Source: Nilaparvata lugens (Eukaryota; Arthropoda; Insecta; Hemiptera; Delphacidae). Taken from it: 64,000 nucleotides of DNA. The stretch covers positions 59,478,637 through 59,542,636 of the forward strand of contig NC_052504.1 in assembly GCF_014356525.2 (NCBI RefSeq). Reading direction: 5' to 3'. The notes under the pieces are model-generated. The model saw only the letters and a list, made by a program, of their open reading frames with translations, was not told the origin of the DNA and ran no database searches. Numbering within the stretch: position 1 is the stretch's first letter; each line of letters begins with the position of its first letter. A program made the position numbers and the translations under genes. Positions 1-64,000 of the stretch are shown in pieces.

Positions 1-3000
1 CTTGATAAGGAAGTACATTATTCTAAAGTAATTTGAAGACTTTTGCGGCTACCATGAAACTTTTCTACTCTTGGTATTTTGATCGTGGAATAAGCAAGCA
101 GTTTTTCAATTAACAATACTGGAGTTCAGGAAGAACATTCCTTGCACAGCTCTACAAAATCAGTGTGATCTATTTGATGAAACTTTCCTTGAATAATCTA
201 ACGCCATCGGTGACTACAATCAACAAAATTTTGTCTTTGTTAACCATTATCCACTTGGTGAATCTATCCAAGCTTCGAGCTGTTTTCATAATCGATTTTC
301 GTGAAGCATGCCCCGGATTAGCCTTTGTATCGATGTATGGTAGTTTCAAAGGTAATACGCTAGTGAATGGAGCATCGATGGGGGAAGCTGAATTCCACGA
401 TAGGGAGTTTGTGCAAGCATATAATACAATGGAAGCAATTTATCGTCTACCCCTTCTCCTCAAACTCAAAATAACTTTCCCTTGGAAGTGATATACATGT
501 ACATCTTTCTACTCGGTGAAAAGTACCGTATGTCCACTATATATTCTTTAAAAGGTTTGTCAAAGAAAAGGATGAGATACACTAATGGGTGGAAAAGGTT
601 GTGTATTTGAGAGGAAAAATCATACATAACTTCTGTGATGAATGAGAGAATACCAGTTTATGAAGTAGTCACAATGAGGAAGTTCACATTGGCAAACAGA
701 ATAATTTACTTGAAATTACGTTATAGAAGAAAATGGGACATGTTTTCCGAGTCTTGAAAGAGATTTCCTATTCCCTACTCCCTTCATTGGCCAAAATTTA
801 CATAAGATCTTAGCCGACGAGTAAATCATAATGCGTTTTGCTTGTTAAATCATTATTCAATTTGAAAGATCTCCCTATGAGAGCAAAACCTTAATAGAAC
901 AGAGCCAATAAGAACCGTTTGTTTGAGCTCTTAGAATGAGGGAATATATATCAATTTACAAATATATAAAGTGTCTCCATTATAAATTGTAAAACTTTGC
1001 AAGGTAGGATTATTTCATGTAGAGCTTCAGGAAAATCAGCTGGCTTCTTGTCTCTATTCATGTTCAGCTTCAGCTTTACGATTCATCATTGATATACACT
1101 GCATCCAATGGATGAATAATATTCGGAAAAATAATTCATTGTGAATACCTTTCAATAATTGTTATCATCCTTCATCCCATATCCTCATACCCACATTCCC
1201 TCCACGTTCCTGATTCCTTTCATACTCTCTCGAGGATTGAAGGATTTACTAGTACATGGTTATCATAAGTGGAAATCCTAACATTCCTCTCCTATTCTCG
1301 CATTTCCCCATGTAGCCTGTTACCTTGCATTATTTGTGTTTCATAATTGTACTTTGTTCGTATTCCGATTTTTGTATTTTGATTTTATTTTGCGGGTTTC
1401 ATTTTCAATAAATATGTATTTGAATAAAACTTTATTCAAAACCGTTCTGTGCAGGAATCTAGAACCAAATTGGATATATCTCTCAAATCGCCAAGATAAC
1501 GCGGTAGGAGAGCTTTAATGCAGTTGAATATCATGATCCACAAGACTGAATTAATTCAAAAGCAGTATGAATTGAGGAAATCTATGAGTAATATAGTTTG
1601 CAGTGTTATGATAAGCTTTGACAACTTCTAGATAGGTGAGTTACAGATGGAATAACATTGAGGGCTCAGTTATAACTTCCTTGTCTACAAATTCATCACG
1701 TAACAAACTTCAGCCAACTCTGCAATTACCAACCAACTGTAGGGAGGACTGTCAGTGACTATCACCATAACAACAAAACAAGGTCAATTTCCAGCACAAA
1801 GGCTTAGTACGTGAAGAAGTTGTCCAGAGCTTTCAGGGTCTACAAAACTACTGTCCGTATCTCGTCGGACGTTGTAATTCGCTGTGACATCAGGCGGAAT
1901 GATCAATCCCTAAGTGACTAATCCCATGTCGGTTCCCACTCATCTCAACTGAAATCATTTGTGTTGGAGTAGAACGGTAGCAATTCCATAGCTGCGGTGT
2001 CCAATTAATAAAAGGTTTGTAGTATAGGTGAGCCCCAGATTACTGTGAGGAAGAAACAGAACCCTTCAAATGTTCAAGTAATTGCCTGTCTCGACAAAAA
2101 AATTCACTGCTCCAACTCTTGAAAGGGAGAATGCATGGAAAAGCTGCTCGCTCTGAATTGAAAACTCAGATGGTTGGATGTCCGAGGCTACTTTTTCTTC
2201 ATTGAAAGTGGTCATATCTCTTTCCATCAGCCTAATGAAAAAGTCGTTAGATAACACTCCACTTATACTGGGAAATAACGAAGTATGATCAAAATCTACT
2301 TCTTGAAAAATCATAATGTTATTCAATTTCAATTAAGAATTTGATTTTGGATGATTGAGTTGTTTTTTTTCATTTAACTCAAAACTGAGAACAAATAACG
2401 TTTTATCTCTAAATGAACAAGAAGGGGTGGGAGTGGATATTAACTGACTCTCAGCTCTAGTAGAAAATGGAAGTGAATTCTATGAAAATTGTTGAGGAAT
2501 GACTTTTATAGATAATTATTCAATCATATAAACATTTTTGTACATAACAGTTTAGCATTTCTATATTGGAAATTCTTGTATTCAGTCATGAAAAAGTGAT
2601 TGCAAAATGGCCCGATGGAGAAAAAATACAATACACGTTGAAGTTGAGAAAATAAAAATGATTTTTCAGAACAAATTATGTGGAAACAACGGAAGATAAC
2701 AGATTGTTTGATCCACAACATTAAATTTTCCGGAAATATCAGGAATGAATTTGAAGATTTGGAATATTGAATGAAGTAATTAGTTAGATAACAATTCAAT
2801 GATTTCGATGCTGGAATCACGAAAAGAAATTGAATCCTTAAAATAGAATAGGAAAATTCCACTGGAAAAAAATGAAAATAATTGAATAATCTTCAACATC
2901 GTTCATAGCGGTTTTATTTAGAAAAAAGTCATTGCAAAACAGCGTTCATTAATGGATGAGCAAAACAAGTCTATCTTCTCTTTTTTTTGCTTCTATTGGG

Positions 3001-3357
3001 ATGATTTTGAATACAATTTAATGAAAACTGCAGCCGCCTCCGGCTAAATCCAGCTTATTGATCATTGCCATGCAAATTCAGCTGCTGATGGTAATTAATC
3101 ATCAAGCTCCCAATAAAATAGCGGAGAAGGAATAGGATTGGCGGCGGTCCTGTCTGAGAAGGAAGGGCTACATCTGTAATGTGATTAATGATATTAGTCA
3201 GTAAGCCTCTATAACTGGCTTTGCGTTGGTGGCGAATGAACAAGGAGCGTCACGCTTCTATTTGTGCTTAGCGCTCTCCGCTCCACACTCCGCTCCACCT
3301 GTCTACACCAGCCGCTGCACGTGACTAATGAAATATTCACTGATGCTTTGAAGATGA

Positions 3358-3398
3358 TGCCTGCACTGCTTGCCTGCACTGCTTGCCTGCACTTGCCT
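3358..3398. repeat. Short tandem repeat, TGCCTGCACTGCT-like
   Basis: About three imperfect copies of a 13-bp unit lie head to tail (TGCCTGCACTGCT, then a second full copy, then a partial one). It lies in a locally GC-richer patch of otherwise AT-rich DNA. No function is inferred. Confidence 0.6.
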
Positions 3399-4679
3399 CG
3401 TCGCAATCACAGTTCTAGTTCCGCAACGGTACTTGAAAGCATTCCTTTGTCTCGACTCGATCGAATCGTCACAGCCAATCACTTGGAAACTTGGCAAATC
3501 TGGGGCAGCTGCTATTGAGAAGCATGTCGGTTGGTGTCTTGAGCAGCAAACCTGCATCAGAATCTATTCAGCTCTATTAACATATCCATCTCGTTGATGG
3601 AAATTTACTAGATGTTATGCCAATTTACTTAATGGAGCTATACTTCTTGATCAGAGCTTTCGGTACTAACTCATCAATGAGTAGCGTTATTTATTTCAAT
3701 ATAAGTTTGAAATATGATTGAAAAACTTGATTCATAATTAATTTGAAAAAGTTACACGTTATCAATACTTTTATTTTTTTTTCAATTTGTTGATGATAGT
3801 TAATAATTATGATGGAATATTAGTAATATTAGTAAGTCATATATTCATAATGTAGGAATGATAACTTGTGATTATGATGAAGCATAAATAGAACAAGAAA
3901 CACTTTTATAAGAGTAATCTTGGTTATACTGATATTTCCTTTGCATGAAATCAATAGGACTCATATTAACTTGAAACCAATTGGGAATTGGGAATCAATA
4001 TTTCGAGCATCTTCCCATTCAAGTTTAATTTTCCATCCTGTAACCCTTGAAATGGGTGTTGGGGATCATGTATGGGAATAAAATTCATATTTATTCGATA
4101 ATCATGAAGATGATGATGATGATGACCAATAACAGATTCCACAGAATATATTGGAATCATAAACAGGGTTCTTGTCTGACCATGTTGAGTGTTACGATAC
4201 AGTCATACTAAAATGACTCATTCGTACTCTTTACATATTTTTCTATTCCTTATACATCAATATTATCACCAGTTGATCCTTAGAATCAATCCAACACAGT
4301 AGAGAGAAAGATATGCAATTACAGGAGTGTAGTTGGCTCAGTGTATCTAGAAATGATGATACATCACGATTAAATAGACTCTGTTCAACAAACTAACTCA
4401 CTCCTCCACAGACAAGTGAACAAAGTAGCTTAGCAGCCTTTAGTGAACTACTCCATTAAATCGCATATACTATGCAAATTCTCCATCAGCGTCAACTTCG
4501 GAATGTAGGAAACGTGAATTGAATTCTGTTACATGCCGAAGTAACCGAACATCCTCTTTCCCGACTGGCGAAGCGGAAAAGCTGCAACTGCTTAGATGAT
4601 GATGAGTGTAGTTGATGGGGGTGGTTGATGGTATATGAGAGGGGAGTGGGGACAATGGTCGTTATTTCACAGGTGTCAA

Positions 4680-4800
4680 GCGCAGCACCCAACGCGGCCG
4701 CGGAGGAGGAGCAGTGAAGCGATTCGCTGTTGACCGCGAAGCGACCTCTACTGCTTGTTTTAGAGCCTGCCGACCGCGTTGAATAATTCAGTCCGGTTCA
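4680..4800. other. GC-rich island with GCGGCCGC site
   Basis: A patch of about 120 bp is much richer in G, C and CpG than its surroundings, with an eight-base GCGGCCGC and several GCGA/CGCG words. It could be a promoter or first-exon fragment, or a short terminal exon: after a CACAG acceptor-like site near 4672 a frame reads 14 codons to a TGA. No neighbouring exon supports this, so it is recorded only as a composition anomaly. Confidence 0.3.
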
Positions 4801-5869
4801 CAACCACAAGCGACCCTTGTTTACGTTGGCAAATACGACGACTCCATGTCATGTGCACTGTCGCATATGTGTGTGTTTGTGAGTCCACGCCACATATTAA
4901 TGTATGTGTTGAATATGGGTATGAATATGCGTGACCAACATCACCAGTGAAGCCCCACCACCATTATCATTTTATTATCTCTCTGAAAAAGGTCGTCCAG
5001 AGAAGATCGTCCCCGCACTGATATGAGTTCACCAAAGAAACCGGTGCAACACAATCATATGCAAATTGTATTGCTAGGATGCCAGCTGAGCCAGCAAAGT
5101 ATGACACAATAAGCGCAGGAAAACATTAACCCGACAAAAATATGGCGTAAGGATAAAACGACATGAGCTCCTGGATTAGAGCGTATGCTGCGCAAAATAA
5201 ATTCTATTACATGCACAACAATATGAACCCATTTCTTGTGAACATATCTGTTGGGAATCATATTGGTTTTTATGGATCATGAGTGTAGAAATATGATGAA
5301 AACCTGTCAAAAACTTCTAAGTTTATTTTAATTGTTTTGATCTGTGCAATAAATTCTCATAGTTCAATAGCAAGGAATTTTAATTGAATAAAGTATAATT
5401 CATTCTTTACAGGATATGCTAGTTGAATGAGATTATATTCCAATACTAAAATCATTGAAATCTCTTAAATCATTTGAAATTTTATTAATGAATCAATGAG
5501 AAGGAAAATACGAATGGTTCTCACATCAGAAGCAAAAGGAATATGGAATATATGGAAATTTGGTCTGCTAATCACAAGAGCGAGTACAATAGCAGGAACA
5601 GAAAATATTATCTAAATATCTGATATATATATATACAATATAAATAAGTCTTTTCCATTATTCAATCAATCATAGAATGATTCTAAGAATTCAAGCCAAA
5701 ATACAATGAAGGTGTATCAATTTCCAAGATGATTGTCTTATGAAAACATATCAAATAAGAATCAAAACCTTTCAGAATGTAGACATACAGTAGAGATAGT
5801 AGTACATCAAATAGAAAGAAAGGCTCTCCATGAAATTTATGGAATCGAAAATGGAAACGTATATAAGAA

Positions 5870-6462
5870 ACTAGCCGTCAGGCTCGCTTGGCTCGCCATA
5901 TCCGTCTAGCCAGGGGGCTCCGCCCCCTGGACCCCCGACTGGATCGTCCAAGAATGAGATCAGCAAGCTCGCTTCGCTCGCCTGCATTTTTCATTTGTAG
6001 GACGATCCAGTCGGCTAGTAATATAATATTCCCAGGAATAGCTCTGATTGAAGTAGCAGTGCCCAATCAATTTTTCCGCTATAAATGCATTTCAATCTTG
6101 GTGCCAACCTAACAAAGTCAACTCAACTTAATGCCAACCTGACAAAATCATTAATTTAGTTACCAGTTAACAACTGTTTCGAAGAGGTACTCTCTTTAGA
6201 TTAACATAATGGTATGGACATTTTTCAATTATAATTTAGAGAATAAGAAGAATATACATGCTAAAAGACGAACTTTAAACCCTTAAAAACCACCCTTAGA
6301 GTTGAAATATTGCCAAAAGATTTCTTAGTGCGCCTCTAAAGGGCCAACTGAACATACCTACCAAATTTGAACGTTTTTGGTCCGGTAGATTTTTAGTTCT
6401 GCGAGTGAGTGAGTCAGTCAGTCAGTGAGTGAGTGCCATTTCGCTTTTATATATAGATAGTA
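5870..6462 (+). repeat. Dispersed repeat with CGCTTCGCTCGC blocks and GAGTGAGTCAGT stretch
   Basis: The block opens with CTAGCCGTCAGGCTCGCTTG and contains a GC hairpin (AGGGGGCTCCGCCCCCT). It then has GCTCGCTTCGCTCGCCTGCA and ends with alternating GAGT/CAGT runs followed by TTTCGCTTTTATATATAGAT. The first 120 bp match, in the opposite orientation, parts of the duplicated unit near 25170-25300 and 27347-27475. At least three copies of one family therefore occur in the window. The class (MITE, Helitron or other) is not clear. I recall similar sequence from planthopper genomes, but this is unverified. Confidence 0.55.
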
Positions 6463-6700
6463 TTTTTCTTATGCTTACATACGTTTCTATTTTCGCTAGA
6501 GCATTGATGTTTCTTGATGGAAATTCAAGATTGTCACCAAATTCGGTTGATATGACTTCTCTCAGCTTATTAATGCAAATATCATCTTTAGAGCAGAATG
6601 AATAAAATTAAGATCACTTTTTTTAAGGTTGTGCAAAGGCTGAAAATAAACTTTCTACTGGTGATATTTTTCGAATTGTATATCATCCAGCTATCAAAAT
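6463..6700. repeat. Dispersed repeat piece shared with 44.2 kb
   Basis: The part from about 6620 (GTGCAAAGGCTGAAAATAAA through a TTGTATATCATCCAGCTATC stretch) is recognisably similar to 44197-44300. There the same words appear in the same order: GTGCAACGGCTAGAAAAAAG, then TTGTATACTATCAAGCTATG, then GTTTTCTCAAGAGAAAA. This is a diverged interspersed repeat with no coding content. Its left edge is not clear. Confidence 0.5.
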
Positions 6701-7153
6701 GAAAAAGTTTTCTCAGGAGAATTTTTTTTCCAATCATTACTTTTTGAGATATGAGCGCCTGAAGTTTGAATTTTTGGGACAGGACATTCCAAATTCGGTG
6801 AGAGATAAATCCATGATATTCAGAGGATGAATTCTTCATGGTCTTGTTGATTGGTTCAACGAAAAATTGCTAAAAATATCAATTTTTGAGAATTCTTTTG
6901 TCATTCAATTTACTAAAAATGACCAAAAATAACTCAACTAAAAGTTATTTCTGGTCATTTTTGGTAAACTCAATAACGTTCTCAGAAATTTATTATTCAA
7001 TCAACAAAATACCATGAAGAATTTATCCTCCGAATCTCATTGATTTATCTCTTACCGAATTTGAAATGTCCTGTCCCAAAAATTTGAACTTTAGGTGATC
7101 ATATCTCAAAAAGTAGTGATTGGGAAAAAATGTTTACCTGAGAAAACTTTTTC
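6701..7153. repeat. Large imperfect inverted repeat (foldback element)
   Basis: The left arm (about 6701-6935) and right arm (about 6937-7153) are reverse complements with moderate divergence, meeting at a centre near 6936. Matching landmarks are AAAAGTTTTCTCAGG at the left end against CCTGAGAAAACTTTTT at the right end. Inside them, TTTTGGGACAGGACATT faces ATGTCCTGTCCCAAAA. At the centre, AAAATGACCAAAAATAACT faces AGTTATTTCTGGTCATTTTT. There is essentially no loop, so the whole block could fold as one long hairpin. It is a foldback or MITE-like element, or a source of hairpin RNA if transcribed. Confidence 0.75.
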
Positions 7154-8150
7154 TCTTTTTCTTCCCTTCCATACAATTTTTCTCTTTCCGAATCTTCAAT
7201 TTATTCCACCTTTACATTGCATGCTTCCCCAGCTGAATAACTCAAAATTACTTTTCTACCCTCTTCAATTACGATTTAAATGGTTTTCTGATTGCAGGTC
7301 TCGTTGAAATACCACCTCATTCGTCTCCCTCCCATATCTCAAATTCCCAACTAATAATCATTCCTGAAAAGATCTCAAACAATGAATAATTCAATTATTG
7401 AAATTTCCTTTGAATTTTCAACAGACAGATCAATTAAAAGCGAGATGATTGCATAATTTCATTACAATCTTTCAGTTTCTCATGTTAATATACTTTGGAC
7501 AGGTTGATGAAATAGCTTTTTCCATCAACTAATTTAATCTTCTCGATACTGGTACGGTAACAACATTAACATCAAATTGAATATAACTGAAGAGAATGAA
7601 GGGATGGGAAATATGAAAAATCAGTTGAATTGACCAATAACTATCCTGCCGTCTCCGATCATAAGGATATTCCAGTTTAGATTCTAGCTGCTTCAATTGA
7701 ATTTGGATTTACTAATTTGCCAAAAAATACAAAAAACTTCACCAAGAATAAAAAAAAACACTTATACTGGCTATTTAGCGCTTTATTCTATTGGTTTGGT
7801 GAAAACAATCAAAAGCATGAGTTTTTCCATAGTAAATCGCTCCAAAGCACAGAAGGATCTCGATAAAAAATAATCAGAAATGATCAATAGCCTCATCGAT
7901 TCTTTGTTCCTGAATAATATTCTGATAGGAATAGAAACTAGCATTTGTAGAAGAAAATCCAATTATAAATTATTTGGAATCAACTAATATTTTTTTAGGA
8001 ATTGTATTTTCAATTGATCTTCTCTATTTGAGCAACTGGTGTGATTGAACATCGGTATGCATGCATTATAATTATGATTATAGCTATAACTGAACTGAAC
8101 AGTGGCATCTCAAAAGATAAACAGCGATTGTTCATGGCTGGCGATAATAA
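7154..8150. other. Non-coding stretch, nothing recognised
   Basis: AT-rich sequence without a supported gene. A piece at 7717-7760 (TTTGCCAAAAAATAC followed by AAAAAACTTCACC) resembles the 3' end of the LINE remnant at 38.8 kb and may be a small LINE tail fragment. Confidence 0.4.
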
Positions 8151-8151
8151 T

Positions 8152-8292
8152 GCGAACAGAACGAGGAAGTCGCGGTCTCAGTCGATACCAATAAAAAACT
8201 GTTAATGATATAAACATTGAAATGTTATCCTGGTGAACGGGAATCGAGACGTAACCGTACTGTTCATGAGAATGTTTTACAATGAGTTACAT
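8152..8292. repeat. Diverged repeat copy 1 (partner at 20105-20250)
   Basis: The block shares an ordered series of words with 20105-20250. These are GCGAACAGAACGAG, then a CAATACCA/GATACCAATAA segment, then GGTGAACGGGAATCGAGAC against GGTGAATGGAAATCGAGAC. ATAACCGTAATGTTGATAG and TTTTACAAT-type words follow. The two copies are clearly related but diverged by substitutions and small indels. No protein frame is maintained, so it is treated as an interspersed repeat of unknown class. Confidence 0.55.
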
Positions 8293-9468
8293 GAAGGTCG
8301 AACGCAGTCGCGACTTACATTGAAACCGCAATATCGACCTGATCATTCTTTTCTTATCTCAACGATTACTATTATAATATCATAATATAATAATTTTTGA
8401 GCGTGGTAGAGTTTTCGGGTGCAACCATATTTTATATTTCTCTTGAGAATATCAACAACTTTGGAGTTGAGAAAAGTTCTCCATTCTTTTCCTAAGCCAA
8501 AATGAACAAACAATGAATTTTTATTGGTTCTATGAACTTGGAATAGTGACTAGCAATTCTTATTGGTTCCCTTAACTTGAAAATGTGACTAGCATACATT
8601 TTTACTTATATTATTCAAACATTTTTTGACTCACGATGAGAAACTGCACACAGAAGCGGAATGCAATAATTTGTGAGCTTGGATCTATCGCATCTGCATG
8701 GACATCACGTCCTCATAGAGTGGGCTAACCAAGCCTGGCAGGCTGGCCGCTCTGCTCTCATTCAGTCAGATGCAGAAAAAGTTTAGTACGTAAATGCCTC
8801 TCTCCGTCCATCCCACATCACAAAAACCCACACCCTGCAGCATCATGGATGTGACCTGTACACCAACTACCAAAGTCCGCTAAAGCTCGACCATTTCCTG
8901 GATTTGGCATCCGATGGATTTTTTCACGGTTCACCATCAAAAAAGTGCTTCGGAAGCTCATACAGTACTTTTCTAAATGCAATTCGAGTTGGTTTCTCGT
9001 ATTCCATATCACCTATGGAATATGAAATAGATTGGGTATCAATTTATCACCCACTAAGGTGGGCGGATGAGCTAATAAAATCCAATTCATTCGTACTTCA
9101 AAACTTCAATATCTGTTTATGTGAGAGTGAAGTATCATGTGAGAGTTATCCTATACAGCACCAAGAATCAAATCAAAGAATAGCTGATAAAACCTTTCCA
9201 CATCCGTTCTCCGTGAAAACATATAAACAACTGCACTACTCTTAATCTTCCCTCATGAAGATGAAATGAAGATTTTGAACATTCCCTCTTCTTCAAAACC
9301 CCAAAATAATTTTATTAGTGATTTTCGACTTGGTACACAATAATCCAAGACATTTTTTAGTAGGATGAAACAAGAGCTGTAATATTTTGTAGTATTTTTT
9401 AGTTAATCCAATGTTCTGCAATTCTTATAGATATTATTCTTATACATGCTGGAATTCTGAATCACCAA
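8293..9468. other. Non-coding stretch, nothing recognised
   Basis: No gene is supported. A 113-codon plus-strand frame at 8904-9245 has no recognisable motif, no convincing composition and no splice context. I do not call it. Confidence 0.4.
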
Positions 9469-9708
9469 AGACGATGACTAGACTCTATTCTTTTTAATAT
9501 AATATCAAGATATTCCTTAAGAATCCCATCCAAGTTATACTGAATTTTGAAGGTGTATGTGAATGTCTCTCTGATATTATTCCTCTCAAGACGGTGACTA
9601 AAATCCATTTTTTTTAATATAACATCAAGATATTCCTTAAGAATCACATCCAAATTATACTGAATCCTGAAGGTGTATGTGATTGTTTCTCTGTGTGTTT
9701 CGACTTGA
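9469..9708 (-). repeat. Two-copy 120-bp tandem repeat
   Basis: Unit 1 starts at 9469 (AGACGATGACTAGACTC) and unit 2 at 9589 (AGACGGTGACTAAAATCC), a spacing of 120 bp. Both contain the shared core ATATCAAGATATTCCTTAAG and GAAGGTGTATGTGA. Because 120 is a multiple of three, the minus-strand frame 9653-9462 reads the same peptide pattern twice (ILKEYLDVILKK and ILKEYLDIILKR). This could be a repeat-containing exon. A non-coding tandem duplication is the simpler reading because no start, splice or homologue is evident. Confidence 0.65.
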
Positions 9709-11509
9709 ACATCTTCATTCCTATCCGTTCAGTTCCCTCCTTATCCAAGAGTCACCATGTCCTATAAAAAAACTTCCATGACAGTCATAAAAACATACAG
9801 AAATAAGAAGAAAACGAAGTTTTATGTGGAATGTGATACATTATTCATGACAGATGAATAAAAATTCAATGAATAAGGATGCTATCACAGGAAGAATTCC
9901 TTGCTTATACTTCTCTATGGACGAGAGCAGAATAATTATTTTGTCTATAGAAACTGAGAATCGAAGGATATTGAAGAGCTGCTACAATAACTATACCTAG
10001 TTCGAAGAACATAAAATGATAGGATGAAGTGGATCAAGGATATTTGGCGGAAATGTTGGCTTATAAGCGATCACTGATAGTTCATGAATAGATCTCACAT
10101 GATTTTATTAATCACATGATGATCACATTTTCACATCACATAATCACATAATCACATTTTTGATCACATGATGTGATCTCACATGACATTATCTTGATTG
10201 GATTCAATTCCCAGATTGATTCCAGTCCCATTGCAGATTGTTGATAAATTTAATCCTGTAAACAGGTAGCATGTGTGGACTCTGTTTATTGAATGAGGAA
10301 TCAATTTTGCAATATACACATGATGTTGTAATGTGTATATTATAGTAGTATTATATAGAGAATGAGTCAACAAAATCCATTTCAATGCCCAGCATGCATC
10401 ATTCCGAGTCTTGCATGGAATGCAGGACATCCTTGGCCTTGTCGATTAGTACAATTTGTGTTCCAAAATTTTTATTATATATCCAAGGTAATCATATGAC
10501 GATAATTGATAATTGATATAAGAATATACCTTGTTATAAGTAGAGAATGTTCCGTTCAGTGCAGGTCAAATAATTTTGTACGTGATCCCAGAAGAAGTTC
10601 AACAGAAAATGGTTAATAGCCCTTAATCAACCGCGATATCCTGATTCATGGAGTAAATTTCGAATTACGAGTAACCTCTAGTTGTGTAAGTTGTATTTCC
10701 AAGAAACAGTCAGTTGTGTTATTACGGTATTCTTCCATGAGAATTCGGAATGGAACGAATAAGATATTCTCATCCAGTGTTCAGTATTATAATATGATAC
10801 AAAAACCACTGAGCCGGTTCCCGTGGTGTGACAGTTTTTACATCAGTCTCTTTCAAATTAGAATTACATTAAATGATGAGAAGACTCAAAAACAAATATA
10901 ACTGTGATGAGGATCTGTAGCTAAGGAAGCAGTGGAAGCATGCTATGAGAAAATCTGTTACAATCTGCAGCTGACAGAAAACCGAGTTAAGTGGCCCAGC
11001 AAAGGCATCAATATAGTAAAAAGGAGAAACAGGAAAATTCCTTTATACAAGTTATTAGATTCTGTTCAGAGAGAAAGAATGCACTTTTGAAGGTGAATTT
11101 ATGAACCAAGTCTGAACAAGAGGGCTTTTCTCTCCAATTTTATAGCCATATTCAAAGGGATTTTTGAGCTCTTATGGAGGAAATTGGAGCACTGTCAATG
11201 TTGAGATCCGCAAATGAAGTCATAAATTGCATGAATTCACTAAGCATATACTGCACATAAAATGCATTCATCTTCTCTCTGGTGAGAATGACGCTTAGGA
11301 GACAATCAATCCATTATTTTCTAGGAAAATCGATAATCTCACATTGTAATAAATTGTTCTAACGATCATAGTTGATGTGAAATTTATTCTACCAAAATAT
11401 AATTTCTTGACGAACGATTTTTAAACAGTGTCTTCGATATCCACATCTCACTTCAACATCAGTCATTTGAAATTATCATAGATTCAGATGTATTTATCAA
11501 GTTCGTCTG
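9709..11509. other. Non-coding stretch apart from the ATCACAT repeat
   Basis: No supported gene, RNA or element is seen other than the simple repeat listed at 10088-10186. Confidence 0.4.
10088..10186. repeat. Degenerate ATCACAT-type simple repeat
   Basis: About 100 bp are built from variations of ATCACATGATG, ATCACATAATC and GATCACAT, many of them self-complementary (ATCATGTGAT words). It looks like a decayed short satellite or palindromic repeat. No coding content. Confidence 0.6.
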
Positions 11510-11677
11510 AAGCTGCGTACAGACTTGAGCACCACAAACACGCGCATTCTGCTTTTCATCAGTTGATCAAACGGTTATTATATTAACGGTTATTTGTACA
11601 GATGCATTAAAATACAGCATGTTATGAGCATCAACCGAAATGCATGTGTTCGTGGCGCATAGGTCTGTACGCACCTT
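11510..11677. mobile_element. MITE-like element with terminal inverted repeats
   Basis: The left end reads AAGCTGCGTACAGACTTGAG and the right end, reverse-complemented, reads AAGGTGCGTACAGACCTATG. The complementarity continues for about 35-40 bp with mismatches (CACCACAAACACGCGCATT against CGCCACGAACACATGCATTT). The interior has no coding frame. The length of about 170 bp fits a non-autonomous DNA transposon. I could not identify a clear target-site duplication, so the superfamily is open. Confidence 0.6.
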
Positions 11678-12609
11678 TACATCTATTCCTTATGACATGT
11701 TCTTCTAGCATCACCTGGTAACTGTCATTGGTAAAACGGTTACTACGGCCTATCTTGATAGTAAAAATTAAATTAGGAAAGGCTTCAAACTGGAAACGAA
11801 AACCAATACATTAGTTCTGTATTTGAACATGATTATTAGTTACAAGATAATTTCCAATTATGATTTTCAATGAGAGCGGTTCATGACTTCATGTTCCTAT
11901 AATAATTTTCAGCTTTGAAATTAAATTTTAACTCACCACCCTTCTCAATCTCATCGTTTGGACTCTACCTGTCCATTGATTTTCTTTTTCTCCATGAAGA
12001 TTCAATCATCAGAAATTTTTCAAGAGTAAACTATCAGGTGATATCAATTTCCTGTTTGATGCCCAGTTCAATGTTCAATAACCTATGAGAGTTTTTTTTC
12101 GGAGAAACCCCATCAGGCTCACATCATCCATCACTTTTGCGACATTCATCGCATCCCCAAAATACACATACCAACATACACAAACCACCCACCATCTCAC
12201 TGATGTATTGAGCACGGTAGACGAGTAAGTAGGTCATGGGGCTCCAACTCTAGCCAGAGTGAACCAAACAAGGAATCTGATGAATTCTCTTCCATAACTA
12301 ATGGCACTCCTCCAACATTAATGACTAGAATTTCGTACTGAGACTATTCTCACTATTTCTTATCGAGGTGAGATCAGAATTTTTACTGCTACAAATATAA
12401 ATTGCCATTTCTTTTGAAAATGAATCTAAGGGTAGCCAATAACGACAGGACAATTTATTGTGTTGAACATGTGTGTACACAGACGTCGTCATACATTGTT
12501 GTGTCATCATAGCGAATGACTTCGAACACAAGTTTTTTGAGGTTAGGTCTCGGTATCTTCGATTTTTTATGGTCTTTTCTTCGCTGCTCTATTCGACTTT
12601 CAATTATTT
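11678..12609. other. Non-coding stretch, nothing recognised
   Basis: No supported gene. The part immediately left of the LINE (12535-12609) could belong to the LINE target or to an earlier truncated copy. Confidence 0.4.
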
Positions 12610-12647
12610 CTGTATTATTATAGTATGTAATTTCCTAGTTGTTTATC

Positions 12648-12743
<96 letters not shown>
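12610..12743. repeat. LINE-tail-like 40-bp block followed by (ATT)n
   Basis: Sequence 12610-12650 (TGTATTATTATAGTATGTAA, then TTTCCTAGTTGTTTATCTATT) is nearly identical to 17538-17579 at the far end of the LINE. In both places it runs straight into a long (ATT)n tract (here to about 12743). The block is the 3' end of the LINE, so a truncated older copy or tandem insertion appears to sit directly upstream of the full-length copy. Poly-Leu and poly-Tyr frames across the tract are artefacts. Confidence 0.7.
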
Positions 12744-12920
12744 TCAGTCGAGTTTTGGATGTCGTAGCGATAGGACGTTGTTTTCAGTTGCTCCGTTGAT
12801 AAGTTATCTGCTTGGCTCGGTACGGTATCTCCCTTATCTGAGTTTGACGTGCTGAACTATAGCTTTAGCTTTCTGTTTCAAAGTTTCTTAATATTTTTCC
12901 ACTTTACTCACTGTTATAAA

Positions 12921-13870
12921 ATGCCTGAGTGTGGAGATAGAAATTGTACAAATGATGAGGAAATTATTGGTGATGATTGCATTCGTTGCGATGGCTGTAA
13001 TTCAGTTTACCATTATAGCTGTGCTGGGGTCGCAAGAGAAACCCAACAACGAAAAACACAGGAGAAGAGGAATGAATGGCGCTGCCCTCAACGTTGTCGT
13101 GCTGCTAGGGAGGTAACTGGTGACAATAGAGATACTGAAAGTGTGGTAAGTGATGATCTAGACTTCGATTTAGACTCAATTACAAAAACAATCTCTAATC
13201 CAGAACTGAAACTGGTTTTCACGTGTCTTATGAAGAAAATTACAACTGTACACGATTCCGTGAAATTCATGAGTAATAGCTTCGACGAAGTTCTATCACG
13301 TGTAAAAGGAAATGATAGTAAGATAGCATCTTTGGAAAAACGTTTAGTTATAAAAGACAAGAAAATCGAGGATCTGGAATACAAATTGAACTCTATTGAA
13401 CAATACGGTCGTAGAAATAATATAGAAATCTTTGGACTTGAAGAAAATCAGGATGAGAATGTTTATGAGCTAGTGACAAAAGCTGTTGAAAAAATTGTAC
13501 CTGAGTTTGTGATAGGAGATATTGATATTGCGCACCGTTTACCGACTAGAAATAAGAAACAAAATAATTCTATCATTGTCGTTCTGAAAAGTAGGAATTT
13601 GAAGGAAAAAATTGTAAGTTCTGCTCGAAAGGGCCCTAAAATTAAGCAATCTCAGATAGTTTCCTCCTGTTCTAAGAATGATCAATTGGTGTTGTATCTG
13701 AAAATCTTTCCGCCTATTTCAAAAACCTAAAGTGGCTGACCAAGCAGCAAGCTGTTAAGCATGGATACAAATATGTATGGTACAGAAATGGAAAGATTCT
13801 AGTTCCTAAGAATGAAAAGGAACCTGTCATTGAGATATTGAGGGATAATGACCTCACTAAAATCGTTTGA
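12921..13870 (+). pseudogene. LINE ORF1 protein with PHD finger, frameshifted
   Basis: The ATG at 12921 opens a protein starting MPECGDRNC with a Cys/His PHD-type zinc finger in the first 60 residues (CIRCDGC, HYSC, WRCPQRC). An acidic linker follows, then a coiled coil around residues 120-170 (ASLEKRLVIKDKKIEDLEYK). A conserved ORF1 core comes next (YGRRNNIEIFGLEE and IDIAHRLP). Such proteins bind the element's RNA. The frame is lost near 13690. The C-terminal part continues in another frame (AYFKNLKWLTKQQAVKHGYK onward, through YVWYRNGKILVPKN) to a stop at 13868-13870. A single-base indel therefore broke an otherwise coherent ORF1. An in-frame ATG at 12849 also exists, but the finger begins at 12921. 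Confidence 0.8.
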
Positions 13871-13916
13871 ATTATTTCAGAAGCATTGTTCAGAAATGCA
13901 TTTTCAATTTTGATTC

Positions 13917-16900
13917 GTGCCAATGTTTGATCATGAAGGAGACGAATCAGTTCATGATTTGTTTACTCAAAATTTTGCAAATGAGTTGAATCCAGACTCA
14001 GATTCATTTGTTAAAGAGAGTATTTTCCATGATGTTACTGAGCTCGAATTGTTTGTACCTCTTTCTTCTTCTTTAGGGACCAATAGACATAATATGAATT
14101 GTGTCAAATCCAACTTCAATTCACTTACTCTCAATATCAGAAAAATCCAGTTGCACTTTGATGAATTTATACTAGCTTATGATAAATTTATTCAATCACT
14201 TGACTTGATATTTTTCACAGAAGTACAAACTCAATCTTACCTGATGGATCATTTCAAAATTGAGGGTTTCAATAAGCATTTCTGGTTGCGAGAAAATAGA
14301 GGTGGTGGTGGTGTTTGTATGTTACTAAGAAATTGTTTTATTTTTGAAAGGATAGATTATAATTTTGTTACTTTTGAAAATGTTCAAGGATTTATAGGTT
14401 CTAGTATTAATGCAAATTTCAAAACTTATTTCTTGGGTATTTATCGCCCTCCTAATTTATCTAAGTCTAATTTTATCAAAGAGCTCAATGAAAATATTAA
14501 TAAAGTACCCATTGATTGTAAATTCTTGTTGTCAGGTGATATCAACCTCAATTTGAATGAGGATAGGTCTTCTATTATAAAAGAATACTTAGATACGCTC
14601 TATTCCATGGGATTTGTTAGAGGTATTTGGAGTAATACAAGAGAGGTTTTCCTGCAGGGAGTACCGGTTAGATCTTGTTTAGATCATTATTTTGTTCGAT
14701 GGATGAAGTATGATGAACCAATCTATACTGGTGTAGTAAAAAGTAGAATAAGTGATCATTTCTCTGTTTTATGTTCATGTCCAATAGATCAAAATCTTAG
14801 TGTGAATTCAACTATTGGGAGTGATTATAAATATATTTACTTAAAAAATAGAATAAATCGTTACCTCAGCGATCTTGATGTTAATAGCATTTTAAGTTTG
14901 AATAGCTGTGATGAGCTCTATAATGATTTATGCCGAGTCTATGACTTGGGATATGAAAAATCAAAAATCAAAGTTAAAAACAAATCTCAAGTTAAACTTA
15001 AAAAGAATTGGATGACTCTAGAGTTGCATAGGAGATTGAAAGGAAGGGATAATTTGTATAGACACTCTGGTACACCAGAGGGCTTGGAAGCATATAAGAA
15101 ATATCGTAACAAATTAAGTAAAGACATTAAAAGGGCAAAGTGTAATTTTCTAAAAAATGAATTTGAGACAAACATTAATAGCATAAAAAATACTTGGTCA
15201 TTAATCAACGTTGCCATGGGTAGACAAGAAAAGTTGTCAGTTGACGATAATATAATGAAACACATAGTGGTTGGTGATAGGCAGATTGAGGAGGTTGTGG
15301 ACAATTTCTGCAGTGAATTCACAGAAGGTGTTAGAGCTGCAAAACATGAGTGTAATATTACTACTTATTTAGAAAATGATAATGATACCAATGTTAATTT
15401 CCCTAGCTTTGACTTATCTGATGCAGATGAATTAAAAATAGGTAATATCATCAGAAGTATGAGTTCAAATGAATCTCCAGGGATTGATAATATTTTGATG
15501 TCTGATATAAAAAATCACAGTATCAAGTTCATACCAATTATCACAAGATTAATCAATTTATCATTAGAGGAAGGTATAGTTCCAAATAAATTGAAAACTT
15601 CCATAATAAGACCGATTTTCAAAAATGGATCCAGATCAGAAATTTCTAACTATCGGCCTATTTCAATACTTTCTTCACCTGATAAGATAGTTGAAAAGTA
15701 TATTTGTAATGAATTAGTTATGCATTTAAAAAATCACAATTTAATCCCTTCAGCTCAATTTGGTTTCCAACGCGACAAATCAACTGGTCAGCTTTTATCC
15801 CAATTATGTAACTATATAAATAATGAATTAAAAAAGAATTACCATGTTTTAATATTATTTCTAGATTTCAAGAAAGCGTTTGACACTTTATCTTTTCATA
15901 AAATTGTACAGTCCATGAGTGTACAACTCATGTACACTGTAAGCCACTTTTTGTTGAGCTTGGCATTCTTACGGTAGTGAATCTGTATATATTCAGTAGC
16001 CTTGTTCACACTCATAAGTGTAGAAAAACGCTCCAATGTAGATCGAACGTTCATGGGATTAATACTCGACATAGTCATGACATCAACATTCCTTTTGTCC
16101 GTCTGGAAAGGCTAAGGTCCAGCCATCTGATAATGGGTAGACGTTTATTTAATAAATTACCCCTCAAGTTTAGGGACATGAGAACCATAGAGTTCAAAAA
16201 AACTCTACATACGTGGCTCTGCGCTAACCCCTTCTATCATGTTGACGTGTTTTTTGAGCTGCCTGAATCCAGCTTAGACCTGTAATGCTATAAAAACCAT
16301 TGAAACCATAAAGGCATATTAATTTGACTAGTACTCTATTATGTATGTGTTCTAATATTTTGACGTGATCTCATGCATCTATAGATGTTTCATGGATCGA
16401 GAAATATATCTATCTATCTATCTATCTAGTGAAATTGGTTTGTCAAGACGAGGTATCAACTGGTTAATAGATTATTTGAATAACCGAAAGGTTACTGTTA
16501 AAGTAGGAAAATCCTACAGTCGCCATGAATTTGTCACCTCTGGTGTGCCACAAGGTTCCAATCTTGGACCATTGCTTTATCTGGTGTCAGTAATCACAAT
16601 GGTTGGTGTTTCAAAGGAAACTAAAATATTTCAGTATGCTGATGACACAGTTATGGTAGCCAGCCACACAAGTTTTGATGAAGCAAGAATATTGCTACAA
16701 AGAGACTTTGATAGAATGCAAAGATGGATCCATGATAATGGCTTGACTTTGAATTTTAAAAAAACCACTTGTATGCATATGAGACCGCCACGTCAAACCT
16801 CAAAGTCCACTAATATTACTATGCATTCCTTAAATTGTCTACATGAGAATAACTTTGGAACTCCTTGTACTTGTAATGAAAAGGTAGAACAAGTTACAAT

Positions 16901-17495
16901 TCAAAAGTATCTTGGTATTTACATTGATGATTGTTTAAAGTGGGGTCCTCACATTGATAGTGTATGCCAGCGTCTTCGCTCATGTCTATTTGGTTTATAT
17001 AACTTACAGCGATCTGTCTCAAAGAAGACATTGATAGTTGTTTATAAAGCCCTAGCTGAATCCGTAGTAAGATACGGTGTCAATGTTTGGGGTAATGCAA
17101 GTGGCTATGAAATTGATAGAGTTAAGAGATTACAAAATTCCTTGCTGGAAATAGTTCATTCAAAACAAGAGAGTTACCCTAAGCCAAATTTGTTTAAAAA
17201 ATATAGCATTCTTCCTGTAAACGAGCTTTCCAGATATGATATCTTATTAAATAATTATTTTTCCAATAACTATAAAATGTCAAGTAGAATTTTGCATGAG
17301 CGAAGACAAGGTGCTGCTTATAAGAGGTTTATTGTGCCCGAATACAATAATTATCATGGTAAATGTGAACTTAGTTATGTTGTACCAACTATTTTCAATG
17401 AGTTGCCAGATGATTTAATTGGTCTGGATAGAATTTCAATTGTTAAGAATAAGATGAAACACTTTCTGTTAAATAATTTGAGTGAATTTGAATGA
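13917..17495 (+). pseudogene. LINE ORF2 endonuclease-reverse transcriptase, split by nested insertion
   Basis: The N-terminal endonuclease shows LTLNIRKIQ, FFTEVQ, GIYRPPN, SGDINLNLN, LDHYFV and SDHF, the expected order of apurinic-type (APE) catalytic motifs. The reverse transcriptase follows: NESPGIDNI, RPIFKNGSRSEISNYRPIS, AQFGFQRDKST and the catalytic motif A FLDFKKAFDT. After the interruption at 15922-16427 the frame resumes with EIGLSRRGINW, SGVPQGSNLGPLLY and the catalytic FQYADDT. The thumb then carries YLGIYIDDCLKWGPHID and RYGVNVWG. Removing the insertion and one AGTG copy would put the two halves in one frame. The enzyme would nick target DNA and reverse-transcribe the element RNA, but this copy cannot make it. 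Confidence 0.85.
15922..16427 (+). mobile_element. 5'-truncated LINE tail nested in ORF2
   Basis: A 506-bp insertion encodes only the very C-terminal part of another LINE's ORF2. One frame reads CKPLFVELGILTV, then VNLYIFSSLVHTH, then GRRLFNKLPLKFRD and LHTWLCANPFYHVDVFF to a TAA-type stop near 16282. These words are characteristic of the tail of Jockey/CR1-type reverse transcriptases. The 3' end is an (ATCT)n tail (16405-16427). AGTG occurs at both edges (15918-15921 and 16428-16431), consistent with a 4-bp target duplication. It belongs to a different family from its host, because the host ends in (ATT)n. Confidence 0.8.
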
Positions 17496-17574
17496 TCTTC
17501 ATAAATTCTTTCTTTTTTTTATATATATTTTTTCTTGTGTATTATTATAGTTTGTAATTTCCTAGTTGTTTATC

Positions 17575-17648
17575 TATTATTATTATTATTATATTATTAT
17601 TATTATTATATTATTATTATTATTATATTATTATTATTATTATTATTA

Positions 17649-17746
<98 letters not shown>
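17575..17746. repeat. (ATT)n microsatellite at LINE 3' end
   Basis: About 170 bp of ATT repeats have occasional phase slips. They form the 3' tail of the CR1-like LINE and follow the block TTTCCTAGTTGTTTATCTATT. The frames across it are low-complexity artefacts. Confidence 0.9.
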
Positions 17747-17747
<1 letters not shown>

Positions 17748-20104
17748 GTTATTGATTGTTTATTTTATGTTGAAAGCTGCTGTCAAACATCTGTATTTGA
17801 TTCGAAGCCTTCACCTAATGACACAAGATGTATAACGAGCATGTTTGTACACACATGTGTTAGGCTTGTCATGCCTGTCGTTGTGGCCGCCCTGAGATCT
17901 AATCACATCCATGGTTGGATTGATTTACTCCGTGCATGGAAATATAAAGTTAAATTGGAGTACGATCTATGAGAGATGAATATGAAAATGAGAAAAGATA
18001 AGGAATTCTGCGTATTACGCGATTCTCATCGATGATGAAGATTTGTTTCATTAGATTATATGGTTGAATGCAGAATGGTTCCTACAAGAAGTATAAAAAT
18101 TGCTCAACAACATTAAACAACAATAGCTTCTAGGTATATATTATAAAATGCAGCAAACAACAATGGAATCGATGGTTCTCTTCCACAACAACACAGCCTT
18201 ACCAATTTCCGATATTAAAAAAATAACTATAATAATCTAGTCTGATCATGTATGACAAAGAGTATATTCTCTTATTCTCTATCAATAATATCTATTATCA
18301 ATCATTAATATTCAATATTGACAGACCATCTATTCCAAGCACCCAAAATTTGCCCCATGAATTAAGTATGAAAAATTGGTTATTGATGGGAAAATGATTA
18401 ATCACTTTTGTGAATTAAAATGAAAATAAAGAAAAATCGTGGTAATATCCAATTGAATCACTGACTTGACAGTTGTTTCCAGTTCGAATCGGTCAATCAA
18501 GTTACTAGTGAAGCTTTAGGCCAAACTATAGGCCCTGGTATTGGTTGGTTCTGGCCAGACATATAGACTAACTAAATTTCAATAATTGAATGAGAGCGAT
18601 TATTGATTTGAGTTCCAATCTCCTTGGCATTGAATTTTGATGTATGTGTTTCGTTTCATTCATTAGTGTTACTTCCAATCACTTGAACTTCTTTCCAACC
18701 AAAAAGTGAAATTTCACCTATGTTCTCAAGTTTCAAATACTTCAACTATCCTATTCTTATTCGTTTATTCAGTTGGTCACATCACAATAATTCATGATTG
18801 GTGATAATTTAAAGAAAATGAGTATTATGAAACTAGCATATATGAGGAAACTGTAGAACAATTTTCCGTGTATTTTAGTGATTCAGTATTGAATTGAAAA
18901 TTGTGTTAAGGATTATGTGTTACATTGTAATCTTCAACATTCAAGTATCTTGAAGTATTTTAGAAGTTCCAAAAATGATTGACATTTGAAAAACTTCTTA
19001 CCTTTGACATTGATGTAACATAATTATGTAAATATATAATAAAAATAACTATATTCACGTTCATTTACCAAATACAAAAATTCATGTTTAGAAGAATACA
19101 CTGCTATCCTTGTTTATCTACGTCAACTATTTGATTACTTTGTATATAGAGTAGACTTTGTATGTAGAGTTTTGTTTGTAAGTATGTAGAGTAACAAGTA
19201 TGGGGAACTGTTGATAAATCTACATACATTGTTCATCAGATAAGTATCCCTGGACCGTTTTCCCGCAATAGTAATAAACAATGGGCTACCTGGTTTATCG
19301 GTCTATCGAGGGATATAATATACCTAGTTCGTATCATATTGGATAAAATAATATTCATTATACTGAATTATCTCCATTCAGATAAGCACCAACTCATCAA
19401 TTATCATCTGAATATCGCTTATTTATTGGAGTTATAGGGAATTTTGAATTATCAGCGTTGGAGCTTCACGCAGCCTCCCCTGAATAACACAGCAGCGTAC
19501 ATAATTTATCAACAAAAGCTTGTTGTTCGAAAGAGAATCTACTATGAAGCTGGAACCTATTGTTCTGAAATGAAATTCCTGGTCCACAATCCTCTTCACT
19601 TCCTTACATTCATTTATCTTTCCGCCATCTCTTGTCCAGATATGAATGATTCCCTTCGCAACCGACTCGGAAAAAACTACTCTATAGATTTTTTATTCCT
19701 TTGGAATAATGTCATAAAAAATTGAAGAATGAGAGAAAACGAGGAAAGTGTATGATATTGGAATATATTCTCTTCCATTTTAATGAGATCCATTATTATC
19801 AAGGTATATGAATGACCAAACTTTCATTGGTAATGACATTTTTTGACCATCAATGCTCAAATGGCGATCATTAATTTGATAAGGTCTCAAGCAATATAAT
19901 TTTCTCTTCGTTATAAAATTTACTAATTGACAAACACTTGAGAATATAATTCTGTTGAGTGAAGCTGAGGAATCACTCTCTATACTATTGAGATTCGATT
20001 GGCAAAGTTCATTTTCTGTACACTGTGAATGCATAAGAATAAATACAATTTCATTTTTAATGTCGAGTATGTCGAGCATTCCATGCATTGTAATCTTGAA
20101 AGGT
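17747..20104. other. Non-coding stretch, nothing recognised
   Basis: AT-rich sequence with no supported gene. Small frames at 19444-19725 (plus) and 19780-20088 (minus) show no family resemblance and no splice support. Confidence 0.4.
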
Positions 20105-20250
20105 GCGAACAGAACGAGTGAGTGGCGTTGGTTTTGATCAATACCACTAATGAGCTATTAATAATAAAAACAGTCATTTGAATTTCGTTCCGGTGAATGG
20201 AAATCGAGACATAACCGTAATGTTGATAGTGATGCTTTACAATATGCATG
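20105..20250. repeat. Diverged repeat copy 2 (partner at 8152-8292)
   Basis: This is the second member of the pair described at 8152-8292, in the same orientation, sharing GCGAACAGAACGAG and GAAATCGAGACATAACCGTA-like words. It is followed by a GC-rich patch (GCGCCCGCGGCAAATTGCCG at about 20307-20326) that contains a small palindrome. Confidence 0.55.
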
Positions 20251-20678
20251 TGTTTCATCATAGAAAAACAAATACTGAATATTTTTTTACACGCGGTTAG
20301 TCGCGCCCGCGGCAAATTGCCGCACAATTGTAACTTTTGTATGTAGCTTTGGGAATTTTCGTTTTCCAAGGTTGACAGCTCATGTAATCCTCGCTGTGAC
20401 TGTCCTCTAGACAATCTTGAACAGTTCGAGTCCTTGAACAGTTTTGAGGATGACAGAATGAACGTTGATTAATTTCAATATATAGGTATTATCTTCGTAT
20501 TTTATATTCCATCTTCTGATTTAAACTTTCATTACGGTATCTTTTTATTCTATATGGATGTCGAAAAATGAGTCGAAGGTATATTCATTTCATTCATGAG
20601 TAGATTATTTTATCCCATAAAAATGATAAATTCTAACAATACATTTGCAGTATGTATTTTTGTGATCTCCTTCATATA

Positions 20679-20719
20679 TTATGTTATTATATACTATTAA
20701 ATAGTATATAATAACATAA
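20679..20719. repeat. Perfect 20-bp-arm palindrome
   Basis: The left arm 20679-20698 reads TTATGTTATTATATACTATT. The right arm 20700-20719 is its exact reverse complement, with a single central A at 20699. It would form a nearly loopless hairpin or cruciform. No element or gene context explains it. Confidence 0.9.
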
Positions 20720-22388
20720 AACACGTTAAGTAAGATTTGAAATTGATAAATATTGAAAGAGCATTGTCAAAACCAACTGTTTATATTGTAGGGAGCCATA
20801 AGGGTGAGTGTGAGCATAATGCTCACGCGCGACCACTGACGTTTTGCAAGTCCATGCGACTACTCGCGTGTTAATATACATTTTTTTTAAATATACTAGT
20901 ATTTATTCTAAAGATATTCGTTTATCTCTGGTTCCATGGATTGATCGCGATCGCCACTCACACTGAATGCTTGATTCGACTTGACCGCTCTGTCCGTACC
21001 CTTAACCCTGTCAAACAAAATTTGAACCTGGAAAATCAGTGTGAGATCTACTGATTGCTGTTTCCCTTGAATCAACTCACTTCAATGTACTGGATACATC
21101 TGTATCATCTTATTATTCAATTAAATCCATTAAACGAAAATCCATTGTTTTCAATCATTAATTAGCATTCGAATAAATGCAATTCCTCATTAATTTCCAT
21201 CTGTATTATTATTTGTTGTGATGTCTCGCCTCATGCTAATCACATTCAATAATCTAAGATCGTGAATAATGTTCGCGTTTGTTTTTCTGAAACATTTGAG
21301 AATGAATAAATCTCTACTCAATCCACTAAAAATATGATAAAAACATATTGATTATTCAAAGCTGATTTTTATCTACCTCTACTAAATTGTGATAGTTGTA
21401 AGAAATAATACATTGAGCGATGCATAATTATTGAATTTATAAAATCACGATCACCATAATTTTACGTTCAAGGTGAGTTCACTTGGACCTAATAAACTCA
21501 TCAGCATCATCAAAGATACAGAGGATCCTGCATTGATGTGATTTCTCACAACTCCACTCTATTGTCATATAGTTCACTTGACTACATGACAAAGATTCAT
21601 TCCGATAGGGCAGAAAAATCTGAATAATGAAGCTGAACCAGAACTGAGGCGACATTTTATGCAGTAAGGCTGCACACCGAGACACTGATTCCCCACCTGG
21701 GGAAAATCACCGTCACCATAAAGTCCTTACAACCCATTGTTTCCTCCTGGGAGTAGCAAAATCTTTGTATTCCAAGAACAGCTCACAAAGGATTTCAGAA
21801 TACAAGAGACAGTGATGAAACTCGCTTTTTAAAGCTTTAGAGTTCTAGATTGACCTATTCTACTACAAAGGTGAGGAAGTATTAATCGCCGTCTTTGGGC
21901 TTTCATCATGATAGTTTTCATTCCAGTACAGGATTTAGAATGTATAGACTATAAATAGAATGATTGGCTGTTTTACGAGTGATTCAATTAAATCTACACT
22001 TATTTTTATACAGATTGTTTTCTCCTGGGAGTGGCAAAATATTTGTATTCCACGAACAGGTCACAATTATTCTAGTTACTATTCTATCAGGAAATAGAAA
22101 TCTAAGTACGCTCTATTGATTGAAAACTTTCATTCACAACATGTTTCGACATTGAATGAAATTTTCAAATGAGTGAATGAAATGCATATCGTTGAATGAA
22201 TTCTCATCAGAAAGTTAAGATTGGATTCTACTTACAGGCTCTTATTACTTTCTATGGTGTACTTATGTGAGAAATCCTTCTATTATGATTAAAAATTCAA
22301 CTCAGAATATGAGTTCTCCAAAACAAGCATGAGAAGTATAGTAGATATACAACAGACAAACTCTTGAATTATGATATTTTTATGTTAA
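20720..22388. other. Non-coding stretch with small repeats
   Basis: No gene is seen. The stretch contains a short palindrome, GTGAGCATAATGCTCAC (about 20811-20827). It also holds a direct repeat pair at 21737-21789 and 22014-22064, where TTGTTTCCTCCTGGGAGTAG pairs with TTGTTTTCTCCTGGGAGTGG, each continuing into TTTGTATTCCA and GAACAG. Confidence 0.5.
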
Positions 22389-22392
22389 TTAA

Positions 22393-22870
22393 CCTTCCGG
22401 TAGTCGCGCCCTATTCAATCACACGAACAGTCGCGTGTTGTATTTGTACAACATCCAATTTTCCAAGTGTTATGTACTCTGTTTACTGTAAAACATATTA
22501 ATTAATTGTATAATTACTTTTTCCATTTTTTTTCTATCATTTTACCCCCATGAACATTTGGATTATCACCATTTCATAGTCCAATAAGGTACATCAAGCA
22601 AAGCCATCAATTCTGTGTTATTGGTTCGTTTAGTCCCCGTATACAGTCTTTCCCTCTATTATGCACAGTGCGAATTATACACTGTCGCGACTAAATGGCA
22701 CCTAAAGACTGAACCATTGCTCTTTAGATACTGCAACTCAGTGGAGTGATGGGGGGAAAGTTTTGGAATGCATAGGTGACTCATTCACTGACACCACCTC
22801 AATCAATAGTTTTGTGCAGCAAAAAAACTGACACTGGTGTCCTTTTTACAACAGCACGACTGCCGGAAGG
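22393..22870. mobile_element. piggyBac-type MITE flanked by TTAA
   Basis: The left terminus is TTAA (22389-22392) followed by CCTTCCGGTAGTCGCGCC. The right terminus is CACGACTGCCGGAAGG followed by TTAA (22871-22874). The termini are inverted repeats of about 16-18 bp with few mismatches, starting CC and flanked on both sides by TTAA, the hallmark target duplication of the piggyBac superfamily. The 478-bp interior has no transposase frame, so it is a non-autonomous copy. Further CACACGAACAGTCGCG and TACACTGTCGCGAC words inside are sub-terminal inverted motifs. Confidence 0.85.
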
Positions 22871-22874
22871 TTAA

Positions 22875-24003
22875 TACTGAGATTTTTTTTCATCTCCAAC
22901 TCTCCAGTCTTTATCCATGGTGTACAATAATTTGCCATCAACGTCCCTTGAACAACTTATATCGTCCTTATGTCATATCATTATTTCAAATTCCTTGTAG
23001 TATGTACATTATGATTAGTCAATATTAGAGGTTTCAACAAACATCTATTTGTATTTGATCTGATCAAATTGCATCGGTTTAGAAAATGAAAACTAATTTC
23101 TCATTCCTACAAAATAAGATAATCTAGAATTATTTATTTGGAAATTATCATTCGAAAGTTTCAAGGTAATATTAACACATTAAATTCGAAGAAACACGAG
23201 TATACAACTTCTGTGTTTGAAGTACGGAATAATTTGTAGTGAAATATCACTGCTAGTCAATGAGTCTCAATTATAAATTGATCATTAAATAAGAATCAGG
23301 AATAAAAATGACATGCGAAGAGCAGGGTTAGCAGAGAAGCTCTCTCTAGATAATATGTTGTACCAATAATGTTGAGTTAAACTCATACACATAACCAGTT
23401 TTCGAATTTCATAACAGTATTGGGTTGAATGCTAATACATCATTATAATTCCACCAATACTGTCACCACAATCACCATCACACGAGTTGAGCAGCGTGGA
23501 AAATGTGCACTTATCTGATAAATGAGGGATCATCTCTCGAGGCAGTGAGAGTTGGTTTGGCTGGCTCATCATGTCATCGCTGATTACAATCGACAGCATA
23601 GAGAAGAGGTAAAGAGGGAGTGAGTGAGTGTGTATATGGGAGAGTACAAAAAGAAGACACACACGCGTATGGATGCGTCATGGTAGATACTGATTCGGGA
23701 ATATGTCACGTGATCAAAATCTACCCTTTCCCCCCGTTTGATTGATAATGTTCGCCAGATGAAACAGGATTGTGAAACAATCTGTGTCGATGCACAATCA
23801 CTCCAGGCTAATCAATTGACATGCGAACCCGGCTTTCAACATAGTTGCACTGAGCCATATATAAAATCAGAAATGTGATCAAACAAGAATTTGGAAAAAC
23901 CAATGTGTATAATTACCAAACTCATATTTGACCAGATGAATGGCTTTGTCAATATCCTAACTTGTATAATTATCATCATGTTGGGTTTGCTGTGATATAT
24001 CAA
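22875..24003. other. Non-coding stretch, nothing recognised
   Basis: No supported gene or element. A minus-strand frame at 23432-23662 has no recognisable motif. Confidence 0.4.
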
Positions 24004-24599
24004 TGAGTGTTTTTAAAAAGAGACAGTATGTACTCGTAATCACATGAATTGCGTTTATTATTAAATGGATGAATAATTATATTTCCTGTTATGAAAATGT
24101 TAAATCAATTTTTGATACAATTAATTTGAATTTTAAAATCGAAACACCGTTTGACAGTGAGGAATCTGTATTTGAGTATTTGACGGGAGGAAGAAAGCTC
24201 AAATGAAGAATGCATGCGAGCGAAGAGAGTCTGCTTTTCTCATCTCTGGATGATGTAGCTGGGGGTTCAGGGGAAACAATCATCGCACTGGATAAGGCGA
24301 GCGAAGCGGGAAGGGATGTTCAAATTTAGTATGTATTATATATAAGGTGTTGATGTTGAAGGACTTGAAAATTACGCCAAATATATGCTCATAGTCGGCG
24401 TTTTTCTGTTTTTTCTCAGTTTTATGAGAAGTGATTGACAATAATGTTTGAAATTTGATACAGTGGATTAAATGAGGTGCTATACATAATGTTGTATTGA
24501 GAGTGCTTGGAAAAGTTGCCAAAGATATTTCCTAAATCAGCGTTTTTCAGCTTTCTTTCGCGTTTTCCAAATGAACAGAGAACGTTCAGATCTGTTAGG

Positions 24600-24662
24600 G
24601 GATTCTAGAGGTTTTAGGGGGTTCTAGAGGTTTGAGAGGTTCTAGAGGTTCTAGAAAAGAGG
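24600..24662. repeat. TTCTAGAGG minisatellite
   Basis: About five degenerate copies of TTCTAGAGGTT / TTAGGGGG lie head to tail. The same array recurs at 26777-26838 in the second unit. Confidence 0.75.
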
Positions 24663-25649
24663 TCCAGGTCTAGAGAGATTGTTTGGAGAGAGCTCCAAAA
24701 TTCTGCAAAACTGTTTTCAGGGATGAATGAACTTGAAAGTTTGAATTCGATACATAGTTTAGTTGCAATAATGGCGATGCTACTTTTAGGGTTCATTCTA
24801 TACAGTTTTTAATGCATTTTTCTAGATGTTTCAAGTGTATTGGAGCTTGTAATGGTGAAATGAATGTTTCATTTCAATTCTGAACATTATTGGTATCAAT
24901 CAATTCGACTGAAATAAAATAATTCTCACATCTCAATCACTTCACGTTGGAGATCATTTTGTCAACCCTTAGCTACATAGTTGATATCACTTTTACAAGA
25001 ACTAAATTATAGAAAACGTTCATATCCGGTACAGAGGCTATGCTAGGGTCCAAATGTTTTTTCAAGAAGCTCGAGAATTTCGCCAACGATACGACCAAAT
25101 TCGGCGATTTCCTGCGTGGTCTCAGTCAACTGTCGATTGAAGCGTTTCTAGAATCTATTTTACGGTAGAAGACAAGCTCAAATATGGAGAATGCAGGCGA
25201 GCGAAGTGAGTCTACTTTTCTCATCTCTTGATGGTTCAGCCGGGGGTCAAGATGGATAAGTCGAGCGAAGCGAGCCTGCCGGCTAGTGCATAATACAGCT
25301 AGTGTATAAAACCTCACATCACAGGATATCTAAGGTAAGATAGAAATGCAATTTTAATTATTCAAAATCGTCAAAAAGAAATGGAGAGATTGATAGGGAA
25401 AACAATCCAGTAATAATAGATAGAATAGGCTATTATTAGTCACGGGAATGCAATGAAAAGCAAGTTGAAGAATACGAGTATACTGGTGGTGCAGGAGGAA
25501 GGTAGGCAACCTGCTTCTCATGAGATTATTTTGTTTCGTCTCATAATGCTGCGATTTGAAAAGTTTTCAGATGTCTGCTCACTGCACTGTATCATACTAG
25601 TAGGCCTACCGGTTATAAGAACGTGACCGGCACGTAACATGCATGTTAA

Positions 25650-26131
25650 TGCCCACTGCTACTTATCGACAACGTTATATACACGTTATAATCGGGTTAA
25701 ATCCGCGTTTATAACGAGAATACAACGCATATGATGAGCAATCATACCTTTCTACTTTTACTTCTACTACTTCTACTACCCTTCTACTTCTGCTACACAT
25801 AGCACATACGCGCATACGCTATACTAGTTACAACCGGGTCTACAACGGGGAACATACGCGGCTATACACTGGTTGTAGAACGTTACGTAACGGAACGGAC
25901 CGGAGCGTTACCAGCAAAATATTGTCTCCGAGAAATTGTACGGTGACAGGTGTAGTATACTACTATCCGATAGTGTATTATCCGCATACTACATGTTCCT
26001 ATACGTACGGTTACGGACCGGTCTAGTGAACATTGCCAGGCAATAATACACATGAACTATCCTTTGTTGCATGTGTCGTTCCTATAACGTTCCTATACTG
26101 GCCCTTGTATGATATTATGTTGCAGTGGGCA
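25650..26131. mobile_element. MITE-like segment in unit 1
   Basis: The left edge TGCCCACTGCTAC and the right edge GTTGCAGTGGGCA are inverted copies of each other. The interior is rich in CGTTATAA, AACGTT and CGTACGG-type self-complementary words and has a (TTCTAC)n tract. The length is about 480 bp and no coding frame is present. No clear target duplication was found, so the superfamily is uncertain. Confidence 0.55.
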
Positions 26132-26179
26132 GAGACTTTTATGTTTATTTTTAATGTATCCATGTGTGTTATATATGAA

Positions 26180-28356
26180 TGAGTGTTTTTAAAAAGAGAC
26201 AGTATGTACTCGTAATCACATGAATTGCGTTTATTATTAAATGGATGAATAATTATATTTCCTGTTATGAAAATGTTAAATCAATTTTTGATACAATTAA
26301 TTTGAATTTTAAAATCGAAACACCGTTTGACAGTGAGGAAATCTGTATTTGAGTATTTGACGGGAGGAAGAAAGCTCAAATGAAGAATGCATGCGAGCGA
26401 AGAGAGTCTGCTTTTCTCATCTCTGGATGATGTAGCTGGGGGTTCAGGGGAAACAATCATCGCACTGGATAAGGCGAGCGAAGCGGGAAGGGATGTTCAA
26501 ATTTAGTATGTATTATATATAAGGTGTTGATGTTGAAGGACTTGAAAATTACGCCAAATATATGCTCATAGTCGGCGTTTTTCTGTTTTTTCTCAGTTTT
26601 ATGAGAAGTGATTGACAATAATGTTTGAAATTTGATACAGTGGATTAAATGAGGTGCTATACATAATGTTGTATTGAGAGTGCTTGGAAAAGTTGCCAAA
26701 GATATTTCCTAAATCAGCGTTTTTCAGCTTTCTTTCGCGTTTTCCAAATGAACAGAGAACGTTCAGATCTGTTAGGGGATTCTAGAGGTTTTAGGGGGTT
26801 CTAGAGGTTTGAGAGGTTCTAGAGGTTCTAGAAAAGAGGTCCAGGTCTAGAGAGATTGTTTGGAGAGAGCTCCAAAATTCTGCAAAACTGTTTTCAGGGA
26901 TGAATGAACTTGAAAGTTTGAATTCGATACATAGTTTAGTTGCAATAATGGCGATGCTACTTTTAGGGTTCATTCTATACAGTTTTTAATGCATTTTTCT
27001 AGATGTTTCAAGTGTATTGGAGCTTGAAATGGTGAAATGAATGTTTCATTTCAATTCTGAACATTATTGGTATCAATCAATTCGACTGAAATAAAATAAT
27101 TCTCACATCTCAATCACTTCACGTTGGAGATCATTTTGTCAACCCTTAGCTACATAGTTGATATCACATCTACAAGAACTAAATTATAGAAAACGTTCAT
27201 ATCCGGTACAGAGGCTATGCTAGGGTCCAATGTTTTTTCAAGAAGCTCGAGAATTTCGCCAACGATACGACCAAATTCGGCGATTTCCTGCGTGGTCTCA
27301 GTCAACTGTCGATTGAAGCGTTTCTAGAATCTATTTTACGGTAGAAGACAAGCTCAAATATGGAGAATGCAGGCGAGCGAAGTGAGTCTACTTTTCTCAT
27401 CTCTTGATGGTTCAGCCGGGGGTCAAGATGGATAAGTCGAGCGAAGCGAGCCTGCCGGCTAGTGCATAATACAGCTAGTGTATAAAACCTCACATCACAG
27501 GATATCTAAGGTAAGATAGAAATGCAATTTTAATTATTCAAAATCGTCAAAAAGAAATGGAGAGATTGATAGGGAAAACAATCCAGTAATAATAGATAGA
27601 ATAGGCTATTATTAGTCACGGGAATGCAATGAAAAGCAAGTTGAAGAATACGAGTATACTGGTGGTGCAGGAGGAAGGTAGGCAACCTGCTTCTCATGAG
27701 ATTATTTTGTTTCGTCTCATAATGCTGCGATTTGAAAAGTTTTCAGATGTCTGCTCACTGCACTGTATCATACTAGTAGGCCTACCGGTTATAAGAACGT
27801 GACCGGCACGTAACATGCATGTTAATGCCCACTGCTACTTATCGACAACGTTATATACACGTTATAATCGGGTTAAATCCGCGTTTATAACGAGAATACA
27901 ACGCATATGATGAGCAATCATACCTTTCTACTTTTACTTCTACTACTTCTACTACCCTTCTACTTCTGCTACACATAGCACATACGCGCATACGCTATAC
28001 TAGTTACAACCGGGTCTACAACGGGGAACATACGCGGCTATACACTGGTTGTAGAACGTTACGTAAACGGAACGGACCGGAGCGTTACCAGCAAAATATT
28101 GTCTCCGAGAAATTGTACGGTGACAGGTGTAGTATACTACTATCCGATAGTGTATTATCCGCATACTACATGTTCCTATACGTACGGTTACGGACCGGTC
28201 TAGTGAACATTGCCAGGCAATAATACACATGAACTATCCTTTGTTGCATGTGTCGTTCCTATAACGTTCCTATACTGGCCCTTGTATGATATTATGTTGC
28301 AGTGGGCAGAGACTTTTATGTTTATTTTTAATGTATCCATGTGTGTTATATATGAA
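26180..28356. repeat. 2.18-kb tandem duplication, unit 2
   Basis: This is the second copy of the unit described at 24004-26179, offset by about 2,177 bp. It ends where TATATGAAT gives way to unique sequence (TGGAGTGTTTGTATTCG). The high similarity across coding-free DNA points to a recent duplication or to an assembly artefact. Confidence 0.9.
27826..28308. mobile_element. MITE-like segment in unit 2
   Basis: Duplicate of the element at 25650-26131, with the same TGCCCACTGC / GCAGTGGGCA ends. One visible difference is an extra A in ACGTAAACGGAACGG. Confidence 0.55.
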
Positions 28357-28862
28357 TTGGAGTGTTTGTATTCGATAATAATTATATCATAACGGTACTT
28401 GTCTCATTTGATAGTAAATGAAGATATTATATCCTATCCAATTGATCAATGTAGGCACAATTCGAAACTGAAATATAGGAAGATGGTGAAAATTATGAAA
28501 ACAGCTCCATATTCCTTCTATAAGGATGATTTGACAGTAGGTTTCATTGAGGAAGCTATTCGAATTGGAGGAAACTATTTTTTGTCGCTTCAAAATGTTT
28601 GTCCGCCATATTCAATACTCAATTTTTTTCATAGGGAGGTGGTCTTATGATACATGATTCCAATACAGAATTTCAAGATAAAATAAATGGCGAGAGCCAC
28701 ACATCGGTATCTTAAGCCGTTTCAAAGATACTGTACTCACTTTTCAATATACAAAAATGGAATAAATGAGTAAATAGATAATAAAAAAATCTAAACTATC
28801 AGAATTCTAGTTCTCAAGTGTTAGTAAACTTATAGTAACATCAACTTACAAAATATTGCTTT
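28357..28862. other. Non-coding stretch with an interspersed repeat piece
   Basis: No gene is seen. The segment 28545-28640 (TTTTTTGTCGCTTCAAAATG, then TTTGTCCGCCATATTC) is an inverted relative of 29270-29350 (GGCGGATCCAAGACGGTGGA, then TTTGAAGCGACAAAGAAGTA). The two mark copies or ends of one repeat about 700 bp apart. Confidence 0.45.
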
Positions 28863-28926
28863 GTTGAACCCGGTACCTCCCAATTATTGCTAGTCAGGAA
28901 TGCTTACCCTTACACCAAACTGACAA
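28863..28926 (-). repeat. tRNA-derived SINE head
   Basis: On the minus strand the sequence reads AGTTTGGTGTAAGGGTAAGC, then ATTCCTGACTAGCAATTGGG, then AGGTACCGGGTTCAACA. TGGTGTAAGGG resembles a pol III A box and GGGTTCAACA a B box (GGTTCRANNC), at tRNA-like spacing. It lacks a proper acceptor stem, so it is a SINE promoter region rather than a functional tRNA gene. Confidence 0.5.
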
Positions 28927-29565
28927 TCTCTGGATAGCAGCGCTCATTTTATACGAAGCCATAGTGGCCAACAAGTAATAGATGTAATTAAATAGAGAAT
29001 GCATTTATTCAAATGCTAATTAATATATAACTATTATTCAACGAAAATCCCAAATAAATGTATCATTCTGAATAGGATAGTTTGATCTGTCAGATTTTCA
29101 ATGTACTAATTCATTTATTTTTGTATGACGTATTAGTAAATTTACATGTTAGTATCCATAAAATAGTTCAAGCTATTACTTTGCGGATCTACTCATTCAT
29201 TTTCTTTCCTGATTCTTCCTCAATAATATGTATCACATGACCACTCTCCAATTTTATCAAATGAAGATAGATTTGAGATGGCGGATCCAAGACGGTGGAC
29301 CAAAAGTTTGAAGCGACAAAGAAGTAGTTTTTGAATGAAGCCAACATTGTCGAATTATCTTTGTAGAATAAATATCAAGCTGTTGCCATATTTTTCATCA
29401 AACCTGTAATAGTGGACAAAAAAACTACTAAAGAAATCTGGAAGTTTAAAAGGGTGTTCAATACATTGCAACTGTATCAGAAAATCACTCGAATATTCTC
29501 AATCTAACCGTCAACAAGAACTCAGAAGGTGAATTTCTACCCATTACTACAATAACCATATTATA
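28927..29565. other. Non-coding stretch, nothing recognised
   Basis: AT-rich flank of the mariner element. It contains the inverted repeat partner at 29270-29350 already mentioned. No gene is seen. Confidence 0.4.
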
Positions 29566-30105
29566 CAGGGTGATTCTCAATTATGGTAAAATAATTTAAT
29601 ACGTGATAGTAGAGGTAAAAAAAAAAAAAAGTTCTTATAAACATATATATCCATAAACGCTTCACTAGCAAGCTATACAGAGTGAAAGATTTCACCCGGA
29701 ATTCAGTTCCTCTGGTGAAATACACCGATGCTGAATTGTTTGGGGACTAGTTATTGAAGAACTCATGCTGGATTCATATGAAAAAATATCTGAAAAATTG
29801 AATAAAACTAGTCTGGGAGCTGTAGTGTGAGTAGTTTTTGAGAAAAAAGTTGAAATATGCAAAAAATTCAAGTAGAAAAACACAGACTTCTACGTTTTAT
29901 GCCTAATAACTTTCTTTAATGACCAGTAAACAAATAATTTTGCGCAATAAGAATTGCAGAGAATTCAATCCTGAAGAGAAATATGTAAGCTGTGTGAACT
30001 AAATTTGAATAAAATGTATTCTTATGTAGTACATTACACCACAAAAATTTGCTGTTTTATGATGAAAGAACTAATAACTCATAGGTTGTAGCTGATTGTA
30101 AATAA
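29566..30105 (+). repeat. Left terminal inverted repeat of the mariner element
   Basis: It starts CAGGGTGATTCTCAATTATG and pairs with the complement of 32022-32603. Strongly matching blocks include TTTAATACGTGATAGTAGAG, GTAGTTTTTGAGAAAAAAG and TGTAGTACATTACACCAC. The inner edge is near CATAGGTTGTAGCTGATTG. Confidence 0.85.
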
Positions 30106-30242
30106 AACATGGATTTGAATAACAGCTGTTCCAAAGCTGTTTCTTCTGAAAGTTATTTTCAGAAATATTTTAGCTCACTGTTAAACAAAACAACAAACTG
30201 TTAGTTATGCCTACTGTAACCGCGCTGTTTTTTTTGTCAGTG

Positions 30243-31941
30243 CAGTTTAATGTCAATCAATCTATTATTTGGAGGATACTAAAAAAACAACAATTACATC
30301 CATAACACCTCCAGAAAGTTCATACTCTATTGCCACGAGACTGTATTCCCCGTGCTGGTATTTGCCAATGGTTTTTAGAAACACATGTTAACCCAAACTT
30401 TTCAACAACCGTTTTATTTACCGACGAGGCACACTTTACAAGAACATCTATCGTTAACGTCCCCAACCAACATACTTGGGCAGATGAGAATCCTCATGCA
30501 ATCAATCCTAATCGTCCACAACATCAGTTTTCAAAAAACATTTGGGCAGGAATCATAGGAGATCATCTACTTCTGTTCGAGCTTCCTCCCAGGCTTAATG
30601 GCATAATTAGGAATGTCAATCCCAGGATTCCGGGATCCTAAATCCCAGGATCCCGGGGCATTTTGGATACCTAACAATCCCGGGATTTTTCAGCGTCAAT
30701 CCCGGGATTTCGGGATTAGAAAATCTGAAATTGTAAATCGTATTTTTTCAAAAACAATTCAATATAGAATTTATTTACGGTGATGAATATCAGTTTTGCA
30801 TAACTAATTTATTGTTCGATAAATGTTTGATACTTCATTCTTCACGCACAGCCTACAGTTACAGCCTACACGCACGCTCATATAGTGCATAATATATAGG
30901 CCTACTGTACTCTGTACTGGCTAAATAGATTTTGGTTCGCATCATTCTCAGAATGGTTGTTGATCGGTTGTTATGCCTCAACATTTGTTTCTGTTTACAC
31001 AGCACCACAATTACCGGTCTAGACGACTATTTGCAATAGTGCTGATATCATTTCCTTGAAATGCACTCAGAACTTTGAAAAGACTTCAGAAATCAGAAAT
31101 AAACAAGCACCATCCAATTACTTTCTGTCTAATTATTCCTCATCTCTTCTCTTTCTCTATCATTAATAGAATATCTAGTTGAAGTAAATATAGTTGGCTC
31201 TACGAAGTTTCATTTAGTGGCTCAGCTTTTGATAAATTTATTCCAAATCCTGAAAACATTTATAGAAATACAATATTCAAGTTTGATATTATTCCTAACT
31301 ATTCTCTCATTTCCCTAATATCCTCTCCCTCTATAATGAACCATTTTCCATCTCCACACACTGTTACTGAACACGTAATTGAGGTGGAACAATTGTTAAA
31401 AAAATGCATGAAACTGATTTTTGCCAATCCCGGGATCTCGGGATTGATATTGGATAATCCCGAAATACCGGGATTGGAAATCAGTCCCGGGATTGACATC
31501 CCTAGGCACCCTAGGCATAATCTACTTAAACCTTTTGAGAGAAGAGCTATTTATCTTAATTGAAGATGATCCTCTTCAGTTGCGCCAAAACATTTTTGGT
31601 TTATGCATGATGGAGCTCCAGCACACTTCAGTGTTGCTGTTCGTTGACACCTGAATCACAACTTTCCAAATCAATGGATAGGCCGAGGTGGGCCAGTACC
31701 ATGGCCAGCTAGGTCACCAGATTTAAATCCTTTGGATTTTTATCTTTGGGGACACTTGAAAACCTTAGTATACAACTCTCCGATTGATAGCATTGAAGAA
31801 CTCCGATTAAGGATTTTGAACGGAATAGAAATGATAAAGCAGACTCCTGGAATATTTGAACGTGTGCGACAATCGATGAGAAGACGTCTGAACATAATAT
31901 GCATTCAGAACAACGGAGGTCACTTTGAACATCATCTTTAG
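30243..31941 (+). pseudogene. Mariner-superfamily transposase remnant, DD41D
   Basis: The readable part opens with FNVNQSIIWRILKKQQLHP, then has an in-frame stop, and continues with LPRDCIPRAGICQWFLETH. The first catalytic Asp is in LFTDEAHFT. After the hAT insertion (30608-31513) the frame continues, with the second Asp in FMHDGAPAHF and the third in PDLNPLDFYLWG. Forty-one positions lie between the last two (one is a stop codon, at VAVR-stop-HLN). The C-terminus is NNGGHFEHHL and stops at 31939-31941. The N-terminal helix-turn-helix region is not recognisable between the left TIR and 30243, so it is deleted or decayed. The enzyme would have cut and pasted the element; this copy has at least two stops plus the insertion. 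Confidence 0.85.
30608..31513. mobile_element. Non-autonomous hAT-type element nested in transposase
   Basis: An 8-bp direct repeat GGCATAAT flanks it exactly (30600-30607 and 31514-31521), the target-duplication length of hAT elements. The right end, reverse-complemented, reads TAGGGTGCCTAGGGATGTCA. The left end reads TAGGAATGTCAATCCC, the same sequence with about nine bases collapsed between two TAGG words. Both sub-terminal regions carry repeated ATCCCGGGATT palindromes. The 906-bp interior has no transposase frame. Removing it and one GGCATAAT restores the transposase reading frame across the site (LNGII followed by YLNLL). Confidence 0.85.
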
Positions 31942-32021
31942 ACTTTCGGTATATTTAAATGTCATTTAGATATGTTACTTTCATATAAGAATCAAACTTT
32001 TCATAAAAAAAACAAAATATT

Positions 32022-32603
32022 TCATTTGCAATCAGCTACAACCTATGAGTTATTAGTTCTCTTCTCATAAAACAGCAAATTTTTGTGGTGTAATGTACTA
32101 CATAAGAATACATTTTTTTCAACTTTTATTCAAATTCAGTTCACAAGATTAAATTAAATGTCATTAATGTAATTAATCAGTGTAGAATTATACTCTTCAG
32201 GATCAAATTCTCTACAATTCTTATTGCGCAAAATTATTTGTTTACTGGTCATTAAAGAAAGTTATTAGTCATCAAACGTGGAAGTCTGTGTTTTTCTACT
32301 TAGATTTTTTGCATATTTCAACTTTTTTCTCAAAAACTACTCACACTACAGCTCCCAAACTAGTTTTATTCGATTTTTCAGATATTTTTCCATATCAATC
32401 AAGGAAAAGTTTCTGAAGAACTAGTCTCCAAAAAATTCAGCATCTGTGTAATTCACCGGAGGAGCTGAATTCCGGGCGAAATCTTCCCCCCTTATAGCTC
32501 GCTAATGAAGCCTTTATGAATATATGTTCATAATTACTTTTTTCTTATTTTTACCTCTACTATCACGTATTAAATTATCTCACCATAATTAAGAATCACC
32601 CTG
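32022..32603 (-). repeat. Right terminal inverted repeat of the mariner element
   Basis: Inverse partner of 29566-30105, ending AAGAATCACCCTG followed by the TA duplication. It has a few extra bases relative to the left copy (for example around 32145-32175), so the arms are not perfectly matched. This suggests an old insertion. Confidence 0.85.
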
Positions 32604-32605
32604 TA

Positions 32606-35600
32606 TTTTATAATATTTAAAAATATTTTATAATATATATTTATTATCTATATATTATAATCATGAATTGTGATTGTCAATGGAATAAATAAATAAATAA
32701 ATAATAATAACCTCTCATATTCTATTATCATAGCTGATGAAGAACGATACATTTCAATCGTTTGTAATGAGATTGTAGAAAACTGATGGAATCAGGGGCG
32801 GAAGCTTTGTCTGTCAATGACGCCTTTTGGATAGTTACAACTCGTCATTCCTTTGCATACAAAACATCTAAACTTGTGTATAGTCATTATCGTACAAGAC
32901 AAACTTTGCCGTATCAGGTTGAGAAAGTTTTCCAAGCGTGATAACCGAAAGCCGTACACTGAACCTTGAACACGCCTGAGAGAAACGAGGGCACACGAGT
33001 GCAAACAAAGTCAAGCTGTTCTATAAAACATTTCTCGAATCGGCATTACTAATTAAGTGCAATGGACTCGACGAGAACATTCAAAGAAACCAATAATATC
33101 ACATAAAGCTTAACATCAACTTGGTTAATCAAGATTGTTCAAGTTGAAACAAGCTTTCTGGTCTGCCATTTGAATCCAATTAGTCTAATTGACGATATTT
33201 GTTCAATTGTCGAATGGGGTGAAGTGGAATAGCATTAATCGTAATGTTTTCACAAATTCAGAGAACTGACATGGGGCGATGGTCGACAAGCTGGTGGTCG
33301 GGTAATTAGGTCCAATCGAATCAATAGCAACTCTGGCGGTTGATTCGATTACTGGATTGTTGCGTGGAGCGCCGGCCTCGAGGTTGCCAAGTTACAACAG
33401 AGTTGCCAATATTATTGAGGCTACAATGTTGATGAAAGATGGTGATGGCGAAAAATTTGAGGTTTCACTACACTGTAGAATTGAGCTTTTCTATCAATAG
33501 TAGTTTTATACAGATCAACATGATATATGCCAAAGTGGAAACAATTCAATCTACCAAGTGGAAAGCTTAAATAATAATACAGAACATTTCAATTCCCAAG
33601 TTCATCTTGGGCTTCTCATTTTTTTGTGTGAAACATCTAGGTATTGAACATCCAATTCACATTTATTGTTAGTAGTGGTTATCCGTTTGAAATGTTCACA
33701 TCTGCGAATGTATCATAGCAATCCTCATCACAATTATTCGTGGGAATCATCACTGTACTAAATTGAAAAAAATAGTTTATATAGATATTGTGGAATGATC
33801 ACTCATTTTAATACATCGAACTTCGATCATTGTGGATCAGAGTAGATTCTTGATCTTACTGTGACGTGATCAACCTTTCATGTTTCTTGTGGGCTCACGA
33901 TAACGTTTCATGCTGAGCAGTGCTGAGAGGAATAACTTGGAGACCCTAAAGAAGTTATAGGTTTTATGCAAACGCAGCTGTTGATTATACAGCGAATGGA
34001 AGACGTGATTCCAAGATAGCTATCAACACTTCCATCATTAAGCGTGGATATTATAATCCAGTCCCATGGGGTCTCGCCTCTGCGCCCATTTACATTTTCC
34101 CGAACGCAATTCCCAGTGTCTTAATCTCTTCTCGTTGTGCTGACAATTGCGAGGCTGGGGAGCTTTAAGAGGTCCATTGAACATATCCCATGATGAGGTC
34201 AATGTTTCCCAGTTGGAGACTAGAATAGTGGGTTGTCATGGTTACTTGGAGTCCATAGCCGCCGCCTACAGGGCGCTTAGCAATAACTCTTAACGTTATT
34301 AGCGGAAGAGCTTAGCTGTGAGCTATATTGATCTGTATGTGACTATACTGATCTGTATGGCCGGTCGACTGCGGATCAGTGTCAAGGATGCTCTAACAGC
34401 TTTGTATCGATCATCGGTGCAGTCTGCAGTCGGTGTGACACCCTTGTAATCCCACACCTCAACTACTCAACCATTCCCATTGTCATGTTCTCAATCGCAA
34501 TTGATACTTACTGCGAGAAAAATGTATCACTACATTGCACCACTTCACAAATTTATGTGGTTCAGTGAGGTTTTGTTGTTAAATTTTCATTGACCGAGCG
34601 AAGTGAGCTTGAAGTAATGTTGAAAAGAACATGATCTTAATGAAATGCTTTAGAACTCAATGGAACGCATTTGAAATTCCAATGTTGGATTCTATCTCCT
34701 ATCAATAGCAGATTTGAGGCAGTCTCCATTATTGCATGAGAACTATAATTCAGTTAGTTTATGTAATTTGGTTTCATAGTTTCTATTCAGATTCACTAAA
34801 TTTACAGTAGAATGTTCGTGAACAATATTTTATTGAATCCACGCATTTATAAAAACACTTTACAACTTCTACATGTTCGCGGACAAATATTTTCAAAATA
34901 TGATTTAGTCAGCTTGTTTATTGATTCATACAATGTCTACTATAAATTGATACAATTGATATTTTGGAAGTCTGACATCATTGAAATTTGATACAATGAT
35001 ATAATTATTCACCCGCGTATGAGCTGTGTAATCCCCAGTGAAGGTTTAGAGTTCGAAAATATGTGGACTTAATTGTTGTGATTAATTGTATCAAACTGAT
35101 ACATTATCAAAATGATAGAGAGAAAAAAAAGGTAACCTTGTGCTATTTCTCTCACAAATTTAGATAAGGTTACCCATAGTCCGAAATAAGTTAAGTCTTC
35201 TAGTTGTTCACTTCAAAACAATAGATCCTCATCTCAAATCGATTGTGTATGATATACTTCAAGATATTTTTATTATTCATCTTTAGACTATATACTACAT
35301 GGTATCGACATAATAATTTATTATTATTTGCTCTGGGAACAAATGAATTTATGCTATAATTCAATAACACGGGCCGGTTTCCGAGCTCAGGATTCAGGTA
35401 AGTTCTAAGACTTTTAAATTAATCATCGAGCTTCGTCAAATTCTTCGGGTTGATTGGCTTTCCCAAGTAGAACTCATTCTCATAAAATTCATCAAGAAAT
35501 TGAGGTATTTCAAGTAAAGATCATTTCAAACTGATAATATGATGATACCGTTATAATGGAACTGTAATCTCAAACTCATAAGAAATAATATTATTCTGGA

Positions 35601-38600
35601 TAGAGTTTTACTGTATGGGTTATAATTATCACTCTTGTTATATTCCTCAAGAAACTGATATCACACCCAAGTCTTCTCCACTTAAAACCATTATAAATCA
35701 TTTCAACTCTCCATTCTATTCTTTGTTTGATTCTGTAAGTTTCATATATGAACTATCTAGAGAAGAATGAACGAGAACATTGAATTTCCGACAGGGATAT
35801 TTATCAATCGTGCCTTCTCAGAATCACTATTTTCAGAAGTCATGATTGCAGCACAAAATGACGCGACACCAGAGGTTTCACTGTGAGCTAATTAAACTTC
35901 CATCGAGTCTGTTCCTATTATATTCTATTCTCGAATACAAGCTGTTAAATTTCAAAATAGTATGCTGACAAAAGTATCCATCCTATAAGGGTGAGAGATG
36001 AGTTTTCAATCAAATAAAGATTTCAATATAATTAAGCGCTCCCACAAATAATAATAGTGAAGCAAATATTCGGTGGCATGGTGACAACAGCTAATTGCGT
36101 GCTGTTTGACAGTCGCCGACAATGTCAAACTCAAATTCAGAGGGTGGATATCTCAGTTAATGAGAGTTCAAGTTGGGGGGGCGCATGGGAGGAACACCAA
36201 GTGTTTTACATGAATTATTGAGTAGATGCATAGGTTCATAGCCTCGCGTCTGGTTTCAATTAACACGCAGCTTCTGATGAATAATTCATTCAGCTGCGAG
36301 CAATGACAAAATATTAATCTCGCAGAAAGAGAAATATTAGTTTGTAAATTGATCAACTACATAATAGAAACTAACCTAATGTTTCCCACAATTATTATTC
36401 TGGAACAGAGAACGCCAAAAATTGATTAGCTATAGGAAACTATTTGCTATTCGACTTTTGGAAAAATCCGTGAGATGTTAGTTTCAAATGATATTTCTGG
36501 TACATGAAAGTATTCAGTTTTCGATAACCATAAGAATTTGCAATTTCAACGTTGCCTTTATATGTATCATCATGATAAATTGACAATAATATAGAGATGA
36601 TACAGAAAACAAATATTTTGGAGGTGGATTTGCTATTGATACACATTTGTTTGAATAGATTAAAGATATAAAGACGAATAATTATTATCAAGCGAAAATC
36701 CTAATTGAAAGTAAAATAAGAAGTAATTATTCATGGCTCGAATGCCTCAGTAATAGTTGAACTGATTTCTATATTATGGAAACGAGTTTAATTTTCACTA
36801 AGGCATTTCAATCTAGAATAATTAATTACTTTTTCTTTTTTCTCTTTCCATTATCAGTGTTTCAATGTTAAGTCGGGCCTAGGCCACAAACTCAAGTTCT
36901 GTCGTAAATTTGTCAAACTCTTTAACTAAGGATGATGATATACTCATGAGAGATGTCATGGAAATTTTGGAGAAATAGCAATAAGGATATTATTTACCTA
37001 TTTAGACCACATGAAAAACATTCTGGTTCATGATGCTGACCTTTCCATGATGCTTCCTTTGGACATACTTATATGTACATTCTGGAAAACACCATTAAGC
37101 TAGTTCTCAATAATAAATCATGAATACAATAGGAAATGAACCATTCAGAAATCTTACAGGGATCTCACAAATTAAACAGATTTGAAAAATGAACTTTATG
37201 ACCGTATAAAAATACCATCATATTCAATGGAAGTTTTAATTGGTTTTAACTTAATTTTCCCATTCTGGCTCCATCAACACATTTCTTTCTCTTTTGTGAC
37301 TGATTCCTCCTCAATATTCTTGCCTGATAGTCCTCTAGGCCATGAGCTATTTCTCTCCAGAAATTGTTCAAATTGTTCAGATGTAAGGATTTAGAAAGCG
37401 CTGGCTGTTGAACTTTGGAGCCTTGTTTGTGAAGTGGCTTCGAGTTCAGTTTAGTTGTAATCCATCTCTGCAGAAAACAAGCTAGCAGATCTTCCCTGTC
37501 CGGACTTTGAACAAATTGTCAGGCTATTTTCTCTCCTCTACAATCTTCTCCAAGCTGTTCTTCCATTCGATTTCTGCTGAAAATCACTCATATTACAGGC
37601 ATCTCTATAGTTTAGAGTGTGAATATTTTCATCCATTCAGAATGCATTGAATAAAATAAAAGTATACATTTCAAAGAAGTTCACAGCTTAAAACGCCAAA
37701 ACAAACCTCATTCACATCAAAAGTATGGAACAAATGTTTCTCTTCAGAAATGAGAATTAAATAAAGATTAGAAGAGAATGAGATCTTATTTAGAATTTGA
37801 CAGCTCTATAACGTAATTTATATCAACTGATTCACAATGTATTAGAAAACTGAGCATTGATAACAATTTATTATAATCTGCGTGTAGGTTATGTAAGATA
37901 TCTCTTTCACCTGAGTTACGTCATTATATGGAATTGAATGATTGGTGAAGCTCTTCAAGTGTTTCAAGCAATAACATCCACTCTCTCAGCAAATCAATGT
38001 ATGAGTTAAACGATAATAGGAGACGTCAGTGATAGCGCTTGAAGAATAGCGGTTGCAGCTCTTCTGGGGGAATTGATGACTCGGATTGAAATCAGAAGAC
38101 ATTTATTGGGGATACGAAGCGGCAAAGGTCAGTACTATTAATACAACCAGTGCAGATTTACGGGAGAAGAAAGAGAGAGAAGGAAGTGGGAGTCTGGCTA
38201 AGAAAGAGTGAGAATAAATGAAACAGTGTGAGAGAATTATACAAAGTCTCCCGAGGAGAGAAAATCTAAGGTGATTCCGTTCAGGATGTCTGACCCAAAG
38301 TGCCGCGAAGATAGTGCCATGCATGTCTCCTGATCCAAGATTTATGTCGAGTCTCGTCACATCTTAGCTACTTGGCTCATGGCCAGAGACTCAAATCCCA
38401 TTTTCCACTCTCTTAACCTACATTCTTCCGCTCTGATGTTGAAGAGAGATTTCAAATAGGATAGAAGAAAAATCTGCGTCCTAACCAGCATTTTATTGAC
38501 TTCTACTTAAAAGGGATCATTCAAATCTCAGATTTAAAGAGAAATGGCTTCCCAATCCAGACTTATAACTGGATTTCCAATTATATCGGAGATTGAGCTC

Positions 38601-38804
38601 TGTCAGTATATTCAATTCTATTTTCGTCCATCATACTAGACACTTTGAACTAGGCTCTACCTTGACTATAGGAATTATAATTCAAGGGTATTCAATCTTG
38701 CATCAAGGTTGAATAAAAGATGATGTTTCATCATGTAGTGAATATGTATGAGAAACAGTACTGTGATTAAAGTACAAAAAATGATAACGCTATAAATACT
38801 TTAC
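32606..38804. other. Non-coding stretch, nothing recognised
   Basis: Six kilobases of AT-rich DNA with no supported gene. Weak points of note are a GC-richer patch at 34250-34450 containing a short direct repeat (GATCTGTATG twice), and GGGCCGGTTTCCGAGCTCAG at about 35370-35390, which looks like a repeat end. Frames in this stretch have no motifs. Confidence 0.4.
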
Positions 38805-39695
38805 AGTATGAATGAATGAATGATATATTTGCCAAAAAAAAAACAAAATACAAAAAACTTCACAAAAAAAATATATGCTACTGCACTTAACTAAAATACA
38901 TACATAAAAATTAGGGAACTATTAATAATAAAAATAATCATAAAATTTTGGCTCTACTGGCAAAAGTAACACTTGAGCGTCAGTAGTGAGTTCAATTGAA
39001 AATTAATTATATAATATTATGTACATGTACAAGGAAGAAGAGTAAAAGTTGAAAAAGTTAAGTTGCTATTGAACAAAATTAACAGAAATAGAATAAAAAC
39101 AATATAAGAATAAGAAGAACATTGACAACAAAAAAGTAATCAAGTAATATTGAAATAGATGTTTGCTCTCACCCATTTATCAATTTCATTTTTCAGTTTT
39201 TTGAGAAAGGACTGGTAATAAAATGAATTGTGATTCTATTTGCAAAGAATTCCATAAAATACTGAAGCTGATGATTATTGACTGTCAATCTAAAAAATGA
39301 TCTATTATATAAGTTGTTCACTGTTGGGCGTAAATTGTGTAGGTTCGCATTAAACGAAGGCTTTCTCTATTTTTATTGATATGGAAAGTTATGCTCTTGA
39401 CAAACACTTGCCGTATTGTTGGTACTCCAAACTCAATAAACAAATTCTTGCTGGGATACAATCTAGGTCTCTCAAGGGCTGCCCTGATTATATGTTTTTG
39501 TAAAACAAATATATATTGAAGTGAGGGTCAAAAGTGCCTCCCCAAATTTCTTTACCATACTGGAATAGAGAATGTGCATAAGCATGATATGTTCTTATGA
39601 TGTTCATGTCATTTATTGAATTCATCTTATAAAATACAATTGGCAGGTATTTCAATTTTGATACAAGGTAGTATACATTCATGGATCGCCTAATA
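38805..39695 (-). pseudogene. LINE reverse transcriptase C-terminal remnant
   Basis: On the minus strand a decayed frame from 39682 reads LPIVFYKMNSI, then IRTYHAYAHSLFQYGKEIWG, the conserved thumb pattern of Jockey/CR1-type reverse transcriptases. In a shifted frame it continues LQKHIIRAALERPRLYPSKN, then EFGVPTIRQVFVKSI and FLKKLKNEIDKWVRANI. The 3' end is probably the (ATTC)n tract at about 38808-38822. It is a truncated copy with at least one frameshift near 39490. It resembles the remnant at 45.6-46.3 kb (RPRLYP and ALFQYG-like words). Confidence 0.7.
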
Positions 39696-41750
39696 GGATG
39701 AGGAATAATACCTTCACTTTACTGTAAACCTACATGATAAATTCATGACATGATCATTGTTATCAGTCTGACTGATAATGGCATGATCAAGTATTCAGAA
39801 AAACTTTGTGAAACGTTAACAGGTGGATGGAAAACAAACATAGGAGAAACTCTGCAAGACTAAAAAAGTTGTGCCAAAAGTTGATAGCTGTTGATAGCCA
39901 CACACAGCATAACTGAATATGAATGTGAGAACAGATCGATAGAGTGAGGGGTACTGTCAATGCATGACTCGATTTCTCATTTTCAGCTATTTGATATTCT
40001 TACTTCTTAGAATTATTTTTCATTTGTCGTTCCAAGAAATTCAGAAAAATTTGATTCGATTCCATTTTTATTCTCCAGCATGCAATCATAGATATTTCGA
40101 TTTATGAGAGTGGTGATTTTTTTGGAAATAATGTGCAACAAAACCTCCAAAGCACTGTATTCAATAGAACACGTCCTTCTGAACTTTGAAGGATTGGAAT
40201 TTTTTATGATCAGTAAAGTAAAATGTTGATGGGAGAGAATATGAGCTTGACATTTCCAAACATCATTATTTCTCCACGTAAATCCGGTGAACTCTTAATT
40301 ACCTCTTTCAATTTATGAGATGGATTTTTTTTCAATTTTATGATGTGAACGAATAATGATAAAGATGACAACGATAGTTTCAATCATAATTTATTATTCA
40401 ATTGGAACGCACTAGTTCAACATTTCCTTCTCATTGATCGATTTTCCTAATTTTCCTTATCATTTTTTATCACAGTTTGGTTCTAGTGAGATTGAAATAC
40501 TAAAATGTAAAGATTGCGGTCAGCCATATTGAATTGTAAAACATTGGAATGAATCCGAGATTAGAAAGTAGCATAGTTCAAAGTAGAAAATCATTATAGC
40601 TGGATTTCATAAAGAAAAAATGACAAAAAAACTCGTTATAATATTATAAGATGGATCAAAATCGTTTAAAAGTTATAAAATGAACCAATAACTATTGCAC
40701 TATAGACTCACTCTATTTAGTTCAAATGCTCATGTTAACATTTTTTACCAACATTTTCAAATATAACATGTAGTTTAGTTTAGATTACACTCCATTTAGT
40801 TTAAATACTCATGTTTGTACCAACATGTTGAAATATAACCAACTCACCTTTCAGAATTATATACAGACTTTAACGTCTGCTAAGAATCGTATTTCATGGT
40901 ATTTTCGAATTCAAGTGATAGAGTAAATCCAATATTGTAGTACAATAAGTTTGAGACTTCAAAATTTGTTCAATGGCAAATTATAATGTCCGATTACTAC
41001 CTCATGATAGATAGCCAGAACTAATGACTAGTCGATTAAAGTTTTCATTCAATTGAGCAGATTGAGCCATTATCACTAGGAATATTGAGGCTTTTAGCTG
41101 ACATGCTGAGGAATGATCTTCTTACTAATTATATTTGTCGCAACGACCAATAGTTGAGATTTTTGGAAACTACAATGACAGAGCTCAGATAATTTGTGGG
41201 AAAATGTCATTCAACTTCGATTCCTAAACTCATTAAAATAAGGTCGAGGGATAATTGATCACATTCAATGTTACACAATCATTCATTTAATTATCATTAG
41301 AATCACACATTCTGCACTGGTATCAAAGAACTTGGTCTTGAGAGGGCTCCAAGATAATGCCAAGATATGTCTAAAATCTTTTTTTTCTTCATTGTTCTTA
41401 CCAGTGGGTTTTCTAAGTTCTCCAACCGTTTTCGGTAACTAATTGACAGAAAATTCATGCCATACGTATGAATAAAACTTGATTGATTTGGATAGAATGT
41501 TCATTTTTTAATTTTGCAATGATTTATGCGTAAGATTATGTTTGAAGAAGATATTGACTCATGAAGTGAGTAACAATGTATCTCATCAACAAAATTATAT
41601 TTTTTTAGAGAGCTCTAGAATTGAAAGTTATACGATCAGTTCATTATCAGTCATGAGTTCCTTGAACTCACATCCTTTAACTGATCTTTTGACGAAAATA
41701 TGAAATTTATGTGGTTTGATATCTATCATGCTTCCGCTGGTGTTGAACTT
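39696..41750. other. Non-coding stretch upstream of peptide gene 1
   Basis: No coding region is recognised. The last 100 bp before 41757 would be the proximal upstream region of peptide gene 1. I see no convincing factor-binding cluster there. Confidence 0.4.
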
Positions 41751-41756
41751 TTTTGT

Positions 41757-41789
41757 TATAAAACGCGGCTACATGAAACAGAACAGTTG
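41757..41789 (+). promoter_or_regulatory. Putative core promoter of peptide gene 1
   Basis: TATAAAA at 41757-41763 is followed 28 bases on by ACAGTTG, an insect initiator-like sequence whose A is at 41785. The predicted leader to the ATG at 41800 would be only about 15 nt. This is inferred from spacing alone. Confidence 0.45.
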
Positions 41790-41799
41790 AAGCTTTATC

Positions 41800-41911
41800 A
41801 TGAAACTACTTGTGCCAATTATTACTATCCTTTCATTTGTAACGTTCTCCTTGATAGGTGTGACGGACGCATACCCTACGGAAGAGAATGCCCTTCATGG
41901 ACTGGATAGAA
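41800..41911 (+). CDS. Secreted cationic peptide gene 1, exon 1 (signal peptide)
   Basis: The exon encodes 37 residues plus the first base of the next codon. It opens MKLLVPIITI, with a hydrophobic core to about residue 20 and a likely signal-peptidase site after VTDA. The acidic pro-region start YPTEENALHGLDR follows. The donor GTAAGT starts at 41912 (phase 1). The ATG lies in a good context (TATCATG). The same-length exon at 48201-48312 matches at 17 of 37 residues with no gap and has the same phase and a nearly identical donor (GTRAGTTGCA). That match is the main reason to believe both. It joins exon 2 at 43640. The family is not recognised; the peptide should enter the secretory pathway. 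Confidence 0.75.
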
Positions 41912-43054
41912 GTAAGTTGCATCGAAATCGTTGGTTCTAGTAGTTGATACATTTTTTTTTGTATCATGCTTATAACTTCGCTAGAAAAATTAGACTGTCA
42001 TTAGCCTCCAGTAGCAAGCATAGAGATCAGTTTTTCACAAAAAAATAGTTGGATGTGAATTAATATTGATACAATAGAGTGAAATTTTAGTTAAAAATTA
42101 AACAAATATTATGATAGATGATTGGTTAATACCAATTTCTCATACTCAGTACTTGAATCATCATTGTAACGCTCTTTCCTATTCCAGGAAAATGTATAAA
42201 TCGTGTTATTAGCTACAGAAAAAAATAATTGTATTATCATGCCATCATCAGATTGTGTCATCTATTAAAAAAGTGAGGGAAAAAATCAGGAGTCTTTATT
42301 TATTTGTATATACTTGATATTCTTAGTTGAAATAGGAGAATCTTTAGTGGATTATCACAAGTTATTCATGACAGGACATGACTTTTACAGGACATTTTAT
42401 TATCATGCATTTTAAGTCTATCTATTGCCAGGATGTAAATTTATCTCTCTATTATAGTGCATCTGTAAAGAATGACACAAACTGACTTATGTTGAAGATA
42501 GAAATATTGAGACTGAAAATCCTGAATGTACTGCCAGTAATATATACAAACACTAGACAAAAAAATGACGAGAATTTAAGAAGGGTAGATTGGAAGTTCT
42601 GTGAACAGTGGAGCTTGCGCAGTTATATTGTGGAGTGTAAATCACTTGTACTGCTTCAAAGTTATAAAAATCAATACAAAATATAGTAAACTACTCTCAC
42701 CTTGGATTATTACTAAGAGTATTCAAGTATTCAAGGCAGTTCTCTAAGAAGTGGGAATTACGCAGATTTCTTGTGTAGTCCCGTGGCTCAATCCATACAG
42801 TCTATCCCTAATCAGATGCTTCTAAAGTTCACTGGTGAAGAGTGTACAGAAGTATGAATCATTCATCATTTCCTTCCATACTATCCATAGAATATAAAAA
42901 CCATACACATACATCATCGCGTAATTCAAAAATGAGCATTCTTGACAAATCAATTTTATTCTAAGTTATTCGATTTAAAGATTCGATTTTGTATTTTTGA
43001 CCTAATCCTGAGGCCTTTTCAAGACCAAATTATACTTTAGCTGTTGATATTGCA

Positions 43055-43205
43055 CCCTTCAGTCTGCTAGCGCAACTGGTTGTCGGTTTGAGTCCCGCTG
43101 TAAGCATGGACATTTAATCATTCCATAAAATCAGTAACGCACTTCCCATTAGGCCTTCTCACGAACAAGCTCATGTGGGTGAACCGCAATGAAAAACAAA
43201 AAATG
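43055..43205 (+). repeat. tRNA-derived SINE-like piece in gene 1 intron
   Basis: CAGTCTGCTAGCGCAACTGG, then TTGTCGGTTTGAGTCCCGCT, resemble pol III A- and B-box regions (GGTTTGAGTCC for GGTTCRANNCC). After about 110 bp it ends in an A-rich stretch (AATGAAAAACAAAAAATG). It is too diverged for a tRNA gene and is probably an old SINE in the 1.7-kb intron of peptide gene 1. Confidence 0.4.
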
Positions 43206-43639
43206 TAAACATTTTTCGAATATTTCAAATATTTGTTCTCAAAAAATCTGATTAAATACAGTAATCACATATTTTGGACGTATCTTGAATTTTCCTCTCA
43301 TACTCGTTCTTTGTGCGTCTCCAGATGAGCAACTGATTAAACCAACCAAATTTCAACGTATTTTGACGAACAGATTTTCAATAATGTTGTTAAATTTATG
43401 AATAAGAGTCATTTCTATTTTATAGAATATATTCATAACATAAAATAATAATTTCACAATTTCATATAATATTAAACACAATGAATTATCATAAACATTA
43501 GTTGAGTGATAATTTACTCAGTTCATAATCGCTCATTTCTCTCCTCATCTGTTCATATCTGTTTATTGATTGAGTTATCTGAATGTAAATAGATTTCAAT
43601 TTTTTATTTACTGGAGTATTTATTTGTGATTTGTTGAAG

Positions 43640-43797
43640 TATCGCCTGAATCTGAACCGATGCGGCTTGCACGATCTCTCATGCATCGGTCCCGTTTCTT
43701 GTATCCAGTCCACTATCCCTGGTACAGGCCGAGAAGACCAGGACAGCCGATTTTTACACGGACGAGGCCCAAACATTGGAATAATATTGGGAGATGA
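43640..43797 (+). CDS. Secreted cationic peptide gene 1, exon 2 (Arg/Pro-rich, C-terminal Gly-Arg)
   Basis: The acceptor is TTGTTGAAG ending at 43639. The spliced codon A|TA gives Ile, followed by 51 residues and TGA at 43795-43797, for a total of 89 residues. It begins SPESEPMRLARSLMHR, shared with exon 2 of gene 2 at 13 of 20 positions. An Arg/Pro/Tyr-rich tail follows (YPWYRPRRPGQPIF), ending NNIGR. Possible processing sites follow LAR and MHR. The terminal Gly-Arg before the stop could give an amidated C-terminus. The tail resembles proline-rich antimicrobial peptides in composition, but a neuropeptide or other secreted factor is equally possible. A polyadenylation signal is at 43986-43991. 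Confidence 0.75.
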
Positions 43798-43985
43798 AGC
43801 CACCACCAATTGAAACTGAAGATGATAGCAGAATCACTGGACGTCATCTTCTGAAATCGCTTGCTGTGCTGCATTTGAATCGCATAATTGCATTGCAAGA
43901 ATGCATACTTTTACTGACTTTAGATCAAAGAGTTCACAGTTGTATATTATTATGTTCAGTTATTGTCTTCATATCAATTAGTCAC

Positions 43986-43991
43986 AATAAA
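43986..43991 (+). terminator. Putative polyadenylation signal of peptide gene 1
   Basis: AATAAA lies 189 bases past the stop codon of peptide gene 1. Another AATAAA occurs at about 44070. Which is used cannot be told from sequence. Confidence 0.4.
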
Positions 43992-44196
43992 AATAGTATG
44001 TGGAATGATTCAATGAATTTCTGAAAATCAATAATAAATTATCTGTTCATCTTGGAGTGCATTTATTCTTCAATAAACTTGATAAAGATACTCAACTGTA
44101 TGATACACACTTCGAAATTATAACAATAATAAATTGTGATGAGAGCACAGACCAAAGAACCTCCATAGAGTACAACCCAGACAGAACAACTCTAAG

Positions 44197-44330
44197 CTGT
44201 GCAACGGCTAGAAAAAAGCTTCTCACTTTTATATTTTTGAAAATTTTTCAATTTGTATACTATCAAGCTATGAAAATAGGAAGGTTTTCTCAAGAGAAAA
44301 TACACTAGCGAGCCACCCATGTCCTGTTAC
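44197..44330. repeat. Dispersed repeat piece shared with 6.6 kb
   Basis: Same family as 6620-6720: GTGCAACGGCTAGAAAAAAG, then TTTGTATACTATCAAGCTAT, then GGTTTTCTCAAGAGAAAA. Truncated; no coding content. Confidence 0.5.
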
Positions 44331-45639
44331 GATAGGCTTACTGACTGGGTAAACAATCTTTACACGACAATAAAAGAAGCCGTTAAAATATAAAAATATA
44401 CAGCTACTGTTCCATCGGAAAATCAACTATCCTTTTTTGATAAGAGAGCATCATCATCAATAATTTAATTTCCTCATCCACAGTATTCACCAGCTTCAAT
44501 AGCTAGAACGTATTTACCTATAACTAACATATATTTCTAATACAGTAGATTCACATGTTGACGGTTACTGCTTGGGAATTTTGGAGACAACGTGTCTTCC
44601 ATTACATTCCGACATTGGAAATTCTGACAATTCAAAGTGGATCTTACTTGAAATATAGAAAACGAGTTGGAATCAGCAGTTTTCCAGGTTTTACTGTTTG
44701 AATGAGAAGATTCCAAACCCATAGAAATAACCCTCAAATTTGAGATATCCCTATAATATCTGGTCAAATACATTCACCAATATTCACAAATCATATTCTA
44801 ACGTTCTATCGCGATCAGTCTCGTAGTTTTCAAATTCATTTTCCTCAAAAAATATACATTCATAAGTTATAGATTACTAAACTTGAAGCTTATTTTTCGA
44901 GAACGGGGAACAGGACTGCATAAAGTTATATTGTTGAATGAAAGGAGCACTTAATTAACAAATTAATGAATTTATTAATTCTTCTTAACTTTCACAAAAT
45001 TTGAAAAAACACACAATAATTTGTATACATCATAAAAATATACAAATAATCAAATGCTCACAAGATTTTCTTCTGATCGTGAGCCTAAAGAAATTACAAA
45101 AAGGGGGAAAACACCTAACCAATTGATTAAGAACTAGAGGTTTGAAAAAATAAAGAAACGATAAGCTAACAAAAGAGAGAAAAGAAACTACTAGTGTCAA
45201 CAGATGAACAGAAACTAATACTAATTAGGAGAAAAATACCTGAATATTTTGCCCTGCAGCATTTACCCTTCTTAAAGGATCTAATTTGTATATATGTTTT
45301 CAAACTAATACCCTAAAACATGAACCATACTGCTAAATAACTTGGTGAATCACTGTACTAATGCCTCGAGTTATGTCACCATATAAGTTTGACGTTTTAA
45401 TTCATCTAAAGATTCCTTTTTTTAATATTCATTGAACAGCATGAGAGAAAGTCCTGCGGAACGGTATTTACCAGTTTATCATATATATAGGGGAATTGGA
45501 TCCTACAAATCTGTATTATTAGTTTGAGTTAAGTTAGATGTTCTAAATGTCTGACGATTGTTGTAGGGTGTGATTCGAATGTTCAAAAGGTTCCTGTTTT
45601 TATTCATGTACAATATTATATTTTCTATTTATGACTGTT
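44331..45639. other. Non-coding stretch between peptide gene 1 and a LINE remnant
   Basis: No gene is recognised. The right part may be 3' UTR of the minus-strand LINE remnant that follows, but the boundary is not visible. Confidence 0.35.
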
Positions 45640-46345
45640 TGATTGTAGAAATATTGGCTTCCTGAAAAGAGTTTGAGTCGGGTACAGCCTTGGCCTGCCT
45701 AGTGCAACCTCAATAAAATATTTCTGTATGTTGAAAAGTTTGCTTATGTGTTGTTTTGCTGCACCATCCCACACTCTCATCCCATACTGTAGAACAGATT
45801 GAGCGTGTGCAAAATAGATTACAATAGAAAAATTTGGCAGTTTTAATTAACTTATTCTATAGAATTTGTTTGTTAAATACTTGGTCTTATTACATAACGA
45901 TTGAATTTGGCTATCCCACCTCAAATGTCGGTCAACCAATACCCCTAAATATTTAACAGATTCTGAGTCCTCTAAGGCAGGACAGTTACAACTTGTAAAA
46001 CTAAATCAATGCAGCCAGTTTTGTGAATTTTTATAGTTATTTGAGTAATTGGTTGAGTGGCAGCATTCGGAGTGAATGTCATGAAATAATACTTTTTATG
46101 ATTCAATGTTAAGGTATGGTAGTCAAGCCAAGCTTTGACAACTGGTATTTCTCTCTCAGCTGCAGCTCTAGTTTCCTCCCACTTATTACCTGAAAAGATT
46201 AGCAAAGGAGACTGCTTGGCCATTTTGAATGTTTATGCTTCGGAGATCGTTTTCATATAAATTAGAAACATGATGGAGGATAGGACGGTTCCTTGAGCTA
46301 AGCCGTAGTCAAAAGATGTTCAATACTGGTTTTATTGTCAATAGA
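45640..46345 (-). pseudogene. LINE reverse transcriptase remnant lacking the YxDD motif
   Basis: Minus-strand frames read, in order, GLAQGTVLSSIMFLIYMK (motif B region), then EREIPVVKAWLDYHTLTLNH, then SVKYLGVLVDRHLRWDSQIQ. The thumb HAQSVLQYGMRVWDGAA and ALGRPRLYPTQTLF follow. These are Jockey/CR1-type reverse transcriptase words. Between motif B and the KAWLDYH segment the catalytic FADD box is missing: the frame goes from QAVSFA-like sequence straight to NLF/LIFSGNKW with a small deletion and frameshift. It is a dead, truncated copy lying between the two peptide genes. Confidence 0.75.
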
Positions 46346-46863
46346 TAATATTTGGGTTTGTTGGCACTGGTTTAGATCCTTTACAACAGAAAATTGTAGA
46401 GCTCTCAAGAATAGAAGAATTTTATAGAGATGACTATTCGGAATACAATATATGGGGAAAATATCTACTCAGTAAACTGTGCTTGAGCTCAGCACAGCTA
46501 CGGTGGGGAGCAGACAACAGCTCAAGTACAACATTTTTGTGTAATAGTTTTATCATGAGTTGAGTGCAGAAGCAAAAAGCAAGTTAGCATAGGTATACCA
46601 CACTAATGAGTAGAAATAATTATTTTGATACTGCATAATTGGTTAGTTGAGCATTGAACATTTCAATCTTGAGCCATAACACTCGACAGGATACCAACAG
46701 ACCGTCAAATCAATATGTATATTCCAGTTCACTATCAACCTTCTATATCTTTCTATTCCACTTGTCCATATCTATCATATTAGTATATCAATAATATAAA
46801 TTCAATTAATAATATGTTCTAATCATTGCACAGATGTTTATTGGCATCGATCTTTACAGCGAC
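46346..46863. other. Non-coding stretch, nothing recognised
   Basis: AT-rich sequence between a LINE remnant and a MITE; no gene is seen. Confidence 0.4.
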
Positions 46864-47233
46864 TAGGGCTGAGCTCACATTGCATCCGATTTCGCACGAG
46901 AATTGATCGTACAGGTACGTACGGAAACGCACGAACGATCCCGATACATTGAAATTGATTGTGAGTGCTCACACTACATACGAGCTGGTCGTACGTTCAT
47001 GCACGTATAGTTCCGACATCCAAACTCGATCCCATCCTGTTGGGATATTTTTCTCACTTTGTACGATTGGGGATACATTGCTAAGCAGTAAACAAAACAT
47101 AACCTATCAAATATTAGCTTACGCATACTTCTTGACGGAGAGAAACGCGTTCAGTGTGCGCACTCATTTCGTACGATCGGTGTCGTAAGTTTATGTAAGG
47201 TAGAAATTCGTATGCATTGTGAGCTCAGCCTTA
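46864..47233. mobile_element. MITE-like element with TAGGGCTGAGC termini
   Basis: The left end reads TAGGGCTGAGCTCACATTGC and the right end, reverse-complemented, TAAGGCTGAGCTCACAATGC. The match continues to about 30 bp. The 370-bp interior is rich in CGTACG and GATCG words and has no coding frame. TAGGG-type ends suggest hAT, but the adjacent 8-mers (ACAGCGAC and TTCGGTTG) do not match, so the superfamily is unproven. Confidence 0.65.
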
Positions 47234-48120
47234 TTCGGTTGGTTCGCACCTCATCTAGATACTGCTATCTCGAGGGGAAAACCATTTTAAGTGGAAACAA
47301 TAGCCTTAAGTGAGCTCAATCTTATATGCTAGAAGAGTTGGATTATCAAAAATATACTTGAATGCAATATTGAAATCTTCGCGACAATCGAAATGGATTC
47401 TTGGAAACCACATTCGAATTTCAAATCTTGTAAACACAAGTTCTATGACTTTACACTATTCGTACTTTGTAACGTACTTATAGACGTATTAATTTATCCC
47501 TTATTCCAAGATTCAATGATCCAGTTGATTGGATTCTATAGTGGAATTACCTGAAAACTTTCTTTGTTGGTTGAATCGGAACCATTTATTTAATTATTTG
47601 AAAGGATCCTGACAGTTTGAACTTTAAAGTGAATCAAGCTGGATCATTCAGTAACTGAAAATTCGAAAGCTACAAATATGGATTACAAAACAGAATCCAA
47701 TTCTTCTTTATTCTAATATTTTAATTTTTCTTGTATTGCCGCTCATCACAAATGTTTGGAATGACTAATTAATCGAAATGCTAATGATATCATACATTTT
47801 CAATTTTGTTATTACAAAACATATTATAATATTATAATATGGAAACCTCGCTTATCTGTATGTAATCATACTGTATGGTATTCAGTATTGGAGTTACCAG
47901 AGATGAATAACTTCCATCGATCACCGCAACTTGTTAATAATCCTGAGAACTTTTATCACTTAGCTTTCCCTAAACACGAGCTATATGTAATCGAAATGTG
48001 GTTTTTGACTAAATTTTGATGAGAGAACGCTAGAATCCACAGTTACTTCCTTCCTTCAATTTCTATGTATAGAGACGAAAATATAAAAACGGAAATGACT
48101 TGAGGTCATTCCCAACTACC
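47234..48120. other. Non-coding region upstream of peptide gene 2
   Basis: No coding region is seen. Immediately upstream of the TATA-like box is GGTCATTCCC (48104-48113), a weak partial match to insect kappaB sites. It is noted without weight. Confidence 0.35.
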
Positions 48121-48127
48121 TATAAAT
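48121..48127 (+). promoter_or_regulatory. Putative TATA box of peptide gene 2
   Basis: TATAAAT lies 80 bases before the ATG at 48201, placing a start site near 48150. That would exclude the in-frame upstream ATG at 48138 from the transcript and agrees with the homology-based start. Confidence 0.4.
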
Positions 48128-48200
48128 CGAATTTCTCATGATAAGCAATCTTTCGTTGAAAAAATACTGCTATAGGAAACCAAAGTGTGATAGTTCCAAC

Positions 48201-48312
48201 ATGAAGCTGCTTGGACCAATAATTATTCTCCTATCATCTATCATCGTATTTATTATTGGTGGTAGCGACGCATTCCCTGTGGAGGTCAATGAGGTTCGAA
48301 TGCTGCATGAAA
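48201..48312 (+). CDS. Secreted cationic peptide gene 2, exon 1 (signal peptide)
   Basis: The exon has 37 codons plus one base. It opens MKLLGPIIILLSS with a hydrophobic core and a likely cleavage site after GGSDA, then FPVEVNEVRMLHE. The donor GTGAGT starts at 48313 (phase 1). Length, phase, the SDA/TDA cleavage context and the GTRAGTTGCA donor all match exon 1 of gene 1 at 41800-41911. The start at 48201 (AACATG) is chosen because it aligns with gene 1; an in-frame ATG at 48138 would add an implausible charged 21-residue extension. It joins exon 2 at 63105 across a 14.8-kb intron filled with LINEs. Confidence 0.72.
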
Positions 48313-48839
48313 GTGAGTTGCACGTTTTTTTTTCTGTATTTGAGAATTTTCATTTACGTTTAATGTTCCCTCTCTATCAAGTAATTTCGAATAACAAGTT
48401 TATGACTGTTTGAATTTTCAAACAATGATCGATTACCTGGTAACTTATAATAGCTTAGATCATATTCAGAAACTGATAAATGATTATGCGATGTAATCGG
48501 AGAGATAAACTCAATCATTACCATACCATAAAAGAGACTGCATCTCGGGGCTCATTACACTTTTTCGATCTTTCTCGTCTTCTATTATTGGAGAGTGAGT
48601 GTTAAATGAGTTTTTAAATAAAAATAAATTTGGATCAGTTTCATTTTCCGATCATCCAATTCATAACTTATCATGAATGATGATGAATTAATGCGTATTT
48701 AATTGCTTTAGGCACAGTGCACATTGTATGTCTGTTGACAACTACCGTTGTGAACCAGTTGCGTGTGCAACTGTTTTGCAACCTTGACGATGTATTTGAA
48801 CCATCATATTCCTCAAACACATTGTTATTCCCATAAGAT

Positions 48840-51800
48840 AACCCCGCAATCAGATTTTATTGGCAGCGATTGGAGTGATTTTCAAGTGTGAATCCGAATA
48901 ATAAATACTTGGTGCAAAATGGGGTCAGTGGATGTCAAATTGGATAGGATTCTAAAAGAGTTGAAAAAATTACATATACTAGAAACCAAAGTGAGGGAAA
49001 TCAGTATCCATTTCAATGAGAAAATTGAAGAAAAAATAAGATTTGAAATTCAAGAGCTGGAAAATAATTATTCAGATATGAAGAAGACCAGTGTAGAAAA
49101 TGAAAGGAAATGTAATATCTTGATCTTTGGTATTGGGGAAACAAACTTCTACGAAATAAATAAGAAAATAATACAGATATTGAAATTCTTGATCCCTGAA
49201 ATGGATGAAAACTACATCAACGATTTATGAAAAACAAATAACAAGAAAGAAAACTCACCGGTGATAGTAAAACTCAATTTATTGGCTGTTAAAAGAAGGA
49301 TCATGAAGGAGAAGTGGCATCTGCATAAAGAGCGGCGGTTTAAGAATGTGCATGTGGAAGAAGATTTTAGTAGAGAGACGCGTGAAAAAAGGAAACTTTT
49401 GCTCCCGCATTTTGATAAAGCTAAAAGAAGACGCAAACGAGTGATATTGATAAAGGACGAACTGTGTGTAAATGGTCAAAAATATGGACTCTGGACGATT
49501 TGAACAAACGTGATCATGCTTGTACAAAGCGAGCAAGAAGTGAGGAGGCAGACACAGAGAGGCAGGAAGAACTTAGGAAGAATTCCAATGAAAAGCAATC
49601 TATGAAAAAAGGAAGAAAATTGATAAAGAGAAAAAAAAGAAAAAAATTGAATAGATAATTTATTTATCAAACACAGTGATAAAAATGAAGAAGGAAGCCA
49701 GTTGAACAAACAAAGATCTATAGATCAAGAAAATGAGTCTTCAGAGAAATCAGAAGGTAGTCTGGAGAACTCTTAGAAAGTCACAAATCTTAGCAACTAC
49801 AAGGTGAGTACAGGACCGGAAAACACTTCAGAATTGGAACGCTCAATGTAAGATCAATTTTTGGAGAAGACAGGATGATAGAATTCGAAGAAGCCCTGGA
49901 GGAGCATGAATGGAAGTTCGAAGCAAATTGGCGGAAGTTCGATGAAGTTATAATAGCATAGAGGAACGGCAAAGCGGACATCTTCTGTGCCATTCTGCGG
50001 CTATAAGAGGACATCGCGGCGTGAGATTCATGATTAAAAGGGATTTGAAGAGTAACATAATGAAATTTCAAGGTTTATCAGACATATTGGCACTACTAAG
50101 AGTACACAAAGGAAATATAAAATTATTGTTAGTACAAGTCCATGCACCTACAGCAGATAGCTCAGATGAGGAAATTGATGGATTGCGTGACTCTTTGGAA
50201 AATATCATACATTCCAAAAGAGCTGGAGAGATCTTGATTATTATAGGAGACTTCAACGCAGAATTGGAACTAGAGCCCTAGGAGAAGAGAGCTTTGTTTG
50301 AGAATGTGGAATAGGAATCAGGAATAAGAGAGGAGAGAAACTTGTGGACTTCGTAATGAGAAACAACCTCAAGTTAATGAACACGTTCTTTGAAGGCCAA
50401 TTAGATGATAAATGGACATGGAAATACCAATGAAATAGATTCCATCATTATGGAAAAACATAATATGATGAAAAAATTCGAGGTTATAAAAGATTTAAAA
50501 TTTGATTCTGATCACAGATTACTGCTGGGAGGAATGTTAATTCCAAAAAGAAGATTTCCGTCCACAAGCAGGACAGTATAAAAGTTAATGAGTTGAATGA
50601 ACAAGTTTTTTTGGAGAATCTATCAGAGGAATTGAATAGGAGAAATTCCAATGTGAATAGTACTGTTGAAGAAGTGTATGAGTTGATAGAATAGTCTATC
50701 TTTAAGCATCAAATAAAATGAACAGACGTTTGCTGGTAGGGAAAGGAAGAAGTAGGAGAAGAAGAAGAAGGAGCAATAGATTATCAGAAGAGACAAGAGA
50801 AATGATTGAAGAACGTGAAAGATTGAACAGAATAAGAATGAAGTTAAAAGAAGAAAAGAAAAAGCATCAAAAATTGAGGAAAGAGGTTCAAAGGAGGATC
50901 AGAAAGGAAATGAAAGAGTATGAGGAGAAGGTAATTAATTTAATCATGCATAGTACAGAATCAACAAGGGATATTAACAAACAGCTGTGTAAAACGAAAA
51001 AAAGTGGATTCCAACTCTGGTCACAGATGTTGGAAAAGAGACAGAAAGATAAAAAATAATAAATCGAGTAACAACTTTCTATGAAAATCTGTATAGTGAT
51101 AGGATTGTAGTAGGAAAGAGCAAACAGAAAGAGCAAGGATACAAGAGAGCGGAACTGAAGCATCTGAAGAAAAACAAAGCTCCCGGCGATGATGGCATCA
51201 CAAATGAGGCGATTAAATCTGGACTGGAATTATTACTGAAACCCTTGAAATACTATTCAATAAGATTCTAAGAGAAAGGATGATACCAGCTAAGTGAAAG
51301 AGGAGTGAAGTAATTATTCTATTTAAGAAAGGATCCAGATCAGACATAAAAATTATCGGCTCATTACCCTAACGTCAACCTTGTACAAGATATTTACAAT
51401 AGTAATAAAAAACCAAATAATTAACAGGATTTATGAAAAACACTCAATAGATCAAGCCAGTTCCAGACCAGGCTTCTCAACTGTTGATGAATTACAAGCC
51501 GCCAATCAATTAATAGAGAAATGCCAGGAGTATAAAATCCCTCTATATTTAGGACTTGTTGATTTTCATATGGCTTTCGACAGTTTGAAACACGTCAAAA
51601 TGTGGGAGTCAAAAATGGAAGCTGGAGTGGAAAGAGAGTATATTGATATAATTGAGAGTTTGTATGGAAATAGTGAGGTCTACGTGGAGCTGGAGAGGAG
51701 AGGAAGAAGTATGAAAGTGGAAAAAGGCGTCAATCAAGGCTGTCCGCTATCACCAATAATCTTCAATTGTTGTTTAGAGCAAATTTTTCAGTAATTGCAT

Positions 51801-52700
51801 TGGGAGAATAGAGGAATGCTGATAAATGGAGTCCAACTGAATAGCTTGCGGTTTGCTGACGATGTGATGTTGGTGGCTGGAAGTGCTGGGGAGATGACGG
51901 AAATGTTGAATGAATTGATAGAGGTCAGTGAAAGAATGGGCCTTCAATTGAATGTGAGCAAAATGAGAGTGACGACAAATATTTCAACAAGGAGGAAGTA
52001 ATGGTGACATGTGGTAGTATAGAATATGTCGAGGAGTATGAATATTTTGGTCAGCTTCTATCTTTTGATAACCGAATTGAGAAGGAGGTAAAACAAAGGA
52101 TCAAAAAAGGATGAAGAAAATATTGGTCGTTGAGAAAAATATTCAAAGGTGACTTTCAAACAGCTTGAAATCAAACGTCTTGAGGAAATGCATATTCCTG
52201 ACAATTTTATATGGTGCACAGACCTGGTCATTAACTTCGCAGCTAGATACGAGACTCGAGACTACCCAGACGAAAATGTCAAGGAGCATACTTGGTCTAC
52301 GGTTGGATCAGAGAGTCAGAAACATCCAGATTCTGCAGCAGATGAGAGTTAAATATCTTCAAAAGGAAGCGCATCTCGTCAAATGGAAATGTGCAGGACA
52401 CGTGGCGAGGATGGCACCGGAACGCTGGGCAAAGATATGCACCGAATGGATTCCGCGCGACAGAAGAAGAACGAGAGGACGCCCAGCCATTAGATGGAGG
52501 GACCCGATCGCTCAGCGTGTAGGAGACATGTGGCCGACAACAGCCAGGGATCGGAGAAGGTGGCAAACAATCATGGACAATTTGTAAATATATTGTAAAG
52601 TTTGTTATTTCAAGATGTTTTTTTTTTTTTTTTAATAACTGCCAACCAAAAATTACCTCAACTGAGAGGCTTTTGTTCATTCCATGAATGTCAATAAAGC

Positions 52701-52740
<40 letters not shown>
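48840..52740 (+). mobile_element. RTE-like non-LTR retrotransposon, degenerate
   Basis: Plus-strand fragments follow the expected order. A coiled-coil N-terminal segment comes first (48919-49230), then APE endonuclease pieces (GTLNVRSIFGEDR at about 49840; IIIGDFNAELELE near 50270). Reverse transcriptase pieces follow from 51170, and a C-terminal domain ends near 52587. A short 3' UTR and an (ATT)n tail (52701-52740) close it. Many stops and frameshifts are present. The C-terminal GHVARM...GRP..RW.D pattern is one I associate with insect RTE-type elements; the clade is an inference. The left boundary is approximate. Confidence 0.7.
48919..52587 (+). pseudogene. RTE-like endonuclease-reverse transcriptase, multiply broken
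   Basis: Recognisable blocks are ELENNYSDMKKTSVENERKC and LIFGIGE in the N-terminal coiled-coil part, RIGTLNVRS and GDFNAELE of the endonuclease, and KNKAPGDDGITNEAI at the start of the RT. The catalytic motif A is altered as DFHMAFDSLKH. GVNQGCPLSPIIFN and LRFADDVMLVA (catalytic Asp pair intact) follow. The C-terminal WKCAGHVARM, RTRGRPAIRWRDPIAQR and DRRRWQTIMDNL close it. At least eight frame changes or stops separate these blocks, so no enzyme can be made. Highly charged frames between 49.3 and 51.1 kb (Arg/Lys/Glu-rich) are linker parts of the same degenerate protein. Confidence 0.75.
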
Positions 52741-52741
<1 letters not shown>

Positions 52742-52940
52742 TGCTACACAATACAATTGAATGAATTATTATCAATGTATCAATTAATTTTTTTTCTACT
52801 CAAGATTGACAATTATTAGGCTACTTCTTTTGATATGATTTCAATTGAAAATTATTATTTTGAGATCACTGATTAATCATATCAATGTACTATTTCTATG
52901 GGTTTTTTTAATGTAATGTAAAACTTGACTCCTCCAGTCA

Positions 52941-53362
52941 AACCTTCTTTAGAAGGTTTCGGAGAATTTATACTTTGCTGGTTTATAATTTTTGAAATTT
53001 TCCACTAAAAAGGAATTTTTCTTATCTTCTGTCATTCTTGCTTTTTTTATTATTCTTCATTTTTTTGTTATATTTTCTATAATAAGCTCCCTTCTTTTGG
53101 GGGTACCAGGACGAAGGAAAAAGGAAAGGAAAAAAATATCCATATAACCTTCTTTAGAAGGTTTTGGAGAATTTATATTTCGTCTGGTTTATAATTTTTC
53201 AAATTTTCCACTGAAAAGGAATTTTCTTATCATTTGTCATTCTTGCTTTTTCTTATTATTCTTTTTATGAGTGTATTTTTTATTTTTGTTTGTTATATTT
53301 TCTATAATAAACTCCATTCTCCTGTGAGTACCAGGACGGAGGAAAAGGAAAAGGGAAGGATT
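52941..53362. repeat. Two-copy direct repeat of about 210 bp
   Basis: Unit 1 starts at 52941 (AACCTTCTTTAGAAGGTTTC) and unit 2 at 53156 (AACCTTCTTTAGAAGGTTTT). They share the order GGAGAATTTATA, GGTTTATAATTTTT, TTCCACT, TGTCATTCTTGCTTTT, TTTTCTATAATAA and GTACCAGGACG. The block sits between the RTE-like tail and the 3' end of the first R4/Dong-like copy. Its origin (UTR of one of them or a separate element) is unclear. Confidence 0.75.
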
Positions 53363-53378
53363 ATTATTAATATTGTAA

Positions 53379-56300
53379 TTTCATTCATCACATGACAAGT
53401 GAGTGTTTATTGCAGTCGAAGTCGGCCTTTGGCAAGACTTTAGTGCACTACTAAACTGAGATGTTCAAAAATGATCATACACAATGGATGGTGTGCTGAG
53501 AACAGCTGCTTTTTCCATGGCATATTTTTCACTCTTCGATATTCCCATATGACAAAGATTTGCTGACACTTTTCTAGTTACAACTCCAACCGTGGAGATA
53601 ATGACAGGAACAATTATCATGACATTTTCTTGCATCCAGACATCCTGATCTCAGCAACCAAGGGAAGGTACTTGGAGACCTTTTCATTATAATACTGGTC
53701 CAAGTTGTGGCAGCATGGTATGCCAACATCTATTAGTGTTTTTTCCTTGGCTACCTTATCCATGAGGATGATATCTGGCCTATTATGAGCAACTGTTCTG
53801 TCTGTCAGCACCGACCGATCCCAATATAACTTATGTGTATCATTCTCCAAGACTGGGGATGGCTTGTACGAGCAGTAGGGCAGCTTCTGATTGATGATTT
53901 GGTACTTCAGAGCAAGGTCCTGATGCAAGATCCCAGCTACTGCATTGTGGCGCTTTAAAAAGTCATAGCTGCCAGTGATTGACATGCAGACATGATGTGC
54001 TGAATAGTCTCAGGTGCCAAGCCACAACGTCTGCATGAATAATCATTTATAGGCAGCTTCATTATATGCCTTTGATAATTTTTTGTTGCAATTACTTGAT
54101 CCTGTATGGCAATCAAAAATCCTTCCGTTTCAATAAACAGGTTTCTGTGCCAAAGCAATGCATTGGATGCCTCCTCATCAACTCCAGGCTGAGATAAGGC
54201 AAATGCATGCCTTCCATGAAGCTGCTTCGACTTCCACTGCTCCATAATCTCACTCTCATGCTGCTTGTTTGTTTTGAAATCCGCAGTAGGCAGCTCAGAA
54301 AGATTAAGGGGGGTGTACCCTCTATCAGCTTTCCTCACCGCTGCCTACAAGTCACCTTCCTTCTCCATGAAGAATGTCTTCAAGCTCCTGATTTGTCTCT
54401 CACAAGACAATTATATATCAATGAGCCCGCGTCTGCCTTTCTTTCTTGGCAATATGAGCCTCTCTATACACGCCTTGGGGTGATGAGCTCTGAACTCAGT
54501 GAGGGGCACTCTTGTTGATCTCATAAGATCTCCCAAATCAGTTGCAGTCCAACAAACAACACCGAATCAGTAAGTCAGCACAGGTATTGCATAAGTGTTG
54601 ATGGCCTTGAACATATTATTGCCATTTAGCTGAGTCTTCAAAAGTCTCCTCAGTCTGGTCAGGTATGTATCTTTCATTTCTCCTCGACATTATTCTGGTC
54701 TATTTGTCTAGCCTGACAAAAGCCCAAGTACTTGTAGACATCACTTGGCCCCATCGCTTCAAAAGCACTCTCCAGGTCCTCATCAATCATTTGTGCCACG
54801 ACTTGACCTCTCACAACACTGAGTGTCCTACACTTCTCCAGACCAAATGCCATGCAGATATCAGCAGGAAAGGTTCTAACCAGACCCAGCATTTCCTTCA
54901 GTTGATTTTCAGTACCTGCATAGAGCTTGATATCATCCATATACATCATGTGGGACAGTGGATGAATTTCTCTTGCTTCTCCCTTCAGCTTGAATCCATG
55001 TGTTGTGGAATTGAGTGATGCGGATAATGGGTTCAGAGCTAAACAAAATTACAATGGGCTCAAACTATCCCCTTGGAAAATACCTTGACGAACTGGTATA
55101 GTATTGGTCTGAATTGTCCAGCATTACTTCTCATTTCCAGCACTGTCCCCCACATCGACATGAGATGCTCCAGCAGCATTATGACTGAGTTGTCAATTTT
55201 GTAAATATACAGGACTTCAATCAACCAGTAGTGAGGGACACTGTCAAAGGCTTTTCGGTAGTCAATATAAGCCATATGAATATGCCTTTTCTTCTTGACA
55301 GCTTGTCCCATTGCCACTGAGTCAATGGTCAAAACCTCCTTGCAGCCCAGCCCACCTTTCATGCAGCCTCTCTGCTCATCAGCAAGCAGTCTCTCCCGAC
55401 TTAGGTATGACTGCACTTGATCTGTTATACATGCAGTGAGAACCTTGTATAGTGTACATAGGCAAGTGATTGGCCTATATTGGGAAGGGTCATGAGTTCT
55501 ATCATTTTTAGGAAGCAAGTATGTCACTCCTTTGGTGAGAAATTGTGGAACTCTGTTAGGACTCTCAAGAAATGAGGAGAAGTGACTTGCTATGAATTGA
55601 TAGAAGATTGGAAGCCTTTTCAACCGAAAATTGTGGAGCATGTCTGGTCCAGGCGCAGACCAGTTGCTGGTTTTTGAGATTGCACTTTTAACTTCAGCTG
55701 TTCCAATCAATATTCTCGGCATTTGTTGAGCTCCAGCCACTCTATCTTTTTTATTCTGAATCCATATAGCATTTTGGTTATGATACCTGCCACCCACCCA
55801 CAAACCTCTTCAGTACTCCACCTCACTCAGCTGTGGATGCTCTCCTCCATCTTCAACCTGTTGTCCACTTAGGCCCCTGTAGGAAATCTTCTCACTTTTT
55901 GAAACTTATAATTATCCTCCTTCCTTCTCTATGATATTCTGTAACGTCTCAGCCTATTAGCCTTAACAGCCAGCTCCTGAGTGAGGGTATCAAGCATCTC
56001 TTGAGGGGTTTTATTCAATGGATCCCTGTTGATTTGATGAGATGCTTCTTTTCTCAATTGTTGGTGAGCATGAACAACCTTTCTTGATCTATTATTACCT
56101 TGCGTATTGTATATGACATTGAGTAAATCGTCCTATTTTCTTCCTGAGCATATCAACCTGAGTACTCTTTGTGCACCAGATACATCAATTCCAATTGCTC
56201 TCACAATTGCCACAACTGAGCAGTACATGAGACTGAATGAAGTTCATCAAATGTCAATTTATCCAAATCAATGATTCCAGGTATCAACTCATTCATATTC

Positions 56301-56563
56301 TGGCAAGCCAATAACAGGTTTCTTGAGGGATGTACCCGTTGTATTGCTGGCCTTCTTAAATGGTCTGTTCCATCAAATTCAGCAAGTGCTCTCCCAAACT
56401 CAATTTCCTCCTTCAACTCCTGATCAGGACCCTCCACTGCACCAACCTCATTGAGTGGAACTGGGTGAGCAATTTCTGGCAAGAGGACAGGAATCTCTCC
56501 ATGATTGCTATCATTGTTCAAAATTCCCACTTCAGGAATGACCTCATTCAAGTTTATTAACTA
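53379..56563 (-). mobile_element. R4/Dong-like LINE, copy A of a tandem array
   Basis: This is a minus-strand element of about 3.2 kb. From its 5' end (56563) it encodes an N-terminal region, reverse transcriptase (YMDD), a CCHC-type finger and a restriction-like endonuclease, the single-ORF layout of R2/R4-type elements. Its ends abut ATT/TAA tracts, as expected for Dong-type elements that insert in (TAA)n. It is nearly identical to copy B, including shared disabling changes. Confidence 0.8.
53617..56551 (-). pseudogene. Copy A RT/restriction-like endonuclease polyprotein, broken
   Basis: Blocks in order on the minus strand are as follows. The N-terminus is MNEVIPEVGILNND (from 56551). The RT has SAPGPDMLHNF, PKNDRTHDPSQYRPITCLC and YIDYRKAFDSVPH (motif A), then YMDDIKLYAG (motif C, about 54945). 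The zinc finger is CRRCGLAPETIQHIMSAC (C-x2-C-x8-H-x4-C). The endonuclease has RPDIILMDKV and TLIDVGIPCCHNLDQYYNEK. Breaks include a one-base deletion after SNAGQ (about 55118, not in B), a stop after motif B and frameshifts around 53960 and 53630, the last ones shared with B. An internal deletion near 56150 relative to copy C is also shared with B. Confidence 0.8.
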
Positions 56564-56593
56564 TATTATTATTATTATTCTTATTTTGTATCA

Positions 56594-59500
56594 TTTCATT
56601 CATCACATGACAAGTGAGTGTTATTGCAGTCGAAGTCGGCCTTTGGCAAGACTTTAGTGCACTACTAAACTGAGATGTTCAAAAATGATCATACACAATG
56701 GATGGTGTGCTGAGAACAGCTGCTTTTTCCATGGCATATTTTTCACTCTTCGATATTCCCATATGACAAAGATTTGCTGACACTTTTCTAGTTACAACTC
56801 CAACCGTGGAGATAATGACAGGAACAATTATCATGACATTTTCTTGCATCCAGACATCCTGATCTCAGCAACCAAGGGAAGGTACTTGGAGACCTTTTCA
56901 TTATAATACTGGTCCAAGTTGTGGCAGCATGGTATGCCAACATCTATTAGTGTTTTTTCCTTGGCTACCTCATCCATGAGGATGATATCTGGCCTATTAT
57001 GAGCAACTGTTCTGTCTGTCAGCACCGACCGATCCCAATATAACTTATGTGTATCATTCTCCAAGACTGGGGATGGCTTGTACGAGCAGTAGGGCAGCTT
57101 CTGATTGATGATTTGGTACTTCAGAGCAAGGTCCTGATGCAAGATCCCAGCTACTGCATTGTGGCGCTTTAAAAAGTCATAGCTGCCAGTGATTGACATG
57201 CAGACATGATGTGCTGAATAGTCTCAGGTGCCAAGCCACAACGTCTGCATGAATAATCATTTATAGGCAGCTTCATTATATGCCTTTGATAATTTTTTGT
57301 TGCAATTACTTGATCCTGTATGGCAATCAAAAATCCTTCCGTTTCAATAAACAGGTTTCTGTGCCAAAGCAATGCATTGGATGCCTCCTCATCAACTCCA
57401 GGCTGAGATAAGGCAAATGCATGCCTTCCATGAAGCTGCTTCGACTTCCACTGCTCCATAATCTCACTCTCATGCTGCTTGTTTGTTTTGAAATCCGCAG
57501 TAGGCAGCTCAGAAAGATTAAGGGGGGTGTACCCTCTATCAGCTTTCCTCACCGCTGCCTACAAGTCACCTTCCTTCTCCATGAAGAATGTCTTCAAGCT
57601 CCTGATTTGTCTCTCACAAGACAATTATATATCAATGAGCCCGCGTCTGCCTTTCTTTCTTGGCAATATGAGCCTCTCTATACACGCCTTGGGGTGATGA
57701 GCTCTGAACTCAGTGAGGGGCACTCTTGTTGATCTCATAAGATCTCCCAAATCAGTTGCAGTCCAACAAACAACACCGAATCAGTAAGTCAGCACAGGTA
57801 TTGCATAAGTGTTGATGGCCTTGAACATATTATTGCCATTTAGCTGAGTCTTCAAAAGTCTCCTCAGTCTGGTCAGGTATGTATCTTTCATTTTCTCCTC
57901 GACATTATTCTGGTCTATTTGTCTAGCCTGACAAAAGCCCAAGTACTTGTAGACATCACTTGGCCCCATCGCTTCAAAAGCACTCTCCAGGTCCTCATCA
58001 ATCATTTGTGCCACGACTTGACCTCTCACAACACTGAGTGTCCTACACTTCTCCAGACCAAATGCCATGCAGATATCAGCAGGAAAGGTTCTAACCAGAC
58101 CCAGCATTTCCTTCAGTTGATTTTCAGTACCTGCATAGAGCTTGATATCATCCATATACATCATGTGGGACAGTGGATGAATTTCTCTTGCTTCTCCCTT
58201 CAGCTTGAATCCATGTGTTGTGGAATTGAGTGATGCGGATAATGGGTTCAGAGCTAAACAAAATTACAATGGGCTCAAACTATCCCCTTGGAAAATACCT
58301 TGACGAACTGGTATAGTATTGGTCTGAATTTGTCCAGCATTACTTCTCATTTCCAGCACTGTCCCCCACATCGACATGAGATGCTCCAGCAGCATTATGA
58401 CTGAGTTGTCAATTTTGTAAATATACAGGACTTCAATCAACCAGTAGTGAGGGACACTGTCAAAGGCTTTTCGGTAGTCAATATAAGCCATATGAATATG
58501 CCTTTTCTTCTTGACAGCTTGTCCCATTGCCACTGAGTCAATGGTCAAAACCTCCTTGCAGCCCAGCCCACCTTTCATGCAGCCTCTCTGCTCATCAGCA
58601 AGCAGTCTCTCCCGACTTAGGTATGACTGCACTTGATCTGTTATACATGCAGTGAGAACCTTGTATAGTGTACATAGGCAAGTGATTGGCCTATATTGGG
58701 AAGGGTCATGAGTTCTATCATTTTTAGGAAGCAAGTATGTCACTCCTTTGGTGAGAAATTGTGGAACTCTGTTAGGACTCTCAAGAAATGAGGAGAAGTG
58801 ACTTGCTATGAATTGATAGAAGATTGGAAGCCTTTTCAACCGAAAATTGTGGAGCATGTCTGGTCCAGGCGCAGACCAGTTGCTGGTTTTTGAGATTGCA
58901 CTTTTAACTTCAGCTGTTCCAATCAATATTCTCGGCATTTGTTGAGCTCCAGCCACTCTATCTTTTTTATTCTGAATCCATATAGCATTTTGGTTATGAT
59001 ACCTGCCACCCACCCACAAACCTCTTCAGTACTCCACCTCACTCAGCTGTGGATGCTCTCCTCCATCTTCAACCTGTTGTCCACTTAGGCCCCTGTAGGA
59101 AATCTTCTCACTTTTTTGAAACTTATAATTATCCTCCTTCCTTCTCTATGATATTCTGTAACGTCTCAGCCTATTAGCCTTAACAGCCAGCTCCTGAGTG
59201 AGGGTATCAAGCATCTCTTGAGGGGTTTTATTCAATGGATCCCTGTTGATTTGATGAGATGCTTCTTTTCTCAATTGTTGGTGAGCATGAACAACCTTTC
59301 TTGATCTATTATTACCTTGCGTATTGTATATGACATTGAGTAAATCGTCCTATTTTCTTCCTGAGCATATCAACCTGAGTACTCTTTGTGCACCAGATAC
59401 ATCAATTCCAATTGCTCTCACAATTGCCACAACTGAGCAGTACATGAGACTGAATGAAGTTCATCAAATGTCAATTTATCCAAATCAATGATTCCAGGTA

Positions 59501-59780
59501 TCAACTCATTCATATTCTGGCAAGCCAATAACAGGTTTCTTGAGGGATGTACCCGTGTATTGCTGGCCTTCTTAAATGGTCTGTTCCATCAAATTCAGCA
59601 AGTGCTCTCCCAAACTCAATTTCCTCCTTCAACTCCTGATCAGGACCCTCCACTGCACCAACCTCATTGAGTGGAACTGGGTGAGCAATTTCTGGCAAGA
59701 GGACAGGAATCTCTCCATGATTGCTATCATTGTTCAAAATTCCCACTTCAGGAATGACCTCATTCAAGTTTATTAACTAT
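56594..59780 (-). mobile_element. R4/Dong-like LINE, copy B of a tandem array
   Basis: Head-to-tail with A at a spacing of 3,214 bp and separated from it by ACTATATTATTATTATTATT-type sequence. I noticed only a handful of single-base differences from copy A along its whole length. An identical ATT/TTATTTTGTATCA junction also separates B from C. Confidence 0.8.
56831..59767 (-). pseudogene. Copy B RT/restriction-like endonuclease polyprotein, broken
   Basis: Same protein blocks as copy A. The RT frame (59019-58264) runs further than in A, to GIFQGDSLSPL, where a TAA stop replaces the Trp codon present in copy C (SPLWFCLALNP). The YMDD segment frame (58164-57781) extends through KMKDTYLTRLRRLLKTQLNG. 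The CCHC finger (57552-57169) and endonuclease (57199-56831) are in overlapping different frames because of a one-base deletion shared with A. Confidence 0.8.
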
Positions 59781-59809
59781 ATTATTATTATTATTCTTAT
59801 TTTGTATCA

Positions 59810-62800
59810 TTTCATTCATCACATGACAAGTGAGTGTTTATTGCAGTCAAAGTCGGCCTTTGGCAAGACTTTGGTGCATTACTTCTAAACTGAAATGTTC
59901 AAAAATGATCTCACAATGGATGGTGTGCTGAGAACAGCTGCTTTTTCCATGGCATATTTTGCACTTTTCGATATTCCCATCTGACAAAGATTTGCTGACA
60001 CTTTTCTAGTTACAACTCCAACCGTGGAGATAATGACAGGAACAATTGTGACCTTCTCTTGCATCCAGACATCCTTGATCTCAGCAACCAAGGGAAGGTA
60101 CTTGGAGACCTTTTCATTATAATACTGGTTCAAGTTGTGGCAGCATGGTATGCCAACATATATTAGTGTTGTTTCCTTGGCTACCTTATCCATGAGGATG
60201 ATTTCTGGCCTATTATGAGCAACTGTTCTGTCTGTCAGCACCGACCGATCCCAATATAACTTATGTGTCTCATTCTCCAAGACTGGGGATGGCTTGTACA
60301 AGTAGTAGGGCAGCTTCTGATTGATTATTTGGCACTTCAGAGCAAGGTCCTGATTCAAGATCCCAGCTACTGCATTGTGGCGCTTTAAATAGTCAGTAGC
60401 TGCCGGTGATTGACATGCAGACATGATGTGCTGAATAGTCTCAGATGCCAAGCCACAACGTCTGCATGAATAATCATTTATAAGCAGCTTTATTATATGA
60501 CTTTGATAATTCTTTGTTGCGATTACTTGATCCTGTATTGCCACCAAGAATCCTTCCGTTTCAATAAACAGGTCCCTGTGCCAAAGCCATGCATTGGAAG
60601 CCTCCTCATCAACTCCAGGCTGAGATAAGGCAAATGCATGTCTTCCATGAAGCTGCTTCGACTTCCATTGCTCCAGAATCTCACTCTCATGCTGTCTGTT
60701 GGTTTTAAAGTCCGCAGTAGGCAGCTCGGAAAGATTAAGTGGAGTGTACCCTTCATCAGCTTTTCTCACCACTGCATACAAGCCACCCTCCCTCTCCATG
60801 AAGTAAGTCTTCAAGCTCGTGATTTGTCACTCACAAGCCCATTTTATATCAATGAGCCCGCGCCCGCCTTTCTTTCTTGGCAATATGAGCCTCTCCATAC
60901 AGGCCTTAGGGTGATGAGCTCTGGACTTGGTGAGGAGCACTCTTGTTAATCTCATAAGATCTCCCAAATCAGTTGCAGTCCAACAAACAACACCGAATCA
61001 GTAAGTCAGCACAGGTATTGCATAAGTGTTGATGGCCTTGAACATATTATTGCCATTTAGCTGAGTCTTCAAAAGTCTCCTCAGTCTGGTAAGGTATGCC
61101 CATCTTTCATTTTCTGCTTGACATTCTTCTGGTCTATTTGTCTAGCCTGGCAAAAGCCCAAGTACTTGTAGACATCACTTGGCCCCATCGCTGCAAAAGC
61201 ACTCTCCAGGTCCTCATCAATCATTTGTGCCACGACTTGACCTCTCACAACACTGAGTGTCCTACACTTCTCCAGACCAAATGCCATGCAGATATCAGCA
61301 GAAAAGGTTCTTACCAGACCCAGCATTTCCTTCAGTTGATTTTCAGTACCCGCATAGAGCTTGATATCATCCATATACATCATGTGGGACAGTGGATGAA
61401 TTTCTCTTGCTTCTCCCTTCAGCTCCCTTCAGTGTTGTGGAATTGAGTAATGCAGACAATGGGTTCAGAGCTAAACAAAACCACAATGGGCTCAAACTAT
61501 CCCCTTGGAAAATACCTTGACAGACTGGTATAGTATTGGTCTGAATTTGTCCAGCATTACTGCTCATTTTCAGCACAGTCCCCCACATCGACATGAGATG
61601 CTTCAGCAGCATTATGACTGAGTTGTCAATTTTGTGAATATACAGGACTTCAATCAACCAGGAGTGAGGGACACTGTCAAAGGCTTTTCGGTAGTCAATA
61701 TAAGCCATATGAATATGCCTTTTCTTTTTGACAGCTTGTCCCATTGCCACTGAGTCAATGGTCAAAACCTCCTTGCTGCCCAGCCCACCTTTCATACAGC
61801 CCTTCTGCTTATCAGCCTGCAGTCTCTCCCGACTCAAGTATGACTGCACTTGATCTGTTATACATGCAGTGAGAACCTTGTATAGTGTACATAGGCAAGT
61901 GATTGGCCTATATTGGGAAGGGTCATGAGTTCTATCATTTTTAGGAAGCAAGTATGTCACTCCTTTGGTGAGAAATTGTGGAACTCTGTTGGGACTCTCA
62001 AGAAATGAGGAAAAGTGACTTGCTATGAATTGATGGAAGATTGGAAGCCTTTTCAACCAAAAATTGTGGAGCTTGTCTGGTCCAGGCGCAGACCAGTTGC
62101 TGGTTTTCGAGATTGCGTTTTTAACTTCAGCTGTTCCAATCAATATTCTTGGCATTTGTTGAGCTCCAGCCACTCTATCTTTCTCATTCTGAATCCATAA
62201 AGCATTTTGATTATGATCCCTGCCACCCGCCCACAAACCTCTCCAGTACTTCTCAACCTCACTCAGCTGTGGATGCTCTCCTCCATCTTCAACCTGTTCT
62301 CCACTTGGGCCCCTGTAAAAATCTTCTCACTTTTTTGAAACTTATAATTATCCTCCTCCCTTCTCAATGATATTCTGTAACGTCTCAGCCTATCAGCCTT
62401 AACAGCCAGCTTCTGAGTGAGGGTATCTAGCATCTCTTGAGGGGTTCTATTCAATGGATCCCTGTTGGTGTGATGTGATGCTTCTCTTCTCAATTGTTGG
62501 TAAGCATGAACAACCTTTCTTGATCTATTACCTTGCATGTATTGAGTAAGTCGTCCTAGTTTCTTCCTGAGCATATCAACTTGTCTACAGAGTCTCTCTT
62601 CCCAAGGTGGTATCCTTTTCTTCCTGAGTACTCTTTGTGCACCAGATACATCAATCCCAATTGCTCTCACAATTGCCACAATTGAGCAGTACATGACTGA
62701 ATGAAGTTCATCAAATGTCAATTTATCCAAATCAATGATTCGAGGTATCAACTCATTCATATTCTGGCAAGCCAATAACAGGTTTCTTGAGGGATGTACC

Positions 62801-62961
62801 CGAGGTATTGCTGGCCTACTTAAATGGTCTGTTCCATCAAACTCAGCAAGTGCTCTCCTAAACTCAATTTCCTCCTTCAACTCCTGATCAGGACCCTCCA
62901 CTGCACCAACCTCATTGAGTGGAACTGGGTGAGCAATTTCTGGCAAGAGGACAGGAATCTC

Positions 62962-62962
<1 letters not shown>
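59810..62962 (-). mobile_element. R4/Dong-like LINE, copy C of a tandem array, 5'-truncated at (ATT)n
   Basis: Third head-to-tail copy, more diverged from A and B than they are from each other. It is the most complete over the finger and endonuclease region. Its 5' end stops at 62962 directly against an (ATT)n tract, about 80 bp short of the 5' end of A and B. It keeps about 45 bp (near 62580-62630) that A and B have lost. Confidence 0.8.
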
Positions 62963-63030
<68 letters not shown>

Positions 63031-63036
63031 CATCAT
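59885..63036 (-). pseudogene. Copy C RT/restriction-like endonuclease polyprotein, broken
   Basis: The N-terminal frame (ending 62263) contains LPEIAHPVPLNEVGAVEGPD and RQVDMLRKKLGRLTQYMQG. A one-base deletion near 62318 ends it. The correct frame upstream of the RT reads HPQLSEVEKYWRGLWAGGRD. RT motif A is YIDYRKAFDSVPHSW, followed by SPLWFCLALNP. A small duplication of CTCCCTTCAG near 61420 shifts the frame just before YMDD (61378-61367). The C-terminal frame 60814-59885 is intact over the finger (CRRCGLASETIQHIMSAC) and the endonuclease (RPEIILMDKV, then VGIPCCHNLNQYYNEK). The nominal start inside the ATT tract (Met-Met-Ile repeats) is not a real N-terminus. Confidence 0.8.
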
Positions 63037-63045
63037 TATTATTAT
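62963..63045. repeat. (ATT)n microsatellite beside gene 2 exon 2
   Basis: About 80 bp of TTA repeats with a CATCATT interruption lie between the 5' end of LINE copy C and the polypyrimidine-rich acceptor region of peptide gene 2. On the minus strand it is (TAA)n, the known target of Dong-type elements. Confidence 0.9.
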
Positions 63046-63104
63046 CTACTGCCAGTAAATTTTATTGTTTTATTGTTTTATTCTTTTGAATTGAATAGTT
63101 GAAG

Positions 63105-63262
63105 CATCACCTGGATCTGAATTGGCGAGGATTGCCCGGTCTCTCATGAATCGAAGGCGATACTTGAATCGGCTCCATAGACCCTGCAGTAGACGCAGAA
63201 GACTTCGATTGAGAAAGCCACAACCTCAAACCGTACCTCGTCATTTGTTCTGGGGTCGATGA
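63105..63262 (+). CDS. Secreted cationic peptide gene 2, exon 2 (Arg-rich, C-terminal Gly-Arg)
   Basis: A T-rich tract (TTTTATTGTTTTATTCTTTT) and the acceptor GTTGAAG end at 63104. The spliced codon A|CA gives Thr, then 51 residues and TGA at 63260-63262, again 89 residues in all. It starts SPGSELARIARSLMNRRR, close to gene 1. The rest is strongly basic (SRRRRLRLRKPQP) with one Cys and ends RHLFWGR. Only 7 of the last 31 positions match gene 1, but the final Gly-Arg is kept. Possible processing sites are IAR, NRRR and SRRRR. A polyadenylation signal follows at 63298. An alternative acceptor at AATAG (63098) would add two residues. Confidence 0.72.
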
Positions 63263-63297
63263 AGAACACTTCCTGAAAACTTATCTGAAATTTTAAG

Positions 63298-63303
63298 AAT
63301 AAA
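63298..63303 (+). terminator. Putative polyadenylation signal of peptide gene 2
   Basis: AATAAA lies 36 bases past the stop codon of peptide gene 2, a typical position for a short 3' UTR. Confidence 0.5.
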
Positions 63304-64000
63304 TTGTTTTTAATCTGTAGTTAGAAAGCCAACACCGTACTTCAATTCACGAGAAGTTTTCATTCCCTTTACAGTACCATATAAAAGTATAATAATTATG
63401 TTAATTGAATGAATGTTTATTGGAGATCAGTGCTTTCCACAATATATTAATATTGACTCATTCATATCAAGTTATTACCACCTTATTTTCCAGGTATTTA
63501 GTGATGTGTACTTTGTTTGATGATCTAATAATAATAATACAGCATTCATCCTCTGATCTATCTCTTTAAAAATGGAAAATAGATACTGGAATATATAGAT
63601 TCATTAGAAATACAAAATTTCTAGGGCATATTGAGAGGATAAAGATTGATAGGATCCCCAGAGCAGTCATGACTTACAAGCCAGAAGGAAAAAGAACTAT
63701 TGATAGGCCTTTAGTTATTTAGTTGGTTATTTTATGTTAAGTCCATAAGGTGGGCATAAAACCCCCAAGGTCACGTCATGAGAACACAAAAAGAAACAAG
63801 TAGGCCAGTCGATCTATCAGTCCAAAAGAAAACGAATAAAAAAATCTGGTGTGGTACACTCACACAACTTTCCTTGCTCATTGAACTGTAAGCCTTATCC
63901 TTAGACGAGAATAATATAGGGGAATAACATAATGACGATTGGCGGCAAAATATTTGCAACTATGATCAGACTACTTTATATGTGTATATATAATTATTGT
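63304..64000. other. Non-coding end of window
   Basis: Apart from the LINE relic at 63597-63717 nothing is recognised. A 62-codon minus-strand frame at 63771-63959 has no known motif. Confidence 0.4.
63597..63717 (+). pseudogene. LINE C-terminal remnant (GHIERI ... KPEGKR)
   Basis: One frame reads RFIRNTKFLGHIERI, then IDRIPRAVMTYKPEGKRTID. This is the conserved C-terminal pattern (GHxxRM...P......KPxGKRxxGRP) of endonuclease-reverse transcriptases similar to the RTE-like copy at 52.4 kb. It is only about 40 residues long with no rest of the element, so it is a short relic. Confidence 0.55.

Follow-up and report, generated by a model that had tools for sequence, protein, structure and literature searches.

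The window considered here, i.e., the entire 64,000-nucleotide stretch of Nilaparvata lugens DNA that was analysed, carries on its plus strand two neighbouring, colinear two-exon genes, hereafter A (41800-43797) and B (48201-63262), each encoding an 89-residue product in an intact reading frame. The features of the locus, in order along the sequence, are the following.

41757..41763, plus strand: TATA-like motif of gene A, 43 nt 5' of the ATG (consensus match only)
41800..41911, plus strand: gene A exon 1, 112 nt (37 codons + 1 nt); encodes the putative signal peptide and the first part of the acidic spacer
41912..43639, plus strand: gene A intron, 1,728 nt, phase 1, GT...AG; donor GTAAGTTGCA, acceptor GTTGAAG
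43640..43797, plus strand: gene A exon 2, 158 nt; remainder of the spacer, RLAR, cationic peptide, Gly-Arg, stop
43986..43991, plus strand: AATAAA of gene A, the first of 4 A[AT]TAAA matches in the 400 nt past the stop (consensus match only)
48121..48127, plus strand: TATA-like motif of gene B, 80 nt 5' of the ATG, with a second at -119 (consensus match only)
48201..48312, plus strand: gene B exon 1, 112 nt; encodes the putative signal peptide and the first part of the acidic spacer; 17/37 residues identical to A
48313..63104, plus strand: gene B intron, 14,792 nt, phase 1, GT...AG, repeat-rich; donor GTGAGTTGCA, acceptor GTTGAAG
53360..62962, no strand assigned: tandem repeat array within the gene B intron, three copies of a unit of ~3.2 kb with 93.6-97.1% identity between copies
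63105..63262, plus strand: gene B exon 2, 158 nt; remainder of the spacer, RIAR, arginine-rich peptide, Gly-Arg, stop
63298..63303, plus strand: AATAAA 3' of the gene B stop (consensus match only)

The two genes have an identical architecture, consisting of exons of 112 and 158 nt separated by a phase-1 intron, with donors conforming to GTRAGTTGCA and acceptors both ending in GTTGAAG. This architecture, these splice contexts and the exon coordinates listed above are those proposed in the initial annotation and all proved correct upon re-examination.

Aligned without gaps, the two proteins are identical at 37/89 positions. The identities originally reported for exon 1 (17/37) and for the beginning of exon 2 (13/20 in residues 39-58) were reproduced; 5/12 residues are identical between positions 59 and 70, and the final Gly-Arg is the sole ungapped match within residues 71-89. 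Thus, the earlier statement that the products align without gaps holds as far as approximately residue 70 and fails beyond this point, where Gly-Arg alone matches and a gapped alignment (95 columns) yields a few additional identities.

Several lines of evidence indicate that this similarity is not fortuitous. When A was used as a tblastn query against the window, exon 1 and exon 2 of B were retrieved with E values of 1.2e-5 (33.9 bits) and 4.8e-6 (35.0 bits), respectively, to be compared with top scores of 21.9 and 25.8 bits for exons 1 and 2 of A, respectively, in 100 dinucleotide-shuffled windows and with a best E value of 0.056, across six query pieces, in the reversed window; these results lead to the rejection of a chance pair of open reading frames. 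Compared as nucleotides, exon 1 and the 60 nt that open exon 2 outscored 300/300 shuffles, the similarity of the exon-2 tail is weak (P 0.043) and that of the 120 nt upstream is borderline (P 0.09), while no similarity beyond that of shuffled sequences was detected at the intron edges tested (P 0.55 and 0.80) or in the 3' flank (P 0.66). Since the similarity starts and stops at the proposed splice sites, A and B very probably constitute a pair of real genes.

The extent of divergence and the nature of the substitutions point in the same direction. The comparison of nonsynonymous and synonymous changes suggested in the initial annotation gave, by the Nei-Gojobori method, a lower rate per nonsynonymous than per synonymous site, both over all codons (dN 0.57, dS 1.04) and over residues 1-56 (dN 0.38, dS 0.75). 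The synonymous excess is modest, the Fisher test on rounded counts yielding P 0.023 overall and P 0.042 for residues 1-56, and a stronger argument is provided by the preservation of the frame at such a level of divergence, with introns that can no longer be aligned. Taken together, the confinement of the similarity to the exons, the intact frames in spite of the high divergence and a dN lower than dS support the proposal that selection has acted on a real protein. On the other hand, positive selection on the tail is not demonstrated, since dN/dS is below 1 wherever computable and dS is saturated in residues 71-89.

That the intron of B (14.8 kb) is much longer than that of A (1.7 kb) is no objection to the pairing of the exons since the excess is largely accounted for by repeats. 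The tandem array occupies most of the second half of the B intron, and its minus-strand open reading frames read like the reverse transcriptase of a retroelement; no competing copy of exon 1 or exon 2 was found by tblastn between the two exons of B. Gene B would be a gene kept open despite an intron expanded by repeats to nearly 15 kb.

Both products begin with MKLLxPII, followed by a hydrophobic stretch that ends in DA before YP or FP. Next comes a 25-residue spacer having a net charge of -2 in A and -1 in B, which ends in an RXXR motif common to both proteins at residues 46-49 (RLAR in A, RIAR in B). The remaining sequence is cationic, with a net charge (K+R-D-E) of +8 in A and +13 in B for residues 50-87 (+6 and +10, respectively, for residues 57-87); it opens with a conserved SLMxRxR block, contains no cysteine in A and one in B, and is followed in both proteins by a terminal Gly-Arg, a classical amidation signal. 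A second common RXXR is found at residues 67-70 (RPRR in A, RRRR in B), and its coincidence with the end of the A-B resemblance makes an additional cleavage at this site possible.

These elements suggest a processing pathway in which the putative signal peptide would be removed after Ala24 and a furin-like protease would cut after the RXXR at residues 46-49 to release a peptide comprising residues 50-89, or shorter peptides upon cleavage at the basic residues 54-56 or 67-70. The C-terminal Arg would then be trimmed and the Gly consumed to amidate the peptide. Until its release, the cationic peptide would be counterbalanced by the acidic spacer, and the mature products would most likely act as antimicrobial or symbiont-restraining effectors, either on bacterial membranes or inside bacteria.

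This organization, in which a conserved leader and an acidic spacer precede a furin-type site and a cationic peptide that has diverged, is one commonly found in antimicrobial prepropeptides, and the combination of a conserved leader with a diverged tail is known from antimicrobial and toxin-like prepropeptides. Such a sequence, conserved over its first 70 residues and variable in its cationic tail, is more readily reconciled with an antimicrobial-type effector than with a neuropeptide. Accordingly, among the functions listed in the initial annotation, that of an immune-type effector fits best, that of a neuropeptide fits poorly and a salivary or seminal role is conceivable, whereas the more general proposal of a family of small secreted cationic peptides is supported by the existence of paired genes under selection; lineage restriction, also proposed there, is a possibility. 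Immune induction gains no support from the upstream regions, in that neither the three strict kappaB-type patterns nor the variants tried were found within 1 kb upstream of A or B; the loose pattern GGRNNNNNCC occurs in this interval twice in B and not at all in A.

Family and structure searches returned no credible relative. Pfam gave no match for A and a single sub-threshold match for B (E 0.15, 12 bits as compared with a cut-off of 26), NCBIfam gave no match, and no Rfam model matched the window at gathering scores. In the PDB, full-length A retrieved SAKe6DR (E 0.0018, without a single passing stretch) and a ribosomal protein (E 1.1), both judged spurious, and residues 57-87 of A retrieved nothing. 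A large protein set offered two candidates for A and one for B, none of them a credible relative. A body of 5.39 million papers contained none of six sequence words taken from the two products, a result of little weight because such sequences mostly sit in figures or supplements.

Compared with known peptides, the tail of A resembles heliocin, with 8/16 identical residues in an ungapped alignment, a score reached by none of 1000 shuffles when heliocin is considered singly; across the 22 peptides tested the corresponding probability is 0.02 with gap costs of 11/1 and 0.166, i.e., not significant, with gap costs of 6/1. For the tail of B, no match with the 22 peptides exceeds chance expectation across the set (0.255 and 0.611). 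With the heliocin/lebocin group A shares the RF-x-x-P start and the P-x-x-x-P-R-R-P spacing; however, A is the 89-residue product of a two-exon hemipteran gene, whereas that group is lepidopteran and the lebocin precursors are larger. Like the hemipteran proline-rich peptides pyrrhocoricin, metalnikowin and Oncopeltus peptide 4, the putative peptides of A and B are short, linear, cationic and contain arginine and proline, yet the former have 25-35% proline and the latter less, namely 19.4% (residues 57-87) or 15.8% (residues 50-87) in A and 12.9% or 10.5% in B. The published definition of a proline-rich antimicrobial peptide calls for at least 25% proline, a net charge of at least +1 and antimicrobial activity directed at DnaK or the 70S ribosome, a PRP motif being indicative and not essential (Box 1 of PMC7736402). 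Both peptides exceed the required charge, neither contains a PRP motif, and both fall below 25% proline, so that A and B are not true proline-rich antimicrobial peptides. A defensin-type peptide is likewise rejected, residues 50-87 containing no paired cysteines. The two N. lugens defensins resemble the present pair in being small secreted products of two-exon genes located on one scaffold, but are described, in the 2013 survey of N. lugens immunity that counts them among the effectors together with reeler and lysozymes, as 104-residue proteins with 86.5% mutual identity (PMC3616906), to be compared with 37/89 for A and B.

On these grounds, the best explanation is that A and B are old tandem duplicates encoding secreted prepropeptides from which cationic, amidated, antimicrobial-type effectors are released, and to this explanation taken as a whole we assign an even chance of being correct. 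The reason for not going further is that the significance of the heliocin match is borderline, the proline content is below that of the proline-rich class and strict kappaB-type sites are lacking. Gene structure, paralogy, conservation of the frame and the presence of the motifs are directly observed; transcription, processing, amidation and antimicrobial function are properties that we infer for the two genes from their sequence. A more specific version of the same explanation, which we put forward tentatively and with some doubt, is that A and B belong to a planthopper-specific family of amidated arginine/proline-rich effectors, distinct from the lugensins and characterized by a conserved leader, a conserved RXXR-SLM block and a rapidly changing cationic tail, the A peptide being heliocin-like and having arisen independently in a symbiont-dependent, sap-feeding hemipteran.

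A possible though not probable alternative, which shares the biology of the best explanation and differs from it as to novelty and not as to mechanism, is that A and B have already been described as one or more of the lugensins. These are cited as novel N. lugens antimicrobial peptides (Zhou et al. 2019, Insect Biochem Mol Biol 113:103215), a membrane-disrupting action on bacteria being attributed to them (PMC10780390), and they figure among the hemipteran antimicrobial peptides in PMC11084805. The likeness concerns the species, which is the same, and the class of small antimicrobial-type peptide, the comparison having been made by description. Since A and B could be lugensins, a new family cannot be claimed.

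Rather unlikely is that the products, though secreted and cationic, serve the planthopper in a different way, for instance as seminal-fluid or salivary factors, and are devoid of antimicrobial function. The lack of a strict kappaB-type site upstream of either gene is in keeping with this alternative, while the succession of acidic spacer, RXXR, cationic tail and amidation signal is no less characteristic of antimicrobial peptides. A precedent is offered by N. lugens maccessin, a lineage-restricted accessory-gland peptide derived from a small precursor and reported to be restricted to close relatives, with an alignment mentioned for N. muiri (PMC12077777). Maccessin resembles A and B in having a small secreted precursor with basic cleavage sites but differs from them in having six cysteines, KR sites and no amidation signal (PMC12077777). 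A degenerate pattern for ATLGEYTY, the maccessin fragment reported there from N. lugens accessory glands (PMC12077777), has one exact match in the genome, as opposed to 0 for the reversed control pattern, and the frame containing this match agrees with the description of maccessin in its signal-like start, its KR site and its several cysteines. This points to a Nilaparvata genome, most probably that of N. lugens and less probably that of N. muiri. A and B are not maccessin, which is a different peptide encoded at another locus.

That A and B are precursors of neuropeptides or peptide hormones acting through receptors is quite improbable. The basic cleavage sites and the C-terminal Gly followed by a basic residue, which such precursors possess, are present in both proteins, but neuropeptide paralogues usually retain the motif preceding the amidation site, and here the residues at this position are wholly different (NNI as compared with LFW). 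A neuropeptide fits poorly for want of C-terminal conservation between A and B; furthermore, net charges of +8 and +13 are unusual for this class. Finally, it is highly improbable that A and B are chance open frames or decayed, non-coding copies since, in spite of the lack of any credible database, family or structure match, of the repeat-filled 14.8-kb intron of B and of the modest evidence for selection (Fisher P 0.023 and 0.042), both frames are intact, frame, phase and splice contexts have been kept and the similarity of exon 1 and early exon 2 exceeds that of every shuffle.

If A and B are indeed antimicrobial-type effectors, they would be ordinary in kind, as insect defence-type peptides released from a longer precursor, and possibly already known under another name. 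Short lineage-restricted peptides evade homology searches, so that a validated pair would add effectors with a possible influence on the symbionts and pathogens of a major rice pest or on its carriage of viruses; should they turn out to be lugensins, the value of the present analysis would be reduced to the chromosomal placement of known genes.

As to additional members of the family, tblastn detected none in the window plus the 200 kb to its left (264,000 bases, 5,000 N) and none within 10 kb to its right. In a protein search of the 1.085-Gb genome, the four matches listed for A were its own two exons, B exon 1 (E 1.9) and one weak unrelated sequence (E 9.0), while the eight listed for B were the two exons of B itself, those of A, a truncated copy and three weak unrelated sequences (E 1.45-6.6). 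The failure of the A query to list B exon 2 indicates that this search misses distant copies and that further paralogues may exist. The truncated copy, the sole further one listed in the genome, is a fragment at C1:57379628-57379723, C1 being the 102-Mb sequence that holds the window at 59.48-59.54 Mb; it corresponds to the 3' part of B exon 2 only, matches positions 63173-63682 of the window (93%) and is embedded in a copy of a repeat whose copy in the window begins near 63840. This arrangement suggests capture of the 3' end of B by a mobile element.

The resemblance between the products of genes A and B, the two 89-residue paralogues, ends exactly at a second RXXR motif, which occupies residues 67–70 of both proteins and reads RPRR in A and RRRR in B; the coincidence of this common motif with the end of the resemblance provides a hint, at the level of the predicted proteins, that separate peptides may correspond to the conserved and the variable parts.

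Elsewhere on the sequence carrying the window (C1), the locus L008 (C1:57379628–57379723) displays a 93% match to window 63173–63682, which comprises the 3′ portion of B exon 2 together with the adjoining 3′ flank. This gene fragment is embedded in a copy of a repeat whose window copy starts at ~63840 (63840–63998 being the portion compared) and of which additional copies are found around C1:57358500–57361500, so that, judging from this arrangement, L008 looks like a fragment of B picked up by a mobile element.

Three further features can be listed:

53360–62962, tandem array of three units of ~3.2 kb, the copies being 93.6–97.1% identical to each other
12774–17495, plus strand, series of partly broken ORFs
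C2:63693312–63693335, minus strand, L038, an exon belonging to a maccessin-like gene on another sequence of the same genome, which it identifies as that of a Nilaparvata

The ~3.2 kb units contain minus-strand ORFs which, from their motifs, we take to resemble a retroelement reverse transcriptase. The ORFs of the plus-strand series, flanked on either side by (TTA)n arrays (12643–12743 and 17570–17753), presumably resemble the pair of ORFs found in a non-LTR retroelement.

Separately, a tandem duplication occupies ~24190–28220, its copies being offset by ~2,177 bases; one 18-base array occurs in it twice, at 24595 and 26772, and the ORFs at 25715 and 27891 begin alike.
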